Assembly: GCF_022374875.2 (NCBI RefSeq)
Contig: NZ_CP092427.2
Coordinates: 2,046,001 to 2,110,000, forward strand
Direction: 5' to 3'
DNA length: 64,000 bases
From: Mycolicibacterium rufum
GTDB taxonomy: Bacteria > Actinomycetota > Actinomycetes > Mycobacteriales > Mycobacteriaceae
Below are positions 1 through 64,000 of the stretch, in pieces; position 1 is the first letter of the stretch; each line of letters opens with the position of its first letter. The notes beneath the pieces are model-generated. The model was not told the DNA's origin and did not search any database. It saw nothing but the letters and a program-made list of their open reading frames with translations. A program made the translations under genes and the position numbers.

Positions 1-2216
<2,216 letters not shown>

Positions 2217-2220
<4 letters not shown>

Positions 2221-2906
2221 GCACCGATACAGCGGCCGACTTCGCTGCGTTTTCTGACCTGCCGCAGGTCGACCAGAGCGCGCGGCCCCCGCACCAGCGC
2301 CGACCCCGCTTCGACGGCGACGTCTCCGAACTGCCCGACCGCGCCTGCTGGGCGCTGCAGCACCTGCTGACCCGGCGCTACATCAGCGCCGAGTCCGACG
2401 CCGACATCTACGCGTGGGTGCTCGAGTACCGCCAGCAGCTGTCGGTCCGGCTGTCCGAACTCGATCTTTTGCTGCGGGTCGTCGACGGGACCGAGGTGGC
2501 GTTCGTGGAGCAGGCCCGCTACGAATCCGCCAAGGGCATCAAGCTTCTCCGGCGCGAGCCGCTGGGCACCTACGACTCGATCCTCGCGCTGCATCTGGCG
2601 CAGATGATGCGCGCCTCGGGCGGGCAGAGCGTGTTGATCTCCCGCGAGGAGATGCACGGCCTGTTCTCCGGTGTGCTCAACGATGTCGACCGCGACGCGG
2701 TGACGTTCGCCGGGCGCATCGACGCCGCGATCGCCCGCCTGACGGGTCTGGAGATCCTGCGGCGCAGCCGCGACGACGAGGACAGCTACACCATCAGCCC
2801 GGTGATCACCGCGGTGATGACGGCCAGCGTGATCACCGAGTTGCAGCAGCAGTTCGAGCTGTTGGCCACCGGCGGCGCGAGTACGCAGGAGACCCCTCGT
2901 GACTGA
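2217..2906 (+). CDS. jetB: JetB/MksE-like subunit (DUF4194)
   Basis: A 229-residue protein beginning at the GTG that overlaps the jetA stop codon; the reading frame is open further upstream but the overlap fixes the start. The middle part shows the pattern of DUF4194 proteins: [21 protein letters not shown], then [18 protein letters not shown] and [20 protein letters not shown]. Predicted all-helical with winged-helix character. In Wadjet/MksBEF complexes this KITE-type subunit dimerises and binds the kleisin JetA. It overlaps jetC by eight bases (GTGACTGA), as expected for fixed-stoichiometry complex members. Confidence 0.85.
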
Positions 2907-5900
2907 GCAGTTCCACCTGTCCCGGCTGCAGGTCATCAACTGGGGCGTGTTCGACGGGTACCACTCGATTCCGTTCAGCGAGGGCGGCGCGTTGATCGCC
3001 GGCGCCTCCGGCAGCGGCAAATCCTCACTGCTGGATGCCATTTCGCTCGGCTTCCTGCCGTTCAACCGGCGCAACTTCAACGCCTCGGGCGACAACACCG
3101 CGGCCGGGTCGAGCGCCGGCCGGCGCACCGTCGACAAGTACGTGCGCGGCGCGTGGGGTCAGCGCAGCGATGGCGGCACCAGCCGGGTGATGTATCTGCG
3201 CGGCGACGGGACGGCGTGGTCGGCGGTCGCGGTGACCTACGCCAGCGACAGCGGGCGCACCGTGACGGGGCTGGTGCTCAAGTGGCTGACCGGTGAGTCA
3301 CGCAACGACTCGTCGAGCCGGTTCGTGCTCGGCGACGGCGACCTCGGCATCGAGGACGTGTGCAACCGTTGGGCGGCAGGACGTTTCGACACCGGGGTGT
3401 TCAAGGAGGACCGGGGCGAGCGAAGCGACGGGAGAAGCCACGGCTGGCGGTTCACCACCAAGGTGGAGTCGCAGTACCTGGCCCAGCTGTACGCGACCAT
3501 CGGCATCCGTGCCTCCGACGCCGCTCAGCAGTTGCTCGGCAAGGCGAAGTCGCTCAAGAGCGTCGGCGGCCTCGAGCAGTTCGTGCGCGAGTTCATGCTC
3601 GACGAACCCGACAGCCTGGCGCGACTGCCCGAGGCGCTCAAGCAGATCGACCCGCTGGTGGAGGCCCGCGAACTGCTGGCGGTGGCGCAGAAGAAGCGCA
3701 AGATCCTCGGCGACATCGAGAAGATCCAGCAGCGCTACGCCTCGGAGTCCACCGATCTGGGCATCATCGATCTGGTCGACCTGCCGATGGTGCGCGCCTA
3801 CACCGATCACGTCCGACTCGCGCAGTGCCCGCCGCAGATCGCGCAACTCGACACCACCGTCGATCAGCTCGACAACGAGTACGAGGACGTCACCCGTGCG
3901 CTGAATCTGGCCAAGGCGGAAGCGGATTCGCTCAACGCGCAGATCAGCGGCACCAGCGCCAACATCGGGCCACTGCAGAGCCAGGTGACCGCCGCCGAGA
4001 CCGAGGCCGAGCAGGTGTCGCGCCGCCGCAGCGCCTACGAGGACCTGCTCGTCGCGCAGGACCTCGACGTGCCCGACAGCGCCGACGAGTTCTGGAACCT
4101 GCGCGAAGACCTGCTGAGCCAGGCCACCGAACTGCTCGCCAAGGTCGAGCGCCACCGCGAGGCGTCCACCGACGCCGAGTACGCCCAGAAGGCGGCCCGC
4201 ATCGCACGCGACGACGCGGCCAAGGAACTCAAGCGGGTCGAGCACGTCGGCTCGGCGCTGCCCGAATTCGCCCTGCTGATGCGCGACCAGATCTGCGCCG
4301 CCGTCGGCGTCGACGCCTCCGCGCTGCCCTACGTCGCCGAGCTGATGGATCTGCGCGCCGACCAGACGCGGTGGCGCACCGCGGTGGAGAAGGTGCTGCG
4401 CGGTGTCGGGCTGCGGCTGATGGTGCCCGACCAGCACTGGACGGCCGTGCTGACCTTCGTCAACGAGACGAACATGCGGGGACGGCTGGCGCTGCACCAC
4501 GTGCGGGCCAGGATGCTGGGCGCCGATCCGGTCGACCCCGAGCCGAACACGTTGGCGGGCAAGCTGTTCGCGGTCGACCCCGCGCATCCGTGCGCGGCCG
4601 AGGCCGTCGACGTCGTCACGGCCGCCGGCGACCACGTCTGCGTCGACACCCCGGAGGTGTTCGCGCGGTTCCGCCGCGCGGTCACGGACACCGGGCTCTA
4701 CAAGGACTCCGACCGGCTGGCCATCAAGGACGACCGCCGCCCGCTCAAGCAGTCGGAATACTTGTACCAGGGCGACGTGTCGGCGAAGATCAACGCGCTG
4801 ACCGTCGATCTGGCCGCGGCCGAGGAGGCCTACCAGAAGGCGCGGCGCACCGCCGACGACATCGCCGCGCAGCGCCAGCAGTGGCGCGACCGCGCGGCGG
4901 CGTGCAAGGCGATCTGCGAGCAGTTCCCGCAGTGGAGCCAGATCGACACCGAGACCGCCGACGGGCACGCCGACCGGCTGCGCGAACAGTACGAGCTGCT
5001 GCTCGCCGACAACCCCGACATCGAGGCGCTCAACGCGCGCGCCGACGAATGCTGGTCGCAGATCCAGAAACTGATGACACGGCGCGGCGCGATCCAGACC
5101 CGCCGCGACGATCTGGACGCCCGCCGCACCCGGCTGCTCGAGCTCTCGGAGCGGTTGTCCCCCGCGTTCGTGTCGGAGCCGCTGACCGAACTGCTGGACC
5201 GCTACGCCGGTCAGGTGCCGGTCGGGCTGGAGCTGCTGGACCCCGAACCGCACCGCGACGCGCTGTTCTCCGCGATCAAGAAGGAACGCGAACAGCTGCG
5301 GGAGAGCCGCCGCCGCTCCTACGACGAACTGGCCCGCATCCTCAACACGTTCGACACCGCGTTCCCCGACGCGATCCCGAACGATTCGGAGAATTTCGAC
5401 GAGCGGGTGCACGACTACGTCGCGCTGTGCCGGCACATTGACGAACGGGAACTGCCCGAGGCGTACGAGCGGATGATGCGTCTGGTCACCGAGCAGGCCC
5501 CGGACGCGATCCTGACGCTGCACCGGGTGGCCGAGCAGGAGGCGCGGCGCATCGCCGAGCAGATCGAACGCGTGAACACCGGGCTCGGCGCCGTGGAGTT
5601 CAACCGCGGTACCCGGCTGACGCTGCGGGCCACCCCGCGCAGCCTGACCGCGGTGTCGGAGCTGACGGAGATCGTGCGTGCCATCTCGCGGCGCATCGCC
5701 GAGGTGGGGCTGGGTGACAAGCAGGCGATCCTCGATCAATACGCCGACATCCTGCGGCTGCGCAATCGGCTGGCGTCGACGGCGCCGGAGGACAGGGCGT
5801 GGACCCGCGACGCGCTCGACGTCCGGAACCGGTTCACGTTCGACTGCGCCGAATGGGACGTGGCGTCCGACGAGCTGATCCGCACGCACAGCAACGCCGG

Positions 5901-6294
5901 CGACAACTCCGGCGGCGAGCAGGAGAAGCTGATGGCGTTCTGCTTGGCCGGTGCGCTCAGCTTCAACCTGGCAGCGCCCGAGAGCCGAGACAACAGGCCG
6001 GTGTTCGCCCAGTTGATGCTCGACGAGGCGTTCTCGAAGTCCGATCCGCAGTTCGCCCAGCAGGCGCTGCAGGCGTTCCGCAAGTTCGGGTTCCAGCTGG
6101 TGATCGTCGCGACGGTGCAGAACGCGACGACGATCCAGCCCTACATCGACAGCGTGGTGATGGTCAGCAAGACCGAGGCGACGGGCCGCAACGCGCGGCC
6201 GGTGGCGACGGTGGCCACCCGGTCGATCTCGGAGTTCACCGAGCTGCGCCACCAGATGCGATCCAGCGAAAAAGTGCCTGCGCTGGCGCGCTGA
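2899..6294 (+). CDS. jetC: JetC/MksB-like SMC ATPase
   Basis: A 1131-residue SMC/Rad50-like ATPase. The Walker A motif GASGSGKSS lies at residues 35-43, long coiled-coil arms flank a hinge-like globular region around residues 450-620, the ABC signature NSGGEQEK is near residue 1003, and the Walker B motif [12 protein letters not shown] centres on D1042-E1043. The layout matches JetC of Wadjet type I and MksB. In Wadjet this motor extrudes DNA loops and the separate nuclease JetD cuts small circular plasmids; in MksBEF it acts on chromosome organisation. No JetD (DUF3322/DUF2220) gene follows: the next gene, 142 bp downstream, is an ABC-transporter lipoprotein. A 1000-residue minus-strand frame over this gene is a compositional shadow. 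Confidence 0.92.
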
Positions 6295-6319
6295 GCCCAC
6301 GCCGAAAGCGGCGCGGGCT
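6294..6319 (+). terminator. Stem-loop after jetC, probable terminator
   Basis: Immediately after the jetC stop an 11-bp stem (AGCCCACGCCG at 6294-6304 against CGGCGCGGGCT at 6309-6319, one A-C mismatch) closes an AAAG tetraloop. There is no run of T after it, which is common for mycobacterial terminator-like hairpins. It separates the SMC operon from the transporter operon. Confidence 0.55.
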
Positions 6320-6357
6320 GCCGGATCGAGATTTCACACCGGCGTAACGCCGCAGCC

Positions 6358-6386
6358 TTGACCCTAACTATTTTATATTCTATACC
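6358..6386 (+). promoter_or_regulatory. Probable sigma-A-type promoter with operator-like AT-rich core
   Basis: TTGACC (6358-6363), a 17-bp spacer and TATACC (6381-6386) form a plausible -35/-10 pair upstream of the lipoprotein gene at 6437. The spacer and -10 carry TTATATTCTAT (6373-6383), whose exact reverse complement lies in the divergent promoter region at 14825-14835. AT-rich stretches are rare in this window, so the shared sequence may be an operator rather than only core promoter sequence. Confidence 0.5.
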
Positions 6387-6436
6387 TGAGCCAGTGCTGT
6401 TTCCCGGCTGCACGATCCGGACCAGAGGAGGCTCTC

Positions 6437-7336
6437 GTGCACATTCCCCAGATGGTGGCCATCGCCGTCACCGCCGCCGCACTCGCCGTGGGCGTCAGCG
6501 CCTGCTCGGAGGAGGAATCCGCGAACAACGCGGCGACCAGCGACCTCGCGATCGACAAATCCACGTGCGACACCTTGGCGGCGAAGTACCCCGGACTCAA
6601 AGACAAGACGCTGACGGTGGGCATCTCCCCCGCGCCCGCGAACTACTCGGCCTCGGACCCGAAGAACCCCGCCAACGTCATCGGCATCGAACCGGACCTG
6701 CTCAACGCCGCCGGGCAGTGTCTCGGGTTCCGCACCACCTACTCCAAGCTGGACTTCGCCGGGCTGGTGCCGGCGCTGCAGTCCGGCCGCGTCGACCTGG
6801 TGGCCGCCGGGATGTACTCCTCGGAGGAACGGGTCAAGCAGGTCGACTTCGTGAACTACATGAAGGCCAGTGAGGCTTCCCTGGTCGCCGCCGGCAACCC
6901 GAAGAACATCAAGGCCCTCGGTGACATCTGCGGTGTCACCGCCGCGCTCGTGGTCGGCACCGTGGAGAACGCGATCTTCGACAAGCAGAGCAAGGAGTGC
7001 GAAGCCGGCGGGAAGCCGGCGCTCAAGACGCTGAACTTCCCGAGCATCGACCGCGCCCAGAGCGCCCTGGCCCAGGGTGAGGCCGACATCGTCCTCACCG
7101 ACGCGGGGGTCGCCGCCTATCTGGCCGAAAGGAACCCCGACAAGCTGGCCGTCGGCTTCCAGCTCCCGACCGACTTCGACTTCGGGTTCGGGGTGAACAA
7201 GAAGGCGACCGAGTTGCGGGACGGGCTGAACGCGGCCCTCGGGCAGATGTACGCCGACGGCGGCCTGCAGAAGGCCATGAAGCGCTGGGGCTTCTCCGAA
7301 AGCCAGGAGCTGCAACCCGCCGTCGTCACCAGCTAG
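6437..7336 (+). CDS. Amino-acid ABC transporter substrate-binding lipoprotein (SBP_bac_3)
   Basis: A 299-residue exported solute-binding protein starting at GTG 6437 with an AGAGGAG site at 6424-6430. The N-terminus has a hydrophobic signal ending in the lipobox VSAC, so Cys is predicted to be lipid-modified and the protein anchored outside the cytoplasmic membrane. The body shows family-3 solute-binding features: a first strand ending in an aromatic/acidic pocket ([19 protein letters not shown]), [20 protein letters not shown], and a C-terminal [20 protein letters not shown]. This family binds polar or charged amino acids. It is directly followed (10 bp) by the fused permease-ATPase, so together they make a complete importer. 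Confidence 0.9.
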
Positions 7337-7346
7337 AGGAGCCGAC

Positions 7347-8984
7347 ATGACGGAATTCCTGCACTACCTGGTCGACCCCTTCCTGTGGCGTGGCCTGGTG
7401 GTGGCCATCCAGATCACCGCTGTCTCCATGGCGCTCGCTCTGGTCCTCGGGCTGCTGCTGGCCCTGATGCGGGAGTCGCGGCACGCCGTGCTCCGGTTGC
7501 CCGCCGCGTTCTACACATGGCTGATGCGCGGCACACCGCTGCTGCTGCAACTGGTCTTCCTCTACACGGCACTGCCCAGCCTGGGATTCAGTCTCGGGCC
7601 GGTCGTCACCGCGATGATCGGGTTCACGATGAACGAGGCCGCCTTCTCCGGCGAGATCATCCGGGGCGGTATCACGTCGGTGGGCAAATCCCAAGTGGTG
7701 GCGGCGAGTTCGCTCGGCATGGGGCCGGTCCTGACGCTGCGGCGCGTGATCATGCCGCAGGCGCTGCGCGCCATCGTGCCCGCGCTCGGCAACAACGCGA
7801 TCTCGATGCTCAAGTTCACGTCGCTCGCCTCGGTCATCGCCGTCAACGAGCTCACGCTGCGGTCCCAGACCATCGTGGCGACGAACTTCGAGTTCTTCCC
7901 CGTGTTCCTCGCCGCCGGCGCGATGTACCTCGCGGCGACGACCGTGATGGGCTTCGGCCAGTCGGCACTCGAACGCAAGTTCGCGCTCGACCGGCCCACC
8001 ACCCCGCAGGCCGGGTTCTTCGCCCGCGCGGTCGGGCTGCCCCGGCGCCGCCCGAAGGGCGGGGCGGCGACCACACCGGAACCGTCGCCGCCGGTCCCGG
8101 CCGACCCCCCGTCCGACGCGGGCGCTGCGGCACCGGCACCCGAGACCGCGGGCGTCGCCGATCTGATCGCCCGCCAGGCGACGGCCCCGTCCGAGAGCTC
8201 GGGTGACAGCACGCATTTCGTCTCGTGCCGCAACGTGCACAAGGCCTACGAGGGACGCCAGATCCTGACCGGAGTGGACCTCGACGTGCAGCAGGGTGAG
8301 GTCGTCGTGCTGATGGGGCCCAGCGGGTCCGGCAAGAGCACCCTGCTGCGCCTGATCAACCACCTCGAGGACGTCGACGACGGCGAGGTGCTCGTCGACG
8401 GACGCCACGTCGGCTACGAGCTCAAGGACGGCGCCCTGCGGCCGGTGTCACGGCTCGCGCAGGCGCGGGCCGAGGCACGCATCGGCATGGTGTTCCAGCA
8501 CTTCAACCTCTTCGACCATCTCACCGTGCTCGACAACATCAGCATCGCGCCGATGCGGGTATACGGCCGGGACCAGACGGAGACCAAGGAGCTGGCGTTG
8601 GCGCTGCTGCGCGACGTGGGTCTGGAACAGCACGCCCACCACCTGCCCCACCGCCTCTCGGGGGGGCAGCAGCAGCGGGTCGCGATCGCGCGTGCCCTGG
8701 CGATCCAGCCCAAGCTGATGCTCTTCGACGAGCCCACCTCGGCCCTGGATCCCGAGCTGGTCGGCGAAGTGCTGCAGGTGATCCGGCGGCTCGCGGAGGC
8801 CGGGATGACGATGCTCGTGGTGACCCACGAGGTGCGCTTCGCCCGTGAGGTCGCCGACCGCGTCGTGTTCATGGACGGCGGCAAGGTCGTCGAGCAGGGC
8901 ACGCCGCAGGACGTGCTCGACCGTCCGTCGCACCCGCGCACCCAGCGGTTCCTCAATCTCGTCGCTCAGACCGAAGGTGTCTGA
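7347..8984 (+). CDS. Fused amino-acid ABC transporter permease and ATP-binding protein
   Basis: A 545-residue fusion. Residues 1-220 form a polar-amino-acid permease with several membrane spans and the EAA-loop-like stretch [20 protein letters not shown]. Residues about 221-285 are a Pro/Ala-rich linker. Residues 290-545 are an ATPase with Walker [10 protein letters not shown], signature [15 protein letters not shown], Walker [15 protein letters not shown] and the switch His in VVTHE. Permease and ATPase of this family are usually separate genes; the fused form gives a two-protein importer with the lipoprotein upstream. The substrate is probably an amino acid or a conjugate, judged from family and neighbours. 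The linker makes a sequencing fusion unlikely because the frame is intact throughout. Confidence 0.93.
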
Positions 8985-9026
8985 CGACCCCGCCGTGTTC
9001 CCCGTAGAGTCAGATCGGAGCCGTTC

Positions 9027-10481
9027 ATGTCCCGTGCCACCCCACCCCGCGTCGCGATCATCGGCGCCGGTTTCGCCGGCATCGTGGTCGCGATCAAGCT
9101 GCAGCGGGCCGGGATCGATCACGTCATCTTCGAGCGGTCCGAGGGTGTCGGCGGAACCTGGTGGGACAACCGGTATCCGGGGGCGGAGACCGACGCCGCG
9201 TCCCATCTGTACGCCTACTCGTTCGCGCCGTACGACTGGAGCCGCACGCACGTGCGCCGCGCCGAGATCCAGCAGTACCTCGAGCACGTCGCCGAGTCGT
9301 TCGGGGTGATGGACTCCATCCGGTTCAAGGAGACGGTCGAAGCCGTGACGTGGGACGACGCGTCCCACGAGTACGTGGTGCGAACCGCCGCCGGCGAGCA
9401 CGAGCGCTTCGCGTTCGTGGTCTCCTGCGTGGGACTGTTCGCGGCGCCGAAGTACCCCGACTGGCCGGGCCTGGAGGACTTCGCCGGCGAGGTGGTGCAC
9501 ACCGCCGAATGGGATGAGGCGCTGGACATCTCGGGCAAGAAGATCGCGGTGGTCGGAACCGGTTCCAGCGCAGCGCAAGTGGTGCCGACGGTCGCCCCCC
9601 AGGCGGAGTCCGTGACGGTGTATCAACGCCAACCCGGTTGGGTGCTGCCCAAGGGGGACCGGGACTTCGCCCCGTGGGAGAGGCGGCTCTTCGCCTGGTC
9701 ACTCACCCAGCGGCTCAACCGGATTCGCCTCTATGTCCGGCAGGAGCGCCGGGAGTGGCACGGCGCGGTGTTCCGGCCGGGCAGCCGGATGAACCGGCGC
9801 TGGGAGACCAAGGCCAGGCGCTACGTGGCCGAGGTGTTCGCCGACCGCCCCGATCTCGCCGAGGCGCTGACCCCCGACTACGCGTTCGCCGGGAAGCGCA
9901 CCGTGGTCTCGAGCGACTTCTACCCGTCGCTGCTGCGCGACGACGTGCACCTCGTCCCCAAGGCGGTGGTCTCCTGCACCAGCACCGGGATCATCGACAG
10001 CGACGGCGTCGAGCGCGACGCCGACGTGCTGGTGCTGGCGACCGGCTACGTGGCGACGCGGTTCCTCTCCTCGCTGCAGATCACCGGAAGGGACGGCAGG
10101 GATCTGAGCACGGTGTGGGGTCCCGATCCCTACGCGCTGGCGGGGCTGATGGTCCCGGGCTTCCCGAACTTCTTCATCATGTACGGGCCCAACACCAACG
10201 GCGGTCTCACCGTCTCGAATTTCGAGCACGAGGCGGACTTCATCGTGCACCAGATCCGGCGCGTCCTGACGAGGGGCAAGTCTCAGGTCGACGCCCGCGA
10301 ACGGGTCGTCGACGTCTACAACCGGTGGGTGCAGCACCGCATCAGCAGCACCGCCTGGGTCGACGGCAGCAACTACTTCGCCTCCTCGACGGGCCGGATC
10401 GTCACCCAGTGGCCCGAAGGCGCCGCGGTCTACGCGCTGCTGCTGCTGGCGCTGCGGCGGCTGGGTACCCGCGTGTCGTGA
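9027..10481 (+). CDS. Flavin-containing monooxygenase, Baeyer-Villiger type
   Basis: A 484-residue two-dinucleotide-fold flavoprotein. The FAD-binding GAGFAG is near residue 13, the block GVGGTWWDNRYPGAETDAAS follows, the BVMO fingerprint F-x-G-x3-H-x3-W is present as FAGEVVHTAEW near residue 153, and a second nucleotide fold GTGSSA near residue 180 would bind NADPH. Enzymes with this fingerprint insert oxygen next to a carbonyl or hydroxylate N/S atoms using NADPH and O2. It sits 42 bp after the transporter and 13 bp before a metallo-hydrolase; a lactone or ester product opened by that hydrolase would fit, but this is inference. Confidence 0.88.
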   Translation: MSRATPPRVAIIGAGFAGIVVAIKLQRAGIDHVIFERSEGVGGTWWDNRYPGAETDAASHLYAYSFAPYDWSRTHVRRAEIQQYLEHVAESFGVMDSIRFKETVEAVTWDDASHEYVVRTAAGEHERFAFVVSCVGLFAAPKYPDWPGLEDFAGEVVHTAEWDEALDISGKKIAVVGTGSSAAQVVPTVAPQAESVTVYQRQPGWVLPKGDRDFAPWERRLFAWSLTQRLNRIRLYVRQERREWHGAVFRPGSRMNRRWETKARRYVAEVFADRPDLAEALTPDYAFAGKRTVVSSDFYPSLLRDDVHLVPKAVVSCTSTGIIDSDGVERDADVLVLATGYVATRFLSSLQITGRDGRDLSTVWGPDPYALAGLMVPGFPNFFIMYGPNTNGGLTVSNFEHEADFIVHQIRRVLTRGKSQVDARERVVDVYNRWVQHRISSTAWVDGSNYFASSTGRIVTQWPEGAAVYALLLLALRRLGTRVS

Positions 10482-10494
10482 GGGAGTCACGAGG

Positions 10495-11358
10495 ATGAGC
10501 GGTCGGGCAGCACGGATGTTCCTGCTGCAGTACGGCGCGGAGCGGGTGCCCCGATCGCTGTCGCTGCGCGGCGGAACCTCCGACCTCGGCTGGGAGCCGC
10601 TGTACGGGGTGCTGGTCGACACCGCAGAGGGCTGGGTGCTGTTCGACACCGGGATGGGCCGCGACGCCCTCGACGCCGACGAGACGCAGGACAGCTACCG
10701 GGCCGCCGCGGTCGACGCCGGGGCCGATCCCGACCACCCCACGTGGTCGCTGCACCCCTCCCCGCCGGATCCCGCCCGCTGGAACTGGGGGCTCGACGGT
10801 GATCCGCTGGCCGCCGCGCTGTCCGCCGTCGGTCTCGCCGTCGGTGATCTCAGCCTGGCCGTGATCAGCCACCTGCACCTGGATCATTCCGGGGGTATCC
10901 CGCTGCTCGCCGAGGCCGGCGTTCCGGTGGCGATCCACCGGGCGGAGCTGGATTTCGCGCGCAGCGGCGCGGCGGTGTTCGAGGAGGGCTTCCGCGCCGA
11001 GGACTGGTCCGATCCACAGACCCGGTGGCGGCCTCTCGACGGCGACACCGATGTCGCACCCGGGGTCACCGTGCTGACCACTCCCGGCCACACACCGGGC
11101 CACGTCTCCCTCCGGGTCGAGCTGCCCGGCACCGGCACGTGGCTGTTCGCCGCCGACGCCGCCGACCTCGGACAGAACCTGCTCGACCGGGTGCCGTGCG
11201 GCTACTGCGCCGGCGGCTCGGCCGCCGACGAGGCGGCGGCGTCCGCATCGCTGCAGCGGCTTCTCGCCGACGCCGCGGAGCACGACGCGCGGCTGATCCC
11301 CGGCCACGACCAGTTGGTGCTCAACGCGATCCGGCATCCGCCGGGCGGCCACCGCTGA
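10495..11358 (+). CDS. Metallo-beta-lactamase-fold hydrolase (lactonase-like)
   Basis: A 287-residue MBL-fold protein with the metal-binding motif H126-L-H128-L-D130-H131 (SHLHLDHSGG), a later GHTPGH histidine, an Asp in FAADAADLG and the final PGHD histidine, i.e. a full dinuclear zinc site. The sequence style is that of N-acyl-homoserine-lactonase-like hydrolases, but the natural substrate is more likely a catabolic lactone or ester, since it follows the Baeyer-Villiger-type enzyme. It is the last gene of the 6437-11358 unit and ends 4 bp from the convergent GntR gene. Confidence 0.88.
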   Translation: MSGRAARMFLLQYGAERVPRSLSLRGGTSDLGWEPLYGVLVDTAEGWVLFDTGMGRDALDADETQDSYRAAAVDAGADPDHPTWSLHPSPPDPARWNWGLDGDPLAAALSAVGLAVGDLSLAVISHLHLDHSGGIPLLAEAGVPVAIHRAELDFARSGAAVFEEGFRAEDWSDPQTRWRPLDGDTDVAPGVTVLTTPGHTPGHVSLRVELPGTGTWLFAADAADLGQNLLDRVPCGYCAGGSAADEAAASASLQRLLADAAEHDARLIPGHDQLVLNAIRHPPGGHR

Positions 11359-11362
11359 CGCG

Positions 11363-12016
11363 TCAGCGGTTGAACAGCAGCGCGGCCACCGCGGTGCCGG
11401 TGTCCTCGATGTGCTGGTGCGCGACACGCTCGGCGGCGTCGGCGTCCTGCGCCCGCACGTGCTCGAGCACCGCTTCGTGGACGTGCCGCCAGTCCTCGCC
11501 GAGTTCGTGTTCGACGGTCGAGAAGTAGAAGCGGGCGCGCTTCTCCAACGCGGCGGACGTGGTGGCCAGCACCGAGTTCTTCGCGGCCGCCCGCAGCGCG
11601 GCGTAGAAGCCGGCGCCGGTGGCGGGCGCATCGCTGGCCTCGCTGCTTTCTTGGATGCGGGCGGCGAGCTGCTCGAGGTCGGCGTCGGTGCGGCGCAGCG
11701 CGGCCCAGCGGGCGACCAGTCCTTCGACCACCGCGCGGAATTCGAACAGCTCGTCGAGTTCCTCGGCGGTGCGCTCCCGGACGTGGACGCCGTGGCGCGG
11801 CTTGATGTCCACCCAGCCGGCCTCGTGCAGGGACCGCAGGGCCTCGCGGACGGGGATGCGGCTCATGCCGAACTGGGCCGCCAACACGTCGGCGTGGATG
11901 CGTTCACCGGGCTTGAGTTCACCGGCGATGATCGCGGACTCGAGCGCATCGTGCACGCGGGTGGTCAGCGTGGCGTTCGCTGGGAACGCGGGCACCAACG
12001 GTGAAGGGCTGCTCAC
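11363..12016 (-). CDS. GntR-family (FCD subgroup) transcriptional regulator
   Basis: A 217-residue regulator from GTG 12016 (AGGACAGGACC upstream); the frame is open to 12064 but that extension lacks family resemblance. The N-terminal winged helix carries ESAIIAGELKPGERIHADVL and GMSRIPVREALRSL, the hallmark of FCD-type GntR proteins. The C-terminal helical domain has R and H residues typical of the FCD metal/ligand pocket (AVVEGLVARWAA, HEAVLEHVRAQDADAAERV). It is the third gene of the ggt-M20-GntR unit and probably represses the surrounding catabolic genes in response to a carboxylate or amino-acid ligand. A GTATAC palindrome at 12075-12080, about 60 bp upstream, resembles the core of many FCD-GntR operators. 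Confidence 0.9.
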   Translation of the reverse strand: MSSPSPLVPAFPANATLTTRVHDALESAIIAGELKPGERIHADVLAAQFGMSRIPVREALRSLHEAGWVDIKPRHGVHVRERTAEELDELFEFRAVVEGLVARWAALRRTDADLEQLAARIQESSEASDAPATGAGFYAALRAAAKNSVLATTSAALEKRARFYFSTVEHELGEDWRHVHEAVLEHVRAQDADAAERVAHQHIEDTGTAVAALLFNR

Positions 12017-12103
12017 GACGGTCCTGTCCTGTTGTCTCGGGTCGCTCGGCGCCTGCCGAACCACTGGTGATGAAGTATACGAAGCAGCGGTGATGTCCCT
12101 GCC

Positions 12104-13321
12104 TCACGGCGCGCGCAGGTACTCCAGCGCGGTCAGCGCGTAGAGCGCGGCGCAGTTCAGCACCTCCTCCTCGTCGGCGTAGTCGTCGATGCCCGCCGAC
12201 AGGGTGGGCTGCGGTCCGTAGCAGAGCGCCTGGACGCCCTGGCGGCGCCAGCGGCTGGCGTCGCTGGCGGGGAGCCTGATCGCGTAGGTCGGCGAGGCGC
12301 CGATGGCGGCCCGGGACGCGACGTCGAACGCGCGGGTCAGCGGCGCGTCCGGTGCCGTCCAGTTGGGGTCCCAGCCCTTGATGCGCCGCACCCGCACCGA
12401 CGGGATGTCCGCGACGGCGTCGTCGACCAACGCGTACGCCTCGTCGGCGGTGATCCCCGGCGGCAGCCGGAGGTCGACCTCGGCGCTGGCCCGGGTAGCC
12501 ATCTGGCCGATGAACGTCCCGGCGGCGACGGTGCCGACGTTCGCCGTCAGCGTCAGCCCGGCATCCGCGTCGTCGGAAGCCATCGCGGCGAGGTCGGGCG
12601 GCAGCGACCCGGTCCTTCCGGTGAGGCCGTCGATTCGGGTGACCGCCTCGGCGATGCGCGCTGAGGCCGACGTCCCGCGCTGCACGGCGGACGAGTGGCC
12701 TGCGGGACCGTCGGCGGTCACCTCGACCCACAGCACCCCCTTCTCGCCGAGCGCCAGCCGGCGGAAGCCCGGGCCTTCGCCGCAGAGCAACGCGTCGCCG
12801 CGCAGGTCCGGATGCTCGCGCAGCAGGAAGGCCGCCCCGTTGTCACCGAACACCACCTCGTCGCTGACCGCGGTGAACGTGATTCTGCCGCACCATGTTT
12901 CGCGGTCGTCGGCAAGCAGCGCCGCTGCCGTCACCATGGCGGCCACCGCCCCCTTCATGTTCCCCATGCCCAGCCCGTAGAGCCGGCCGTCGACGCGCGT
13001 GAGCTGCCAGACCGGCTGGCTCCAGGCGGACTCGTCGCCCGGCGGCATGGTGTCGAGGTGGACGTTGAGCACGAGGTGCGGACCGGGTCGGCCGGAGTCG
13101 ATCTCGGCCAGCACCGACGGCATGGTCGGGACGAGACGCTCCTGCCGCGACCGGATGCCGCGCTGCGCCAGCGCCCGCGACACCACGTCGGCCACCTCCC
13201 GCGTGTCGCCGGCGGGGTTCACGCTGGGCGCGGCGACCAGTTCCGCGCACAGCGCGACGATCGCCTCGCGCTGTGCGGCGATGCTGTCGAGCAGTCGTGT
13301 CGTCACACCGGTCTGGGTCAT
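12104..13321 (-). CDS. M20-family peptidase/deacylase homologue with altered metal site
   Basis: A 405-residue ArgE/DapE/YgeY-like protein. Conserved features are the first metal motif NVHLDTMP, the Glu in CGEGP, the dimerisation-domain GHSS and an overall normal length. Several expected metal ligands look changed: the bridging Asp of G-x-x-D-x-K-G is Asn (GMGNMKG), the second Glu of the catalytic EE pair is Val (SDEVVFGDNGA), and the C-terminal His is not evident (SAGIDDYADEEEV). The start codon overlaps the ggt stop (ATGA at 13318-13321), so the two are coupled. Pairing of an M20 hydrolase with diaminopropionate ammonia-lyase is known from the E. coli ygeX-ygeY region. Catalytic competence is uncertain. 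Confidence 0.85.
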   Translation of the reverse strand: MTQTGVTTRLLDSIAAQREAIVALCAELVAAPSVNPAGDTREVADVVSRALAQRGIRSRQERLVPTMPSVLAEIDSGRPGPHLVLNVHLDTMPPGDESAWSQPVWQLTRVDGRLYGLGMGNMKGAVAAMVTAAALLADDRETWCGRITFTAVSDEVVFGDNGAAFLLREHPDLRGDALLCGEGPGFRRLALGEKGVLWVEVTADGPAGHSSAVQRGTSASARIAEAVTRIDGLTGRTGSLPPDLAAMASDDADAGLTLTANVGTVAAGTFIGQMATRASAEVDLRLPPGITADEAYALVDDAVADIPSVRVRRIKGWDPNWTAPDAPLTRAFDVASRAAIGASPTYAIRLPASDASRWRRQGVQALCYGPQPTLSAGIDDYADEEEVLNCAALYALTALEYLRAP

Positions 13322-14769
13322 GCCACTCCTTCGGTGTCGGTCTCGCGTCGCCAGTCGGCGACGGCATAGGGGTGCGGGTCGGCGCCGGCCGCGACGACGG
13401 CGCCGAAGACGTCGGCGCCCGGGGTCACGGGGACGACGCGGTGGCCGCGGTCGGCCAGCGCGTCCGCCCTCGGATGGCCCTCTTCGACCAGCAGGTCACC
13501 GTCCTGACTGCGCCATCGCAGCGCACCGACGGCGTCCGGGAGGGCGGCCCCGGTGATGTCCCGCGCGGCGAGCACCTGCAGCAGGGTCTGGATCTGGCCG
13601 TCGGCGCCGGGGGTGGCGATGCCGAGCACCCCCTCGGGAGAGGTCAGCATCGCCGGCGCCAGGGTGTGGACCGGGCGCTTGCCCGGCGCCGCGGCGTTGT
13701 CGCCGTCGGTGAAGCCGGCGGCCCGGTTGTTCAGCACGAGGCCCAGTTCGGGCACGAACACCCCGGATCCGAAATCGTCGAAGACACTCACCAGCGAGGA
13801 GACGACCTGCCCGTCGGCGTCGACGGTGGCGACCCCGGCGGTGTGCAGATAGGCCCGCGGGCCGGCGCGCCCCGACGCCCGCTCGAGGTCGACGGTGAGT
13901 TCGAGCGCGAGAAGGTCGAGTCCGCGTCGGCACGATGACCGGTGCTCGAAGATGGCGCCGGTGACCTCGATGAGCAGGTGGTCGTCGACGGTGGCACCCC
14001 CGGCGTGCAGGCGGCGCACCTCCTGAAGCGCCATGGCCAGCAGCACGCCCTGCGACATCGGCGGCTGGACGTGGACCTGCCCGGAACCCCAGGGCACGGC
14101 GACGGGTGCGGGGCACGGCGTTCCGTGCTCGGCGAGATCGCGCAGGTCGAGGGACCCTCCGCAGCGGCGCACCGCGTCGACGACGGCCTCGGCGCCGGGT
14201 CCGGTGTAGAAGGCATCGCGCCCGTGCGCGCCGATGCGTTCGAGCAGGCCGGCGAGCTCGGGCTGCACCCACGGCCGGCCGACCGACAGCAGCGACCAGT
14301 CCGTGGCGCCGCCCTGCTCCAGGCGGGTGCGCTGCTGCTCGACGGCCGCCACCAGGCTCGGCTCCGGGACGATCCCGCCGCGCGCGAGCTCGACGGCCGG
14401 TTCGAGGACCGTCCCTAAAGGAAGCCGGCCCCAGCGCGCGCTCAGCGTGACCCAGCCGTCGACCAGTCCCGGAACGGTCACCGAGGAGCCGCCCGTCGTC
14501 TCCGGCACCGAGGTCAGCCCGAGCGGGCTGCGCCCGGTGCCGTTCACCGCGGCGACGCGGCCCCGGTCGTGCACCAGCGCGAGCAGGTCGCCGCCGAGGC
14601 CGGCCGCCTGCGGAAGCACCACGCCGATCACCGCCTGGGCGGCGATCGCGGCGTCCACCGCGTTGCCGCCCTGCTCGAGGAGGCGCACGGCGGCCTGGGT
14701 GGCCAGCGGATGCGCCGTCGAGGCGGCGCCGCCGGCTCCCGCGGACAGGGTGGCGTGGTGCTCCGACAT
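13318..14769 (-). CDS. ggt: Gamma-glutamyltransferase family protein
   Basis: A 483-residue Ntn-hydrolase-family protein from ATG 14769 (MSEHHATLS); an upstream in-frame start at 14811 is not needed. The family blocks are present: AAVRLLEQGGNAVDAAIAAQ, GLGGDLLALVHD, and FGSGVFVPELGLVLNNRAAG in the small subunit. The catalytic, self-processing Thr is probably T310 in LHTAGVATVDADG, where typical enzymes have TTH followed by a hydrophobic run; the usual His is replaced, so activity may differ. No obvious signal peptide, so it is probably cytoplasmic. It could cleave gamma-glutamyl amides or transfer the glutamyl group. First gene of the minus-strand unit with the M20 protein and the GntR regulator. 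Confidence 0.85.
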   Translation of the reverse strand: MSEHHATLSAGAGGAASTAHPLATQAAVRLLEQGGNAVDAAIAAQAVIGVVLPQAAGLGGDLLALVHDRGRVAAVNGTGRSPLGLTSVPETTGGSSVTVPGLVDGWVTLSARWGRLPLGTVLEPAVELARGGIVPEPSLVAAVEQQRTRLEQGGATDWSLLSVGRPWVQPELAGLLERIGAHGRDAFYTGPGAEAVVDAVRRCGGSLDLRDLAEHGTPCPAPVAVPWGSGQVHVQPPMSQGVLLAMALQEVRRLHAGGATVDDHLLIEVTGAIFEHRSSCRRGLDLLALELTVDLERASGRAGPRAYLHTAGVATVDADGQVVSSLVSVFDDFGSGVFVPELGLVLNNRAAGFTDGDNAAAPGKRPVHTLAPAMLTSPEGVLGIATPGADGQIQTLLQVLAARDITGAALPDAVGALRWRSQDGDLLVEEGHPRADALADRGHRVVPVTPGADVFGAVVAAGADPHPYAVADWRRETDTEGVA

Positions 14770-14820
14770 GGCCAAAGAGGTTCTCCAGAATTTCGCGGGC
14801 CGACTTGCCAAACGACGCTG

Positions 14821-14844
14821 TGAGATAGAATATAAATCATCTCA
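14821..14844. promoter_or_regulatory. Palindromic AT-rich operator candidate in a divergent promoter
   Basis: Between the divergent ggt and GlcG-type genes lies TGAGAT (14821-14826), 12 bp, then ATCTCA (14839-14844). Inside it ATAGAATATAA (14825-14835) is the exact reverse complement of the motif at 6373-6383. TTGCCA (14805-14810) and TAGAAT (14826-14831) may be the -35/-10 of the plus-strand unit. A GntR dimer binding here could control both directions. Confidence 0.5.
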
Positions 14845-14866
14845 ACGGCGAAGTGAAGGAGTCCGC

Positions 14867-15352
14867 ATGACTCGAACTGTGGCCACACGCACCGCTGCCC
14901 AGGCCTCCGACCTGGTACGCACCGCCGACATGTCGCTCGCCATCGCCGAACGATTGCTCGCGGGCGTGAAGGAGCAGGCGTCGGCCCGCGGCCTGCGGTT
15001 GGCCGCGGCCGTCGTCGACCGCGGCGGCAACGTGGTGGCGTCCATGCGGATGGATCACGCCCAGCTCGGCGCGAGCTCCCTGGCCCACGACAAGGCGGTG
15101 ACCGCGGTTTCCTTCGGCATGCCGACGGCGGCGTGGACCACGAGCAGCGCCCCCGGCGGCAGCGACTGGGGACTGGCCCACACCCTCGGCGGGCACGCCG
15201 TCGTGTTCCCCGGCGGGGTGCCGGTGTACGCGGAGGCCGACCTGGTCGGCGGGCTGGGCGTCAGCGGTGCCGCGTCCGAGGTCGACGCCGCGTGTGCGGC
15301 GCTGGCCGTGCAGGACGAGGGCCTCGCCATCGATCCCGAGCAGGCGTCGTGA
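14867..15352 (+). CDS. GlcG/HbpS-family heme-binding-like protein (DUF336)
   Basis: A 161-residue protein starting at ATG 14867 after a GAAGGAG site. It shows the family core: AAAVVDRGGNVVASMRMDHA, then HDKAVTAVSFGMPTAAWT, and the Gly-rich GGVPVYAEADLVGGLGVSG. Members include the extracellular heme sensor HbpS and GlcG; in catabolic operons they commonly have undefined accessory roles. The domain accounts for the whole protein and there is no signal peptide. Its stop overlaps the next gene start (GTGA at 15349-15352). Confidence 0.85.
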   Translation: MTRTVATRTAAQASDLVRTADMSLAIAERLLAGVKEQASARGLRLAAAVVDRGGNVVASMRMDHAQLGASSLAHDKAVTAVSFGMPTAAWTTSSAPGGSDWGLAHTLGGHAVVFPGGVPVYAEADLVGGLGVSGAASEVDAACAALAVQDEGLAIDPEQAS

Positions 15353-16095
15353 GCGGCGTCCTCATCGCCGGCGGGGCGACGGGCATCGGCGCCGCGGCGG
15401 TCCGCGCGTTCCGGCAGCGCGGTGACCGGGTGCTGCTCGCCGACCGCAACGAAGAGGCCGGACGCGCCCTGGTCGCCGAAGATCTGCCGGGCGAGGCCGC
15501 GTTCCTGCACAGCGATTTCAGCGAGGCCGACGCGGCGGAGGCCGCCGTCGAGGCCGCGGTCAGCTTCAACGTCGGATCACTCGACACGGTGTTCTACAAC
15601 GCCGCGGTCCTCGAGGCGCGGCCCCTCGGTGAGTGGACCCCCGAGGACTGGGACCGCAGCGCGGCGGTCAACCTACGGGCGCCGTTCCTGATGTCGCAGG
15701 CCGCCGCGCCCCACCTGCGCAAGTCCGACGTCGGACGGATCATCCTGACGTCGTCGACGGGCGCCTTCCGCGGGCACGCGGGCATGCCTGCCTACCACGC
15801 GACCAAGGCCGGGCTGCTGGGCATGGTGCGGGCGCTGGCCGACGAGCTCGGGCCGGACGGGGTGACGGTCAACGCCGTGTGCCCTGGCTGGGTGGACACC
15901 CCGTTCAACAGCGCGTTCTGGAGCCACCAGCAGGACCCGGCCCGCGCGCTCGACGAGCTGACCGGACAGATCCCGCTGCGCCGGCAGGCCGACCCCGACG
16001 ACATGACGGGTCTGCTGCTGTTCCTCGCCTCCTCCGCGTCGTCGTACATCACCGGGCAGGCCCTGGTGATCGACGGCGGCTACACCTCCGTCTGA
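15349..16095 (+). CDS. Short-chain dehydrogenase/reductase
   Basis: A 248-residue classical SDR. The cofactor fold has GGATGIG near residues 8-14, the NNAG position reads NAAV, the catalytic Ser is at S135/S136 (LTSSTGAF) and the Y-x3-K pair is Y149/K153. The C-terminal DPDDMTGLLLFLASSASSYI and GQALVIDGGYTSV are typical. The start is the GTG overlapping the preceding stop. It would oxidise or reduce an alcohol/carbonyl with NAD(P); the substrate is not predictable. It sits between the GlcG-type gene and the diaminopropionate ammonia-lyase in one operon. Confidence 0.9.
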   Translation: MSGVLIAGGATGIGAAAVRAFRQRGDRVLLADRNEEAGRALVAEDLPGEAAFLHSDFSEADAAEAAVEAAVSFNVGSLDTVFYNAAVLEARPLGEWTPEDWDRSAAVNLRAPFLMSQAAAPHLRKSDVGRIILTSSTGAFRGHAGMPAYHATKAGLLGMVRALADELGPDGVTVNAVCPGWVDTPFNSAFWSHQQDPARALDELTGQIPLRRQADPDDMTGLLLFLASSASSYITGQALVIDGGYTSV

Positions 16096-16108
16096 AACAG
16101 GTGCGTGC

Positions 16109-17290
16109 ATGACCGAGATCTACGCCAATCCCGCCGCGCGGCCGAGTGTGCCGACGGCCGGGTTCAGCCCCGAGAGCCGGCTGCCGCAGGCCACCCACCA
16201 GACCCTGCCCGGCTATCGGCCCACCGTGCTGCACAGCTCCCCCGGTCTCGCCGAGCGTCTCGGTGTGGGCACCGTGCTGGTCAAGGACGAGTCCGAGCGG
16301 CTCGGCCTGCCGTCGTTCAAGATCCTCGGCGCGTCCTGGGCGGCGCTGACGACGGTGCAGAAAGCGTGGGGTGGGCAGACGGACGGGCCGCTGTCCGTCG
16401 AGTCGGTGCGCGCGGCCATCGGGACGACGACGGGCCGCGGCCTGGTGGCGGCCACCGACGGCAACCACGGTCGCGGAATCGCCCGCGTCGCAGCACTTCT
16501 CGGTCTCGACGCCACCATCCTGGTGCCGTCGGGCACCTCGCAGGCCCGCATCGACGCGATCGCCTCGGAGGGCGCCACCGTCGAGGTGGTCGACGGCACC
16601 TACGACGACGCGATCGCCGCCTCGGCGCGGCTGGCCGATCACGATCATCTCGTCGTGTCCGACACGTCCTGGGACGGTTACGTCGACGCTCCCCGCGCGG
16701 TGGTCGAGGGATACTCGACGATGTTCTTCGAGATCGACGACGCGCTGGCCGAGCAGGGTCTGCCCGCGCCAGACGTCGTCGCCCTGCAGGCCGGGGTGGG
16801 CGCGTTCGCCGCCTCGGGTCTGCGCCACTACCGCGACGGTCGGGAGCGGCCGCCGACCACCGTGGTGGTCGAGCCGTCCAGCGCCAACTGCCTGATGGCT
16901 TCCGCCCGCGCCGGCGGCCTCACGCTGGTGCCGGGCCCGCACCCGTCGTCCATGGCCGGGCTGAACTGCGGCATGCCGTCGGAGCTGGTCTGGCCGGTGC
17001 TGGCCGCCGGCACCGACGTCTTCGTCGGCATCGCCGACGCCTACGCCGAGGAGGCCATGCGGGCGCTGGCCCGCGAGGGCATCGTCTCGGGTGAGTCGGG
17101 CGCCGCGGGCCTCGGCGGGCTGATGGCCCTGGCCGAGCACGGCACACCCGAGGAGCGGTCCCGCGCCGGGTTGCACGCCGCGGCGTGCGTGCTGATCGTG
17201 AACACCGAAGGGGCCACCGACCCCGCCAACTACGAACGTGTCGTGGGCCGCCCGGCCACCGACGTCGCCACCGCTCTCGACCCGCACTGA
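16109..17290 (+). CDS. dpaL: Diaminopropionate ammonia-lyase-like PLP enzyme
   Basis: A 393-residue fold-type-II PLP enzyme. The cofactor lysine is K71 in DESERLGLPSFKILGASWA; DGNHGRGIARVAALLG, VSDTSWDGY, MAGLNCGMPSELVW and SGESGAAGLGGL all follow the pattern of 2,3-diaminopropionate ammonia-lyases rather than threonine dehydratases. The known reaction converts 2,3-diaminopropionate to pyruvate and two ammonia. Placement next to a GntR regulator, a permease and an M20 protein supports catabolic use of a 2,3-diaminopropionate derivative. Length agrees with the family. A related ammonia-lyase specificity cannot be excluded. Confidence 0.82.
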   Translation: MTEIYANPAARPSVPTAGFSPESRLPQATHQTLPGYRPTVLHSSPGLAERLGVGTVLVKDESERLGLPSFKILGASWAALTTVQKAWGGQTDGPLSVESVRAAIGTTTGRGLVAATDGNHGRGIARVAALLGLDATILVPSGTSQARIDAIASEGATVEVVDGTYDDAIAASARLADHDHLVVSDTSWDGYVDAPRAVVEGYSTMFFEIDDALAEQGLPAPDVVALQAGVGAFAASGLRHYRDGRERPPTTVVVEPSSANCLMASARAGGLTLVPGPHPSSMAGLNCGMPSELVWPVLAAGTDVFVGIADAYAEEAMRALAREGIVSGESGAAGLGGLMALAEHGTPEERSRAGLHAAACVLIVNTEGATDPANYERVVGRPATDVATALDPH

Positions 17291-17301
17291 GGAGCACGCG
17301 C

Positions 17302-18753
17302 ATGTCCCACACACCGGAGACGGTCGAGGTCAGCCGCCTCGAGTCCAGTCACATCGACGTCATCGACCCCGGCCAGCGCCACGGAAAGCCCCGTGATCTG
17401 TTCACCGTGTGGTTCTCCGGCAACCTCAGCATCGGCAACGCGATCTTCGGTGCGCTGGCGATCATCGTCGGCAATTCGTTCTGGTGGGCCGTGGTCGCGG
17501 TGTTCGTCGGCAACCTGGTCGGCGGGACGTTCATGGCGCTGCACTCGGTGCAGGGTGCGCGCCTCGGTGTGCCGCAGCTGATCCAGAGTCGCGGGCAGTT
17601 CGGCTTCCTGGGCGCGCTGCTGCCGGTGGTGCTGGCGGCGTTCCTCTACTGCGGCTTCTTCGTCGTCACCGCGGTCCTCGGTGGCCAGGCCCTCTCGGCC
17701 GCCCTGCCGGGCACGTTCAGCGTCAACGGCGGTCTGATCGTGCTGGCCCTGGTGAGCCTGGCGATCGCCCTGCTGGGCTACCGCGCGATCCACGTCGCCG
17801 CGCGCTGGGCGATCTGGCCGCTCGCGGCCGCGGTCGTGGTCGTCACGGTCGGGTCGCTCCTGCATGGCGGCGTCGAGCTCACCGCCGGCTCTTTCCAGCC
17901 CGGCCCGTTCTTCACGGCCGTCGGCCTGATGGCCACGTTCCTGCTGACCTACGCGCCCTACGTGTCCGACTACTCGCGCTACCTGCCCGAGAACAGTTCG
18001 GCGACAGCCTGTTTCGGCTGGACCTTCAGCGGGGTGTTCGTGTCCGCCACGTGGTGCAACCTGCTGGGCGTGGTGCTGGCCGCTCAGATCGGCGGCACCG
18101 ACATGTTCCTGGCCACCCGCGAGGTGGTGGGCGCCGAATGGGTGGTCGTGGTGACGCTGTTGGTCACCGCGCTCGCGATCGCCGGCAACAACGCACTGAA
18201 CCTCTACGGCGGCATGCTGAATCTCATCACCGCGATCTCGTCGTTCAAGGACGTCCGCCCCTCGGTGCTGATGCGTCTGGCGTTCCTGCTGCCGACGTTC
18301 GCGATCGGGTTGTGGCTGGCGCTCAACGTCACCGACGACTTCTCCGCTCAGCTGACCAACTTCCTGTCGTTCCTGACCCTCGGCTTCGTGCCCTGGGGTG
18401 CGATCAACCTGCTCGACTTCTATCTGGTGCGGCATGGCAGCTACGACGTGACCGCGTTCTTCACCCGCCGCGGCGGCGTCTACAACCACGACCCGGCCAC
18501 CTGGACCTACGGCGGGGTCAACTTCCAGGCCCTGCTCGCCTACGTCATCGGCGTGGCCGTGTCCCTGCCGTTCGTCACCAACGGCTGGTACGCCGGACCG
18601 ATCGCCGAAAAGCTCGGCGGCGCGGACCTGTCGTGGGTGCCGGGCCTGATTGTCACCGGCGCGGTCTACCTCGGACTCGTCAAAGTCGCCGGGGCGCAAC
18701 GCAGTCGGTCGATCGCCCCGCTGAACACGGCGGTGTCGGGAGGTGCGCGATGA
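17302..18753 (+). CDS. NCS1-family (cytosine/purine/hydantoin-type) permease
   Basis: A 483-residue integral membrane protein starting at ATG 17302 after a GAGGAG site; an earlier in-frame start lies inside dpaL and is rejected. About twelve hydrophobic helices are visible. Family marks include LFTVWFSGNLSIGNAIFGAL in the first helix, YAPYVSDYSRYLP in the middle, GWTFSG and the late GVYNHDPATWTYGGVNFQA. NCS1 transporters bring in nucleobases, hydantoins or related ring compounds with Na+ or H+. The operon thus has a second importer besides the ABC system. It overlaps the next gene by ATGA. Confidence 0.9.
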   Translation: MSHTPETVEVSRLESSHIDVIDPGQRHGKPRDLFTVWFSGNLSIGNAIFGALAIIVGNSFWWAVVAVFVGNLVGGTFMALHSVQGARLGVPQLIQSRGQFGFLGALLPVVLAAFLYCGFFVVTAVLGGQALSAALPGTFSVNGGLIVLALVSLAIALLGYRAIHVAARWAIWPLAAAVVVVTVGSLLHGGVELTAGSFQPGPFFTAVGLMATFLLTYAPYVSDYSRYLPENSSATACFGWTFSGVFVSATWCNLLGVVLAAQIGGTDMFLATREVVGAEWVVVVTLLVTALAIAGNNALNLYGGMLNLITAISSFKDVRPSVLMRLAFLLPTFAIGLWLALNVTDDFSAQLTNFLSFLTLGFVPWGAINLLDFYLVRHGSYDVTAFFTRRGGVYNHDPATWTYGGVNFQALLAYVIGVAVSLPFVTNGWYAGPIAEKLGGADLSWVPGLIVTGAVYLGLVKVAGAQRSRSIAPLNTAVSGGAR

Positions 18754-19544
18754 CCGCATTGTTGAGCGGCCGAACGGCAGCGGTCACCGGCGGTGCGCGC
18801 GGCATCGGCCTGAGCATCGCCACCCGACTAGCGGCGCACGGCGCGCAGGTGGCGCTGATCGACCTCGACGAGCAGCAGACGCAGGCCGCGGCGCGCGACG
18901 TGCAGGAGTCCACCGGCAGCCGCGCACTGGGTCTCGCCGCGGACGTCACCGACGCCGCGCAGCTGAGCGAGGCGGCCGATGTGATCGAGGCGGAGCTCGG
19001 ACCGGTGAATGTGGTGATCCCGAACGCCGGCATCCTGGTGCTCAAGAACGCCCTCGACATCGAGCCGAAGGAATTCGATGCGGTGTTGCGGGTCAACCTC
19101 TTCGGCGCGTTCCTGACCGCCGTCGAATTCGCGCGCCGGATGCCGCGCAGCGGGGCCGACGGGCGGATCATCTTCACCTCGTCGCTGTTCGGCCTGCGCG
19201 GCGGGGTGGGCAACGCGGCCTACGCCGCCTCGAAGTTCGGCATCCTCGGGATGGCGCAGAGCATGGCCGCCGAGCTCGCCCCCTCCGGCATCCGGGTCAA
19301 CAGCGTCTGCCCCGGGCAGATCGAGTCGGCGATGATCCGGCAGCTGTTCTCCGACCGCGCCGCCGCCAACGGCACCACCCCCGAGGCGGAGCGTGCGGCG
19401 TTCGCCCGCCACATCCCGCTGGGCGGGCTCGGCGATCCGGACGACGTGGCCGATACCTACGTGTATCTCGCATCGTCGCTGAGCACCTATGTCACCGGCC
19501 AGCACATCGTCGTCGACGGTGGCTGGAGCGTCGGTTCGGCCTGA
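18750..19544 (+). CDS. Short-chain dehydrogenase/reductase
   Basis: A 264-residue classical SDR with the cofactor motif GGARGIG at residues 14-20, NAGI near residue 92, catalytic S144/S145 (FTSSLFG), Y158 and K162, and the C-terminal TGQHIVVDGGWS block. The start overlaps the permease stop (ATGA). It resembles the mycofactocin-associated or 3-oxoacyl-reductase-like SDRs in general layout, but nothing visible fixes a substrate. It is distinct in sequence from the SDR at 15349 in the same operon. Confidence 0.9.
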   Translation: MTALLSGRTAAVTGGARGIGLSIATRLAAHGAQVALIDLDEQQTQAAARDVQESTGSRALGLAADVTDAAQLSEAADVIEAELGPVNVVIPNAGILVLKNALDIEPKEFDAVLRVNLFGAFLTAVEFARRMPRSGADGRIIFTSSLFGLRGGVGNAAYAASKFGILGMAQSMAAELAPSGIRVNSVCPGQIESAMIRQLFSDRAAANGTTPEAERAAFARHIPLGGLGDPDDVADTYVYLASSLSTYVTGQHIVVDGGWSVGSA

Positions 19545-19551
19545 TCGACCG

Positions 19552-20253
19552 ATGGCCAAAGACCGATGGGTCGTGGGGTCGATGCTGACCCTGTCCTTCA
19601 CGACGGGGATCCTCGACGCCGCAACGTATCTGGGGCTGCACGGCGTGTTCACGGCGAATATGACGGGCAACCTCATCTTCATCAGCCTCGGAATCACCGG
19701 CGAGGCAACGATTCCCGTGCTGCGAGCCTTCCTGGCGTTGGGCGGCTTCGCCCTCGGGGCCGCCGCGGCCGGACGGTTCCTGCGCCCCGGGTTCGCGCAG
19801 TGGCGGATCCCCGCCGGCATCCTGTTCGTCGGCGTGGTGCTCGCCGCTAGCGCGCTCGCGCACGGACTGGGTTCGGGCAGCACCGCCGTGCTGGACGCGC
19901 TAACCGTGGCGCTCGCGTTCGCGATGGGCGTGCAGGCGATGGCGGCCCGCCGTGTCGGCGTCGGGGACGTGACGACGGTGGTGGTCACCTCGACGCTCGC
20001 CGGCCTGTTCGGCGAGAACCGGGTGACCGGGCGCTCGGCCGATCGTGCGCTCACCGTGCGCCGCGGCCTCGCCGTCGCGACGATGGGGCTCGGCGCGGTC
20101 GTCGGGGCGCTGCTCATGCATGTCGCGGTCGAGGTCGCGATCGTGGTGCCTGCGGTGCTGACGATCGGCGTCGCGGTCGTGCTGGCCGTGCGCAGCCGCG
20201 GGGCAGCCCGGTCGCCCGAAGAGCCCAGCGCTCTGCGCCCCGTTTCTCGTTGA
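19552..20253 (+). CDS. DUF1275 (YoaK-type) membrane protein
   Basis: A 233-residue protein with about six membrane helices. The family signature is clear near the N-terminus: FTTGILDAATYLGLHGVFTA followed by NMTGNLIFISLG. The start ATG 19552 lies 7 bp after the SDR stop; further upstream in-frame codons would overlap that gene. DUF1275 proteins have no assigned function, though some are suspected transporters. It closes the plus-strand catabolic operon, and its stop codon falls inside the left arm of a large inverted repeat that may terminate transcription. Confidence 0.85.
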   Translation: MAKDRWVVGSMLTLSFTTGILDAATYLGLHGVFTANMTGNLIFISLGITGEATIPVLRAFLALGGFALGAAAAGRFLRPGFAQWRIPAGILFVGVVLAASALAHGLGSGSTAVLDALTVALAFAMGVQAMAARRVGVGDVTTVVVTSTLAGLFGENRVTGRSADRALTVRRGLAVATMGLGAVVGALLMHVAVEVAIVVPAVLTIGVAVVLAVRSRGAARSPEEPSALRPVSR

Positions 20254-20310
20254 GACTGCACCAACGGCGGTAAAACGAGCCGAACACCCGCCGCCTACGC
20301 AGTCTCAACG
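20248..20310. repeat. Nested inverted repeat / terminator-like structure
   Basis: CGTTGAGACTGC (20248-20259) and its perfect 12-bp complement GCAGTCTCAACG (20299-20310) flank 39 bp that contain a second pairing, CGGCGG against CCGCCG. The DUF1275 stop codon lies in the left arm. The structure could be a terminator for the long catabolic operon, a structured RNA, or a small palindromic repeat element of the genome. Confidence 0.6.
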
Positions 20311-20726
20311 CAAGGCGCTGGCCCTTCTGCAACTGTCGCCGCAGCCAATCATTGCTGAGTTCGGACGGCGCCAATGACGGCCTGGACGTAACTGAACTTA
20401 GGAACGGCGAGTGCATCGGGCCCCAAGCGACGGGGCGCCACTCGCCGCGGACCTCGGCGGATGCGTCTGCCGTCATCCCGACAACGAAGCACAGTTATCA
20501 CGTGTGAATTAGCGAGCAAATAACAATCCGGATTTTTGGCAAACGACTTTCTTTGCACATGCAATTACCATGTGTGATTCAGCTACTGCCGCTGTCGCGC
20601 CGTGGGAGACTTTGACCGGTAGAAACAAGTGCTCACGGCACGATTGACCGTGAGCCATCGCACATCGAGCTAATCAACCCACTGCATCGATGCCCTGGGC
20701 TAGCTGAACATCGCTGGAGTCGGACC
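20311..20726. other. Intergenic region, lower GC, upstream of PE-PPE-domain gene
   Basis: About 416 bp without a convincing gene. It includes a segment near 20384-20420 (GGACGTAACTG at its left end) that recurs, diverged, upstream of the next paralogue at 22449-22485, and a second similar stretch around 20607-20633 and 22666-22692. It is clearly less GC-rich than the flanks (for example 20490-20580) and presumably holds the promoter of the downstream secreted-protein gene. Confidence 0.5.
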
Positions 20727-22394
20727 ATGTCGCAAGCAAATATGTTTTCCCTGTCAAGCAACTCTTCCGGAGAAGTCGTTGACGAGGGCAATCAGGCGTC
20801 AACCCACCGCACGCGCCGTCCGACCACCGGTTCCGCGCGGTATGTCGGTCGCATCGGCGCGCTGGCCGTAGCGCTCGGTATCGGTACCGCGCTGGCCTGC
20901 GCACCGGGTGTCGCGTTTGCCGAGACCCCCGACTCCTCCGTCTCGCAGTCGTCCGCCGGCGACGCGGCCGGAGCGCCGCGACCGTCGGTCGCCCATCCCC
21001 GGTCCGCGCGCCACGCATCGGCTGGCGCGCACGAGTCCGCCGATGCGCCGACCACCGAGCGGCGGCACGCCACCCACTCCCGCACGACGGCGCCGAAGCG
21101 CGCCCACAGCGGCCGGTCCGATACCGACAAGGCGGAGGAAACAGATTCGGACGGGGCCGGTACCACCGCCGCCCGCGCGCCACGCAGGCTGGCACGGCCG
21201 ACCGAGGCCGCGGATGAGCCGGCCACGACGGCATCAGCCCCGGCATCCCCGGCGCCCAGGCGCACCCTCACGGCGGGGCGCGCGGCACAGGAGACCTCAC
21301 CGACCCCCGCCGACGAGTCCGCAACCGCCACCACAACGGTTGCCGTGAAGGTTCCGACGACGCTCAGCACGAGCCTGCCGACGCGTCCCAGGCCGGCGAA
21401 GCCGGCGCAGGTCGCGCTGCTGTCCACCCTGCTCGCGTGGACTCGGCGGGCGTCCGGGCAGACGCCTGACCCGACCGGCGGCGTCACGGACACCAGTGCA
21501 CCGACTCCCGCGCAGGTGGTCACCACGGCACCACGCACCGCCACCGCCGCCAGCACGTCGGCGGGCATCAACCTTCCGGCGTCCGCCACGGTCTTCACGT
21601 TGCGCGGCATGAACGTCCTGGGGTCCACCACCAGCCCGATGCCGAAGCAGTACGGCGGCATGTTCGCGAAGGCTCCCTACACGATGGTGGAGTTGAAGTA
21701 CACCGCCGCGTGGAACAAGACGTCGATCACCGAGGGTGTCCAAATCCTCGATGCCGCTTTGCTTTCCACGCCGGGGGACATCATCGTCATGGCGCATTCC
21801 GAAGGTGCGCAGGTCGCCTCGCGATGGATGCGCACCTACGCCAACGACCCGACCAGGGCAGCGCTGGCCAGCCGAGTTACGTTTCTGCTCAGCGGTAACC
21901 CGCTGCGCTCGAGCCAGGGCGGTGGCGGCCAGATGATCGGCGGCTGGGAGAACGACGGCACCCGGGCACTTCCGACCCCGACCACCACGCCGTGGCCGAT
22001 CATCGACGTCGCCCGCCGGTGGGACGGTTGGGCGGACTGGCCCTCCGACACCACCAACAAGGTCGCCGTCCGCAACGCGACGATCGGGATGACGACGTTC
22101 CACACGAACTACACCAACGTCAACCTCTACGACCCGGCGAACACCGTCTGGCACAACGGGAACACCACGTACGTGTTGACGCACGAGAACACCCCACCGC
22201 TCATCAGCATGTACCTCTTCGCCGACCCCAACTTCGTCAGCGTCGTCAGAGGTCAGGTCGAGGCCGCATATCGCCGTCCGGCCAACGACACTCCGGTCCC
22301 CGTCGTGCCCACGACGAGCGCCTACTACCAGAAGATCCTGGTCAAACTGGGCATCCCGAACGCCGCCCCGTCGCGATCGGCCGTGACAGCCTGA
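20727..22394 (+). CDS. Secreted PE-PPE-domain alpha/beta-hydrolase-like protein, copy 1
   Basis: A 555-residue protein. After a basic N-terminus a hydrophobic segment (RIGALAVALGIGTALACAPG) ends in AFA, a good signal-peptidase site near residue 66. Residues about 70-270 are a Ser/Thr/Pro/Ala-rich low-complexity linker, and residues 280-530 form the PE-PPE domain: ASATVFTLRGMN, nucleophile S358 in MAHSEGAQVASRW (G/A-x-S-x-G elbow), VARRWDGWADWP with the acidic residue, and DPANTVWHNGNTTYVL. This domain is related to cutinase-like and acyltransferase enzymes acting on cell-envelope lipids in mycobacteria. No PE or PPE N-terminus is present. It is paralogous to the next gene. Confidence 0.85.
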   Translation: MSQANMFSLSSNSSGEVVDEGNQASTHRTRRPTTGSARYVGRIGALAVALGIGTALACAPGVAFAETPDSSVSQSSAGDAAGAPRPSVAHPRSARHASAGAHESADAPTTERRHATHSRTTAPKRAHSGRSDTDKAEETDSDGAGTTAARAPRRLARPTEAADEPATTASAPASPAPRRTLTAGRAAQETSPTPADESATATTTVAVKVPTTLSTSLPTRPRPAKPAQVALLSTLLAWTRRASGQTPDPTGGVTDTSAPTPAQVVTTAPRTATAASTSAGINLPASATVFTLRGMNVLGSTTSPMPKQYGGMFAKAPYTMVELKYTAAWNKTSITEGVQILDAALLSTPGDIIVMAHSEGAQVASRWMRTYANDPTRAALASRVTFLLSGNPLRSSQGGGGQMIGGWENDGTRALPTPTTTPWPIIDVARRWDGWADWPSDTTNKVAVRNATIGMTTFHTNYTNVNLYDPANTVWHNGNTTYVLTHENTPPLISMYLFADPNFVSVVRGQVEAAYRRPANDTPVPVVPTTSAYYQKILVKLGIPNAAPSRSAVTA

Positions 22395-22789
22395 GCTCGC
22401 CGCCGCCGTCAAATCACTGCGGAGGACGTCCGGCCCCCTTCTGCGGCGCGGACGTAACTGCACTCGAGGATGGCGAGCGTATCGGGTTTGGCGAAAGAGG
22501 CGAAAAGCTTCGGAACCACCGTGAATGCGGCTGCAGGGATCAGGACGGCGAAGCGCAGCTACTGCGCGCACGGTAGCTGGCAAACTCTCTTCCCAGCACG
22601 CCGGCGAGGCCGTGTTCTTGCACGCGCAAGTACTGCCACCAATCCGCAGGGCTCGAATGTTCGGTTATGGCAGACTCTGACCGGAAAAACACCCGTGGTG
22701 ACGGTGGCACAACGTCACGCCGCGCCATGACGAACCAACCCCCACCGCGCACGTCCCCTGGGCTGTCCATATCTCCGGAGTCTGATGTC
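22395..22789. repeat. Intergenic region carrying a diverged copy of the upstream region of the paralogue
   Basis: About 395 bp between the two paralogues. The part around 22449-22485 matches 20384-20420 with scattered differences, and GACTCTGACCGG near 22673-22684 matches GACTTTGACCGG near 20609-20620. This indicates the duplicated unit included the upstream control region, not only the coding sequence. No independent gene is convincing here. Confidence 0.55.
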
Positions 22790-24301
22790 ATGTCTGCAGC
22801 AAATTCATATTCGGCAACCTGCAACTCGCCATACGACGAGAACATCCCGACGCCAGTCCATTTCAGGGGTGGTTCGACCAGGGATTCTGGGCGGTATATC
22901 GGACGCATCGGCGCGCTGGCGGTAGCGCTCGGTATCGGAACCGCGCTGGCCTCTATGCCGAGTGTCGCGTCCGCCGACACCTCCGACTCCACCACGTCGC
23001 AGTCGTCCGCCAGTGACGCGGCCGGTACGCCACGACCGTCGGTCGCCCATCCCCGGTCCCTGCGTCGCACCTCGGTGGACAGCCCCGAGTCCATCGACGC
23101 GCCGACCACCCAGCGACGGCACAGCACCACCCCCCGCGCAACGGCGACGAAGCTGGCCAACAGAGACCACTCCGACACCGACGACCCGACGCCGCGACGA
23201 GCGGACAAGGCCACTCGCGGAGTCGATCCGGGTGCCGACGTCGCCGGTAGCACCACGGTGCGCGCGGCACCGGAGACCTCACCGACCCCCGCCGAAGACG
23301 CTGTCGCCGCCACCACAACGGTTGCCGTCGAGGTCCCTACAGCCGTCACCGCGAATGCTTCGACCCGCCCGAAGCCCGCGACTCCGGCGCAGGCCACGCT
23401 GCTGTCCACCCTGCTCGCATGGACGCGGCGGGCTTCCGCACGAACGGCGGAACCCACCACCGGCGGCACGAACACCAGCGATCTGATGGCCACGCAGGCG
23501 GCTGCCGCGGCACCGCTCACTGTCGCCGCCGGCAGCTCCTCGGGCATCGACCTGCCCGCGTCCGCCACGGTCTTCACCTTGCGTGGAATGAACGTCCGGA
23601 AGTCGTCCTACAACCCCATGCTGAAGGAGTACGGGGGCATGTTCGCGAAGGCTCCGTACACGATGGTGGAGGTGAAGTACTCAGCCGCGTGGAACCGGAC
23701 GTCGATCACCGAAGGCGTCCAGTTGCTCGATGCCGCACTGCTTTCCACGCCGGGGGACATCATCGTCATGGCCCACTCCGAGGGTGCGCAGGTCGCCTCG
23801 CGGTGGATGCGCACCTACGCCGATGATCCGACCAGGGCGGCGCTGGCCGGCCGAGTCACGTTCCTGCTCAGCGGCAATCCGCTGCGCTCGAGCCAGGGCG
23901 GTGGAGGTCAGATGATCGGATTGTGGGAGAACGACGGAACCCGGGCACTTCCGACGCCGACGACCACGCCGTGGGCGATCGTTGACGTCGCCCGCCGGTG
24001 GGACGGCTGGGCCGACTGGCCCGACGACACCTCCAACAGGATCGCCGTCCGGAACGCCAAGAAAGGAATGACCAGCTTTCACTTCAACTACAACAACGTC
24101 GACATCTACGACCCGGCGAACACCGTCTGGCACGAGGGGAACACCACGTACGTGTTGACGCACGAGAACACCCCGCCGATCATGCGCTCGCTCTTCGCCA
24201 ACCCCACCCTCGCCAGTCTCCTCAGAGGCCGGGTGGAAACCGGATATCAGCGCCCGCCCAACGACATCGCCACTCCATCGCGCTCTGCCGTGACTGTCTG
24301 A
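22790..24301 (+). CDS. Secreted PE-PPE-domain alpha/beta-hydrolase-like protein, copy 2
   Basis: A 503-residue paralogue of the preceding gene. The start is set at ATG 22790 (MSAANSYS) because it aligns with the copy-1 start (MSQANMFS); an open frame continues upstream to 22667. It has the same signal region (RIGALAVALGIGTALASMPS, cleavage after an Ala-Ser-Ala motif), a shorter low-complexity linker (about 70-245), and a PE-PPE domain with nucleophile S330 in MAHSEGAQVASRW and the blocks GNPLRSSQGGGGQMIG and HENTPP. Domains of the two copies are nearly identical in long stretches, whereas linkers have diverged and changed length. Likely an exported envelope-lipid esterase or acyltransferase. 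Confidence 0.85.
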   Translation: MSAANSYSATCNSPYDENIPTPVHFRGGSTRDSGRYIGRIGALAVALGIGTALASMPSVASADTSDSTTSQSSASDAAGTPRPSVAHPRSLRRTSVDSPESIDAPTTQRRHSTTPRATATKLANRDHSDTDDPTPRRADKATRGVDPGADVAGSTTVRAAPETSPTPAEDAVAATTTVAVEVPTAVTANASTRPKPATPAQATLLSTLLAWTRRASARTAEPTTGGTNTSDLMATQAAAAAPLTVAAGSSSGIDLPASATVFTLRGMNVRKSSYNPMLKEYGGMFAKAPYTMVEVKYSAAWNRTSITEGVQLLDAALLSTPGDIIVMAHSEGAQVASRWMRTYADDPTRAALAGRVTFLLSGNPLRSSQGGGGQMIGLWENDGTRALPTPTTTPWAIVDVARRWDGWADWPDDTSNRIAVRNAKKGMTSFHFNYNNVDIYDPANTVWHEGNTTYVLTHENTPPIMRSLFANPTLASLLRGRVETGYQRPPNDIATPSRSAVTV

Positions 24302-24311
24302 GCCGCCGCAA

Positions 24312-24995
24312 TCACGCCAACGCGAAGTCGACCGCGGCCTGGGCGTGCAGCAACGTCGTCGGGAACACCGGGACGGGAACGTCGTCGGCGCCGATCAACA
24401 GTTCCACCTCGGTGCAGCCGAGGATCACGCCCTGCACGCCCTCCATCCGTCCGACCACGTCGCGGTACAGGGCACGCGACTCGTCGCGAACGACGTTGTG
24501 GCACAACTCGTCATAGATGATGCGGCTCACCTCACGACGGTCGTCGGCATCTGGGGTGACGACCTCCACGCCGTACGAGGCGAACCGCGACACGTAGAAC
24601 GTCTGCTCCATCGTGAACGCGGTCGCGAGCAGACCCACCCGCGACAGGCCCGCGCCCGCCACGGCCTGCGCGGTGGTATCGGCGATGTGCAGGAACGGGA
24701 TGTCGACGGCGTCCTCGATGGCCGCGGCGACGTAGTGCATCGTGTTGGTGCACAGCACCAGCGCGTCGGCGCCCGCCGCCTCCAGGCGACGGCCCGCACC
24801 GGCCAGCCGGTGGGCGACCGCGTCCCAGTCCCCGTCGAGCTTGCGCGCCTCGATCTCGGCGAAGTCGACCGATTCGAGTAAGACTCGCGCTGAATGCAAT
24901 CCGCCGAGGCGTTGCGCGACGAGCTCGTTCAGCAGGCGGTAGTAATGCGCGGTGCTGACCCAGCTCATCCCGCCGATCAACCCGAGCGTCCTCAC
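24312..24995 (-). CDS. Aspartate/glutamate racemase family protein
   Basis: A 227-residue cofactor-independent racemase-family protein. MRTLGLIGGMSWVSTAHYYR is the typical N-terminus of the aspartate-racemase branch. The two catalytic Cys positions are present in LVLCTNTMHY and VILGCTEVELL, and the Asp/Glu-racemase core follows normal length. It would interconvert L and D forms of Asp, Glu or a related amino acid, or act on a related substrate. It is convergent with the PE-PPE-domain gene, 10 bp apart, and belongs to no visible operon. Confidence 0.88.
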   Translation of the reverse strand: MRTLGLIGGMSWVSTAHYYRLLNELVAQRLGGLHSARVLLESVDFAEIEARKLDGDWDAVAHRLAGAGRRLEAAGADALVLCTNTMHYVAAAIEDAVDIPFLHIADTTAQAVAGAGLSRVGLLATAFTMEQTFYVSRFASYGVEVVTPDADDRREVSRIIYDELCHNVVRDESRALYRDVVGRMEGVQGVILGCTEVELLIGADDVPVPVFPTTLLHAQAAVDFALA

Positions 24996-25153
24996 GCCGC
25001 CATGCTACGAGCGGGCCGACGCGCCGGCCTCAGTGGCCGCTGCTCCCCTCATCGGTGCACAGAGACCGGCGCGTCTGTGAGAAAAGGCTTCGCCCAACCC
25101 CTCACTGCGCGCGCCTCGACAGTCCGACGAGAGAAACCATGAGCATCGTACAT

Positions 25154-25167
25154 AAACACCAGTGTTT
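25154..25167. promoter_or_regulatory. Short palindrome, candidate TetR operator
   Basis: AAACAC (25154-25159), CA, GTGTTT (25162-25167) is a perfect 6-bp inverted repeat about 90 bp upstream of the first TetR start and 50 bp upstream of a TATACT -10-like hexamer (25216-25221). It lies in an AT-rich stretch between the racemase and the TetR gene and may be the autoregulatory site. Confidence 0.4.
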
Positions 25168-25256
25168 TTGAGAAACGAACGAAGTCCTTGAACAGGGAAT
25201 TACCACGCCGCCGCCTATACTCGGGGCAATCGCAGCAGGTAAGAGGGGGCCAGCCA

Positions 25257-25871
25257 GTGGTCGAGCGGCTCGCGTCCGGCCGTCACCAACTCAGCCGGGA
25301 AGAGGTCGCAGCCCACCAGCGGCAGCGGCTGTTCAAGGCGCTCGCGGCGGTGATGACGACCAACGGCTACAGCAACACGACGGTCGACGACGTCATCAAG
25401 GAGGCCAAGGTCTCGCGGGCGACGTTCTATCAGCACTTCGAGTCCAAGCAGGACCTCTTCATGGCGGGCTACGCCCGGATGCAGCGCCACGTCATCGACG
25501 CGATCCGGACCGTCCCCACCACCGGCACCCCGATGCAGAACTTCGCCGTCATGCTCGACCGCTACCTGGGGTTCATCGCGCTCGACCCGTCCACCGCGCG
25601 GCTCTACCTGCTGGAGGTCTACGCCGCCGGTCCCGAGGCGATGCGCCGGCGGGTCGAACTGCAGCAGGAGTTCGTCGCCGGAGTCGCGCAGATCTTCGGG
25701 GCCCGCAACGACGCCGACCGGTTCGCCTGCCAGGCGCTGGTCGCGGCGATCTCGACGCTGGTGATCAACACCCTCACCGGCGGTGACGCCGATGCAGTCG
25801 TCGCGCTGCGCACCCCGATTCTGGAGTACACCGAGCGAGTGATGGGCTCAGCGCCGTCACCACATGCATGA
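25257..25871 (+). CDS. TetR-family transcriptional regulator
   Basis: A 204-residue TetR protein. GTG 25257 is chosen because it follows a purine-rich AAGAGGGGG site and because a -10-like TATACT sits at 25216-25221, which would exclude the upstream TTG at 25188. The DNA-binding domain is clear: VMTTNGYSNTTVDDVIKEAK then VSRATFYQHFESKQDLFMAG. The C-terminal ligand domain is unremarkable. It overlaps or abuts a second TetR gene and then an exporter, so it probably senses a compound handled by that exporter. Confidence 0.9.
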   Translation: MVERLASGRHQLSREEVAAHQRQRLFKALAAVMTTNGYSNTTVDDVIKEAKVSRATFYQHFESKQDLFMAGYARMQRHVIDAIRTVPTTGTPMQNFAVMLDRYLGFIALDPSTARLYLLEVYAAGPEAMRRRVELQQEFVAGVAQIFGARNDADRFACQALVAAISTLVINTLTGGDADAVVALRTPILEYTERVMGSAPSPHA

Positions 25872-25881
25872 TGGTCGGACA

Positions 25882-26457
25882 ATGACAATCGAGTCGCGCG
25901 GCCTGCGGGAACGCAAGAAGTGGCAGACCCGCCAGGCGATCCGGCGCGAGGCGTTGCGGCTGTTCACCGAGCAGGGCTTCGCCGACACCACGGTCGAGCA
26001 GATCGCCGAGGCCGCCGAGGTCTCACCGCGGACCTTCTACCGCTACTTCGGCGTGAAGGAAGCGGTGCTCATCTCCGTCGACCACTCGCCGCTGATCGTC
26101 GCGGCGTTCATCGCGGCACCCCGGGATCTGACCCCGATCGCCGCCTACCAATACGCGGTCACCGAGGTGTTCGGCTCGCTGTCGGAGGAGGACCGGCAGG
26201 CCGACCTCCTCGGCCAGGAGCTGCTGTACCAGGTGCCCGAGGCGCACGGGCTGATCTACGCGGAGATGATCAAGCTGATCGGGCTCATCACCGACGCTCT
26301 GCAGCATCGGCAGGACGAGCCCACCGATGTGGCTGAGCGCCGCGTGCTGGCCGGCGCGATCGTCGGCGTGATCATGGGTGCCGCGCACAACGACCCTCTT
26401 CCGGAGAAATCCCTTCCCCTGGCGTTGACAATCCTCGACGCGAAGATCGCGTGGTGA
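25882..26457 (+). CDS. TetR-family transcriptional regulator
   Basis: A 191-residue TetR protein, or 197 if the upstream ATG 25864, which overlaps the preceding stop, is used. The helix-turn-helix reads EQGFADTTVEQIAEAAEVSP then RTFYRYFGVKEAVLIS. It ends in a TGA overlapping the GTG of the MFS gene, so it is probably co-transcribed with the exporter and may be its local regulator. Two adjacent TetR genes of the same direction are unrelated beyond the DNA-binding domain. Confidence 0.88.
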   Translation: MTIESRGLRERKKWQTRQAIRREALRLFTEQGFADTTVEQIAEAAEVSPRTFYRYFGVKEAVLISVDHSPLIVAAFIAAPRDLTPIAAYQYAVTEVFGSLSEEDRQADLLGQELLYQVPEAHGLIYAEMIKLIGLITDALQHRQDEPTDVAERRVLAGAIVGVIMGAAHNDPLPEKSLPLALTILDAKIAW

Positions 26458-28043
26458 CCACCGCGGCGCCCTCCACATGGGCGCCGCTGCGCTCCCCGGT
26501 CTTCCGCGCGCTGTGGATCGCGCAACTGGTGTCCAACCTGGGCACCTGGATGCAGACGGTCGGCGCGCAGTGGATGCTCGTCGAGGATCCGCGGGCCGCG
26601 GTGCTGGTGCCGCTGGTGCAGACGGCGACGACGCTGCCGGTGATGCTGTTGGCGCTGCCGTCGGGCGTGCTGGCCGACCTGGTCGACCGGCGCCGGCTGC
26701 TGATCGCCACCCAGGGCGCGATGGCCGCCGGGGTCGCGTTCCTCGCGACACTGACCGGATTCGGGCTGACGACGCCGGCGGTGCTGCTGATCGTGCTGTT
26801 CGTCATCGGCTGCGGGCAGGCGCTCACCGCACCGGCGTGGCAGGCGATCCAGCCCGATCTGGTTCCGCCGCAACAGATCCCGGCGGCGGCGGCGCTGGGC
26901 AGCATGAGCATGAACGGCGCCAGGGCGATCGGGCCGGCGATCGCCGGCGCGCTGGTGTCGCTGGCGGGGCCGACGCTGGTGTTCGCGCTCAACGCCGTGT
27001 CGTTCATCGGCATCGTCGGGGTGCTGCTCTGGTGGCGCCGCCCGCCGATCGAGCACACCTTCCCGCCCGAGCGGGCGCTGGCGGCATTGAGCGCTGGGGG
27101 CCGCTACATCCGCAGCTCACCGATCGTGCGGCGGATCCTGCTGCGCACCGCGTTGTTCATCGGCCCGGCCAGCGCGCTGTGGGGGCTGCTGCCGGTGATC
27201 GCAGCCAACCAGCTGGGGTTGTCGTCGTCGGGCTACGGCTTGCTGCTCGGCGCACTCGGTGTGGGCGCGCTGCTGGGGGCGCTGCTGCTGTCGCGGCTGC
27301 GGTCGCGATTCGGGCAGAACATGCTGCTGGCCCTGGGAGCCGGGGGTTTCGCAGCGGCGACGGCGGTGCTGGCGCTGGTGCCGAATTTCGCGGCCGTGCT
27401 CGCCGCGCTGGTGGTCGGCGGGGCGGCGTGGCTGCTGTCGCTGTCGACGCTGAACGCGTCGATGCAGCTGAGCCTGCCGGGCTGGGTGCGGGCGCGCGGG
27501 CTGTCGGTGTACCAGCTGATCTTCATGGGCGGCCAGGCGCTCGGGTCGGTGGTGTGGGGCGTGGTCGCGGGGACCACGAGCAGCGTGACCAGCCTGCTGG
27601 TGAGTGTGGGTCTGCTGGCGGCGTGCGGGGTGTCGCTGCTGTGGTGGCCGCTGCACCGCAGCACCGGCAACCTCGACCTGACGCCGTCGTCGCACTGGCC
27701 GGAGCCGAACCTGCTGTTCGAGCCCGAGCCGCTCGACGGGCCGGTGCTGGTGCTGACCTCGTACCGCGTGGCGCCGGAGAACGAGGAGGGGTTCATCGCG
27801 GCGATGGCGGTGCTGGGCCGGTCGCGGCAGCGCACCGGCGCGGCGCAGTGGCGGCTGTTCCGCAGCGTCGAGGAGGAGTCCACCTTCGTCGAGACGTTCG
27901 TGGTGCGCTCCTGGGGCGAGCACATGCATCAGCACTACACGCGGCTGACGGGTCAGGATGCGCTGATCGAGAGCAACGTCCAGAAGTACGTCGACGGCGA
28001 GGCGCTGTCGCAGCACTACCTCGCGGTCCGCGACTCAGGCTGA
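26454..28043 (+). CDS. Major facilitator superfamily exporter (MFS_3/EntS-like) with C-terminal ABM-like domain
   Basis: A 529-residue protein. The start is the GTG overlapping the preceding stop; a GTG one codon earlier is also possible. Residues 1-400 form twelve membrane spans, with the N-terminal motif LWIAQLVSNLGTWMQTVGAQ and the A-motif region GVLADLVDRRRLL typical of PF05977 permeases. The last about 110 residues (VLVLTSYRVAPENEEGFIAA onward) look like the soluble domain commonly attached to this subfamily. Likely a drug or metabolite exporter energised by the proton gradient and controlled by the two TetR proteins upstream. Confidence 0.9.
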   Translation: MTTAAPSTWAPLRSPVFRALWIAQLVSNLGTWMQTVGAQWMLVEDPRAAVLVPLVQTATTLPVMLLALPSGVLADLVDRRRLLIATQGAMAAGVAFLATLTGFGLTTPAVLLIVLFVIGCGQALTAPAWQAIQPDLVPPQQIPAAAALGSMSMNGARAIGPAIAGALVSLAGPTLVFALNAVSFIGIVGVLLWWRRPPIEHTFPPERALAALSAGGRYIRSSPIVRRILLRTALFIGPASALWGLLPVIAANQLGLSSSGYGLLLGALGVGALLGALLLSRLRSRFGQNMLLALGAGGFAAATAVLALVPNFAAVLAALVVGGAAWLLSLSTLNASMQLSLPGWVRARGLSVYQLIFMGGQALGSVVWGVVAGTTSSVTSLLVSVGLLAACGVSLLWWPLHRSTGNLDLTPSSHWPEPNLLFEPEPLDGPVLVLTSYRVAPENEEGFIAAMAVLGRSRQRTGAAQWRLFRSVEEESTFVETFVVRSWGEHMHQHYTRLTGQDALIESNVQKYVDGEALSQHYLAVRDSG

Positions 28044-28559
28044 GCCGACCACCGGCCAGAACAGGTCGAACAGCCTCGTCTGCCAGCCCTCGGCGACGGT
28101 CCCGGTCCGGGCGCGCTCGGCGGTGTACGCCCCGACCAGCGCGTCGATCAGCGTCGCGGCGTCGACGCCGGCCCAGCTGTCCTCGATCACCGTCTCGAGC
28201 GCGGCGCGCTGTCCGGCGAGGAGGCGCCGGAACACGTCGGTGAACTCCGGGTCCTCGTCGGTCAGCAGCGCCGCGAACCCGCCGAACCCGATGCCGCCCT
28301 CGACCGCCTCGACGGCGTGCTCGATCACCCAGCGCAGCCGTTCCCGCGGATCGGCGTCCGCGCCGGGCGGTGCGGTGGGTGTCAACCGGCCTAGCGCGGC
28401 CGACAGCATCTCGCGCCGGTCGCGGTAGCGCCGGTAGATCGTCGTCTTCGCGACGCCGGACCGGGCGGTGACGGCCTCGACGGTCACGCCACGTGGGCCG
28501 CGGGTGCGCAGCAGCTCCAGCGTCGCGTCGGCGATGCGCTGATCGACGTCACCTTTGGC
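28035..28559 (-). CDS. TetR-family transcriptional regulator
   Basis: A 174-residue regulator from GTG 28559, which has a well-placed GGGAGG site; upstream in-frame codons reach 28655 but would run through the operator. The DNA-binding domain is normal: RTRGPRGVTVEAVTARSGVA then KTTIYRRYRDRREML. Its last codons overlap by nine bases the end of the convergent MFS gene. The divergent partner is the small membrane protein at 28654, and the shared 94-bp gap holds a large repeated palindrome that is probably its operator. Confidence 0.9.
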   Translation of the reverse strand, partial: AKGDVDQRIADATLELLRTRGPRGVTVEAVTARSGVAKTTIYRRYRDRREMLSAALGRLTPTAPPGADADPRERLRWVIEHAVEAVEGGIGFGGFAALLTDEDPEFTDVFRRLLAGQRAALETVIEDSWAGVDAATLIDALVGAYTAERARTGTVAEGWQTRLFDLFWPVVGSA

Positions 28560-28595
28560 CACGAGCCCTCCCGTCCGGAATAACGGCATCGCCCG

Positions 28596-28637
28596 AAACG
28601 CTACATTGAGCGTAGCGCTACGGTGAGCGTAGCGTTT
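28596..28637. promoter_or_regulatory. 42-bp palindrome made of two tandem operator copies
   Basis: AAACGCTAC (28596-28604) pairs with GTAGCGTTT (28629-28637), and the centre GTAGCGCTAC (28612-28621) is a perfect palindrome. The same sequence reads as two direct copies, spaced 17 bp, of a 19-bp element starting CGCTAC and ending GAGCGTAGCG (28599-28617 and 28616-28634), differing only at two positions. It lies between the divergent TetR and membrane-protein genes, overlapping where both promoters must be, so two TetR dimers probably bind side by side. Confidence 0.75.
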
Positions 28638-28653
28638 GACGAAAGGAGACCTC

Positions 28654-28929
28654 ATGGCGACGTTCGCCTACCTCAACTTCCTGCTGACCTTCGTGGCGCT
28701 GGGTCTGTTCGTGCACGCGCTGGCGACCGGCAGTGCCGCGGCCGTGGCCTACGGCGTCGCGCTGGTCGTGTTCCTCGTGGCGATGGTCGCGGGGTCGCGC
28801 GTCGGCAAGCACGCCTGGGCGAAGCCGGTCCGGGACGCGCAGATCGAGCGCTACCTGCAGCGCTATCGCCCGGTCGAGGACACGCCCGCCGAACCCGAGC
28901 ACGAAATCCCGGAGCGGCTCGCGGCGTAG
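28654..28929 (+). CDS. Small two-helix membrane protein
   Basis: A 91-residue protein starting at ATG 28654 after an AAAGGAG site. Two hydrophobic segments (LNFLLTFVALGLFVHALA and AVAYGVALVVFLVAMVAG) are followed by a basic then acidic tail (VRDAQIERYLQRYRPVED). I do not recognise a family. It lies directly beside the tandem operator and reads away from the TetR gene, so it is very likely the regulated target, and the LLM oxidoreductase 9 bp downstream would be co-expressed. Confidence 0.75.
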   Translation: MATFAYLNFLLTFVALGLFVHALATGSAAAVAYGVALVVFLVAMVAGSRVGKHAWAKPVRDAQIERYLQRYRPVEDTPAEPEHEIPERLAA

Positions 28930-28938
28930 GGTGCGACC

Positions 28939-29949
28939 GTGCATGTCGACGCGATGACGATGCCGCAGCCCCTGCTCGAGGTCGCCGACCTCGCCCGGCG
29001 CACGCAGACGGCGGGATTCTCGGGTCTGCTGTTCACCGAGACCGGTCGCACGCCCTATTTGAACGCCGCGGTCGCCGCGCAGGCGGCGCCGGGGCTCGAG
29101 CTGTCGACGGGCGTGGCGGTGGCGTTCCCGCGCAGCCCGTTCGTCACGGCGGCGACGGCGTGGGAGCTGCAGGAGGCCGCAGGCGGTGCGTTCCGGCTGG
29201 GGCTCGGCACGCAGGTGCGCACCCACGTGGTCCGCCGCTACGGCGTGGACTTCGAGCATCCGGGGCCGCGGCTGCGCGACTACGTGCTCGCGGTCAAGGC
29301 GTGCTTCGCGGCGTTCCGCACCGGCAAGCTCGACCATCGCGGCGACTTCTACAGCCTCGACTTCATCACTCCGCAGTGGAGCCCGGGTCCGATCGACGTG
29401 CCCGATCCGAAAGTCGACATCGCGGCGGTGAACCCGTGGATGCTGCGGATGGCCGGCGAGGTCGCCGACGGCATCCACGTGCACCCGCTGGGCGAGCCGG
29501 GCTACATCCGGCGCCATGTGCTGCCGAATCGGGCAGCCGGAGCCGAGAAGGCGGGCCGCTCCCCCGACGACATCGCGGTGATCGTGCCGGTGATGACGAT
29601 CGTCGGCGACACCGACGAGGAGCGGCAGCGCGAGCGCGAACTGGTGCGGGCCAGCATGAGCTTCTACGGCAGCACCCCGAACTACGCGTTCATCTGGGAC
29701 GAGGCCGGGTTCGAGGGCACGACGGCGCGGATCCGGGAGAAGCAGAAGGCCGGCGATTTCGCGGGCATGGCGGCTCAGATCACCGACGACCACATCGCGG
29801 CGTTCGCGACGGAGTCGACGTGGGACGGCCTGGCCGACGCGCTGCGGTCGAAGTACGACGGGGTCGCGACACGGTTGGTGCTGTACAACGCGCTGGCCGA
29901 CCGCGAGTGGTTCACAAGGTATGGGGAAGTGGCTCAGCAGCTTTCGTGA
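28939..29949 (+). CDS. LLM-class oxidoreductase, probably F420-dependent
   Basis: A 336-residue luciferase-like monooxygenase-family protein starting at GTG 28939. The TIM-barrel blocks are present: ARRTQTAGFSGLLFTETGRT, LSTGVAVAFPRSPFVTAATA, GAFRLGLGTQVRTHVVRRYG, and NPWMLRMAGEVADGIHVHPL. In mycobacteria this subfamily mostly uses the deazaflavin F420 rather than FMN. The substrate is unknown. It follows the small membrane protein under the probable TetR control and is convergent with the MscS-type channel gene. Confidence 0.88.
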   Translation: MHVDAMTMPQPLLEVADLARRTQTAGFSGLLFTETGRTPYLNAAVAAQAAPGLELSTGVAVAFPRSPFVTAATAWELQEAAGGAFRLGLGTQVRTHVVRRYGVDFEHPGPRLRDYVLAVKACFAAFRTGKLDHRGDFYSLDFITPQWSPGPIDVPDPKVDIAAVNPWMLRMAGEVADGIHVHPLGEPGYIRRHVLPNRAAGAEKAGRSPDDIAVIVPVMTIVGDTDEERQRERELVRASMSFYGSTPNYAFIWDEAGFEGTTARIREKQKAGDFAGMAAQITDDHIAAFATESTWDGLADALRSKYDGVATRLVLYNALADREWFTRYGEVAQQLS

Positions 29950-29950
29950 G

Positions 29951-30895
29951 CTACTCGGACACCGCGGCCGCGATGCGGGCTGCCGGGTAGGGCAACTCGA
30001 TGCCGTTCGCGTCGAAGGCGCGCAGGATCTCGCGGCGCAACCGGCGCTGGACCGACCACTGGGCGTTGGGCCGGGTCTTCACCGTCATTCGCAGCGTCAC
30101 CTGGTCGGACCGCAGTTCCTGGACGCCGAGCATCTCCGGCTCGCCGAGGGTCTTGGCGGCAATCTTGGGGTCGTCGAGCGCGTCGTGGGCGGCGTCGAGG
30201 GCGACCTTCTCGGCGCGTTCGACGTCGGCGGTCAGTGCGACGGGGACCTCGATGCGGGCGACGGCGTAGTCCTGGCTCATGTTGCCGACGCGGGCGATCT
30301 CGCCGTTGCGGACGTACCAGAGGGTGCCGTCGATGTCGCGCACGGTGGTGACGCGGAGGCCGACGCTCTCGACCTCGCCGGTCGCGTCGCCGAGGTCGAC
30401 GGTGTCGCCGACGCCGTACTGATCCTCGAGCAGCATGAACACGCCGGTGACGAAGTCGCGCACCAGGTTCTGCGCACCGAAGCCGATGGCGAGGCCGACG
30501 ACGCCGGCCGAGGCGATGAACGGGGCGATGTTGACGCCGAGGACGTTGAGGACGCCGAGGGCGAACCAGATCAGCAGCACGATCGACACGGTCGACTTCA
30601 GCACCGACGCGATGGTCTGGGCGCGCTGGGCGCGGCGTTCGGCGGTCCGGGCATTCGATGAGGTCGAGCGGTCGCGCAGGCCGCGCAGTAGGGCCGGTTT
30701 CCTGGAGGGCGGCGGGTCCTGGGGGGCCGCGGTCTTCCGAGTGCGTCCGGTGGCGGCGCGGTCGATCATCCGGTGCAGCACGAAGCGTGCGAGGAGAACC
30801 ACGAAGGTGTACGCAACAATCCGGATGGGGACTTCGAGCAGCCAGTGCCGGTTGGTTTCGGTCCATTCGAAGGCAAGGTTGTATACATCCATCAT
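29951..30895 (-). CDS. MscS-family mechanosensitive ion channel
   Basis: About 314 residues from the ATG at 30895 (MMDVYNLAFEWTE); a further ATG is one codon later and a GTG seven codons earlier. After an N-terminal membrane helix (RIVAYTFVVLLARFVL) a basic loop and two more helices lead to the pore helix region ASAGVVGLAIGFGAQNLVRD and then the beta domain (QYGVGDTVDLGDATGEVESV, TLWYVRNGEIARVGNMSQ), the MscS hallmark. It releases osmolytes when membrane tension rises. Only 1 bp separates its stop from the convergent LLM gene. Confidence 0.9.
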   Translation of the reverse strand: MMDVYNLAFEWTETNRHWLLEVPIRIVAYTFVVLLARFVLHRMIDRAATGRTRKTAAPQDPPPSRKPALLRGLRDRSTSSNARTAERRAQRAQTIASVLKSTVSIVLLIWFALGVLNVLGVNIAPFIASAGVVGLAIGFGAQNLVRDFVTGVFMLLEDQYGVGDTVDLGDATGEVESVGLRVTTVRDIDGTLWYVRNGEIARVGNMSQDYAVARIEVPVALTADVERAEKVALDAAHDALDDPKIAAKTLGEPEMLGVQELRSDQVTLRMTVKTRPNAQWSVQRRLRREILRAFDANGIELPYPAARIAAAVSE

Positions 30896-31038
30896 CTCGA
30901 CCGTACGACTACCCACAGGGTCAGATGCAAATCATGCAGTGGCTGAATCACTTTGACGCATCCGTCGACCGGCGAGGCATGTGCGGCGTCGGCCCAGCGT
31001 CAGCGACATTGTCGGCGCTTTGCATGCCAAACTAACGA

Positions 31039-31395
31039 GTGGCCATCATTCGCGTCGACCTGGCTGAGGGCTTCCTGTTTGGTGATGATGTGGTGCTCCT
31101 CACGATGGACGGCGACGGCGTCACTGCCTTGATGGACGCCGTCAAGAAAGCCGTCCGTGAAGGATCGAGCCGACTGTTCGACGGTGTGGTTCACGTCTTT
31201 GTCGTCGAAGCCGGCGCGGCCCACGTCCAACTGGGCGGCGATGGCATCACATGGCGATTCGACCGTGTGAAGGCTGACGAGGTGATCGAGCACCTGAGCG
31301 CTTTGAACAACCTCGATCGGCCCGGCCACTCCTACGTCGACATCTCCGAACCGGTCGACACTCTCGTGCTTTCGCGCGACGAGTACGTCGGGTAG
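31039..31395 (+). CDS. Hypothetical protein, 118 residues
   Basis: I do not recognise this family. A soluble, mixed alpha/beta protein starting at GTG 31039, with the coherent segments LAEGFLFGDDVVLLTMDGDG, HVFVVEAGAAHVQLGGDG and ADEVIEHLSALN. Hydrophobicity alternates in a strand-like way and the composition (low Arg, balanced acids) is that of a real gene rather than a shadow. It stands alone between the MscS gene (divergent) and the membrane protein at 31490. Confidence 0.55.
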   Translation: MAIIRVDLAEGFLFGDDVVLLTMDGDGVTALMDAVKKAVREGSSRLFDGVVHVFVVEAGAAHVQLGGDGITWRFDRVKADEVIEHLSALNNLDRPGHSYVDISEPVDTLVLSRDEYVG

Positions 31396-31489
31396 CGCTG
31401 ATGAGATCCACGTTATGCAGACGGCTACTCGCACTTCCGCTGCAAAAAGTGGATCTGGACGTGTCGGTGCCTGCTCGTATGGTTCGCGC

Positions 31490-32446
31490 ATGGCAGCGCG
31501 GAGGGACTCAGGGGGCGGCGGGTTCGTCGGCGTCCTGGGGCTGCTGTTCCTGATCGGCCTGATCGTCAAGTACATCTGGTGGATCGTCGGGGCAGCCGCG
31601 GTGATCGGGGTCGGCGTCGGCATCTACTACGCCAGCCGGGCCGCGATCCGGCGTGCCGAGGAGCAGCAGCGGCTGGCCGAACGACGCGAGGAGGATCTGC
31701 GGATCCGCGCCGACCGGCAACGCCGGTGGACGCTGCTCGGCGACAGCCGCGCCGTCTACGGCGCGGAAGGCGAGGGCCCGACGCGCGCGGTCTCGCAACC
31801 GCCGGCGCACGACGACCGTCTAATCGCGAGGATGGCGACCACACCGAGCGAGCTGGCGGCGCTGAAGCGGGACAAGCCGCAGGCATGGGAGCACGCCCTG
31901 TTCGCGTCGGTGTTGATGCAACGCACGGCGGCCGTGTTGCCGCGGCTGCGGGACAGCGAGCTCGGGTTCACCGCGTCGGGTGTCGTCCGCGTGCCGTCGG
32001 GGTCGTATCTGGCGTCGAGGCTGACCAGTCTGATCGACCAGATGCTGGCGACCAATCAGCAGCTCGCGACGTTCGTGAACTCGCCGGCGTTCATGGCCGC
32101 GTTCGGCTCGGAGAGCAGCGAAGGCGACGCCGACGCGATCGAGCACACCGCGAACCGTCTGATGGACTACCAGGAGCAGCTGCTGGACCTGTCGGAGGAG
32201 TGCCGCGCACTGTCCGCGCCGTCGAAGTACACCGACGTGATCGCCGACTGCGCACGGCTTCTCGATGCGCCGCTGCAGGGCTTCCGGGAGTTCACCGCCG
32301 AGTACGTCGACATCATCGAGGCGCTGCCCCGCGTCCTCGCGCACGCTACCGGCGCCATCCACCTGGGCGGTCTCGCACTGGACATCGACGTCGACGACCA
32401 CCTGCTGAGCCGGATCGAGAAACGTCTGCAGGCCATGAGTCGATGA
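31490..32446 (+). CDS. Membrane-anchored helical protein of unknown function
   Basis: A 318-residue protein from ATG 31490 (MAARRDSGGGG); an upstream ATG at 31415 would add 25 unlikely residues. Two hydrophobic helices near residues 12-50 (FVGVLGLLFLIGLIVKYIWW and IVGAAAVIGVGVGIYYAS) are followed by an Arg/Glu-rich coiled coil (EEQQRLAERREEDLRIRA) and a helical domain of about 230 residues. I see no catalytic motif. The large domain is probably cytoplasmic. Similar architecture is common among mycobacterial conserved hypotheticals. Confidence 0.75.
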   Translation: MAARRDSGGGGFVGVLGLLFLIGLIVKYIWWIVGAAAVIGVGVGIYYASRAAIRRAEEQQRLAERREEDLRIRADRQRRWTLLGDSRAVYGAEGEGPTRAVSQPPAHDDRLIARMATTPSELAALKRDKPQAWEHALFASVLMQRTAAVLPRLRDSELGFTASGVVRVPSGSYLASRLTSLIDQMLATNQQLATFVNSPAFMAAFGSESSEGDADAIEHTANRLMDYQEQLLDLSEECRALSAPSKYTDVIADCARLLDAPLQGFREFTAEYVDIIEALPRVLAHATGAIHLGGLALDIDVDDHLLSRIEKRLQAMSR

Positions 32447-32644
32447 TTGCTCAGGAGCAGGCCGATACTGACGCTCGCGTCGATTGTCACAAGTGACGGA
32501 TGGCTGACACCGCAGACACGGCTCCCGCACCGCTTGTTTGCGACAAGATCGCTGGCTAGTGTCTTCGCTAACCGGGAATTCTTTGAACAGTAGCGGTCCA
32601 GGCTCCGTCGGGGAACCCCATCACGTTCCAGGAAAGATTTGCCC

Positions 32645-33838
32645 ATGAGCGCACCAGGCCGCCATCACGCCGACGGAGAACGTCGCCCCCATCACCGCCC
32701 CCTCCTGGGGCTCGCGGTCGCCGGCGCGTTGCTGCCGCTGGTCGCCACACCCACCGCTCATGCGGCGAGCGTGATCCCCGAGGGACCGCTGACGGTACGC
32801 ACGATCAGCCCGGTGAAGGGCAACTACATCAACGAGACGCTGCAGGGGGCGGTCTGCGACGCACCCAACACGTGCACGGAGATCCCCTACCTCAGCTTCA
32901 TCACCCCGTTCGGCGTCGCGCGGCTCGACGACGTCCTCAAGACCGAGGCCAACGACGAGCCGATCGTCATCTACGCCTACAGCAACGGCGCGCAGATCGC
33001 CCAGCACTGGATCGCCGATCACGCCGAGGACGCGGACGCTCCCCCGGCGGAGAACGTCACGTTCATCCTGATGGGCAACTCCACCCGCAAGTACGGGGGC
33101 GCGGACAACGAGTTCAACGTCTCGCAGCCGAGCCAGTATCACGTGATCGACATCGCCCGCGAATACGATCCGGTGGCCGACTTCCCGGACAACCCGCTCA
33201 ATCTGCTGGCGCTGGCCAACGCGCTGTCGGGATTCATCACGCAGCACGACTACCGCGACGTCGACATCAACGACCCGAACAACATCGTGTGGGACGAGGG
33301 CAACACCACCTATGTGCTGGTGCCCACGGAGAACCTGCCGCTGCTGAACCCGCTGCGGCTGATCGGCTTGAACGCGCTCGCCGATCAGCTCAACGGTCCG
33401 CTGAAGGAGATCGTCGACAAGGGCTACGACCGCAGCTATATCCCCGCGGATGCCCTGCCGACTCCTGAGCCGACGCCGACTGTTGCCGCGAAAACCGTTG
33501 TCGCCGAGCCGGACCCCGCGCCGGCGGCGGTCACGAAGAAGACCGTTGTCGAGACCGAGGCGGTGACGAGCGCACCGGAGCCCGAGCCGGACGTCGAGGA
33601 TGCGAAGCCCGCGAAGTCCGTCAAGTCCGTGAAGGAGTCGGTGTCGGAGGACAACGACGTGGCGGATGCGGTGCGGTCGATCACGAAGACAGCGACCAAA
33701 GAATTGAAGAAGCTGACCGAGCCGCTGAAGTCACTGAAGCCGTCGCGGCCGTCGGCCGACGATTCCACGTCGCCGAGCAAGCCGTCGACGCGGGATGCCG
33801 GCTCGTCAGATCACGGCTCGAGCGACAGCGGGGAGTAA
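32645..33838 (+). CDS. Secreted PE-PPE-domain protein with acidic/basic disordered tail
   Basis: A 397-residue protein from ATG 32645. The signal segment LLGLAVAGALLPLVATPTAH ends at Ala-His-Ala. The PE-PPE domain covers residues about 45-275 with nucleophile S113 in IYAYSNGAQIAQHW, the acidic block IDIAREYDPVADFPDNPLN and NIVWDEGNTTYVLVPTENLP. The last about 120 residues are Lys/Glu/Ser/Pro-rich and probably disordered. Likely a cell-envelope-associated hydrolase or acyltransferase. It is convergent with another PE-PPE-domain gene 4 bp away. Confidence 0.85.
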   Translation: MSAPGRHHADGERRPHHRPLLGLAVAGALLPLVATPTAHAASVIPEGPLTVRTISPVKGNYINETLQGAVCDAPNTCTEIPYLSFITPFGVARLDDVLKTEANDEPIVIYAYSNGAQIAQHWIADHAEDADAPPAENVTFILMGNSTRKYGGADNEFNVSQPSQYHVIDIAREYDPVADFPDNPLNLLALANALSGFITQHDYRDVDINDPNNIVWDEGNTTYVLVPTENLPLLNPLRLIGLNALADQLNGPLKEIVDKGYDRSYIPADALPTPEPTPTVAAKTVVAEPDPAPAAVTKKTVVETEAVTSAPEPEPDVEDAKPAKSVKSVKESVSEDNDVADAVRSITKTATKELKKLTEPLKSLKPSRPSADDSTSPSKPSTRDAGSSDHGSSDSGE

Positions 33839-33842
33839 CCCG

Positions 33843-34997
33843 CTACTCGCTGTCGCTGCCGCCCGAGGACGCCGCGGCCTTGTCGGCCTTCGCCGGCGCG
33901 GCCGGGGCGCTCTCGGTCTTGGACTCGGTGTCGGCAGAGTCCTTCTCGTCGGCTCCCTTGGTCGGCTTCGTGGTCTCTTCGGTGTCCGAATCGTCCTTGC
34001 GCGCCGACTTTTTCGCTTCGAGGGTGTCGCGCAGCTTCTCGATGCGCTCCTGTCGGCGGGTGGCGGCGTCCTTCCAGGACGACGCACGCTTGACGGAGCG
34101 GGTCGGGGCGGGCGCGTCGTCCTCCGGCTTGGTCGCGGACTCGACGGCCAGCGTCGTGGTGGTGGGCTTCGGCGCGGGCGGACCGGTCAGGGTCGGCGGG
34201 ATGCCGTACTCCATGGGCGGCCGGTTGTAGGCCGCATCGATCTTCGGGCGCAGCTTGCTGTCGAGGGCGGCGACGAACTTGGGGTCGAAGTGGAAGGCGA
34301 CCATCGGCGCGAGGATCGGAAGCACCTCGGCGGGGATCAGGATGGTGGTGGTCGTCCCGCCGGCCTCATTGACGTCGATGGTGTACTCGGTCGGGTTGTT
34401 GCGGATGTCGAAGTTGGAGTTCTTGACGTGCAGGGTCATGGCTCCCATGACCGCGTTCGTGACGGCGAGCATGTTCCAGGCGTTGTCCGGGAAGTCGGCG
34501 AGGCCGTCGTATTCGGCGCGGACGATGAGGACGTCGTAGGGCGTGACGGGGGTGGGCAGGTCGGCGAGCTTGCCAAGGAACCGCTTGCTGGGTGCGCCGT
34601 AGATGGCGACGTTGAGTTCCGAGGGCGGCGGCGGCTCCTTGCCGTCGGTGGTGTTGGCGCGGTCGGCTTCGAGCCGGCGCAGCACCTCCATGACCGACGG
34701 CGCGCCTTCGGAGACGCCGCCGATGGTCTTGGGTCCGGCGTAGGCGGGGTCGTAGACGGCGGCGTAGAGATTGTCGGCGCCCTTGGCGACCGACGAGTAG
34801 AGCTCCTTGCCCGGGAAAGGAACGTTGACGCGCCGGTCATAGTCGGCGAAGTAGCCGCCGAACGCCTCAGCCATCTGCTGTTCGGTGAGCGTCGCGTAAA
34901 CCCCCTTACCACCGAGGAGCAGGGCCGTCGAGGCGTTCGCCACGCCCGTACTCAGGGCGACGATCAGCGCTCCGAGAAGAACGACCAACCGATACAT
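33843..34997 (-). CDS. Secreted PE-PPE-domain protein with charged tail
   Basis: A 384-residue protein from ATG 34997 (MYRLVVLLGALIVALSTG), with GTG 35009 as an alternative start. A short signal peptide with cleavage after Ala-Asn-Ala is evident. The domain has the nucleophile motif GGVSEGAPSV near residue 96, YDGLADFPDNAWNMLAVTNA and TTTTILIPAEVLPILAPM. The C-terminal about 105 residues are highly charged (Lys, Glu, Asp) with heptad-like RQERIEKLRDTLEAKKSA, probably disordered or coiled. Sequence similarity to the 32645 neighbour is confined to the domain pattern. Same role as the other PE-PPE hydrolases is inferred. Confidence 0.85.
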   Translation of the reverse strand: MYRLVVLLGALIVALSTGVANASTALLLGGKGVYATLTEQQMAEAFGGYFADYDRRVNVPFPGKELYSSVAKGADNLYAAVYDPAYAGPKTIGGVSEGAPSVMEVLRRLEADRANTTDGKEPPPPSELNVAIYGAPSKRFLGKLADLPTPVTPYDVLIVRAEYDGLADFPDNAWNMLAVTNAVMGAMTLHVKNSNFDIRNNPTEYTIDVNEAGGTTTTILIPAEVLPILAPMVAFHFDPKFVAALDSKLRPKIDAAYNRPPMEYGIPPTLTGPPAPKPTTTTLAVESATKPEDDAPAPTRSVKRASSWKDAATRRQERIEKLRDTLEAKKSARKDDSDTEETTKPTKGADEKDSADTESKTESAPAAPAKADKAAASSGGSDSE

Positions 34998-35096
34998 CTT
35001 CCACCCCACGTCTGCGCAGCTAACTGTCCGAGCCTGTCAAGTTTGACGGTACGGATGAGCGCGGGCGGAGGAATCGGGGAAACCCCCCGTGTTTCC

Positions 35097-36287
35097 TCAA
35101 CCGCTCTGCAACCAGGGGCCGTCATCGTCGTCGTCGAAGTAACCCTGTTCCTTGGCCTTGAGGATCACGTCTCGCCTGAAGCGCGGTGCTTGCCGGTCGA
35201 CGGCCGCGAGGGCCTCGGTCGTCAGCCCTTCTCGTATCCCGCTTCGCTCATGGGCGAACGGGATGAACGCCCTTAAGAGATCGGGAGTGCTCAGCTCGAT
35301 CTCCAGAAAGGAGCCCTCGCAGAACGACGAGAAACCGTCGAGCGCTCCTTCGACACGGACAGCACTCCACCGCAGGGGGTCTCCTGTGCCCGTGTCCATC
35401 AAGTTCTCGAGCTGCTCCCAACGATGCCAACCCTCGAAAGGCCGGCCGGCCGGGGAAGCGAAGAATTCCTTCTGAAGTTCGAGTAGCTCGGCGGGCTCCC
35501 AGCTCGGCTGGGCGTACCCCGAGCCGCCGTCAGGCATCCGATCGACCAGCCATTGCACCAGCGGTCGGCACTGCGGCCAGGAGTCTGTCTTCATCGAAAA
35601 CCGCGCCCCCTCCATACCCTGGAGCAGCCAGGCCTTCGCGTCTGCGACTGTCACGTCGACAGAACTCATGTCCGGGTCGTTGTCCTCGTCGGGATACCTG
35701 GCGATCAGATCGGCGATGGGTTCGGACCAGATTTCGGCTGTCTCGATCGTGGACATGGTGTTGTGGTTGATCCGGGTGGCACACACCATCGCGTATCCGC
35801 TCGGGAAGCGTGCGCCCACCACGATCTCGTCGACGTCGCCGAGGACGTGAGTGAATCGCGCGGCTCGATAGACCTCGACGCGCGGTAGTTCACCGATCCA
35901 TTTCGGAACGTGATGACGCCGACGGGCGACCTCCTGCCGGCACGACGCCTGCGCGGCCGGATCGTCATCGAGAAATTCGGCGAGAGCCGCCAACAGCGCG
36001 GTGACCTCCGGAGAATCAATCGAGATAAATGACGCGATGAGACGCTCGCGATCGAGATCCGGTGGTGATGGTCGAGATCTGTAGCGGGCTAACGGATCCG
36101 GCCTCGACGACTCGATCACGTAGTTGACGATTGCCAGCAGACCCAGCGGGTGCTTCTTGGCCAGCGCCTCGCGGACCAGGTTGCAGAGGAGTTCATCGTG
36201 CTCGTCCAGCGTTGGCGTCGTGCGCAGTCGGCGCCGTGCGTCCCGTCGTGCCTGTTTGGCTCTGCGTCGTGCGCGTCCGTCGGTCAT
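35097..36287 (-). CDS. Hypothetical protein, 396 residues
   Basis: I do not recognise a domain. The start is placed at ATG 36287 (MTDGRARRRAKQARR); a frame continues 10 codons upstream. The N-terminus is strongly basic (an Arg-rich RARRRAKQARRDARRRL), followed by a helical region to residue 140 and an alpha/beta region with Trp-rich motifs (GMEGARFSMKTDSWPQCRPL, FEGWHRWEQLENLMDT). The C-terminus is acidic (YFDDDDDGPWLQSG). No signal or membrane segment. Composition and codon pattern are normal for the window. Confidence 0.7.
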   Translation of the reverse strand: MTDGRARRRAKQARRDARRRLRTTPTLDEHDELLCNLVREALAKKHPLGLLAIVNYVIESSRPDPLARYRSRPSPPDLDRERLIASFISIDSPEVTALLAALAEFLDDDPAAQASCRQEVARRRHHVPKWIGELPRVEVYRAARFTHVLGDVDEIVVGARFPSGYAMVCATRINHNTMSTIETAEIWSEPIADLIARYPDEDNDPDMSSVDVTVADAKAWLLQGMEGARFSMKTDSWPQCRPLVQWLVDRMPDGGSGYAQPSWEPAELLELQKEFFASPAGRPFEGWHRWEQLENLMDTGTGDPLRWSAVRVEGALDGFSSFCEGSFLEIELSTPDLLRAFIPFAHERSGIREGLTTEALAAVDRQAPRFRRDVILKAKEQGYFDDDDDGPWLQSG

Positions 36288-36438
36288 ACTGCGCACGGTA
36301 CGACGGGCGGGTGACATTCACGACGCACGAAAGTGAGTTATCCACAGACGTTCGGGTGTGCGCCGACAAGGACGAATGTCGGGTGGCGTTGACCGCAAGT
36401 AGGCTCGTATACGTGCGAAGAGCCGCTAAGCGCGCGTG

Positions 36439-36786
36439 ATGAGCCCACGTGATGACGTTCTGCTCAGAGGCCTCGTCGACTGGGTTGCGCTCGACCAGGT
36501 CCATTGGCTCATAACGCAAGCACGCCCTCATGCGTCCGTCGCCGACGTGCAAGAGGAAGTCATCCTGCTAATCCGCGACCTCGTCGCCGAAGGGTTGATG
36601 ACTCTAGGCAATGTGGACACTGAGTCCGGGTTCACCAGATGGCCCATCCCCCTCGACGAAGCAATGGACCGGGTTCGTCGCGTCTATGTCGTCGACTTCG
36701 GAAAGTCGAATGTTTGGCCATGGTTCTGCTGGCTCGATCTCACGGAGAAGGGTGATAGCGCCGCGCGGCAAATCCAGGACAGATGA
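36439..36786 (+). CDS. Small hypothetical protein, winged-helix-like
   Basis: A 115-residue protein from ATG 36439 (GTG one codon earlier). The N-terminal half (LLRGLVDWVALDQVHWLITQ, then VADVQEEVILLIRDLVAEGL) has the helix spacing and the following beta-hairpin (MTLGNVDTESGFTRWP) of a winged-helix fold, but no exact family is recognised. The C-terminal part, WPWFCWLDLTEKGDSAARQ, resembles the wing-and-tail end of small regulators. It marks the left edge of the accessory region and is convergent with the Cys-rich gene downstream. Confidence 0.6.
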   Translation: MSPRDDVLLRGLVDWVALDQVHWLITQARPHASVADVQEEVILLIRDLVAEGLMTLGNVDTESGFTRWPIPLDEAMDRVRRVYVVDFGKSNVWPWFCWLDLTEKGDSAARQIQDR

Positions 36787-36832
36787 ACGGCCTAATGGCG
36801 GTCTGCCCGTGTCCCAGCGTCGCTCTGACGCT

Positions 36833-37693
36833 TCACCAATTATGTCGGCACAGTTCGCACGTCCAATTTTCGTCGCACAAGCGGCAGCCTCCGATGGCGA
36901 TCCACGGCTCCCACGACCGCGGGTCGTTCGGCAAGCCGTAGACGATGTGGCGGCTCCGTTGGCCGCCGCAACGAGGACACCGGGGGTGTCGAGCGAAGGC
37001 GTAGTCGATGGAACTGCCGAAGCCGCCACGGCGCATCCCGTCATGACAGTCTCGACACGTCACCACGGGCCAGTCCGTCGCGGCATCGCGCAGATGTGGG
37101 AGACCGGTTAGCCGCCGACCGTCGTCGTCGGGTGTTCTGATCGGCGGATGAGGATCAGGTCGAGGGCTTTGATCCGCGGTGTGAATGTGGATCTGGTCGC
37201 GAGCGTCCGGTACCGTCAGATCGATCGCCGTGTCACAGATCTGGCAGCGCCCGTTGAACCCGAGCAGGTTGCGCGCCGCGGCGAGAGACGAATGGCCGTA
37301 CCGGTGGTACGGATCGCCGTGTACCCGAGTTTCGTGCACGGCGAGGATCACCCGTTCCGCGACGCCGTCGTCGAGACGCCATCCGGTGAACGCTTCGTCA
37401 CCGAGGTCGAGAGTCGACGCCAGTGTGGCCACCTCGAACAGATCGGCGCGGTGTCCGGACATGCCGAGCAGTGCTCCGCTGAGGGTGCCCTCGTCATCGA
37501 CGCGCGCGAGCACCGTGAGCACCGACTGCGGATCGGTCCCCAGGGCGAGCAGAGCATAGTCGCCGGGCCGCGCCTCACCGAAGGCACAGCGCCACGGTCG
37601 GTAGGGCGAACTCGGTGCCAGAAGCGTGATGACGCCGGCCTTCCAATCAGCGGCCTCGAGGATGTGCAGACGGTGACGAATCGTTTGCGACAT
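36833..37693 (-). CDS. HNH-like zinc protein with multiple Cys pairs
   Basis: A 286-residue protein. The N-terminal about 130 residues form an alpha/beta domain (WRCAFGEARPGDYALLALGT). The C-terminal half has at least four Cys-x2-Cys clusters: GRCQICDTAID, VVTCRDCHDGM, HPRCPRCGGQRS and GCRLCDENWTCELCRHNW. CQIC followed by CRDCH resembles the zinc-framed HNH core (IHIHTADQ in between could supply the His). It may be a nuclease or a nucleic-acid-binding protein; I cannot fix which. Placed at the left edge of the defence-like region, divergent from the small zinc-tail gene. Confidence 0.6.
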   Translation of the reverse strand: MSQTIRHRLHILEAADWKAGVITLLAPSSPYRPWRCAFGEARPGDYALLALGTDPQSVLTVLARVDDEGTLSGALLGMSGHRADLFEVATLASTLDLGDEAFTGWRLDDGVAERVILAVHETRVHGDPYHRYGHSSLAAARNLLGFNGRCQICDTAIDLTVPDARDQIHIHTADQSPRPDPHPPIRTPDDDGRRLTGLPHLRDAATDWPVVTCRDCHDGMRRGGFGSSIDYAFARHPRCPRCGGQRSRHIVYGLPNDPRSWEPWIAIGGCRLCDENWTCELCRHNW

Positions 37694-37820
37694 CTATCCA
37701 TTATCGCAGTGATGTATGACATCTCGTTCCGAGAGGAAGTTGCTATGAGTAACGTCGCGTCGGTCAAGCCGGGGTTCTGGACATGCTGCCGATGTCAGAC
37801 CGACGCTCTATGGTCGGCAT

Positions 37821-38240
37821 ATGGCGACACCAGACCAGACGTCGGATTCGCTGCTCGCAGCGTTGGGCAAGGCACGGATCCCGACGGAGAATCACGACTT
37901 CATCCGAAGGTTGACCGATGCCGTCGGCATCGTCGATTACTTTGCGATCGACTCGTCTGACAAGCCGTATGTGGTAGCCAAGAGACGCGATGGCCGTCCC
38001 GATCTCCACATCCTCTACGGATATACGACCGGGTTCGTCTCTGAGGACGAGGGCGTCCGAATGGCAGGGGGCGGCGGTGCCTGCAGGCCGAGTTCGCGAA
38101 AGGGAACTTGGTACGTCGAGCACCCCGTCAACAACATCCGCTCGGGCACGGAACGCTCCCGCGACATACGACGTCAAGCACCTTTCTGCACCTGCGGGAT
38201 GCAGCTGTCGCTGACCGGGGTCTGTCCCTCCTGCGATTGA
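37821..38240 (+). CDS. Small protein with C-terminal zinc-ribbon
   Basis: A 139-residue protein of unknown function starting at ATG 37821, which has only a weak ribosome-binding site. The body is alpha/beta (IVDYFAIDSSDKPYVVAKRR, LHILYGYTTGFVSED) and the C-terminus has a four-Cys ribbon, PFCTCGMQLSLTGVCPSCD. A second frame with a much better Shine-Dalgarno (GAGAGGAAG before ATG 37745) overlaps the start and encodes 71 residues beginning MSNVASVKPGFWTCCRCQ; I cannot tell whether that is a separate peptide or reflects an error. Divergent from the Cys-rich HNH-like gene. Confidence 0.6.
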   Translation: MATPDQTSDSLLAALGKARIPTENHDFIRRLTDAVGIVDYFAIDSSDKPYVVAKRRDGRPDLHILYGYTTGFVSEDEGVRMAGGGGACRPSSRKGTWYVEHPVNNIRSGTERSRDIRRQAPFCTCGMQLSLTGVCPSCD

Positions 38241-38268
38241 CACGCCCCTGTGGCATCTAGCCTTTTGG

Positions 38269-39924
38269 TCATGCGTCGATGTTGAGCCGCCGCGCCAGAT
38301 CCGGTCCCCCGACCTCCCGAAGGAAGTCCGGATCACCGCAGACCACCAATTGATCTCGGGCGCGGGACAATCCGACATAGAGGCGCTCACGGGAGCGTTC
38401 GAATGCTGACTCCTCGTTCACGACGAGCACGACCGCCCGGCGCTCGAGACCTTTGAATCCGAGCACGTGCCCGTAGAAGACCTGCTCCGCATCCCAGAAG
38501 CTGTCCCAGTACGCGGCGTTGCCCGCCGCTTGCCTTTCGCGCTGCTCGGGGTGACGGCTGCCAGTGGTCAGCAGTGCGACGTCCTCGGGTCGCCAGCCCT
38601 GCTCGAGGAGCGCGTCGACTTCGTCGTCGCCGGCGTCCATCGCGTCTTCGCGCGAACAGGCGACGTACTTGACCGCCGGGCCCTCCCCGCCGAGGAAGCG
38701 CATCGGGTGATCGACCAACGGCTGGAACGCATTCGCGATCTGACGGGTGTTGCGCAGGTTGTGGTCCAGCACGAGCGGCACCAGCGGCACGGGCGGCGAA
38801 CCGTGGCGGTGGAACACCCGCTGCCCCTCATCAGTGAACACGTACAGCCCGCCGGTCTCGTCGTCGCGCAGCGCGGCCAGCAGCGGATCCCACCAGGCGT
38901 CGGCGAAGTCCTGCGCCTCGTCGACGACGATGGCGTCAAACCGGTGGCCTGGATCGAGTTGCGTTGCCAAATCGGTCATCTGGGCCGGCAGGTCTCGCTC
39001 CCAGAACTGTACGGTCTGGTCGGTGCGCAGTGATTCGTCGGGTCCCGCCGGCGCACCCCATGTCTTGCCGAGGTCGTGGAACTCGCCGACGTAGGCCGGC
39101 TGCTGACGCCGATTCCACGTCGCGGTGATGCGCTCCAGGTAGGACGCAAGCCCGTGGGAGTAGCAGACGAGCGCGACGCGCTGCCCGTCGCGCGCCAGCC
39201 GGCGCGCCTGCTCCATCGCGAGGAACGTCTTGCCGCTGCCGGCGCCGCCGCGGATCTCGACGCGGCGCAGCAGCCGGATGGCGTCGAGGATGACCGACTG
39301 ATGTTCGGTGAGAACGTCTGCCGCGTCTTCGTTTTCGAGCGCCCGTGCGACGACGCTGCGCTGCGGCAGACCGCGGCCGCTCAGCGATTCGTTGAGTTCG
39401 GCGATCCCCGCGCGGCTGAGCAGCGGCCGGTCGAGCTCCTGGGCTTGCAGGACCCCGCGCAGCTTGGCGACGATGTCGGCCAGGTCGGTGCGGTCGATGA
39501 CCTTCCACCGCGGACAGTCGGGCAACGCGAAGTCGTCGGGCAGGTCGGTGTTGGGCAGGACAACGACGTGGTCCCAGCGCAGCCGACCCTGGGTCCAGCG
39601 GGGGTCCTTCTCGACGAAGTCGCGCAGGGCGTAGCAGGCCTCGCGGGCCTGACGGACGGGGTCGATCTTGCGCACGTGACCGCGACGCTTGATTCGCCAG
39701 GTTTCTCCGTCGTGCCACACCTCGCCGCCTTTGACCTCGATGCAGACGATGCCGGCGCCCTCGATGGCGACGAAGAAGTCGATCTCGTGGTCTTTGAGGT
39801 GGTCGGTGACGCGCTTGCCGGGAATGACCAGGTCGCCGGGCTCGAGCTGGTCGATCAGAGCCTGCCAGACCCTGCGCTCGGCACCGTTCGCCAGCCGTGG
39901 TGTCTCGGACACGGTGATGGTCAT
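38269..39924 (-). CDS. NERD-domain superfamily 1 DNA helicase
   Basis: A 551-residue protein from ATG 39924 (MTITVSETPRLANGAER); the longer open frame upstream is Arg-rich and rejected. Residues about 10-130 are a NERD nuclease-related domain with a PD-(D/E)xK-like Asp in KDHEIDFFVAIEG and Glu-x-Lys in VCIEVKGGEV. The rest is a UvrD/Rep-type helicase: Walker A RGGAGSGKTFLA, Walker B IVVDEAQDFADAWW, motif IV-like LDHNLRNTRQI, motif V VLGFKGLERRAVVLVV and motif VI RLYVGLSRARDQLVV. NERD-helicase fusions are frequent in defence islands; here it is adjacent to McrBC. It may unwind and nick invading DNA. Confidence 0.88.
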   Translation of the reverse strand: MTITVSETPRLANGAERRVWQALIDQLEPGDLVIPGKRVTDHLKDHEIDFFVAIEGAGIVCIEVKGGEVWHDGETWRIKRRGHVRKIDPVRQAREACYALRDFVEKDPRWTQGRLRWDHVVVLPNTDLPDDFALPDCPRWKVIDRTDLADIVAKLRGVLQAQELDRPLLSRAGIAELNESLSGRGLPQRSVVARALENEDAADVLTEHQSVILDAIRLLRRVEIRGGAGSGKTFLAMEQARRLARDGQRVALVCYSHGLASYLERITATWNRRQQPAYVGEFHDLGKTWGAPAGPDESLRTDQTVQFWERDLPAQMTDLATQLDPGHRFDAIVVDEAQDFADAWWDPLLAALRDDETGGLYVFTDEGQRVFHRHGSPPVPLVPLVLDHNLRNTRQIANAFQPLVDHPMRFLGGEGPAVKYVACSREDAMDAGDDEVDALLEQGWRPEDVALLTTGSRHPEQRERQAAGNAAYWDSFWDAEQVFYGHVLGFKGLERRAVVLVVNEESAFERSRERLYVGLSRARDQLVVCGDPDFLREVGGPDLARRLNIDA

Positions 39925-40453
39925 ACGTCGGCTCCCCCTCGAGTCGTTCCGATGGTAGCGAGGACCGCGGACACGGCGAGGTGACGTGACGAGGCTGGAA
40001 GTAAAAGCTTCCCCGCTAGCCGGCAAGCCTCGTCGGCATGTCTTCGCTCGACTGAGTTCTTTACGCGGTGCTGGGTGTCCAGGTCTCATCGACGGACGGC
40101 AATGGTCTTACTATCTGCCCGTTCCTTAGTGACCTGACTACTCGATCATTGCTGCTCCAATTCAACTCGCGTATCAGGCTGCGCGCAGATGCCGCGAGGC
40201 ACTTGGCGGCGTATGGCATGCACGAACGAACCGATCGGCCAACACATGGCAGCGTGCGCTGGAGGCTGACGTCACTGAATGCTTCTACCGAGTGTGGTGG
40301 CCGAGTATGTGGCATCAATACTCTATGTATTCGTCCGCCCCTGGGTTGATGCCAGCGATGTGCGTTTGCTACATGCTCTCGTTTGGGAACTCAACTTCCT
40401 GGATGCGCACCTTGCCGCGTGTAACAAGCAGCCGGCGTCAGGAGGAGTGAGGC
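39925..40453. other. Gene-free interval before the McrBC operon
   Basis: About 529 bp with lower GC than the surroundings. It should contain the divergent promoters of the helicase and mcrB. Short frames at 40068-40349 and 40279-40476 have no ribosome-binding site and no recognisable product. A strong CAGGAGGAG site at 40438-40446 serves the TTG start of mcrB at 40454. I see no repeats or RNA genes. Confidence 0.45.
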
Positions 40454-42502
40454 TTGAAAATCAGCGAAGCGCTTGACGGCTACCTTCCGAAGCTCAAGGC
40501 CGAGCGGGAGAAGCAAGAGCAGCAACGGGCCGGATTCCTCGAAAGGTTCCCGCGCAGCGTATGGCCTGATCTGCCGCTCGACCGCTACGCGCTCAACACG
40601 CCGGACTACCGTAACAGCTATTCGTACCTCCTCGAATGGGGCACCCCGGACCTCGGAAGCATTTCCGGTGGCAGCGCCAAGAAGCACGTCATCTTCCGCC
40701 GCAACAGCGGCGAGTGGTCGTTCCCGCCCGGTTTCGCCAGCGTCGACACGGCATGGGAAGCACTTCGCTCCGCGTTCATGACGATGTTCGACCTCGCCGA
40801 TCTAGGTGACTGGACCTCCACATCGGAGATCGACATGCTGAGAGGCGCGCGGGTCGTCCGCCTGAAGTCGCTTCATCTGTACTTCCCGGACGACGTACTC
40901 CCCGTGTACAGCCACTCGCACTTAACCCACTTCGCCGGCCTCTTCGGACTCGACACGTCGGGGGACGCCATCGACGTAAACCGCCGGCTCCTCCATCACC
41001 TGGTCGCCTTGCCCGAGCTCAATGGCCAGGACTCGTCGACGCTCGCCCGCGTGCTGTACGCATGGTCACCGCCACCCGGCGCCCGCGTGACGAAGTATTG
41101 GAAGGTCGCACCTGGAGCTCGCGGACGGTTCTGGGACGAATGCCGCGAGGGCAATTACATCTGCGTCGGATGGGACGAGATCGGCGACCTCTCGTTGTTT
41201 GATACCGAAGACGACTTCAAGACGGCTTTCACTGCGGCCTACGCCGACGAGTACAACGGCAATAAGTCGGCGATCACCCAGAAGGCCAAGGAGCTATGGC
41301 GCCTGCGGGAGATGTCCGAGGGGGACAAGATCATTGCGAACCGGGGCACCAGGGAAATTCTCGCGGTGGGCAAGGTCACGGCGGCCGGTTATCAGTATCG
41401 TTCCGAGCGACGCGAATACCACCACACAGTAAACGTCGAGTGGAACCTCGGCGCAGGACGAGTATTGGACGAGCCAGTCAAGCGGTGGGCCACCACGACG
41501 GTGGCGAAGATCCCGGCCACGCATGTCGAACGGCTCCTCAACCCGAATGTCGTCATCACCGAACCAGACGAAGACCCGACGACTACAGCCGAAGACGAAC
41601 CGCGGTACACCAAGTGGAAGAAGATCCTCGACCGCAAAGGCCAACTGATCTTCTACGGTCCCCCCGGCACCGGGAAGACACGGGCGGCCAAAGGCTTCGC
41701 GTCCTGGCTGCTGCGTCAGCACTCGCCGAACGCCACCACGGAGTCACACCTGACCGAGGTGACGTTCCACGCGTCCTACGCCTATGAAGATTTCATCGAA
41801 GGCTTCCGCCCGAAAGCCGGCGAAACCGAGCTGAAGCTGGAACTGCGCGACGGCATCTTCAAGCGGGTCGCAAGCGAGGCCGCCAGCCATCCTGACGAAC
41901 TGCGCATCGTCATCATCGACGAGATCAACCGTGCCGACGTGCCTCGCGTCTTCGGCGAGCTGATGACCGTTCTCGAGATCGGCCGCCGTGGTCAGTCGGT
42001 GACGCTCCCGACCAGCGGTGAGAGACTCACCGTCCCCGAGAATGTCGTGGTACTCGGCACGATGAACACCGCCGACCAAAGCATCCGCTCGCTCGATGCC
42101 GCGCTGCGTCGGCGATTCGGCTTCATCGAACTCATGCCAGATTCTGACCTGTTGGCTGACACCGCCATCGACGAGCTACCGCTCGACCAGTTCTTGACCG
42201 AGCTGAACCAACGTATTGCGCGAGAGGCTGGGCGCGAGCGACAGATCGGCCATTCGTTCTTCCTCGACAACGGCGCACCCATCGAAGCGGCTGAAACCTT
42301 CGGCGAGGTGATCCGCAGTGACATCATCCCGCTACTGCAGGAGATCGCCTACGACGACTACAGCCAGCTCAAGAAGTTCCTCGGCAGCGCGGTCATCGAC
42401 GAAGCCGGCTCACGTCTGACCCCCGTCGTCCTCGACGACGGCCAGCTGGTCGCCGCACTGGCCGATGAGTACAACCTCCAGATCCAATCGATACCGGAAT
42501 GA
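40454..42502 (+). CDS. mcrB: McrB-type modified-DNA restriction ATPase with EVE-like reader domain
   Basis: A 682-residue protein with a TTG start (strong upstream Shine-Dalgarno). Residues 1-200 are a novel N-terminal region. Residues about 210-340 (VTKYWKVAPGARGRFWDECR, EGNYICVGWDEIGDL, MSEGDKIIANRGTREILAVG) look like an EVE domain, a fold that reads modified cytosines. Residues 385-640 are the AAA+ GTPase-like McrB motor: Walker A YGPPGTGKTRAA, IIDEINRADVPRVFGEL, and the family signature LGTMNTADQSIRSLDAALRR. Paired with McrC, it translocates to cleave DNA with modified bases. The stop overlaps the mcrC start. Confidence 0.93.
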   Translation: MKISEALDGYLPKLKAEREKQEQQRAGFLERFPRSVWPDLPLDRYALNTPDYRNSYSYLLEWGTPDLGSISGGSAKKHVIFRRNSGEWSFPPGFASVDTAWEALRSAFMTMFDLADLGDWTSTSEIDMLRGARVVRLKSLHLYFPDDVLPVYSHSHLTHFAGLFGLDTSGDAIDVNRRLLHHLVALPELNGQDSSTLARVLYAWSPPPGARVTKYWKVAPGARGRFWDECREGNYICVGWDEIGDLSLFDTEDDFKTAFTAAYADEYNGNKSAITQKAKELWRLREMSEGDKIIANRGTREILAVGKVTAAGYQYRSERREYHHTVNVEWNLGAGRVLDEPVKRWATTTVAKIPATHVERLLNPNVVITEPDEDPTTTAEDEPRYTKWKKILDRKGQLIFYGPPGTGKTRAAKGFASWLLRQHSPNATTESHLTEVTFHASYAYEDFIEGFRPKAGETELKLELRDGIFKRVASEAASHPDELRIVIIDEINRADVPRVFGELMTVLEIGRRGQSVTLPTSGERLTVPENVVVLGTMNTADQSIRSLDAALRRRFGFIELMPDSDLLADTAIDELPLDQFLTELNQRIAREAGRERQIGHSFFLDNGAPIEAAETFGEVIRSDIIPLLQEIAYDDYSQLKKFLGSAVIDEAGSRLTPVVLDDGQLVAALADEYNLQIQSIPE

Positions 42503-43797
42503 TCGAGCTACCGGAGCACCGGGACGTCGACCACCGGACGCCGACCATCTCGCTCGAAGAGCAGCAGACGATGGCCGACCGCTTGGGGAACCGCTTGACG
42601 GTCACGTGGCTCTCCGACCACCGGGTCAATATCCGATCGTCGTCGTGGGTGGGCACCATCCGGTTGACCCAGGATCTGCGAGTGCGGGTGGTGCCCAAGC
42701 TGGCCGGTGACAGCCTGGGTGTGCTGACAATGCTCGCGATCACCGACGGTAGCGCGCTCGCCGATCTGCCGCAGTACTTCCGGGGGCTGTCCGACAATCC
42801 GAGTGAAGACGCCATCGAACTGTTGTGCCGGCTGGTTGTCACCCATACAGAGAAGGTGTTGGCGCACGGTCTCATTCGCAACTATCGCAGCCATAGTGAC
42901 GATCTGCCGTTCCTGCGAGGACGTCTCGATGCTTACCGTCAGGCCACTGCGCACTTCGGGAAATTCACCGAGTTCGCCTGCGACTACAACGAGTTCGATC
43001 GCGACACCGCCGACAACCACCTGCTGTTGGCCGGTGCTCGGGCGGCACGGCGGGCAGCCGCCAACGCGCGGGTCCGTCGGCGTGCCGCCGACCTCGAGCG
43101 ACGCCTAGCCGATGTGGCGCCGACGATTCCAGATATGCGAGGACTGATCAGGACCAAATTCGTCTACGGTCGCCGCAACGCGCATTACCAGGTCGCACAC
43201 ACATGGTGTCGATCGCTGCTCGAGCTCGGGCGGCTCGAAGATCAGGACAACGCTGCTGAGTCACCGCAAGTCCAGACATTCCTGATCGACATGAACGCCC
43301 TGTTCGAGAAGTTTATAGAGTGGTTGGTCGGGCGTGTTTACCCACGCGGATTCGACGTTCAGACACAGCGGCGCAATCGGTCGCTCATCACCGTGAACGG
43401 TCGCCACCGAAATCCGATCGCGCCGGACATCGTTGTCTTGCAGGGTAGCCAGAGCGCGGCGATCGACGCGAAGTACAAGAAGTACGACGACTGGGATCTG
43501 GCACCGTCCGATTTGTATCAGCTGCTGCTGTACGCGCAGTGTTATACCGGCTTCACTGCCGTGCCGACGTCGTACTTGATCTATCCGTCATCGCGGCGGC
43601 GGTCCTCCCCGATCGCTGTGGAGCTGACGGTGCCGAGCGAACACGGCGCCCGAAAGGTACGGGTGCATGCGATAGGGATTCCCCTCGCCGAGGTTATGAA
43701 CGGGCTTCGAGTCGGCGACGAGGAACCGCTTCGGTGGACCGAAGAGATGCTGCGTGCCGAACTTCCTATGGCGGCTGAAGACGCAGTAGTCGGTTGA
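42499..43797 (+). CDS. mcrC: McrC-type nuclease subunit
   Basis: A 432-residue protein that starts at the ATG overlapping the mcrB stop (ATGA). It has a C-terminal PD-(D/E)xK nuclease with RNPIAPDIVVLQGSQSAAID followed by AKYKKYD (Asp, then Asp-Ala-Lys), and the McrC block HTEKVLAHGLIRNYRSHSDD, where most family members have GLxRxY, then LPFLRGRLDAYRQ. McrC activates and cleaves in complex with McrB on modified DNA. The gene is followed 53 bp later by the hydrolase-like gene in the same direction. Confidence 0.92.
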   Translation: MIELPEHRDVDHRTPTISLEEQQTMADRLGNRLTVTWLSDHRVNIRSSSWVGTIRLTQDLRVRVVPKLAGDSLGVLTMLAITDGSALADLPQYFRGLSDNPSEDAIELLCRLVVTHTEKVLAHGLIRNYRSHSDDLPFLRGRLDAYRQATAHFGKFTEFACDYNEFDRDTADNHLLLAGARAARRAAANARVRRRAADLERRLADVAPTIPDMRGLIRTKFVYGRRNAHYQVAHTWCRSLLELGRLEDQDNAAESPQVQTFLIDMNALFEKFIEWLVGRVYPRGFDVQTQRRNRSLITVNGRHRNPIAPDIVVLQGSQSAAIDAKYKKYDDWDLAPSDLYQLLLYAQCYTGFTAVPTSYLIYPSSRRRSSPIAVELTVPSEHGARKVRVHAIGIPLAEVMNGLRVGDEEPLRWTEEMLRAELPMAAEDAVVG

Positions 43798-43849
43798 TCA
43801 AGGTGAAGTGGAGTATCTCGCGGAAGAACATGCGGCCGGCGCGTGACGA

Positions 43850-45652
43850 ATGGGAGATTTGGTGAGAATCGTTTTCCTGCACGGCATCGGGGACGGTGAT
43901 CCTGGCCTGGTGTGGCTGGAGGGGCTTAATCGCGGACTCGAGCAAGCCGGGCATCCGGCGGTTGACCGGCAGCAGGTGATCGCGCCGGGTTACTCCAACT
44001 GCCTGCGAGGTAGTGGAGGCGATGGTGCCAAATTGCCGCCAGTGACGTACAGGCCGAAAGATGACGGGATCGCGCGCCGCGATTTCGAACGGCGTCAGGC
44101 AAGGGTCCAGCGGTACCTGTCACAGCAGGACGGCGTGCGATCGTTTGGGTTCAAGGCAATGATTCCTGAACCGGTGTGGGCGTTCGCACCTGGTGTAATC
44201 GTCGATCACGTGTCGTTGCTGGACCTCGGCCAGGTCAAGCGGTACATCCGTGACGACAAGGTGCGGGCCTGCGTGCTGACACGGGTGATCGACTACCTGC
44301 CGACTCACGGTGACATCGTTCTCATTGCCCACAGCCTCGGATCAGTGGTCGCTATCGACCTGCTCGATCATCTGCCACCGGATCTTCGCGTGCGTCGATT
44401 CATCACCGTGGGCAGTCCTGCCGCTATCAAAGCTCTGCATGAGGGCAGTGAACGGCTACTCAAAAAGTTCCCGTACGGTCGCGTTGACGATTGGTCGAAC
44501 TTCTTCAGCGGACGGGATATCGTCACCGGTGGGCGGGGCCTGGCGAGCACCTTTCCCGGCGCGCAGGACTTCGAACTGGGCAACGTCAGGGGTCACGGCG
44601 CCGATCTGTACCTCAGCGATCCGGCCGTCGTGAAGCTGATCGCGCACTCGCTGTATCCGACGAAGGACCTCGTTCGCGCCAGCTCAGGTGTCGCGGTGCG
44701 GATGAGCGACGGCGAGGCGTCGACGCTACTGCTCCAGCACTTCGCCAGGGCGGTGGGACGCAATATCAAGGACGGCGAACGCGCCGAACGCTTCCGCGCG
44801 GCTATGCGGATCCTGCGCGACGACCTCGCTGCTCAGTTGGACCAATATGTCGCCTCGGGGCATCTTCTAGCGCCGGAGGTGGAGCAGCTGAGAAACGGTC
44901 GGCTCGCTGAGCTGCCGCATCGGTGGGAGTTGCACGAAGCGATCGGCGAGTTGGTCGTGCTGGCGCTGACCAATTGCGTCGCACCGTACGAAATCGATCC
45001 TGGCGAGGCGCAGGTGAAAGCGCTAGAGGACATCGCCGTCGAACTCGGCTTTCGGCGCCGGATCGGAACGGTGGTCGCCGAGTCACTCGAGGAGGTGCGC
45101 AGTTGTGTGGCCGGGCGAGGAGGCGTGCCGTGGGGTCGGGTACTGACCGCTGCCGCCGGCGTCGCGTTGCTTGCGGCCGGTCCGGTAGGGCTGGCCGTCG
45201 CAGCGCCTGCGGGGGTGTTTGGTGCGGCGGCTATTACCGGAGGCCTCGCAGCCTTCGGGCCGGGCGGGATGGTAGGTGGCTTGGCGATGCTCAGTGGGCT
45301 GGCGGGCGCGGGTGCTGCCACGACGGCGACGGCGGTATCGGGCGGTGCCGGCGGCGCCGGTGCTGCACCGGTCAGCCTGGAGCGGCTCATGATGCAAGTC
45401 GCCATCGAGTACGCCCGCAAGAAGCTCGACCTGCCCTTTGATTCACAACTGTGGTACCAGGTGACCCACTTCGAAGGTCAACTCTCGGCGGTACTGAATC
45501 GGCTTACCGCGTTCAGCGATCCGAAATCGCCGCGGATCGCCCAACTCACCGCGACCCAGGTCGCGGTAAACGCGCTGTTGCGGTTCATGATCGAGAAGGG
45601 CGTGTCTCCGAAGGAGCTGACTGATGGTGAGGCGAGGGCAATCGAAGGGTGA
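43850..45652 (+). CDS. Alpha/beta-hydrolase-like protein with membrane segment, downstream of McrBC
   Basis: A 600-residue protein starting at ATG 43850, or at GTG 43862 if its nearby GGGAG is the true site. The N-terminal about 300 residues contain IVFLHGIGDGDPG and the nucleophile elbow IAHSLGSVVAIDLLDHLPPD, so an alpha/beta-hydrolase with Ser nucleophile near residue 163 is likely. The middle is helical, residues about 425-510 are Gly/Ala-rich hydrophobic (PWGRVLTAAAGVALLAAGPV), probably membrane-inserting, and the C-terminus is helical. Lipase effectors that damage membranes are known in phage defence, so this could be such an effector acting after McrBC; there is no direct proof and the gene may be independent. 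Confidence 0.75.
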   Translation: MGDLVRIVFLHGIGDGDPGLVWLEGLNRGLEQAGHPAVDRQQVIAPGYSNCLRGSGGDGAKLPPVTYRPKDDGIARRDFERRQARVQRYLSQQDGVRSFGFKAMIPEPVWAFAPGVIVDHVSLLDLGQVKRYIRDDKVRACVLTRVIDYLPTHGDIVLIAHSLGSVVAIDLLDHLPPDLRVRRFITVGSPAAIKALHEGSERLLKKFPYGRVDDWSNFFSGRDIVTGGRGLASTFPGAQDFELGNVRGHGADLYLSDPAVVKLIAHSLYPTKDLVRASSGVAVRMSDGEASTLLLQHFARAVGRNIKDGERAERFRAAMRILRDDLAAQLDQYVASGHLLAPEVEQLRNGRLAELPHRWELHEAIGELVVLALTNCVAPYEIDPGEAQVKALEDIAVELGFRRRIGTVVAESLEEVRSCVAGRGGVPWGRVLTAAAGVALLAAGPVGLAVAAPAGVFGAAAITGGLAAFGPGGMVGGLAMLSGLAGAGAATTATAVSGGAGGAGAAPVSLERLMMQVAIEYARKKLDLPFDSQLWYQVTHFEGQLSAVLNRLTAFSDPKSPRIAQLTATQVAVNALLRFMIEKGVSPKELTDGEARAIEG

Positions 45653-45773
45653 CACGTTTCGCTCAGACGCGGGCACCCATTCAAGGTGACGGAGCGATCA
45701 CGAAAACTAGTGGAAACGGGACGCTTTGCAGTCGGCCCGACGGAGGGCGCGATTCATCGGACATCACCCTGCT

Positions 45774-47894
45774 TCACCCTCTGACGAAAGCCGAAAAAGA
45801 CACGTGCCTATAGCGATCGAATTCCCGCTGTGCGTCTAGAAGCGCATCTTCAAGCGCTTGCAGCTGCGTGACAGCTGCCGCCACTGTCGCGTCGGCGCCG
45901 GCCCGCTTACTCCGATAGTCGAGTCTGACCGCTTCCACTTTCGCGGTGATTTCCCGATCCAGCGCGGCGTACTTGGCATCGACGGTTGCCTGAATCTGAC
46001 GCAGCTGAGGGCCTAAGGCGTCAAGGGCGGCCTGATTCTGCTTCCTCTGGTCCGCGAATTTAGCGTCAAGCGCCTTGAGCTTTTGAGGCGGCAACGCCTG
46101 AGGCGCATCGCCTTCGGCGGCGATACGTTGGCGCTGGTGCCAGTACTTGATGCCCGATGCTTTGGAGGGACCGATACCGTGGATGGTAATCCAGTTGTTC
46201 GATCCGCTGATCATGAACTGGTTCCCATTTACCGCCGCGATATCTGCGGCGGAACGTATGCCGTAGACCGAAAGCCTGATCACCATCGTTTCACCGATGC
46301 CGTGGATCATGCCTGGTTCGATTCGGCGCGCGGCCATATAGGCATGGATGTGTTGCTCTCGAAGTAGCTTCAGTTGCTGCTGAACTTCCGCCGCCTTAGT
46401 AGTGTCCAATCTGTTCAGCGCCGTCTGGAGTGTGGTGGCGCGTTTACTCAATGCCTTGGACTCTCGCTCAAATTCAGCCTTGGATTGCTTCGATAATTTC
46501 GCCCGCTGACTCTCGAGCTCTTGGATCGCACGTCGCTCGTCCGTGTCTAGGTCGTCGCGATCTCTTCGCGCCTTCTCTACCCGCTTCCGCTGCGAGGTCA
46601 GTTCGCGATTGGCGAGCCTCACGCGCTGACGAGCATCGGCCTGGCCGACGACGGCGTCGGACCGGCGCCAGAGGGTCCAGGCTCCCGCTGTCACCACGGT
46701 TGCCCAAGTCAGAAGCACCAGTCCTGCGACAAACAGGTTGGACACCGCGCCCACGGCCACCGCACCCAACATCGCCACCGCGGTGAGCGCCAAACTCAGT
46801 GCCTTCGCCGCCTTGCTAGGACCGACCACCTCGACGGGCGGAAGTGGCGCCTCATGGCTCCGAAGCCAACTCGCTCCAAGACGCGTAACCGGCGCCGCCG
46901 CATCACCCGCGTTGATGCCGCCCGAATTAGCGCTCGATTGCCGCCACCACTCAGATACCGAGGATCTTTGCGGCTGGTGCTCCACAAGCGTTGGAAGCGA
47001 GATTCGTCCAGGATCGAACTCAGGGACACTCGACGGCGAATTCGACGCCGTGAGCATTTCGGCGAGCAGACCTGCCACCTCTGCGTGTGGTGATCCAAGC
47101 AAACCGAGTCGCTCAATGGTGTCGAGTGGGGGTATGAAGTCTTCCTTCCCGAACAGGAGTTTCTCGTCCCCCTCTTGGCGGAAGGTCCACCAGAGCCCCG
47201 GGTGTGCTGCCAGCGAAAGCAGCGACCCGTAGATCAACCACGCGCTGAAACGGTCCAGGTATGGGCCGAAATCGCTGCTGGTGCGGCCAGGATGCTGGTA
47301 GTTGGCGAGGCCAAGCTCATTTGACCCGAGATGCTTAATAGACGGCACAAACATGCCGTCGTAGTCGATGACGCGCAGCTTGCTCTTCGAGTCGATCAGC
47401 AGGTTGCCGTGCTGCAGATCTCCGTGGGCAATCCCGTTACCCTGCAAGTCCTCGATACAACGCGCGAACTGCCCTGCAACGTCCAGTATTCGATCAGGAT
47501 GGCCAAGGTTCGACTCGAGCCAGGGGATCAGAGTCCGTGAGTCCTCAACCCATTCCATCCGGAGAATCGGATACCAACGGCCGTCGACCATAACGCCCTC
47601 AGCGACAAATTCGAACCCCACCTGCCACGGCCGTGCCAACGAGGCCAACGCGGTGTGGATGGCCTCGTATCGTTCATTCTGACCCGGAACATCACGGGTG
47701 AAACACTTCACGGCATAGCGCTTGCCAGACGAACTCGTGATCGAGAAAACTGATGCGAAATTGCCGGAAATGGCTTTCGGCATACCAAGCGAAGTCGTCT
47801 GAACAGTACCGGTTTTCAGGTCTTGGTCACGGAAGCACGCATGAGGGTGTTGCAGGGCTTGAACGTAGTCTCCGTTCGACGGAAGAGAGGTCAT
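45774..47894 (-). CDS. Ser/Thr-kinase-like protein with coiled coil and helix-hairpin-helix (YegI-like)
   Basis: A 706-residue multidomain protein. The kinase domain (residues about 20-300) has the ATP-site Lys in KRYAVKCFTRD, the catalytic loop AHGDLQHGNLLI (HRD changed to HGD) and DYD in VIDYDGMFV in place of DFG. Residues about 365-415 hold hydrophobic helices (ALTAVAMLGAVAVGAVSNLF, LVLLTWATVVTAGAW). A charged coiled coil leads to a helix-hairpin-helix motif (EPGMIHGIGETMVIRLSVYG, IHGIGPSKASGIKYWHQ) and a second coil. E. coli YegI, a protein kinase encoded next to the phosphatase YegK and the vWA protein YegL, has the same partner set. Last gene of a three-gene operon, 6-bp spacing. Confidence 0.85.
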   Translation of the reverse strand: MTSLPSNGDYVQALQHPHACFRDQDLKTGTVQTTSLGMPKAISGNFASVFSITSSSGKRYAVKCFTRDVPGQNERYEAIHTALASLARPWQVGFEFVAEGVMVDGRWYPILRMEWVEDSRTLIPWLESNLGHPDRILDVAGQFARCIEDLQGNGIAHGDLQHGNLLIDSKSKLRVIDYDGMFVPSIKHLGSNELGLANYQHPGRTSSDFGPYLDRFSAWLIYGSLLSLAAHPGLWWTFRQEGDEKLLFGKEDFIPPLDTIERLGLLGSPHAEVAGLLAEMLTASNSPSSVPEFDPGRISLPTLVEHQPQRSSVSEWWRQSSANSGGINAGDAAAPVTRLGASWLRSHEAPLPPVEVVGPSKAAKALSLALTAVAMLGAVAVGAVSNLFVAGLVLLTWATVVTAGAWTLWRRSDAVVGQADARQRVRLANRELTSQRKRVEKARRDRDDLDTDERRAIQELESQRAKLSKQSKAEFERESKALSKRATTLQTALNRLDTTKAAEVQQQLKLLREQHIHAYMAARRIEPGMIHGIGETMVIRLSVYGIRSAADIAAVNGNQFMISGSNNWITIHGIGPSKASGIKYWHQRQRIAAEGDAPQALPPQKLKALDAKFADQRKQNQAALDALGPQLRQIQATVDAKYAALDREITAKVEAVRLDYRSKRAGADATVAAAVTQLQALEDALLDAQREFDRYRHVSFSAFVRG

Positions 47895-47900
47895 CAGCAG

Positions 47901-48695
47901 TCAGAAACAGTGAACCCGGACCAGGGTGACGTCGTCATTCTTGAGCCGGCCGCTCGAGCGCTCGTCGGTGACCCACTCCTCGAACGAGAGGCAGTCAAGG
48001 CTCCCAAAATCTTGCCACACTCGCCATGGCTTATCCGATTCCTCCTGACGTTCCAGGAACCATGCAGCCAGGGCGTCCGTGCACAGGAAGAACAGGTCTT
48101 CCGGCTCCCACTCACCGCTTGTCTTACGAAGACGCCGTTTGAAGCCACTCTCGTGATCGAGGCTGCGGATGAGATGCGGCGAGGTGCTGAAGGCGGCGGA
48201 GCGTTTCATCGGGAAGGCGCGTGTAAAGCCGTCTCCCCGTATGTGGAACAGCGTGGCGTCGCCGACAGCCATAGACCACCAGAACCCCGGTCGCCCATCG
48301 ACTGGGTTGCGAAGCCGCAGGGCCACGAGGGTGGCTTCCGCACCGCGCTCCAGCCCGGGCTCCTCATACCAGGCGATCGGCTTTTTTCGACGCAGTCGCT
48401 CCTCCCGATAGGCGCAGAGGTCGGCCGGCCAGTCGTCTATCGCCGACTTGATGGCGTCGTGCCAACGACGGTGTGGAATGTCGTCTGTAGCGACTCGACG
48501 AGACAGAGCTCGTGCCCACCTCCCGGATAGAAGACTCTCCGTCGCTCCGTCCGCCACTGCTACGCGTACGTCGTCGTGCTCTGCCGGCAGCTCGACCGTC
48601 AGTTCATCGCTCACACTGTTCGCCGACGCGTCCTCGTACTCCGCCTCCGTCGCACCGGCTTTGGGTAGCCAGAACGTGTCGATCTGCCCCCGCAT
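47901..48695 (-). CDS. PP2C-family protein phosphatase (YegK-like)
   Basis: A 264-residue PP2C-type phosphatase. The metal-binding Asp sits in VRVAVADGATES, with GAEATLVALRL, WSMAVGDATLFHI, LFFLCTDALAAWFLE and the terminal LKNDDVTLVRV completing the PP2C pattern. The protein is shorter than many PP2Cs but all five landmark blocks are present. It reverses Ser/Thr phosphorylation, here presumably that by the YegI-like kinase. It lies between the vWA gene and the kinase gene with 6-bp gaps on both sides. Confidence 0.88.
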   Translation of the reverse strand: MRGQIDTFWLPKAGATEAEYEDASANSVSDELTVELPAEHDDVRVAVADGATESLLSGRWARALSRRVATDDIPHRRWHDAIKSAIDDWPADLCAYREERLRRKKPIAWYEEPGLERGAEATLVALRLRNPVDGRPGFWWSMAVGDATLFHIRGDGFTRAFPMKRSAAFSTSPHLIRSLDHESGFKRRLRKTSGEWEPEDLFFLCTDALAAWFLERQEESDKPWRVWQDFGSLDCLSFEEWVTDERSSGRLKNDDVTLVRVHCF

Positions 48696-48701
48696 ACTTG
48701 C

Positions 48702-49541
48702 TCAGCGGAGATCGCTGGCGCGAGTGCCTATTTCGAGGAATTGCACAATGTCAGCGACGTCAGCGTTGTAGACGAAGCCCTTCGAACCCTCTTCCACTTT
48801 GTGCCCCTGGCTTGCCGCCAACGCCCTCATCTGGGAAGGCAACAAGCTCGACATGTCGAAGAGCAGTCGCGAGAACTGGTCGGGCAAGGAAGCCTCTGAT
48901 GACGGGAACGAGATCGGATTGCCACCTTTGTCGCTTACGTGGAGGTTGAATAGGAGGACGTTCCCGTCCGTGGTGAGTTGCGACCGGAGCTTCGTCGCGA
49001 CCTCTGTCGGATCACCATCAGTACTTTCCCCGTCCGTCAGGTGCAGCACGACCGGCGGGAAGCCGGCCGGGTGCTGGTCCGCCCAACTCGAGACGAGCCC
49101 TTCTGCTCGTGATAAAGCCTGAACCATGGGTGTGCCACCCCCGGCTTGCGCGTCCAGCCAGATAGGGAATTTGACTTGCTGCTCGACGAGACCTCCAGCG
49201 CCGTCCGGCACCTTCTTTGTGCGCTCCTCCAGCCGAGCAGGTGACTCGGCGATCTCGCTGATGGGCACAAGGTCCCTGCCGCTGAGCGGTCCGGTGAAAG
49301 CAGACTTGACCGAGGATCCTCCGTAGCCCAGCACAGCGATGTGGAAGTAATCGCGGACGCCTTCCTCCTTCGCGCAGCGGAGGGTCAGCTCGAAGAGCAA
49401 CCGGTTGATCGCGTCGGCGACCACCTGCGACTTCTTCTGCGGGACCTCCCCACCCATCGCGTCGTCCATGCTCGCGGACTGGTCGACGACGAGTACGAAG
49501 CAGGTCGGAGTCGCTCGACTTATCTCAGCGGTGTACGCCAC
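48702..49541 (-). CDS. von Willebrand factor A domain protein (TerY/YegL-like)
   Basis: A 279-residue protein that is essentially one vWA domain. The MIDAS site is DQSASM (D20-x-S22-x-S24), with GGGTPMVQALSR giving the Thr and VVLHLTDGESTDG the later Asp. TerY-type vWA proteins recruit partners through a metal ion. It is the first gene of the vWA-PP2C-kinase operon, a triad described before for tellurite-resistance (Ter) and stress systems, but no terB/terC/terD genes are in this window. Divergent from the HNH nuclease gene. Confidence 0.9.
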   Translation of the reverse strand: MAYTAEISRATPTCFVLVVDQSASMDDAMGGEVPQKKSQVVADAINRLLFELTLRCAKEEGVRDYFHIAVLGYGGSSVKSAFTGPLSGRDLVPISEIAESPARLEERTKKVPDGAGGLVEQQVKFPIWLDAQAGGGTPMVQALSRAEGLVSSWADQHPAGFPPVVLHLTDGESTDGDPTEVATKLRSQLTTDGNVLLFNLHVSDKGGNPISFPSSEASLPDQFSRLLFDMSSLLPSQMRALAASQGHKVEEGSKGFVYNADVADIVQFLEIGTRASDLR

Positions 49542-49886
49542 GTATGCTTCCTTCTCTCTTCGCCGACTCGATCACGATTGTGCACCAGGGTCCCAATTTG
49601 TGAAGGGTGAATCAGCGTCCTCCTTAGAGGTCGTGGCATCTGCTTCGGCAGCGAGTCGAAGCGACGAATTTTGATGGGCGAGGTCGCGTTGGCCCAAGGC
49701 GGTCCCCACCGGGATAACGTTGATTGCCTGGCCGCCGTCCGAAACGATCGCGGTTTTGCCACTGAGGTTGACCGCAAACGAGTGACCGCGGGCGTCACCG
49801 CAAGCGGTCGACCGTGCACGCGACGAGCGCGAACGCCATGCGCCGGGGGCTCGCGAGCGTGGAAACCGCAGCGACAGGAGTCACCG
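49542..49886. other. Divergent intergenic region
   Basis: About 345 bp separating the vWA operon and the HNH gene. The reading frame of the HNH gene stays open leftward to 49671, but the sequence there is Arg-rich and lacks a ribosome-binding site, whereas ATG 49887 has CAGGAG at 49875-49880. No repeats or RNA genes are apparent. Confidence 0.45.
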
Positions 49887-50849
49887 ATGGTTGACGCGCT
49901 GGCGAGTCGGCTCGCGCTCCGAAAGCCACGTTCGAGCGCCGCCTTCGTGGCACACTCCCTGCTCGTGGACAGCGCGGTTGAACTCGAACTCCGCCGCCTA
50001 ATCTTCGACAGACTCGCGGAAATCGTGGCCGAACACGGCGTCGTCACACGCTCGGAACTCGAAGCTCTGCAGGTCGGCGGCGAAACGCGGCGCATCATCG
50101 ACCGGAGCCGCGGAATCTGGAACCCGAACAGCATGCTCGCCACACTGTCGGTAATCTCGAATCCGGCCGGCCCTTACGCCGACACGGACATCGGCGAGTC
50201 GCTCTTCGCCTACGACTATCGGTCGGGGAGCACCGATGGCGACAACAAGAAGATGCGTCGAGCGTACGAACTCGGTCTACCGATCATTCTCCTACGAACG
50301 ATCCGGCCCGGCGTTTTCGTCCCAGTCTTTCCCGTGTACGTCGTCAAGGATGACTTCGACAACCGGCAATTCGTGCTCGCACTCGACGAGAGCCTACGGT
50401 TCGTATCTGATCCGCTTCACCTCAAACCCATCGAGCGCGAGTACGCCATACGAGCGATCAAGCAGAGGTTGCACCAACCGGAGTTCCGTGGGCGCGTGAT
50501 GGTCGCGTACGACCAGAGATGTACAGTGTGCGCGCTCAAGCATGGACGCCTTCTCGACGCAGCACACATCATCGGTGACGACAAGCCACATGGTGTCCCG
50601 GTCGTGAACAATGGACTGAGCATGTGCAAGATCCATCACGCTGCCTATGACGCCAATCTGCTCGGCATCACCCCGGACCACGTGGTGCGAATCAACAGCG
50701 CCCTGATGCAGGAGTTGGACGGACCGATGCTTAGGCACGGCCTACAGGAGATGAATGGGCGGCCTATAACCCTGCCGAAACGAGTCGCAGACCGGCCGTC
50801 GCAGGAGCGCCTCGCGGAGAGATTCGCTGAATTCGAGGCGGCGAGCTGA
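49887..50849 (+). CDS. HNH endonuclease-family protein
   Basis: A 320-residue protein starting at ATG 49887. The N-terminal about 200 residues are alpha/beta (VELELRRLIFDRLAEIVAEH, LPIILLRTIRPGVFVPVF). The C-terminal HNH nuclease has CTVCALKHGRLLDAAHIIGD, the Asn-Gly-Leu in VVNNGLSMCKIHHAAYD and the final LGITPDHVVRI. The Cys pair, the Asp-Ala-Ala-His-Ile and the Cys-x2-His form the zinc-supported beta-beta-alpha-metal site. Similar proteins occur as stand-alone restriction nucleases. It is a lone gene between the phosphorylation triad and an empty 650-bp interval; no methyltransferase is adjacent. Confidence 0.82.
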   Translation: MVDALASRLALRKPRSSAAFVAHSLLVDSAVELELRRLIFDRLAEIVAEHGVVTRSELEALQVGGETRRIIDRSRGIWNPNSMLATLSVISNPAGPYADTDIGESLFAYDYRSGSTDGDNKKMRRAYELGLPIILLRTIRPGVFVPVFPVYVVKDDFDNRQFVLALDESLRFVSDPLHLKPIEREYAIRAIKQRLHQPEFRGRVMVAYDQRCTVCALKHGRLLDAAHIIGDDKPHGVPVVNNGLSMCKIHHAAYDANLLGITPDHVVRINSALMQELDGPMLRHGLQEMNGRPITLPKRVADRPSQERLAERFAEFEAAS

Positions 50850-51500
50850 CCGTCGGCATACGGCGAACTGAAGGGCTGCCAGTCCGCAGAACGTCTGGCT
50901 GAACGGGACAGGTGCGACTATGACAGATGCCGTGCGTGTCGCATCGTGCATCGCGGGCGACCACCTCCGACACTTGGTCGCCACGCATGAGCAATGGTTG
51001 TCCTGTCAGCGGTGCTGCCAGGTCGCGCGTTGTGCGACTGGAGTATTCGCGTATCCGCCTCGGTGAACCAACTTTTCGCATGGCGCTATGGGTGTCCGGC
51101 GCGTCTGAGACTACTTCGACAACGATCGTGTGCTCCTAGCTAGCCGCGACTGCAGGCGTGTCGAGCGCCTACACCGAGACGGTCCATCGCCCGCCGGAGT
51201 CTCCCTCTTGGAGGTATACGGTTGGCGTCGACTTCCGTGCAGCCCGTCGCCATCGTCCACTACCGGTAACTCGGCGTTCTCGCCTAGGCGGTGCTCACCT
51301 CATCCGACCCCAGTCAGTATCCTCTATTCGTTGTCGCTCCTACTCCGCAACGTTGATCGCGTCTTCGGCATCGTCTAATCGCAGGATCGATCGGTAGGCG
51401 ATCGCCATTAAGCCCTCCGGACCTTTTGCCGTCGATTTCGTCCCGGCACCTTCGCAAAGCATGGCCCGCCCAGTCGTAATTGAGCGTGCCGACCACGTAG
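50850..51500. other. Gene-free interval
   Basis: About 650 bp with no convincing gene. Short frames on both strands (for example 51130-51378 plus and 51340-51726 minus) lack ribosome-binding sites and recognisable products, and the part beyond 51500 lies inside a real gene. It separates the HNH gene from the converging ATPase unit and may hold remnants of lost genes. I see no clear repeat. Confidence 0.45.
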
Positions 51501-51875
51501 TCATCCAGCTGCCTGGCGAGAGTCGTCGAAACAGCTGACTCGCACCCTGAGACATTGTTCGCGTACTTCGGCCACCGTCGGCGACAACTGATACGCGTGC
51601 TGGTGACAGAAGCCGGTGAGCTGATGCCAGGCACCGATCAAAGTCGGCCCGGCCGGCGTAAGTTCGAGCGACTTCAGCACAGCCAGCTTGCTTTTCGTGG
51701 TGCCCCGGACTGTTTGCACTCCGCACAACGCTTTAAGTCGCGCATCGATTAGGTCCTCAACTGCCTGCCGCGCTAGGAAAGCTGCTAGCCGTGCGGACGT
51801 GCCGGCAGTGGTGCGGTCCGGGGAGTCGAGCAGCGCTTGAGCCCGGGCGAGCAGCGCCTCGGCGTCGCGGGTCAT
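51501..51875 (-). CDS. Small helical protein partnered with the Rad50-like ATPase
   Basis: A 124-residue protein of predicted all-helical structure whose ATG overlaps the stop of the large ATPase (ATGA at 51872-51875). The helices read EALLARAQALLDSPDRTTAG, LAAFLARQAVEDLIDARLKA and GFCHQHAYQLSPTVAEVREQ. The Cys-x-Gln-His-Ala-Tyr block looks like a conserved family mark, but the family is not one I can name; HEPN-like helical bundles are a possibility, though no R-x4-6-H motif is seen. Translational coupling argues that it works with the ATPase, as an effector or adaptor. Confidence 0.75.
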   Translation of the reverse strand: MTRDAEALLARAQALLDSPDRTTAGTSARLAAFLARQAVEDLIDARLKALCGVQTVRGTTKSKLAVLKSLELTPAGPTLIGAWHQLTGFCHQHAYQLSPTVAEVREQCLRVRVSCFDDSRQAAG

Positions 51876-54331
51876 CGCCCCTCCACGATGTCGCGGACCG
51901 TGTTCCGCAAGTCAGTCAGCGCGGCGCGGTCGAGCTTGGCGCCGTTGTGGGCTCCTGAGGCACAGATGGCGATCGTAGGGAATCTGTGGGGCCGGTAGCT
52001 TTTCCAACCAGAGACGTCGCCTGTCGCAGTCCCCGTGACCGCCAGTGCAACCCGTTGCTGAGTCGTCTTCGCTTCCTCCCACACAGAATCGGACTCGTGG
52101 TAAACAGCGCCTGCGCGTGCACGGTCAGTGAAGAAGCGCTGGTGGGCAGCTGCTTCGACAGCCATTCGAAACAGCCCTGGTGTTGCCTTGCGTTTCACCA
52201 TGTCGTCGAGCTCATCGTCGAGGATGACCGCTGTGGCGTCGTCGATGTACCGTTGTGCGGGCGAGTCATTGGGTGTCACCGTCACTATGGAGCCCTCTTC
52301 TCGGGTGACGTCGAGCAGTTGTGCGGGGATCGAGCGCGCACGGATAGCGGCGGGTAATCGGTCGTCGTGAGAGAACACGATGACTTGCCGTGTTCTGGCA
52401 AGTTCAATCAGTACGTCGAGGAACCCGCCAATCTTGGCGGGATCCATCGCCTGGATTGGGTCGTCGAGCACCAAGAAGCGGAACGGGCTGCCAGTCGCGG
52501 TAGCACGGGGGATGAACAGTGCGAGTGCCAGTGCGTGCAACTCGCCTTGGCTCATCACCGATAGTGCTCCGGCGGGTACGCCGTCGACGCTGCCTTCTAC
52601 GACTGCCCTGCGGCGGGTGGCTGCGCCTTCGAGGGTGATGCCGCCGAGGTCGACATTGCTTTCATGTCGCATCCGACTCCAGATCTCACCTGCCTGTTGG
52701 ACGACCGGGGCCAGGCGTCGTGCCCGAAGCGTTTCGGCGTTGGCGCGCAACCATTTCAAAGCGTCTTGGACTTGGACGAGTTGGCCGTCGTCATGCCGAG
52801 CAGCGGTCTCCAGGTTCACCCAGGCGGCGATAGCTTGCGCTGTGGGTGCCCACGCGTCCTCTAACTCGTCCGCGAGCTTGCTGGCTTCGGTGCGCACCGC
52901 AGCCGCGGCATCGGCGAGGGCCACAGCAGCCGACTCGACGTGAGCCGGGAGATCAGACAAGCCGTCGGGCGCAGACCGGGCCGCCGCGACCGCTTCGTTG
53001 AAGGCCGCGGCCGTATCGAGCTCGACGCCGTCGACAACTGGAACGGTTGCAACGGCCCTGAAGAACTCCTCGGCCGCCGCGCGGGCACGAGCCAGCCGCT
53101 GCGTCGCTGCTTCGTGCTCAGCGGTGCTGGCGTCCATGGCTTTCAGTCGCTCTTCGGCTGCCCTACGCCAGGTGACGTCCAGCGTTCCGGCCTCGCATAC
53201 CGGGCACGGCCCGTCACCATCATCGGCGTGCAGGTGTAGCGCTTCATGAAGTAGCGCCGCTTTGGCAGCCATCGCCTTGACCACGGAGTCAGCTCCGTCC
53301 GCATGCGCATCGATGGCAGCGCGCAACTCACCCGCGACCTCGGCCGCCTTGGCCGCATCTGGAGCGTCAAGAGCTGCGATCGACCGCAGCTGTGCAATCG
53401 TCGCGGCGCGATCGGTGGCGGTCCCCAGGGTCGTCGCTGTGACTGCTTCGAGATCGTAGGGTTTGCGACCGATCAGCTTCTTCACCTGGTCCGCACGCGG
53501 GTCCGTTGCAGAGTCCAGCGTGCGGATGAGCTGAGTTCGATTGTCGCTGGCGGTCTTTCGAGGTCCACCGAGTCGCTTCTCCGCGCCCTTGAGCCGACTG
53601 TCGGCGTCGGCGATCTCGTCGAGCCCCAGCAGTCGGTTCAGCGCGTCGTACAGATTGGAAGGTCCATCCTCCAGTAGTCCCCCGAGTTCGTCGTAGGACA
53701 TGATCGGCCGGTGGGTGATCAGCGCCTGCTCCCACCCGAGGGCGCCGACCGTCTGTTGCTTTTCGCCGTGGATCTGCGACGTGCGCCGGCAGTCAGCCAG
53801 CGGAGCGCCTGAGGCCCAATTCGCCCGGATGACCGCACTGGACCCGCTGCGGTTGTCGTCCGGTTCCATCGCGAAGTCCACCTCGATGGCCGCCGGCTCA
53901 CCTGCGTGCAGGTTCCGCCACGAGTCACGCCAGTGCTTCGCCCGGTTGGCGAACCGATAGCTCTCGCCGGTCAGCGCGTACTCAAGAGCCTCGGCGAAGC
54001 TGGACTTACCGCAGCCGTTACGGCCGCTGATCACCGTGATGCCGCGGTACGGGTTCAGCTGCAACGTCGTCTTCGGACCGATCCCGCGGAATCCTGACAC
54101 GGTGATCGAGCGGAGAAACGCCTGAAGCGGAGCCGGCCCCTCCTCAGCCTTTGCAGCGGGCCGCTGCGGACTAGACGCGTTGCCGCCGAGTTGCTCTGCC
54201 AGCTCCTCGTCCCCACGCAAGGCCGCAGCGACGAGGTACACGGTCTCGTCGGTCACTGCGTCGTCCGCGTCGAAGAGCTCCCAAACCTCCGCCTCGACCG
54301 ACCCACCCGTTTCAGCGCCGTCCAAAGTCAC
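51872..54331 (-). CDS. Rad50/SbcC-like AAA ATPase with a CPVC zinc hook
   Basis: An 819-residue protein starting at GTG 54331 after a GGGGGAG site. The Walker A motif SGRNGCGKSSFAEALEYAL is near residue 100; a coiled coil follows, broken at C376-P-V-C379, the Rad50-type zinc-hook apex. A second coiled arm leads to the signature LSVMSQGELHALALALF and Walker B FLVLDDPIQAMDP with FSHDDRLPAAI. An extra C-terminal region of about 140 residues (TPGLFRMAVEAAAHQRFF) is unusual. No MRE11-like nuclease is adjacent, so nuclease activity must come from elsewhere or is absent. It forms a coupled pair with the 124-residue gene, as in several two-gene anti-phage ATPase systems. Confidence 0.85.
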   Translation of the reverse strand: MTLDGAETGGSVEAEVWELFDADDAVTDETVYLVAAALRGDEELAEQLGGNASSPQRPAAKAEEGPAPLQAFLRSITVSGFRGIGPKTTLQLNPYRGITVISGRNGCGKSSFAEALEYALTGESYRFANRAKHWRDSWRNLHAGEPAAIEVDFAMEPDDNRSGSSAVIRANWASGAPLADCRRTSQIHGEKQQTVGALGWEQALITHRPIMSYDELGGLLEDGPSNLYDALNRLLGLDEIADADSRLKGAEKRLGGPRKTASDNRTQLIRTLDSATDPRADQVKKLIGRKPYDLEAVTATTLGTATDRAATIAQLRSIAALDAPDAAKAAEVAGELRAAIDAHADGADSVVKAMAAKAALLHEALHLHADDGDGPCPVCEAGTLDVTWRRAAEERLKAMDASTAEHEAATQRLARARAAAEEFFRAVATVPVVDGVELDTAAAFNEAVAAARSAPDGLSDLPAHVESAAVALADAAAAVRTEASKLADELEDAWAPTAQAIAAWVNLETAARHDDGQLVQVQDALKWLRANAETLRARRLAPVVQQAGEIWSRMRHESNVDLGGITLEGAATRRRAVVEGSVDGVPAGALSVMSQGELHALALALFIPRATATGSPFRFLVLDDPIQAMDPAKIGGFLDVLIELARTRQVIVFSHDDRLPAAIRARSIPAQLLDVTREEGSIVTVTPNDSPAQRYIDDATAVILDDELDDMVKRKATPGLFRMAVEAAAHQRFFTDRARAGAVYHESDSVWEEAKTTQQRVALAVTGTATGDVSGWKSYRPHRFPTIAICASGAHNGAKLDRAALTDLRNTVRDIVEGR

Positions 54332-54486
54332 ACGCTCCCCCTCCGATGTGGACGTAGCTTTGCATATTGCGCCGACATCCCTAGCCAGTTGGCGCGTCGC
54401 CCCGGCTAAGCCCGCCTGCCTATGAGTTCCGTCTGGCCAGCATTGCCTAATTCGACCTGACCCACATCAGACGTCGCCTACCCGCC

Positions 54487-55353
54487 TCAGCGGCCTCTGC
54501 TTCGGGTTTCGAGACTGATGAGGCGGCGCACCTCGTCAACTAGCCCTTCGCGGTCGCCGTTGGAGCTGTAGCTCAGCAGGGTCCGCAGGCACACCGAGTA
54601 GCTTCGGCCGTCGGCGTCGTAGCCGTCGCCGTAATCCCGGAGTGTGGCAACGACCTCGACCTCGTCGAGACCGGACTCACCGATCCGGCAAACGAGGCGG
54701 CCATGTTCGTTCCGCCGTGTCCGCGGACCGTCGTCATCGTCCCAGTCGGCAAGAAGCCCGTCGAGAAACCCCTCCGCCTCTCGAAATCGAGCTGCATAAT
54801 TGGCGTCCGCGACTGCTTTGGCCCTATCCAACGTCAGTTCACCGACCTCGCCGCCAACCAGCGCAGAGCCAAATTCATCGCCTGACTCATAGTCTCCGCC
54901 AGAAACCCGGTACCCGATGATGTGGTCGCCCTTTCCTCTGATCGGTGCGATGCGGTACGTCCAGTCCTCGCTTGCAGCAGCCAGAGCGTCTTCGTCGTCA
55001 AGATTGTCTGCGTCCGACTCCCACTGCAGCGGTGCGTAGTGCGGAGACAGCGGTGTCGAGGCCGCGGTATCACCAGATTCGTCGTCCGCGGGGGTCAGAA
55101 GCCCGTGGGGGAACAGCGCAGTGACGTCGCCTCGCTCTAGCCGGCCGAGTGAACTTCGTCCAACGACGATCTGACGCCTGCCAGCTCCCTTGCTTAAGAG
55201 CCGGCTCAGATCGACGGTCACTTCGTGCTCCTGTCGACCGTCCGACACCAAAAGGCGTTCGTCGTCGTCGACGCGGAATTGAATGTTGAGGACCTTCAGC
55301 GCGGCGACGAGCCGCTTGACAGCGGTCGCGTGATCGTCATTCTCTGTGGTCAC
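54487..55353 (-). CDS. Hypothetical protein upstream of the Rad50-like ATPase
   Basis: A 288-residue protein. GTG 55353 is chosen because it follows GGGGGAGCAG; the frame continues upstream to 55455 with poor sequence. No family is recognised. The N-terminal segment (TAVKRLVAALKVLNIQFRVD, DLSRLLSKGAGRRQIVVGRS) is compact, the middle is acidic and low-complexity (LTPADDESGDTAASTPLSP), and the C-terminal part has alternating charge (AARFREAEGFLDGLLADWDD). It precedes the ATPase gene on the same strand, 155 bp apart. The IS element begins 133 bp upstream of its start, which may have removed its native promoter region. Confidence 0.6.
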   Translation of the reverse strand: MTTENDDHATAVKRLVAALKVLNIQFRVDDDERLLVSDGRQEHEVTVDLSRLLSKGAGRRQIVVGRSSLGRLERGDVTALFPHGLLTPADDESGDTAASTPLSPHYAPLQWESDADNLDDEDALAAASEDWTYRIAPIRGKGDHIIGYRVSGGDYESGDEFGSALVGGEVGELTLDRAKAVADANYAARFREAEGFLDGLLADWDDDDGPRTRRNEHGRLVCRIGESGLDEVEVVATLRDYGDGYDADGRSYSVCLRTLLSYSSNGDREGLVDEVRRLISLETRSRGR

Positions 55354-55481
55354 CTGCTCCCCCTTTTGAGATGGAGTATGGAGTTTGCGGCCGTCCCCTA
55401 GGGCAACGCCGACACCGCCGAAGGCTACTCGAGAAGTCCGACGGAGCTTTCGCAACCGTATGCCTTCCTCGGGTGTAGGTC

Positions 55482-55486
55482 GTCAG
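55482..55486. repeat. Target-site duplication, left copy
   Basis: GTCAG directly adjoins the left end of the IS21-family element and is repeated at 58136-58140 directly adjoining the right end. The 5-bp duplication defines the element boundaries and indicates a recent, single insertion. Confidence 0.85.
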
Positions 55487-55512
55487 TGTCGCTTGCCAGG
55501 GTGATGGGACCA
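55487..55512 (+). repeat. IS21 left terminal inverted repeat
   Basis: Begins TGTCGCTTGCCAGGG and ends GATGGGACCA, and matches the right-end complement at 22 of 26 positions. A second internal copy of the element follows to about 55541. Confidence 0.85.
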
Positions 55513-55547
55513 CCTGATTGCCAGGGGGATGGGACCACCGTGGCGCG

Positions 55548-56342
55548 TTACTGAGGATGGCGGTCAGGGTGCTCTGGGTCAAGCTGGGGGCGGCTGCGTT
55601 GGCGGTAGGACGGTCCCTCGATGACCAGGGAGTGAGCTGCCGAGGTCAGCCGGTCGACGGCTGATTGCGCCAGCAGGGTGTCGGCGGTCATGGTGAGCCA
55701 TTCGGCGGGTTCTCGGTTCGACGTCACGATGGTGGTCTTGGTGCGGTGGCGTTCGACGACGATTTCGTAGAAGTCGCTGGTTTCGGTGGCATCCAGCGGT
55801 CGTAGCGCGAAGTCGTCGATGATGAGGACGTCGACGGTGGCAAGTCGGCGGATTTCGGCGTCGACGGTGTGGTCCAGGCGTGCGGCGCGCAGCCGGGTGA
55901 ACAGTTTGTCGGCTCGGCCGAACAGCACGGTGTGGCGGCGGCGAATAGCCATGTGTCCCAGTGCTGTTGCCAGATGCGTCTTGCCGACGCCGACGGGTCC
56001 GAGGACGATCGCGGACTGGCCGGCGTCGAGGAAGCGCAGTGAGGTGAGATCTCCGAGCAGGGTGCGGTCGTAGCGCAGGTCGTCGTGGGCGGTCCAGGTG
56101 TCGAAGCGCATGCTCGGATCGAGCCCGGCTTTGGTCGCTCGCAATGCCGCGGATCGTGATTCACGTCGTGACACCTCGTCGGCGAGCAGTGTCTCGAGGA
56201 ACCCGATGTGGCTGAGTTTGTGTTGTCGGGCCAGGGCGGCGCGTTCGGGCAGGGTGTCGGCCAGGGCGCCGAGTTTGAGGGCCTTGAGCAGCCGGAGCAG
56301 ATCCGCGCCGATCGGCTCGGCGGGCCGGTGGGTGGTCGACAT
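55548..56342 (-). CDS. istB: IS21 helper ATPase IstB
   Basis: A 264-residue AAA+ transposition helper. Walker A is VLGPVGVGKTHLATALGHMA, Walker B VDVLIIDDFALRPLD and the sensor-like TTIVTSNREPAEWL. The N-terminal helical part (LLKALKLGALADTLPERAAL) is the usual IstB leader. It assists the IstA transposase by assembling on target DNA. The C-terminus is rich in Pro/His/Arg (PSYRQRSRPQLDPEHPDRH). It starts one base after the istA stop. Confidence 0.93.
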   Translation of the reverse strand: MSTTHRPAEPIGADLLRLLKALKLGALADTLPERAALARQHKLSHIGFLETLLADEVSRRESRSAALRATKAGLDPSMRFDTWTAHDDLRYDRTLLGDLTSLRFLDAGQSAIVLGPVGVGKTHLATALGHMAIRRRHTVLFGRADKLFTRLRAARLDHTVDAEIRRLATVDVLIIDDFALRPLDATETSDFYEIVVERHRTKTTIVTSNREPAEWLTMTADTLLAQSAVDRLTSAAHSLVIEGPSYRQRSRPQLDPEHPDRHPQ

Positions 56343-56343
56343 G

Positions 56344-57975
56344 TCAGTGGATCTCCTCGGCGGCGTTGGCGGTAGTGGTCGTGATGACGATCAATGGTGT
56401 TGATGTGGTGGTGAATTCGGAGGGATCGCGGGCGAATCGGGTCGCGGATTGGCCGACCGCCCGCGGCAGTGCCGCAGCACCTTTCTCGGTGGACCGCTCC
56501 AACATGGAGGCGATCTTGGTGACCGAGACGACGTCGAGACCCAGCGACACTGAGCAGGCCTGCTCCACCCGCGCGGCGCCGTAGCGGCGCACCAGGCCCT
56601 GCAGGCGGTAGACGGTGCGCATCCGGGTCCAGGGCAGCGGGTCATCAAGGATGCGCTCGGCGTAGGTCCCGATGTTGGGGCCGTGGGAGGCGCACGCGGC
56701 GATCAACCGCGCCAGGTCGCGCAGCGCGTAGCCGCACTTGTGCTTGGGCAGATCAGCGGGATCGGTGCTGCGCCCCCCGGCTGGTTGGCGGGGATGGACC
56801 TTGACCAGAACGCCGCGGTGATGGAACTTCACCAACTCGCTGTCGGCGCGCACGTCCAGTGTGGCGCCGATCCACTGCTCGGGCAGCGAGTACAGCGCCC
56901 TGGCGACCTCGGCGTGGAAGTCGCGATGGACCTTGACCGCTTTGAACACCGGCACGTCGTAGACACTCGGAATCGGCAGCAGTCGGGGCTGCTCGTCGGC
57001 GGTGAACACCTCCAGCGGACGGGCGCAGATGGTGCCGTGCATGCGGGTGCCCGCCGTGTCACGACACCACACCACCGCAGCCTCCTGCGCCTGGTGCAGG
57101 CTGGTGAATGTTTCACCGTCCCAGAAGTTTCGGCGCACGTACTGCACCGCGCGCTCCACCCGCGGCTTGTCCTTCGGCGAGGCCACCCGCGCCGGGTCGG
57201 TGAGGAACCCGGCGTGGCCGGCGTAGTCGAGCCAGCCGTGGGTGAACCGGGGGTTGACCGCATCGGCGGCGGCGATCACCGGCTTCAGGTTGTCCGGGAT
57301 CAGCACCGCGAACACGCCGCCGAAGAACTCCCACGCCGCCTCACACCCGGCGATCACCGCGGTCAGGGTCTGCGAGTACGACAACCAGACGAACACGTGC
57401 CGGGAGTACACGGCGGTCAAGATCAGCGCGTACACCTTTCGGCGCCGCCCGTCGTCGGCGTCGGTGAGCATCCCCAGGTAGCCGAAGTCGATCTGGCACT
57501 CCACTCCCGGATCACCATCGACCACCCGCACCGTGGTGTCCCTGCGGCCGAAACCGCAACGCTCACCGGCGAATCGGTGCAATGTCCGATACGGCACCAC
57601 ACAACCCTGCCGCGCCAGCAGGGTGTGGATCTTGGTGACCGTCAACGGCCGCTGGTCGTCGGTGCCGGCCACCCATCTGGTGATCTGCTCCTCGAAGCCC
57701 AGCAGCTGCTCCCACGCCGCACCGTGGCCATCCGGACGCACCGGACGCACCGCCTCGGCGACCGCTCCGATCAAGCCGTCGTCGATCGCGCTGACGTCGT
57801 CGTCACGGCGCAGTCCCGCCGCTTGGGCGGCCTCGACGTAGCGACGTACCGTCTTGCGGTCCAGGCCGCAATGGGCGGCGATCGTGCGGTAACCCGGAGC
57901 AGGTAACCCCACGACCCCCAGCCACACCCGCAGCACTTCCCTGATCTCGTTCACACTGACCTCCCGAAAAGCCAT
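56344..57975 (-). CDS. istA: IS21 transposase IstA
   Basis: A 543-residue transposase from ATG 57975 (MAFREVSVNEIREV); an upstream frame to 58035 is unlikely. An N-terminal helix-turn-helix (YRTIAAHCGLDRKTVRRYVE) precedes the DDE catalytic domain: first Asp in GVECQIDFGYLGM, second Asp in FAVLIPDNLKPVI and Glu in KPRVERAVQYVRRNFWDG. The C-terminal beta-barrel-like region is of normal length. It cuts and joins the IS ends. Full open frame, so the element is probably still active. Confidence 0.93.
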   Translation of the reverse strand: MAFREVSVNEIREVLRVWLGVVGLPAPGYRTIAAHCGLDRKTVRRYVEAAQAAGLRRDDDVSAIDDGLIGAVAEAVRPVRPDGHGAAWEQLLGFEEQITRWVAGTDDQRPLTVTKIHTLLARQGCVVPYRTLHRFAGERCGFGRRDTTVRVVDGDPGVECQIDFGYLGMLTDADDGRRRKVYALILTAVYSRHVFVWLSYSQTLTAVIAGCEAAWEFFGGVFAVLIPDNLKPVIAAADAVNPRFTHGWLDYAGHAGFLTDPARVASPKDKPRVERAVQYVRRNFWDGETFTSLHQAQEAAVVWCRDTAGTRMHGTICARPLEVFTADEQPRLLPIPSVYDVPVFKAVKVHRDFHAEVARALYSLPEQWIGATLDVRADSELVKFHHRGVLVKVHPRQPAGGRSTDPADLPKHKCGYALRDLARLIAACASHGPNIGTYAERILDDPLPWTRMRTVYRLQGLVRRYGAARVEQACSVSLGLDVVSVTKIASMLERSTEKGAAALPRAVGQSATRFARDPSEFTTTSTPLIVITTTTANAAEEIH

Positions 57976-58109
57976 GTCCGCCGCCTCCGTGACTTGAGCC
58001 GTCACGGCGATCGAACGAACAAACGAAGAGACCACCGACGCGACGCGCCGGTGGTCCCATAACTGGCAATCCAGGTGGTCCCATCACCCTGGCAAGAATC
58101 AGGTCACCC

Positions 58110-58135
58110 TGGTCCCATCCTCATGGCAGGCGACA
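58110..58135 (-). repeat. IS21 right terminal inverted repeat
   Basis: Read from 58135 leftward it begins TGTCGCCTGCCATGAGGATG and ends GGACCA. Two additional inner copies of the GATGGGACCACC-type element follow to about 58045. The adjoining GTCAG (58136-58140) is the right copy of the target duplication. Confidence 0.85.
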
Positions 58136-58306
58136 GTCAGCTCGCGTGACGGCGCAACTGCCGCTGTCTCTGAGCGGCGCGCCACCCGGCGCTTCTCTGG
58201 TCTCGAGTGATTGCGGCACGGGCTGATCCGGGCGCGGGTGGCGCCGAACTTGGTTGCTGGTCGGGCGCACGACTTATGGTGTTAAGCGGGCGTTGAGAGG
58301 AGTCGC

Positions 58307-61240
58307 GTGAAGTTCAAGTGGGTTGCTCCGGCACAGCACGTCGAGCGACCTGTGCCAAAGCCATTCGTGGGATCGCATCCTTCGCCGCAAATGTCGCCGC
58401 CGGCGCCGGCGAAGCAGCCCGCCGTCGTGCCCCCTCCAGCGCCGGTCGTGCCCGGTCCGCGCATCGCTCCCGTCACACATGGCCCGGCTGCGACGACAGC
58501 CGACATCCCGACCTTAGACGTCGACGCAGCCAGAGCCGTCACGCATCGAGGCACCCACATCCAGATCATCGCGGCCGCCGGCTCTGGAAAGACAGAGGTG
58601 GTCTCGCAGCGGGTGGCTTCACTACTGGCCGACGGCGAGGCCGCGGAGTCGATCGTCGCTTTCACGTTCACCGAAAAGGCCGCCGCTGAACTGAAAGAGC
58701 GCATTCGCGAACGCGTGACCGCGCGGATGGGTCCGGAGGCGACCGATCAGCTCGGCCGGCTGTTCGTCGGCACTATTCACGCTTACTGCTTTCGGATGCT
58801 GCAGACGTACGTTCCGCGGTATGAGACATACACGCCGCTTGACGCGAACCAGCTGACGAACTTCCTGTACCAACAGAGCAGATTTATCGGCATCAAGGCG
58901 CTCACGCCGACCGACGGCACATTCAAAAGCATCGCGACTTTTCAGCGCGGAATCGACGTGATCGAGAACGAGTTGATTGATGTCGAAACTCTCCCGGCGG
59001 GAGACTTCAAAGTCGCAGTGGAGTCGTACTACAGCGCACTGGATCGTCATCAGTTCATGTCGTTCGGGACACAGATCGTGCGCGCCGTCGAGGCACTCGC
59101 CGACCCCGAAGTCCACACCGCCGTGACCGCACCGCTGCGGCACCTGGTCGTTGACGAGTATCAGGATGTCAACCCAGCGCAAGAGCGGCTGGTGCAACTG
59201 CTTTCCAAACCCCTCGGCAAGGCCGACGTCGTGGTGGTGGGCGACGACGACCAGGCGATCTATCAGTGGCGTGGCTCGTCGGTGGAGAACATCGTCACCT
59301 TTGCGGACCGGTACACCGACGTCGAACAGTTCACGCTTCTGACCAATCGCAGATCCCGGCCCGGAATTATCGAAGTCGCAAACCTTTTCGCATCAACGAT
59401 TCCCGGCCGCATCGACAAGCAGATGCTGCCGTTCCGCGAGGCGGACGGGCCCAGCGTGGCCATGGTGCGCGACGGGGGCAGTGAGTCAGACGCCGCGCAC
59501 GAGATCGCACGGCAGATCGTTGACTTCCACTCGAAGGGCCTCCCATACCGAGACATCGCGATCTTGGTGCGCGGGCGAGCGGCCTACCCGGCGCTCATCG
59601 ACGCCCTCGCGAAGTCGGCCATACCCGTGCAGGCGGGCGGCCGATCCGGCCTGTTCGCGCAACCCGAGCCGCAGGTGTTCGGTGCGACGTACGCATGGAT
59701 CGCCGACGTCGACTGGTCGACGGCGAGATTCGCCCAGCGACAGACAATCACCCTCGACCGACTGCTGGACGACTACTGCACGACGTTCGCACTTGCACCC
59801 GCAACACGTGTCAGGTTGGCCGACCACCTCATGGGCTGGAAGGCGAAAGCGCTCGCAAGCGACTTCAACGAGAGTCTCGTGCGCGACTTCTACACCCTCA
59901 TGGAATTGCTCGGGGTCGCCCAGTGGGACCTCTCCGACGAGCTGACACGCAATCGCCTCGGGACAGTCGCCCGCTTCACCACCGTTCTCGCCGACTACGA
60001 GGGTGTGAGCTGGCGAGCCCGCAAAGACCGGGACAACCCCGGCGAGCAGGTCGGCGGCCGCAGCGGCGGCGTGTGGTTCTACAAGAACCTCGCCATACTG
60101 ATGACCAACTACGCGGTGGGCAGTTACGACGACTTCGCAGGCGAGGATGGCCACCTCGACGACGCCGTCGCACTCGGGACTGTTCACGGATCCAAAGGCC
60201 TGGAGTGGCCCGTCGTCTTTCTGCCGTCACTCGTGACCACAAGGTTCCCTTCGAGCCGGACCGGACGGTCACTGGACTTCCCCACCGACTTACTCGGCCG
60301 ATTCGACCGACAGCGCTACGAAGGCACTGACCCCGACGAGCGCCGCCTGTTCTACGTGGCGATCACGCGTGCCCGCGACGCAGTTCTCATGTCGAGCTTC
60401 TCGCTGCAGAGCAACGGGAAAACGCGCGGCGCTTCTCCGTACTACACCGAGGTTGCAACCGCCTACACGAAGGCAGGCACGCCGACATCCGCGGTGGGTA
60501 AGGGCTCGTCAGCCGAGGCCGACCTCACAATCACCTACAGCGAACTGGCCGCGTTCGAGACCTGCCCGCGCAGCTACCTCCTGAAGAACGAGCTCGGCTT
60601 CATGCCGGCGATTCAGCAGGAGCTCGGCTACGGCAACGCCGTTCACCACACGATGCGGGTGCTGGCCGAGCGCACCCAAGCGACGGGCGTCGCCCCGACA
60701 GCGCAACAGGTGGAACAGCTGCTCAACTCCGAGTTCTTCATGCCGTACGCGAACAAAGTGAGCCACAGGGAGATGCGCGAGAAGGCTCGCAGGCTCGTCA
60801 TGCGATACCTGACCGAGTACTCGTCGGATCTGTTGCGCACGTGGGCAACTGAACGACCATTCGAACTCTACCTCGACGGTACCGTCATCTCGGGCCGCGC
60901 CGACGTCATCTACGACAACCACGGCGGCCAGATCGGCCGCCTTGCGATCGTCGACTATAAGACGTCCACCCGCGGGCAGATCGACCCGCTCCAGTTGCAG
61001 ATCTACACGGAGGCCGGCCGACGCGAGGGCCTTGATGTCGGCGGCGCCTTCATCCAAGACCTGGGCGCCGAGAAGCGGTACGACGTCGCTACCGACACAA
61101 ACTCGATCTCCGACGCAGAGAAGCAAATCATCGCCACCGTCGAAACGTTGCGCCGGCGCGATTTTGAGCCGAAGCCGGAACGACGGAAGTGCCGCCAGTG
61201 CGACGTTCGACAAGTCTGCTCGGCCGCGCCGAAACAGTGA
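58307..61240 (+). CDS. UvrD/PcrA-type helicase with C-terminal PDDEXK Fe-S nuclease
   Basis: A 977-residue protein starting at GTG 58307 with GAGAGGAGTC upstream. A Pro-rich N-terminus is followed by an SF1 helicase: Walker A IAAAGSGKTEVVSQR, motif Ia FTFTEKAAAELKERI, Walker B LVVDEYQDVNPAQERLV, motif III VVGDDDQAIYQWRG, motif V TVHGSKGLEWPVVFL and motif VI RLFYVAITRARDAVLM. The last 230 residues are a RecB-like nuclease: D866 in GRADVIYD, D883 and K885 in IVDYKTS, and a 4Fe-4S pattern C753 with C962-x2-C965-x5-C971. The organisation is that of AddB/Cas4-type nucleases fused to a helicase. Convergent with the Res-like gene. Confidence 0.93.
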   Translation: MKFKWVAPAQHVERPVPKPFVGSHPSPQMSPPAPAKQPAVVPPPAPVVPGPRIAPVTHGPAATTADIPTLDVDAARAVTHRGTHIQIIAAAGSGKTEVVSQRVASLLADGEAAESIVAFTFTEKAAAELKERIRERVTARMGPEATDQLGRLFVGTIHAYCFRMLQTYVPRYETYTPLDANQLTNFLYQQSRFIGIKALTPTDGTFKSIATFQRGIDVIENELIDVETLPAGDFKVAVESYYSALDRHQFMSFGTQIVRAVEALADPEVHTAVTAPLRHLVVDEYQDVNPAQERLVQLLSKPLGKADVVVVGDDDQAIYQWRGSSVENIVTFADRYTDVEQFTLLTNRRSRPGIIEVANLFASTIPGRIDKQMLPFREADGPSVAMVRDGGSESDAAHEIARQIVDFHSKGLPYRDIAILVRGRAAYPALIDALAKSAIPVQAGGRSGLFAQPEPQVFGATYAWIADVDWSTARFAQRQTITLDRLLDDYCTTFALAPATRVRLADHLMGWKAKALASDFNESLVRDFYTLMELLGVAQWDLSDELTRNRLGTVARFTTVLADYEGVSWRARKDRDNPGEQVGGRSGGVWFYKNLAILMTNYAVGSYDDFAGEDGHLDDAVALGTVHGSKGLEWPVVFLPSLVTTRFPSSRTGRSLDFPTDLLGRFDRQRYEGTDPDERRLFYVAITRARDAVLMSSFSLQSNGKTRGASPYYTEVATAYTKAGTPTSAVGKGSSAEADLTITYSELAAFETCPRSYLLKNELGFMPAIQQELGYGNAVHHTMRVLAERTQATGVAPTAQQVEQLLNSEFFMPYANKVSHREMREKARRLVMRYLTEYSSDLLRTWATERPFELYLDGTVISGRADVIYDNHGGQIGRLAIVDYKTSTRGQIDPLQLQIYTEAGRREGLDVGGAFIQDLGAEKRYDVATDTNSISDAEKQIIATVETLRRRDFEPKPERRKCRQCDVRQVCSAAPKQ

Positions 61241-61273
61241 CGGGCCCGCACAGCGTTTCGCCGAGCTCCGTAA

Positions 61274-63856
61274 TCACACGTTGTAGTCGACCGCGAGATC
61301 GGACTCATAGAACCCGATGGCGGATCTGCTCTCGTGCAAGACTGCCTCCTGCACAGCAGGATTCGTCATATCGAGAACCCTCATCTTGCTCCCGACCTGT
61401 GCGAGCGCTTCAACCCGGTGGAACTCGCCGCCGAAACTCCTCGCAAACTCCGCAAGTGCCTTCAACTTGGTTACCGCGTCGTCGAGGTGAGTGCCGTGCG
61501 GATCGACTATGGACGCTCTCACCTCACCGCCGACCTCGTGGAAGAACACGAAATCCGGGTGCATGGTGCGCCAATTGCCCTGGGCATCACGGTAGGCGAC
61601 TCCGAGAGCGTCAACGGCCGGGCGAGGCGGGTTGCGGTACCAGCCCACGGCTCCCGGTCGAGCGAGTTCGGCGTTGACCACCTGCTGTTCCCACCTGTTG
61701 AGCGAGGACATGGGGAACATGCCGTCTGTGTCCGACATAATGTGCATTGACACAAGCGGTGCAACTGCGAGTTGTTCATTGTCCTCGAGGACCTTATAGT
61801 CCTCCATCCGCGATCGGGGACGGCCCAGTTCTCCGCGCTGCGGATCGGTTGCCATCGCTCTGATGTCCTCGTAATCCTGCTGCCGCACATCTGACAGAGC
61901 TTTGATTGCGACACGGTGCTGCGCGAACCAGCTATCTACTAGCTCCGTGGCCTCCTGGTCGACCTTCTCCCGCACCTCCTTGATCGTCGCGAGCGCGGAG
62001 GCGTGCACGTACGCGTCCCGCAATCCGTCGTCCCCGTCGTCGTCATCGCCCGCGAGATGGTTGACGTAGGACTGCGCAATGTCGGCTCCAAACGCCTTCT
62101 TTGCGTCCTCGAAGGCCGAGCGGATCGCTCGGTCGTCGGCGCGCATCGAGAACTCGCGATAGGTCAGCTTGTCGGACGTGGATGTGCCGGAGATCTCCTG
62201 CATGTCGACCCGCCAAACTTCGTCGATCTGCTGGTCGAGCAGGTTGCCGTATCGGGTCGCGTACGTGTCGAGAATTAAGTGCATCTCGCGCTCCGCGTCG
62301 GAAAGTGCGCTTGATTGCACACTGTCCATCGCAAGCGCCTGCGCAAGGGCGACGAGCCTTTTGACCGGCCGGGCACCACGCTTGGGCAGGGTCTGCGTCG
62401 GCAGTTTGTCCCAGACCGACCACACGGCGGCAGGAATAGCTAAATTGGGTCGTAATTCACGGCCCTCAAGCAAGATCTTCTTCGTTGCAGCGGTGCCGGG
62501 CATCTCTTCGAGTTGCCCAGTGAGGTAACGCACGACTTGCCCGGCTGTCGTGCGGTCGAAGAATGGCAGGATGCATTCTACAGCGTTCAACGCTTCATCG
62601 CCTGGCACCCGACGTGCAAGCGGGCTGCGCACCATCCGGCCCAAGAGTTGCGTGATATGCGTTTTATCCTTTGCAGGTCGAAACGACACCATCACCTCCG
62701 CTCGGGGGCAGTCCCAACCCGTCGAAATCGCGTCCTTGGCGACGAGTACACGCACATCGGGTGTCTCCTGCACGCGTTGCGGTTCGATCCAACTTACGTC
62801 CCACTGGCCGAAGTGCTGTCGCGTGTGATCACCGAACACGTGGGCCACGTTGCCGCCGTAAAGTCCCGGCAGCACCTCGGCAATGGTGTCGAGCGCTCTT
62901 CCGATCTCGTCCGGAGCCGGCGTGTTCGGCGTCTGTAGGACGAGCAGCGGAACAACCGTCTCGGTGAGTCCTTGGTCCTTCGAGTAGGCAGCCCAACGTT
63001 CGGTAGAGGAGGCGAGCTTTTGCGCGGCCAATTTGACCAGTGTCGTATCGAAGTTCCCGGCCTCGTTTGGGATATTGAGGCTAACAACGTCTTTGACAAG
63101 GCCGGACTCCTGTACCCGATTGGGGTCGACCATCACGGGCGGGAACGCCCGACGGTCCTTGGATGCGTCGGCCTCCTGCATAGCGGTGTCGAAACGGTCG
63201 ATGGTCGCTGAGATACCCCACACGATGGGAATTGGCGGGTACCCAGCATGACCCTGCACGAGACGCCGCACGATCGTCGTCTTGTCGCTGCTGGTTCTGG
63301 TATTGAAGCCGCGGTGTGCCTCGTCGAGCACGAGATACAGCGTGAGGTCTTCGTCGGCGACCGTGTTCGCGATCGTTTCCCAGATCGTGTAGCCCTGCAG
63401 GTCCGGCGCGCCAGGCAGCGCAAGCTGACTCCCGTCCTCAACGTGCCCGCGCGTGAGCTTCGAGCTCTTCGAAAGCTTCTGTGTGTTCAAGAAGTAGACC
63501 CGACCAGGATCGAGCTTCGCTTTCGCGAACGGCGGCTCGATTGCAACGAGGTCTGATGACGTGAACTTCTCGGACGCGTCCATCAGCCGCGTCCGGGTCT
63601 GATCATTCAGATTCGGGTCGTCCGAAAACCACAGCACGACAGCACCTACGTCTGGGTCAATGTCGAACTTCTCTGACCCATAGAACAGCGCCTCGATGAC
63701 GGCAGCTGCCATTACCGTCTTGCCGGCACCCGTCGGCGCTGTGAGGGCAACCGACGTTTCGGCGCCGTCACGTTTCCACGCGGTGCTCGCGCGTTCGAGA
63801 GTCCTCAGGACATCGTCAACGGCTTCTTCTTGATAATCCTTCAGAGTGAACTTCAC
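61274..63856 (-). CDS. Type III restriction-like DEAD/DEAH helicase (Res) subunit
   Basis: An 860-residue SF2 protein starting at GTG 63856, overlapping the upstream stop (GTGA). Walker A is LTAPTGAGKTVMAAAVIEA, DEAH box LVLDEAHRGFNTRT, motif III WGISATIDRFD, and the motif V-VI region AISTGWDCPRAEVMVSF then ITQLLGRMVRSP. The C-terminal third ends in a possible nuclease core HPDFVFFHEVGGEVRASIVD followed by Pro-His-Gly. The PD-(D/E)xK nuclease would be atypical. With the methyltransferase immediately upstream, it makes a type III R-M-like pair. Confidence 0.88.
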   Translation of the reverse strand: MKFTLKDYQEEAVDDVLRTLERASTAWKRDGAETSVALTAPTGAGKTVMAAAVIEALFYGSEKFDIDPDVGAVVLWFSDDPNLNDQTRTRLMDASEKFTSSDLVAIEPPFAKAKLDPGRVYFLNTQKLSKSSKLTRGHVEDGSQLALPGAPDLQGYTIWETIANTVADEDLTLYLVLDEAHRGFNTRTSSDKTTIVRRLVQGHAGYPPIPIVWGISATIDRFDTAMQEADASKDRRAFPPVMVDPNRVQESGLVKDVVSLNIPNEAGNFDTTLVKLAAQKLASSTERWAAYSKDQGLTETVVPLLVLQTPNTPAPDEIGRALDTIAEVLPGLYGGNVAHVFGDHTRQHFGQWDVSWIEPQRVQETPDVRVLVAKDAISTGWDCPRAEVMVSFRPAKDKTHITQLLGRMVRSPLARRVPGDEALNAVECILPFFDRTTAGQVVRYLTGQLEEMPGTAATKKILLEGRELRPNLAIPAAVWSVWDKLPTQTLPKRGARPVKRLVALAQALAMDSVQSSALSDAEREMHLILDTYATRYGNLLDQQIDEVWRVDMQEISGTSTSDKLTYREFSMRADDRAIRSAFEDAKKAFGADIAQSYVNHLAGDDDDGDDGLRDAYVHASALATIKEVREKVDQEATELVDSWFAQHRVAIKALSDVRQQDYEDIRAMATDPQRGELGRPRSRMEDYKVLEDNEQLAVAPLVSMHIMSDTDGMFPMSSLNRWEQQVVNAELARPGAVGWYRNPPRPAVDALGVAYRDAQGNWRTMHPDFVFFHEVGGEVRASIVDPHGTHLDDAVTKLKALAEFARSFGGEFHRVEALAQVGSKMRVLDMTNPAVQEAVLHESRSAIGFYESDLAVDYNV

Positions 63857-64000
63857 AGTGCAGCCCGCCCCGTTTCGATTTCGAAGTTCTGTAGGTACGC
63901 CTCGTACATCCGCACCGGCTCGACGCGGTCGGGAAGCTCGCGCACAACCGCCTCGAACAGACGGTCCTCGTCGGTCACAATGAAGGCCATTCGGATCCCG
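63853..64000 (-). CDS. Site-specific DNA methyltransferase, C-terminal fragment (partial)
   Basis: Only the last 48 residues are in view, ending at a TGA that overlaps the Res start. They read RMAFIVTDEDRLFEAVVREL followed by PDRVEPVRMYEAYLQNFEI, which is typical of the C-terminus of type III Mod or related adenine methyltransferases (an Ile-Val-Thr-Asp motif then Tyr-x3-Tyr-Leu-x-Asn-Phe). The rest lies to the right of the window. The methylase protects host DNA against the Res subunit. Confidence 0.7.
   Translation of the reverse strand, partial: GIRMAFIVTDEDRLFEAVVRELPDRVEPVRMYEAYLQNFEIETGRAAL

Follow-up and report, generated by a model that had tools for sequence, protein, structure and literature searches.

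A Rad50-like zinc-hook ATPase and the 124-residue protein encoded directly behind it are a genuine two-gene module in the window, the 64,000-nucleotide stretch of Mycolicibacterium rufum DNA analyzed here. The new features of this module are an extra C-terminal domain (CTD) on the ATPase, the co-occurrence of the CTD with the small partner, and a near-invariant Arg-x3-Glu...His set of residues in each of them. We give roughly even odds (probability about 0.5) to the reading that the two genes form a system operating in the manner of a split RloC, with the hook ATPase sensing DNA ends and the CTD and the free subunit together forming an RNase. The features of the pair are as follows.

51872..54331, minus strand: Rad50-like zinc-hook ATPase, 819 residues, GTG start (open reading frame, profile matches, structural model)
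53195..53206, minus strand: zinc hook C376-P-V-C379 of the ATPase (sequence motif)
51875..52261, minus strand: extra C-terminal helical domain (CTD) of the ATPase, residues ~691-819, with R722, E726 and H795 (model, residue counts, co-occurrence with the partner)
51501..51875, minus strand: small partner, 124 residues, with R36, E40 and H91; predicted fold HEPN-like (open reading frame, model, residue counts)

The annotated frames of the ATPase, the 124-residue partner and a 288-residue protein are all open on the minus strand. The ATPase contains a Walker A motif (GRNGCGKS), the hook C376-P-V-C379, a Walker B motif at D623-D624 and H655, and its Pfam families are SMC_N and AAA_23 (PF13476, 53.4 bits against a cut-off of 27). 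The CTD (~691-817) is helical throughout in the structural model, and the first-pass annotation of a Rad50-like ATPase with a CPVC hook and an extra C-terminal domain is borne out. The Cys-His-Ala-Tyr block that it described in the partner is C90-H91-Q92-H93-A94-Y95. The partner start codon lies within the ATPase stop in a 4-nt ATGA overlap and is preceded by GGAGGGG, from which translational coupling of the two genes, also proposed there, may fairly be inferred. The partner matches no Pfam family over its cut-off (best 15.6 bits versus 108) and no NCBIfam or PADLOC family at E ≤ 0.01, and the 288-residue protein matches no family in Pfam, NCBIfam or PADLOC. Of 7995 candidates scored for the ATPase, 1684 are relatives at E ≤ 0.001; for the partner the figure is 169 of 257.

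The two genes travel together. The ATPase (E ≤ 1e-40) is present in 42 of 201 family genomes, the partner (E ≤ 1e-4) in 38, and both in 37. Three of the five ATPase-only genomes are match fragments, the other two (G109 and G121) have a partner frame on later ORF clustering, and the match in the single partner-only genome (G182) spans 41 residues. A first set of 44 loci was composed of 40 stretches from genomes, three from plasmid records and the window. All 44 contain the ATPase with a CxxC hook, and ORF clustering places the partner next to it on the same strand in 43; at the remaining locus (L102) the partner profile matches a frame ending ~460 nt behind the ATPase with 132.9 bits. A start codon giving the exact 4-nt overlap is available in 36 of the 43 loci, which is an upper estimate because the in-frame start nearest to a 4-nt overlap was chosen. 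A second set came from a species-genome scan for two conserved motifs and consists of the best 80 of 166 confirmed relatives. The partner is found in 73 of these 80 loci, with the 4-nt overlap in 57, and a CPxC or CSxC hook is present in 79, the exception (L199) being a cut-off contig end. The two sets share genomes (L201 and L089, for example) and are not independent. The pair is conserved, with the partner beside the ATPase at all 44 loci of the first set (L102 included) and at 73 of the best 80, and lack of conservation, named beforehand as a refuting outcome, did not come true.

The pair occurs in mycobacteria, Gordonia, Tsukamurella, Williamsia, Streptomyces and most of the Nocardia sampled. 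Thirteen records among the best 80 of 166 are not labelled actinobacterial, and all 13 contain the partner: four Acidobacteria, four Dormibacterota, two Chloroflexi or Tepidiformaceae, two Delta-/Proteobacteria and one unidentified, where the other 12 are metagenome bins and binning errors are possible. The ATPase is present in 51 of 59 genomes of a genus taken to be Nocardia. This near-core occurrence fits a damage response no less well than phage defense and, like the scarcity on plasmids and phages given below, counts against a purely mobile role in defense. The distribution bears on a rather unlikely explanation, that the pair is a chromosomal DNA-repair or end-holding complex in which neither the CTD nor the partner is catalytic, both being helical or nucleic-acid-binding modules, and for which the defense context is incidental. 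The near-core, syntenic arrangement in Nocardia, the Rad50 head and the near absence from plasmids (3 of 72,556 records at E ≤ 1e-20) and phages (0 of 50,697 records at E ≤ 1e-10) are in its favor, but the ATPase is unevenly distributed elsewhere (6 of 15 genomes sampled in its own genus, its own included, the 42 of 201 in the family, and 19 of 396 sampled in the phylum), genes of defense type lie nearby, and both domains retain Arg-x3-Glu...His.

The presence of the CTD, scored by a CTD profile on the ATPase frame, follows that of the partner. Among the best 80 of 166 loci, 72 have both, seven have neither and one has the partner only, so that the CTD occurs in 72 of 73 loci with a partner and in none of the seven without. 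At the exception (L168) the partner lies 347 nt behind a shortened ATPase frame. Five of the seven partnerless ATPases stop soon after the head and two continue into a low-complexity tail. Five of the seven are located directly behind a very long gene, and the one tested, at L189, is type II Wadjet JetC. At another partnerless locus (L180) a DpdE-like helicase gene lies behind the ATPase.

Conserved residues were counted after identical sequences were merged, with CTDs of the 80-locus set admitted only above 40 bits and the CTD row of L091 omitted for its wrong register. The best-kept polar residues among 115 distinct partner sequences are R36 (114), R29 (113), H91 (112) and E40 (111), with Asp at position 40 in the four sequences lacking the glutamate; W83 and L86 are each present in 114. 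The best-kept CTD residues in 111 distinct sequences are the Arg (111), His (110) and Glu (109), together with a Gly in all 111. The complete Arg-x3-Glu...His set is present in 107 of 115 partners and 108 of 111 CTDs. The Glu-His spacing is 45-52 in 106 of the 107 partners and 57 in one, and it is 65-77 in the CTD. The only Rx4-6H form counted, R88-x4-H93-x-[YF]95, is found in 34 of 115 partners and is absent from the window's own.

The predicted fold of the partner looks HEPN-like, and the CTD helix order in the structural model resembles that of the partner. The two profiles match weakly (scores of 21.1 for the local path and 22.5 within the CTD window, E 0.001-0.008), the score exceeds those of 10 windows before the CTD (maximum 16.4), and the local and global paths both pair the three residues. 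When solved structures were searched with the partner sequence, one match at E 0.96 and seven at E 0.59-2 came up, and no HEPN was among them. The first-pass annotation had cast the small protein as the effector. Its conserved, catalytic-looking residues agree with a role as the effector or part of it. The ATPase CTD carries the matching Arg-x3-Glu...His, and the effector may therefore be a joint RNase of the CTD and the small protein.

HEPN toxins typically come with a neutralizer, and the overlap of the two genes would also suit a toxin-antitoxin pair in which one HEPN-like domain provides the RNase and the second, as a rule the free protein, does no more than silence it. This arrangement is improbable given that the same residues are kept in both domains at the frequencies above, which a pure inhibitor would not need.

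RloC, a zinc-hook anticodon nuclease in which an ABC ATPase is fused to HEPN, is the known protein that the pair most invites comparison with, and Arg-x3-Glu...His is its catalytic triad. Excerpts of PMC2610378 used here define it by Arg-X3-Glu-X36-52-His, and report that alanine at any residue of the triad abolished the in vivo activity of Geobacillus RloC and that hook mutations raise RloC activity. According to those of PMC3874168, RloC senses DNA breaks and its ATPase head governs an RNase at the C-terminus; RloC needs linear DNA both to become active and to stay active. RloC and the pair have in common a Rad50-like head, a CPxC hook, a helical C-terminal domain and Arg-x3-Glu...His, and the ATPase is, as RloC is, a Rad50-like ABC ATPase with a CX2C hook insert. 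RloC is a single chain, whereas two chains are present here and the free subunit carries a second set of the residues. The CTD spacing of 65-77 lies outside the single-chain rule, while the separate partner fits it in 106 of 107 sequences. The ATPase scores 14.8 bits with AAA_13 (PF13166), a test for RloC of our own choosing with a cut-off of 36. Because of the spacing rule and the PF13166 score, the pair is not filed as RloC.

Kinship was examined with 12 RloC-like proteins (L206-L217), two obtained via PF13166 and ten plasmid relatives of those two; the name rests on PF13166, the hook and the residues, no record being so named. R675, E679, H733, H734, E749 and one Gly are invariant in their C-terminal part. 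The best local hhalign path between the partner and this C-terminus places Arg on Arg, Glu on Glu and His on the first His of the HH pair, unprompted. The score is 13.6 (E 0.17), compared with a maximum of 12.0 for 13 windows wholly before the C-terminus. The CTD scores 17.0 (E 0.054) versus a maximum of 13.5 for windows before the C-terminus, and RloC windows reaching into the C-terminus score 14.5-17.1 along other paths. The profile similarity of the partner and CTD to RloC is weak and suggestive, and these comparisons did not reach statistical proof of kinship; the argument for it comes from the residues, their spacing and the co-occurrence of CTD and partner. Viral contigs scanned with an RloC-like protein gave no relative. 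No counterpart of partner R29 was noticed in RloC.

The comparison suggests how the split arrangement might operate. HEPN RNases work as dimers, and excerpts of the preprint PMC13405049 describe a retron-Kva2 HEPN in which the dimer interface brings together a His and an Arg that lie at a distance from each other. On this basis we propose that the CTD and the partner pair into one RNase, and infer HEPN identity for both. The two HEPN-type domains would be held off by the ATPase until the hook-bearing dimer clamps DNA ends or unusual DNA from phages, plasmids or damage. ATP turnover would then free the RNase to cut RNA, most likely tRNA, and growth would stop for as long as the DNA signal lasts, with a presumed benefit against phages or damage. 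The sensing of DNA ends or phages, already proposed in the first-pass annotation, is likewise presumed. A more specific version, a heterodimeric DNA-triggered anticodon nuclease with its RNase site between the ATPase-fused and the free HEPN, present in several phyla and acting in Nocardia as a near-core, damage-triggered translation shut-off, is tentative and rather doubtful. If the split-RloC reading is right, a Rad50-type DNA sensor is coupled to an RNase in a form that comes apart into two pieces, which would make it easier to study how RloC-like enzymes are silenced. The residue sets are testable, and they belong to a pair whose smaller protein has no name in Pfam, NCBIfam or PADLOC.

Other known systems share parts of this arrangement. 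PrrC and other ABC-HEPN fusions (PMC3710099) also have an ABC ATPase that controls a HEPN RNase, but PrrC lacks a hook insert (PMC2610378), whereas the ATPase of the pair has a hook, and PrrC is linked to a type I restriction enzyme. The ABC-HEPN proteins in the sections of PMC3710099 used are fusions, and none is described as an ATPase-CTD whose HEPN subunit is a separate protein. The HEPN of the Type IX retron resembles the pair in that its active His and Arg are widely separated along the chain with no Rx4-6H, and differs in being controlled by the retron without a Rad50-like ATPase, according to the portions of PMC13405049 used. HEPN RNases active without Rx4-6H are discussed or shown in the same parts of PMC3710099 and PMC13405049. 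The literature searched gave no account of an ATPase-CTD paired with a separate HEPN-like subunit, with a 2020 ABC-ATPase classification and PMC3261736 as possible exceptions.

SbcCD/Mre11-Rad50 shares the head fold and the hook, but the pair has the CTD and partner in place of an adjoining Mre11. A metallophosphoesterase motif is found in 3 of 124 loci (L097, L132 and L142), each time at least ~2.5 kb from the ATPase. The adjacent Mre11-type nuclease is absent as first described, and routine placement of the ATPase beside sbcD/mre11, named beforehand as the outcome that would count against a new system, did not come true; the pair is thus not SbcCD. Lamassu/ABC-3C (LmuA, LmuC, LmuB) also combines a hook-bearing Rad50-like ATPase with a small protein. 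In the excerpts of PMC10586767 used, LmuB has a hook, often has the small partner LmuC, and is ~650 residues long, as against 819 with the CTD here. A sensor of this kind, with an LmuB-type ATPase, an LmuC-type structural subunit that is not an RNase, and an effector elsewhere or a CTD with another activity, is unlikely. LmuB is the second PADLOC match of the ATPase (72.4 bits, after mad3 with 78.5), and the solved Lamassu ATPases 9uxh and 9hqx are among its Foldseek matches, but Rad50 structures match better, no third family of the LmuA kind recurs beside the pair, and the partner keeps a catalytic-type Arg-Glu-His that a scaffold does not need. LmuC is not listed among the partner's matches. 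Without an LmuA-type effector gene the pair is not Lamassu as defined.

The 288-residue gene, which the first-pass annotation had included as a possible third component, drops out: it belongs to a family of 39 database entries, counting the window's own, that turns up at a single locus of the 124, the window, and in one of the 201 family genomes. Neighbor families recur only among eight syntenic Nocardia loci and in small groups of at most four, in a count that ignored frames opposite or inside the ATPase and partner genes. A shared helicase was also considered as a component and rejected, several kinds being seen near the pair and none generally. A divergent SF2-helicase/PLD gene adjoins four loci (L064, L066, L067 and L069), a second kind is near L076 and L081, and on two Streptomyces plasmids the pair is followed by a UvrD-like gene. 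The window's own UvrD gene has relatives at two other loci, and its HNH gene at one other.

Genes within 5.5 kb of the pair at 21 loci were compared with 20 control stretches of the same genomes, both called by our own base-composition rule. The neighbor set had 125 proteins called and 115 scanned (omitting five long proteins and five of L067, a near copy of L066), and the control set had 150 called and 132 scanned (omitting every protein of L109 and L123 and a single long one of L111). The PADLOC and Pfam scans are represented by 25 listed families each, out of 32, 36, 94 and 134, and no exact number of defense genes is claimed. Neighbor PADLOC matches listed (E ≤ 1e-25) include PbeA (5), type IV restriction (3), ThsA (3), PDC-S30 (2) and PDC-S48 (2), with single ZacC, dGTPase, JetD, IIG and II restriction, SoFic, MkoA and HEC-06. 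Those listed for the control are WYL (2) and mad3 (2), with single PD-T4-6, mad6, MkoA, PDC-S04 and kinase-type matches, all of which we take for housekeeping kinases and ATPases. The Pfam matches listed near the pair are ResIII, GmrSD, SIR2_2, DUF3427 and PLDc plus some metabolic families, and those listed in the control belong mostly to metabolism, transport and regulation. Defense genes are abundant in the window itself.

Homologues of the Rad50-like zinc-hook ATPase that lack both the extra C-terminal helical domain and the 124-residue partner occur in Streptomonospora and Nocardiopsis (loci L179 and L188-L191), where each lies directly behind a very long gene. The one such gene tested, at L189, encodes a type II Wadjet JetC. 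These homologues possibly represent a second use of this ATPase. In at least six Nocardia genomes (G194, G589, G599, G611, G616, and G632), the ATPase is present in two or more distinct copies; in many further double matches, the two hits are fragments of a single gene. On two Streptomyces plasmids (loci L101 and L103), the ATPase and partner genes have DUF6119/tetratricopeptide genes on one side and a helicase gene on the other. Genes for restriction-modification lie nearby, and the gene order is similar on the two plasmids.

The window also contains the following genes.

Other features of the window (PADLOC or family-model scores in bits)
784-6294, +, type I Wadjet JetA, JetB, and JetC (PADLOC 850, 391, and 2093, respectively)
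45774-49541, -, TerY/PP2C/kinase triad (PADLOC TerY 388, PP2C 81, STK_OB 246)
49671-50849, +, HNH protein similar to restriction endonucleases that act on phosphorothioate DNA (NF045808 58, under the cut-off of 180)
54487-55353, -, 288-residue protein of a family without a known domain
55548-58035, -, transposase matching Mu-type and rve domain models, small ATPase ORF behind
58307-61240, UvrD/PD-(D/E)XK gene

A family-model search of the whole genome returned no match to JetD_C (PF09983), and the Wadjet nuclease subunit is thus either absent or diverged beyond the reach of that model. A transporter-type gene follows JetA-JetB-JetC.

The 288-residue family has 39 database entries including the window's own, the named ones being from Mycobacterium or Mycolicibacter/Mycolicibacterium, and is present in 1 of 201 genomes from the bacterial family of the window. 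The transposase and small ATPase ORF, which we take to be IS21-like, are flanked by the 288-residue gene and the UvrD/PD-(D/E)XK gene.
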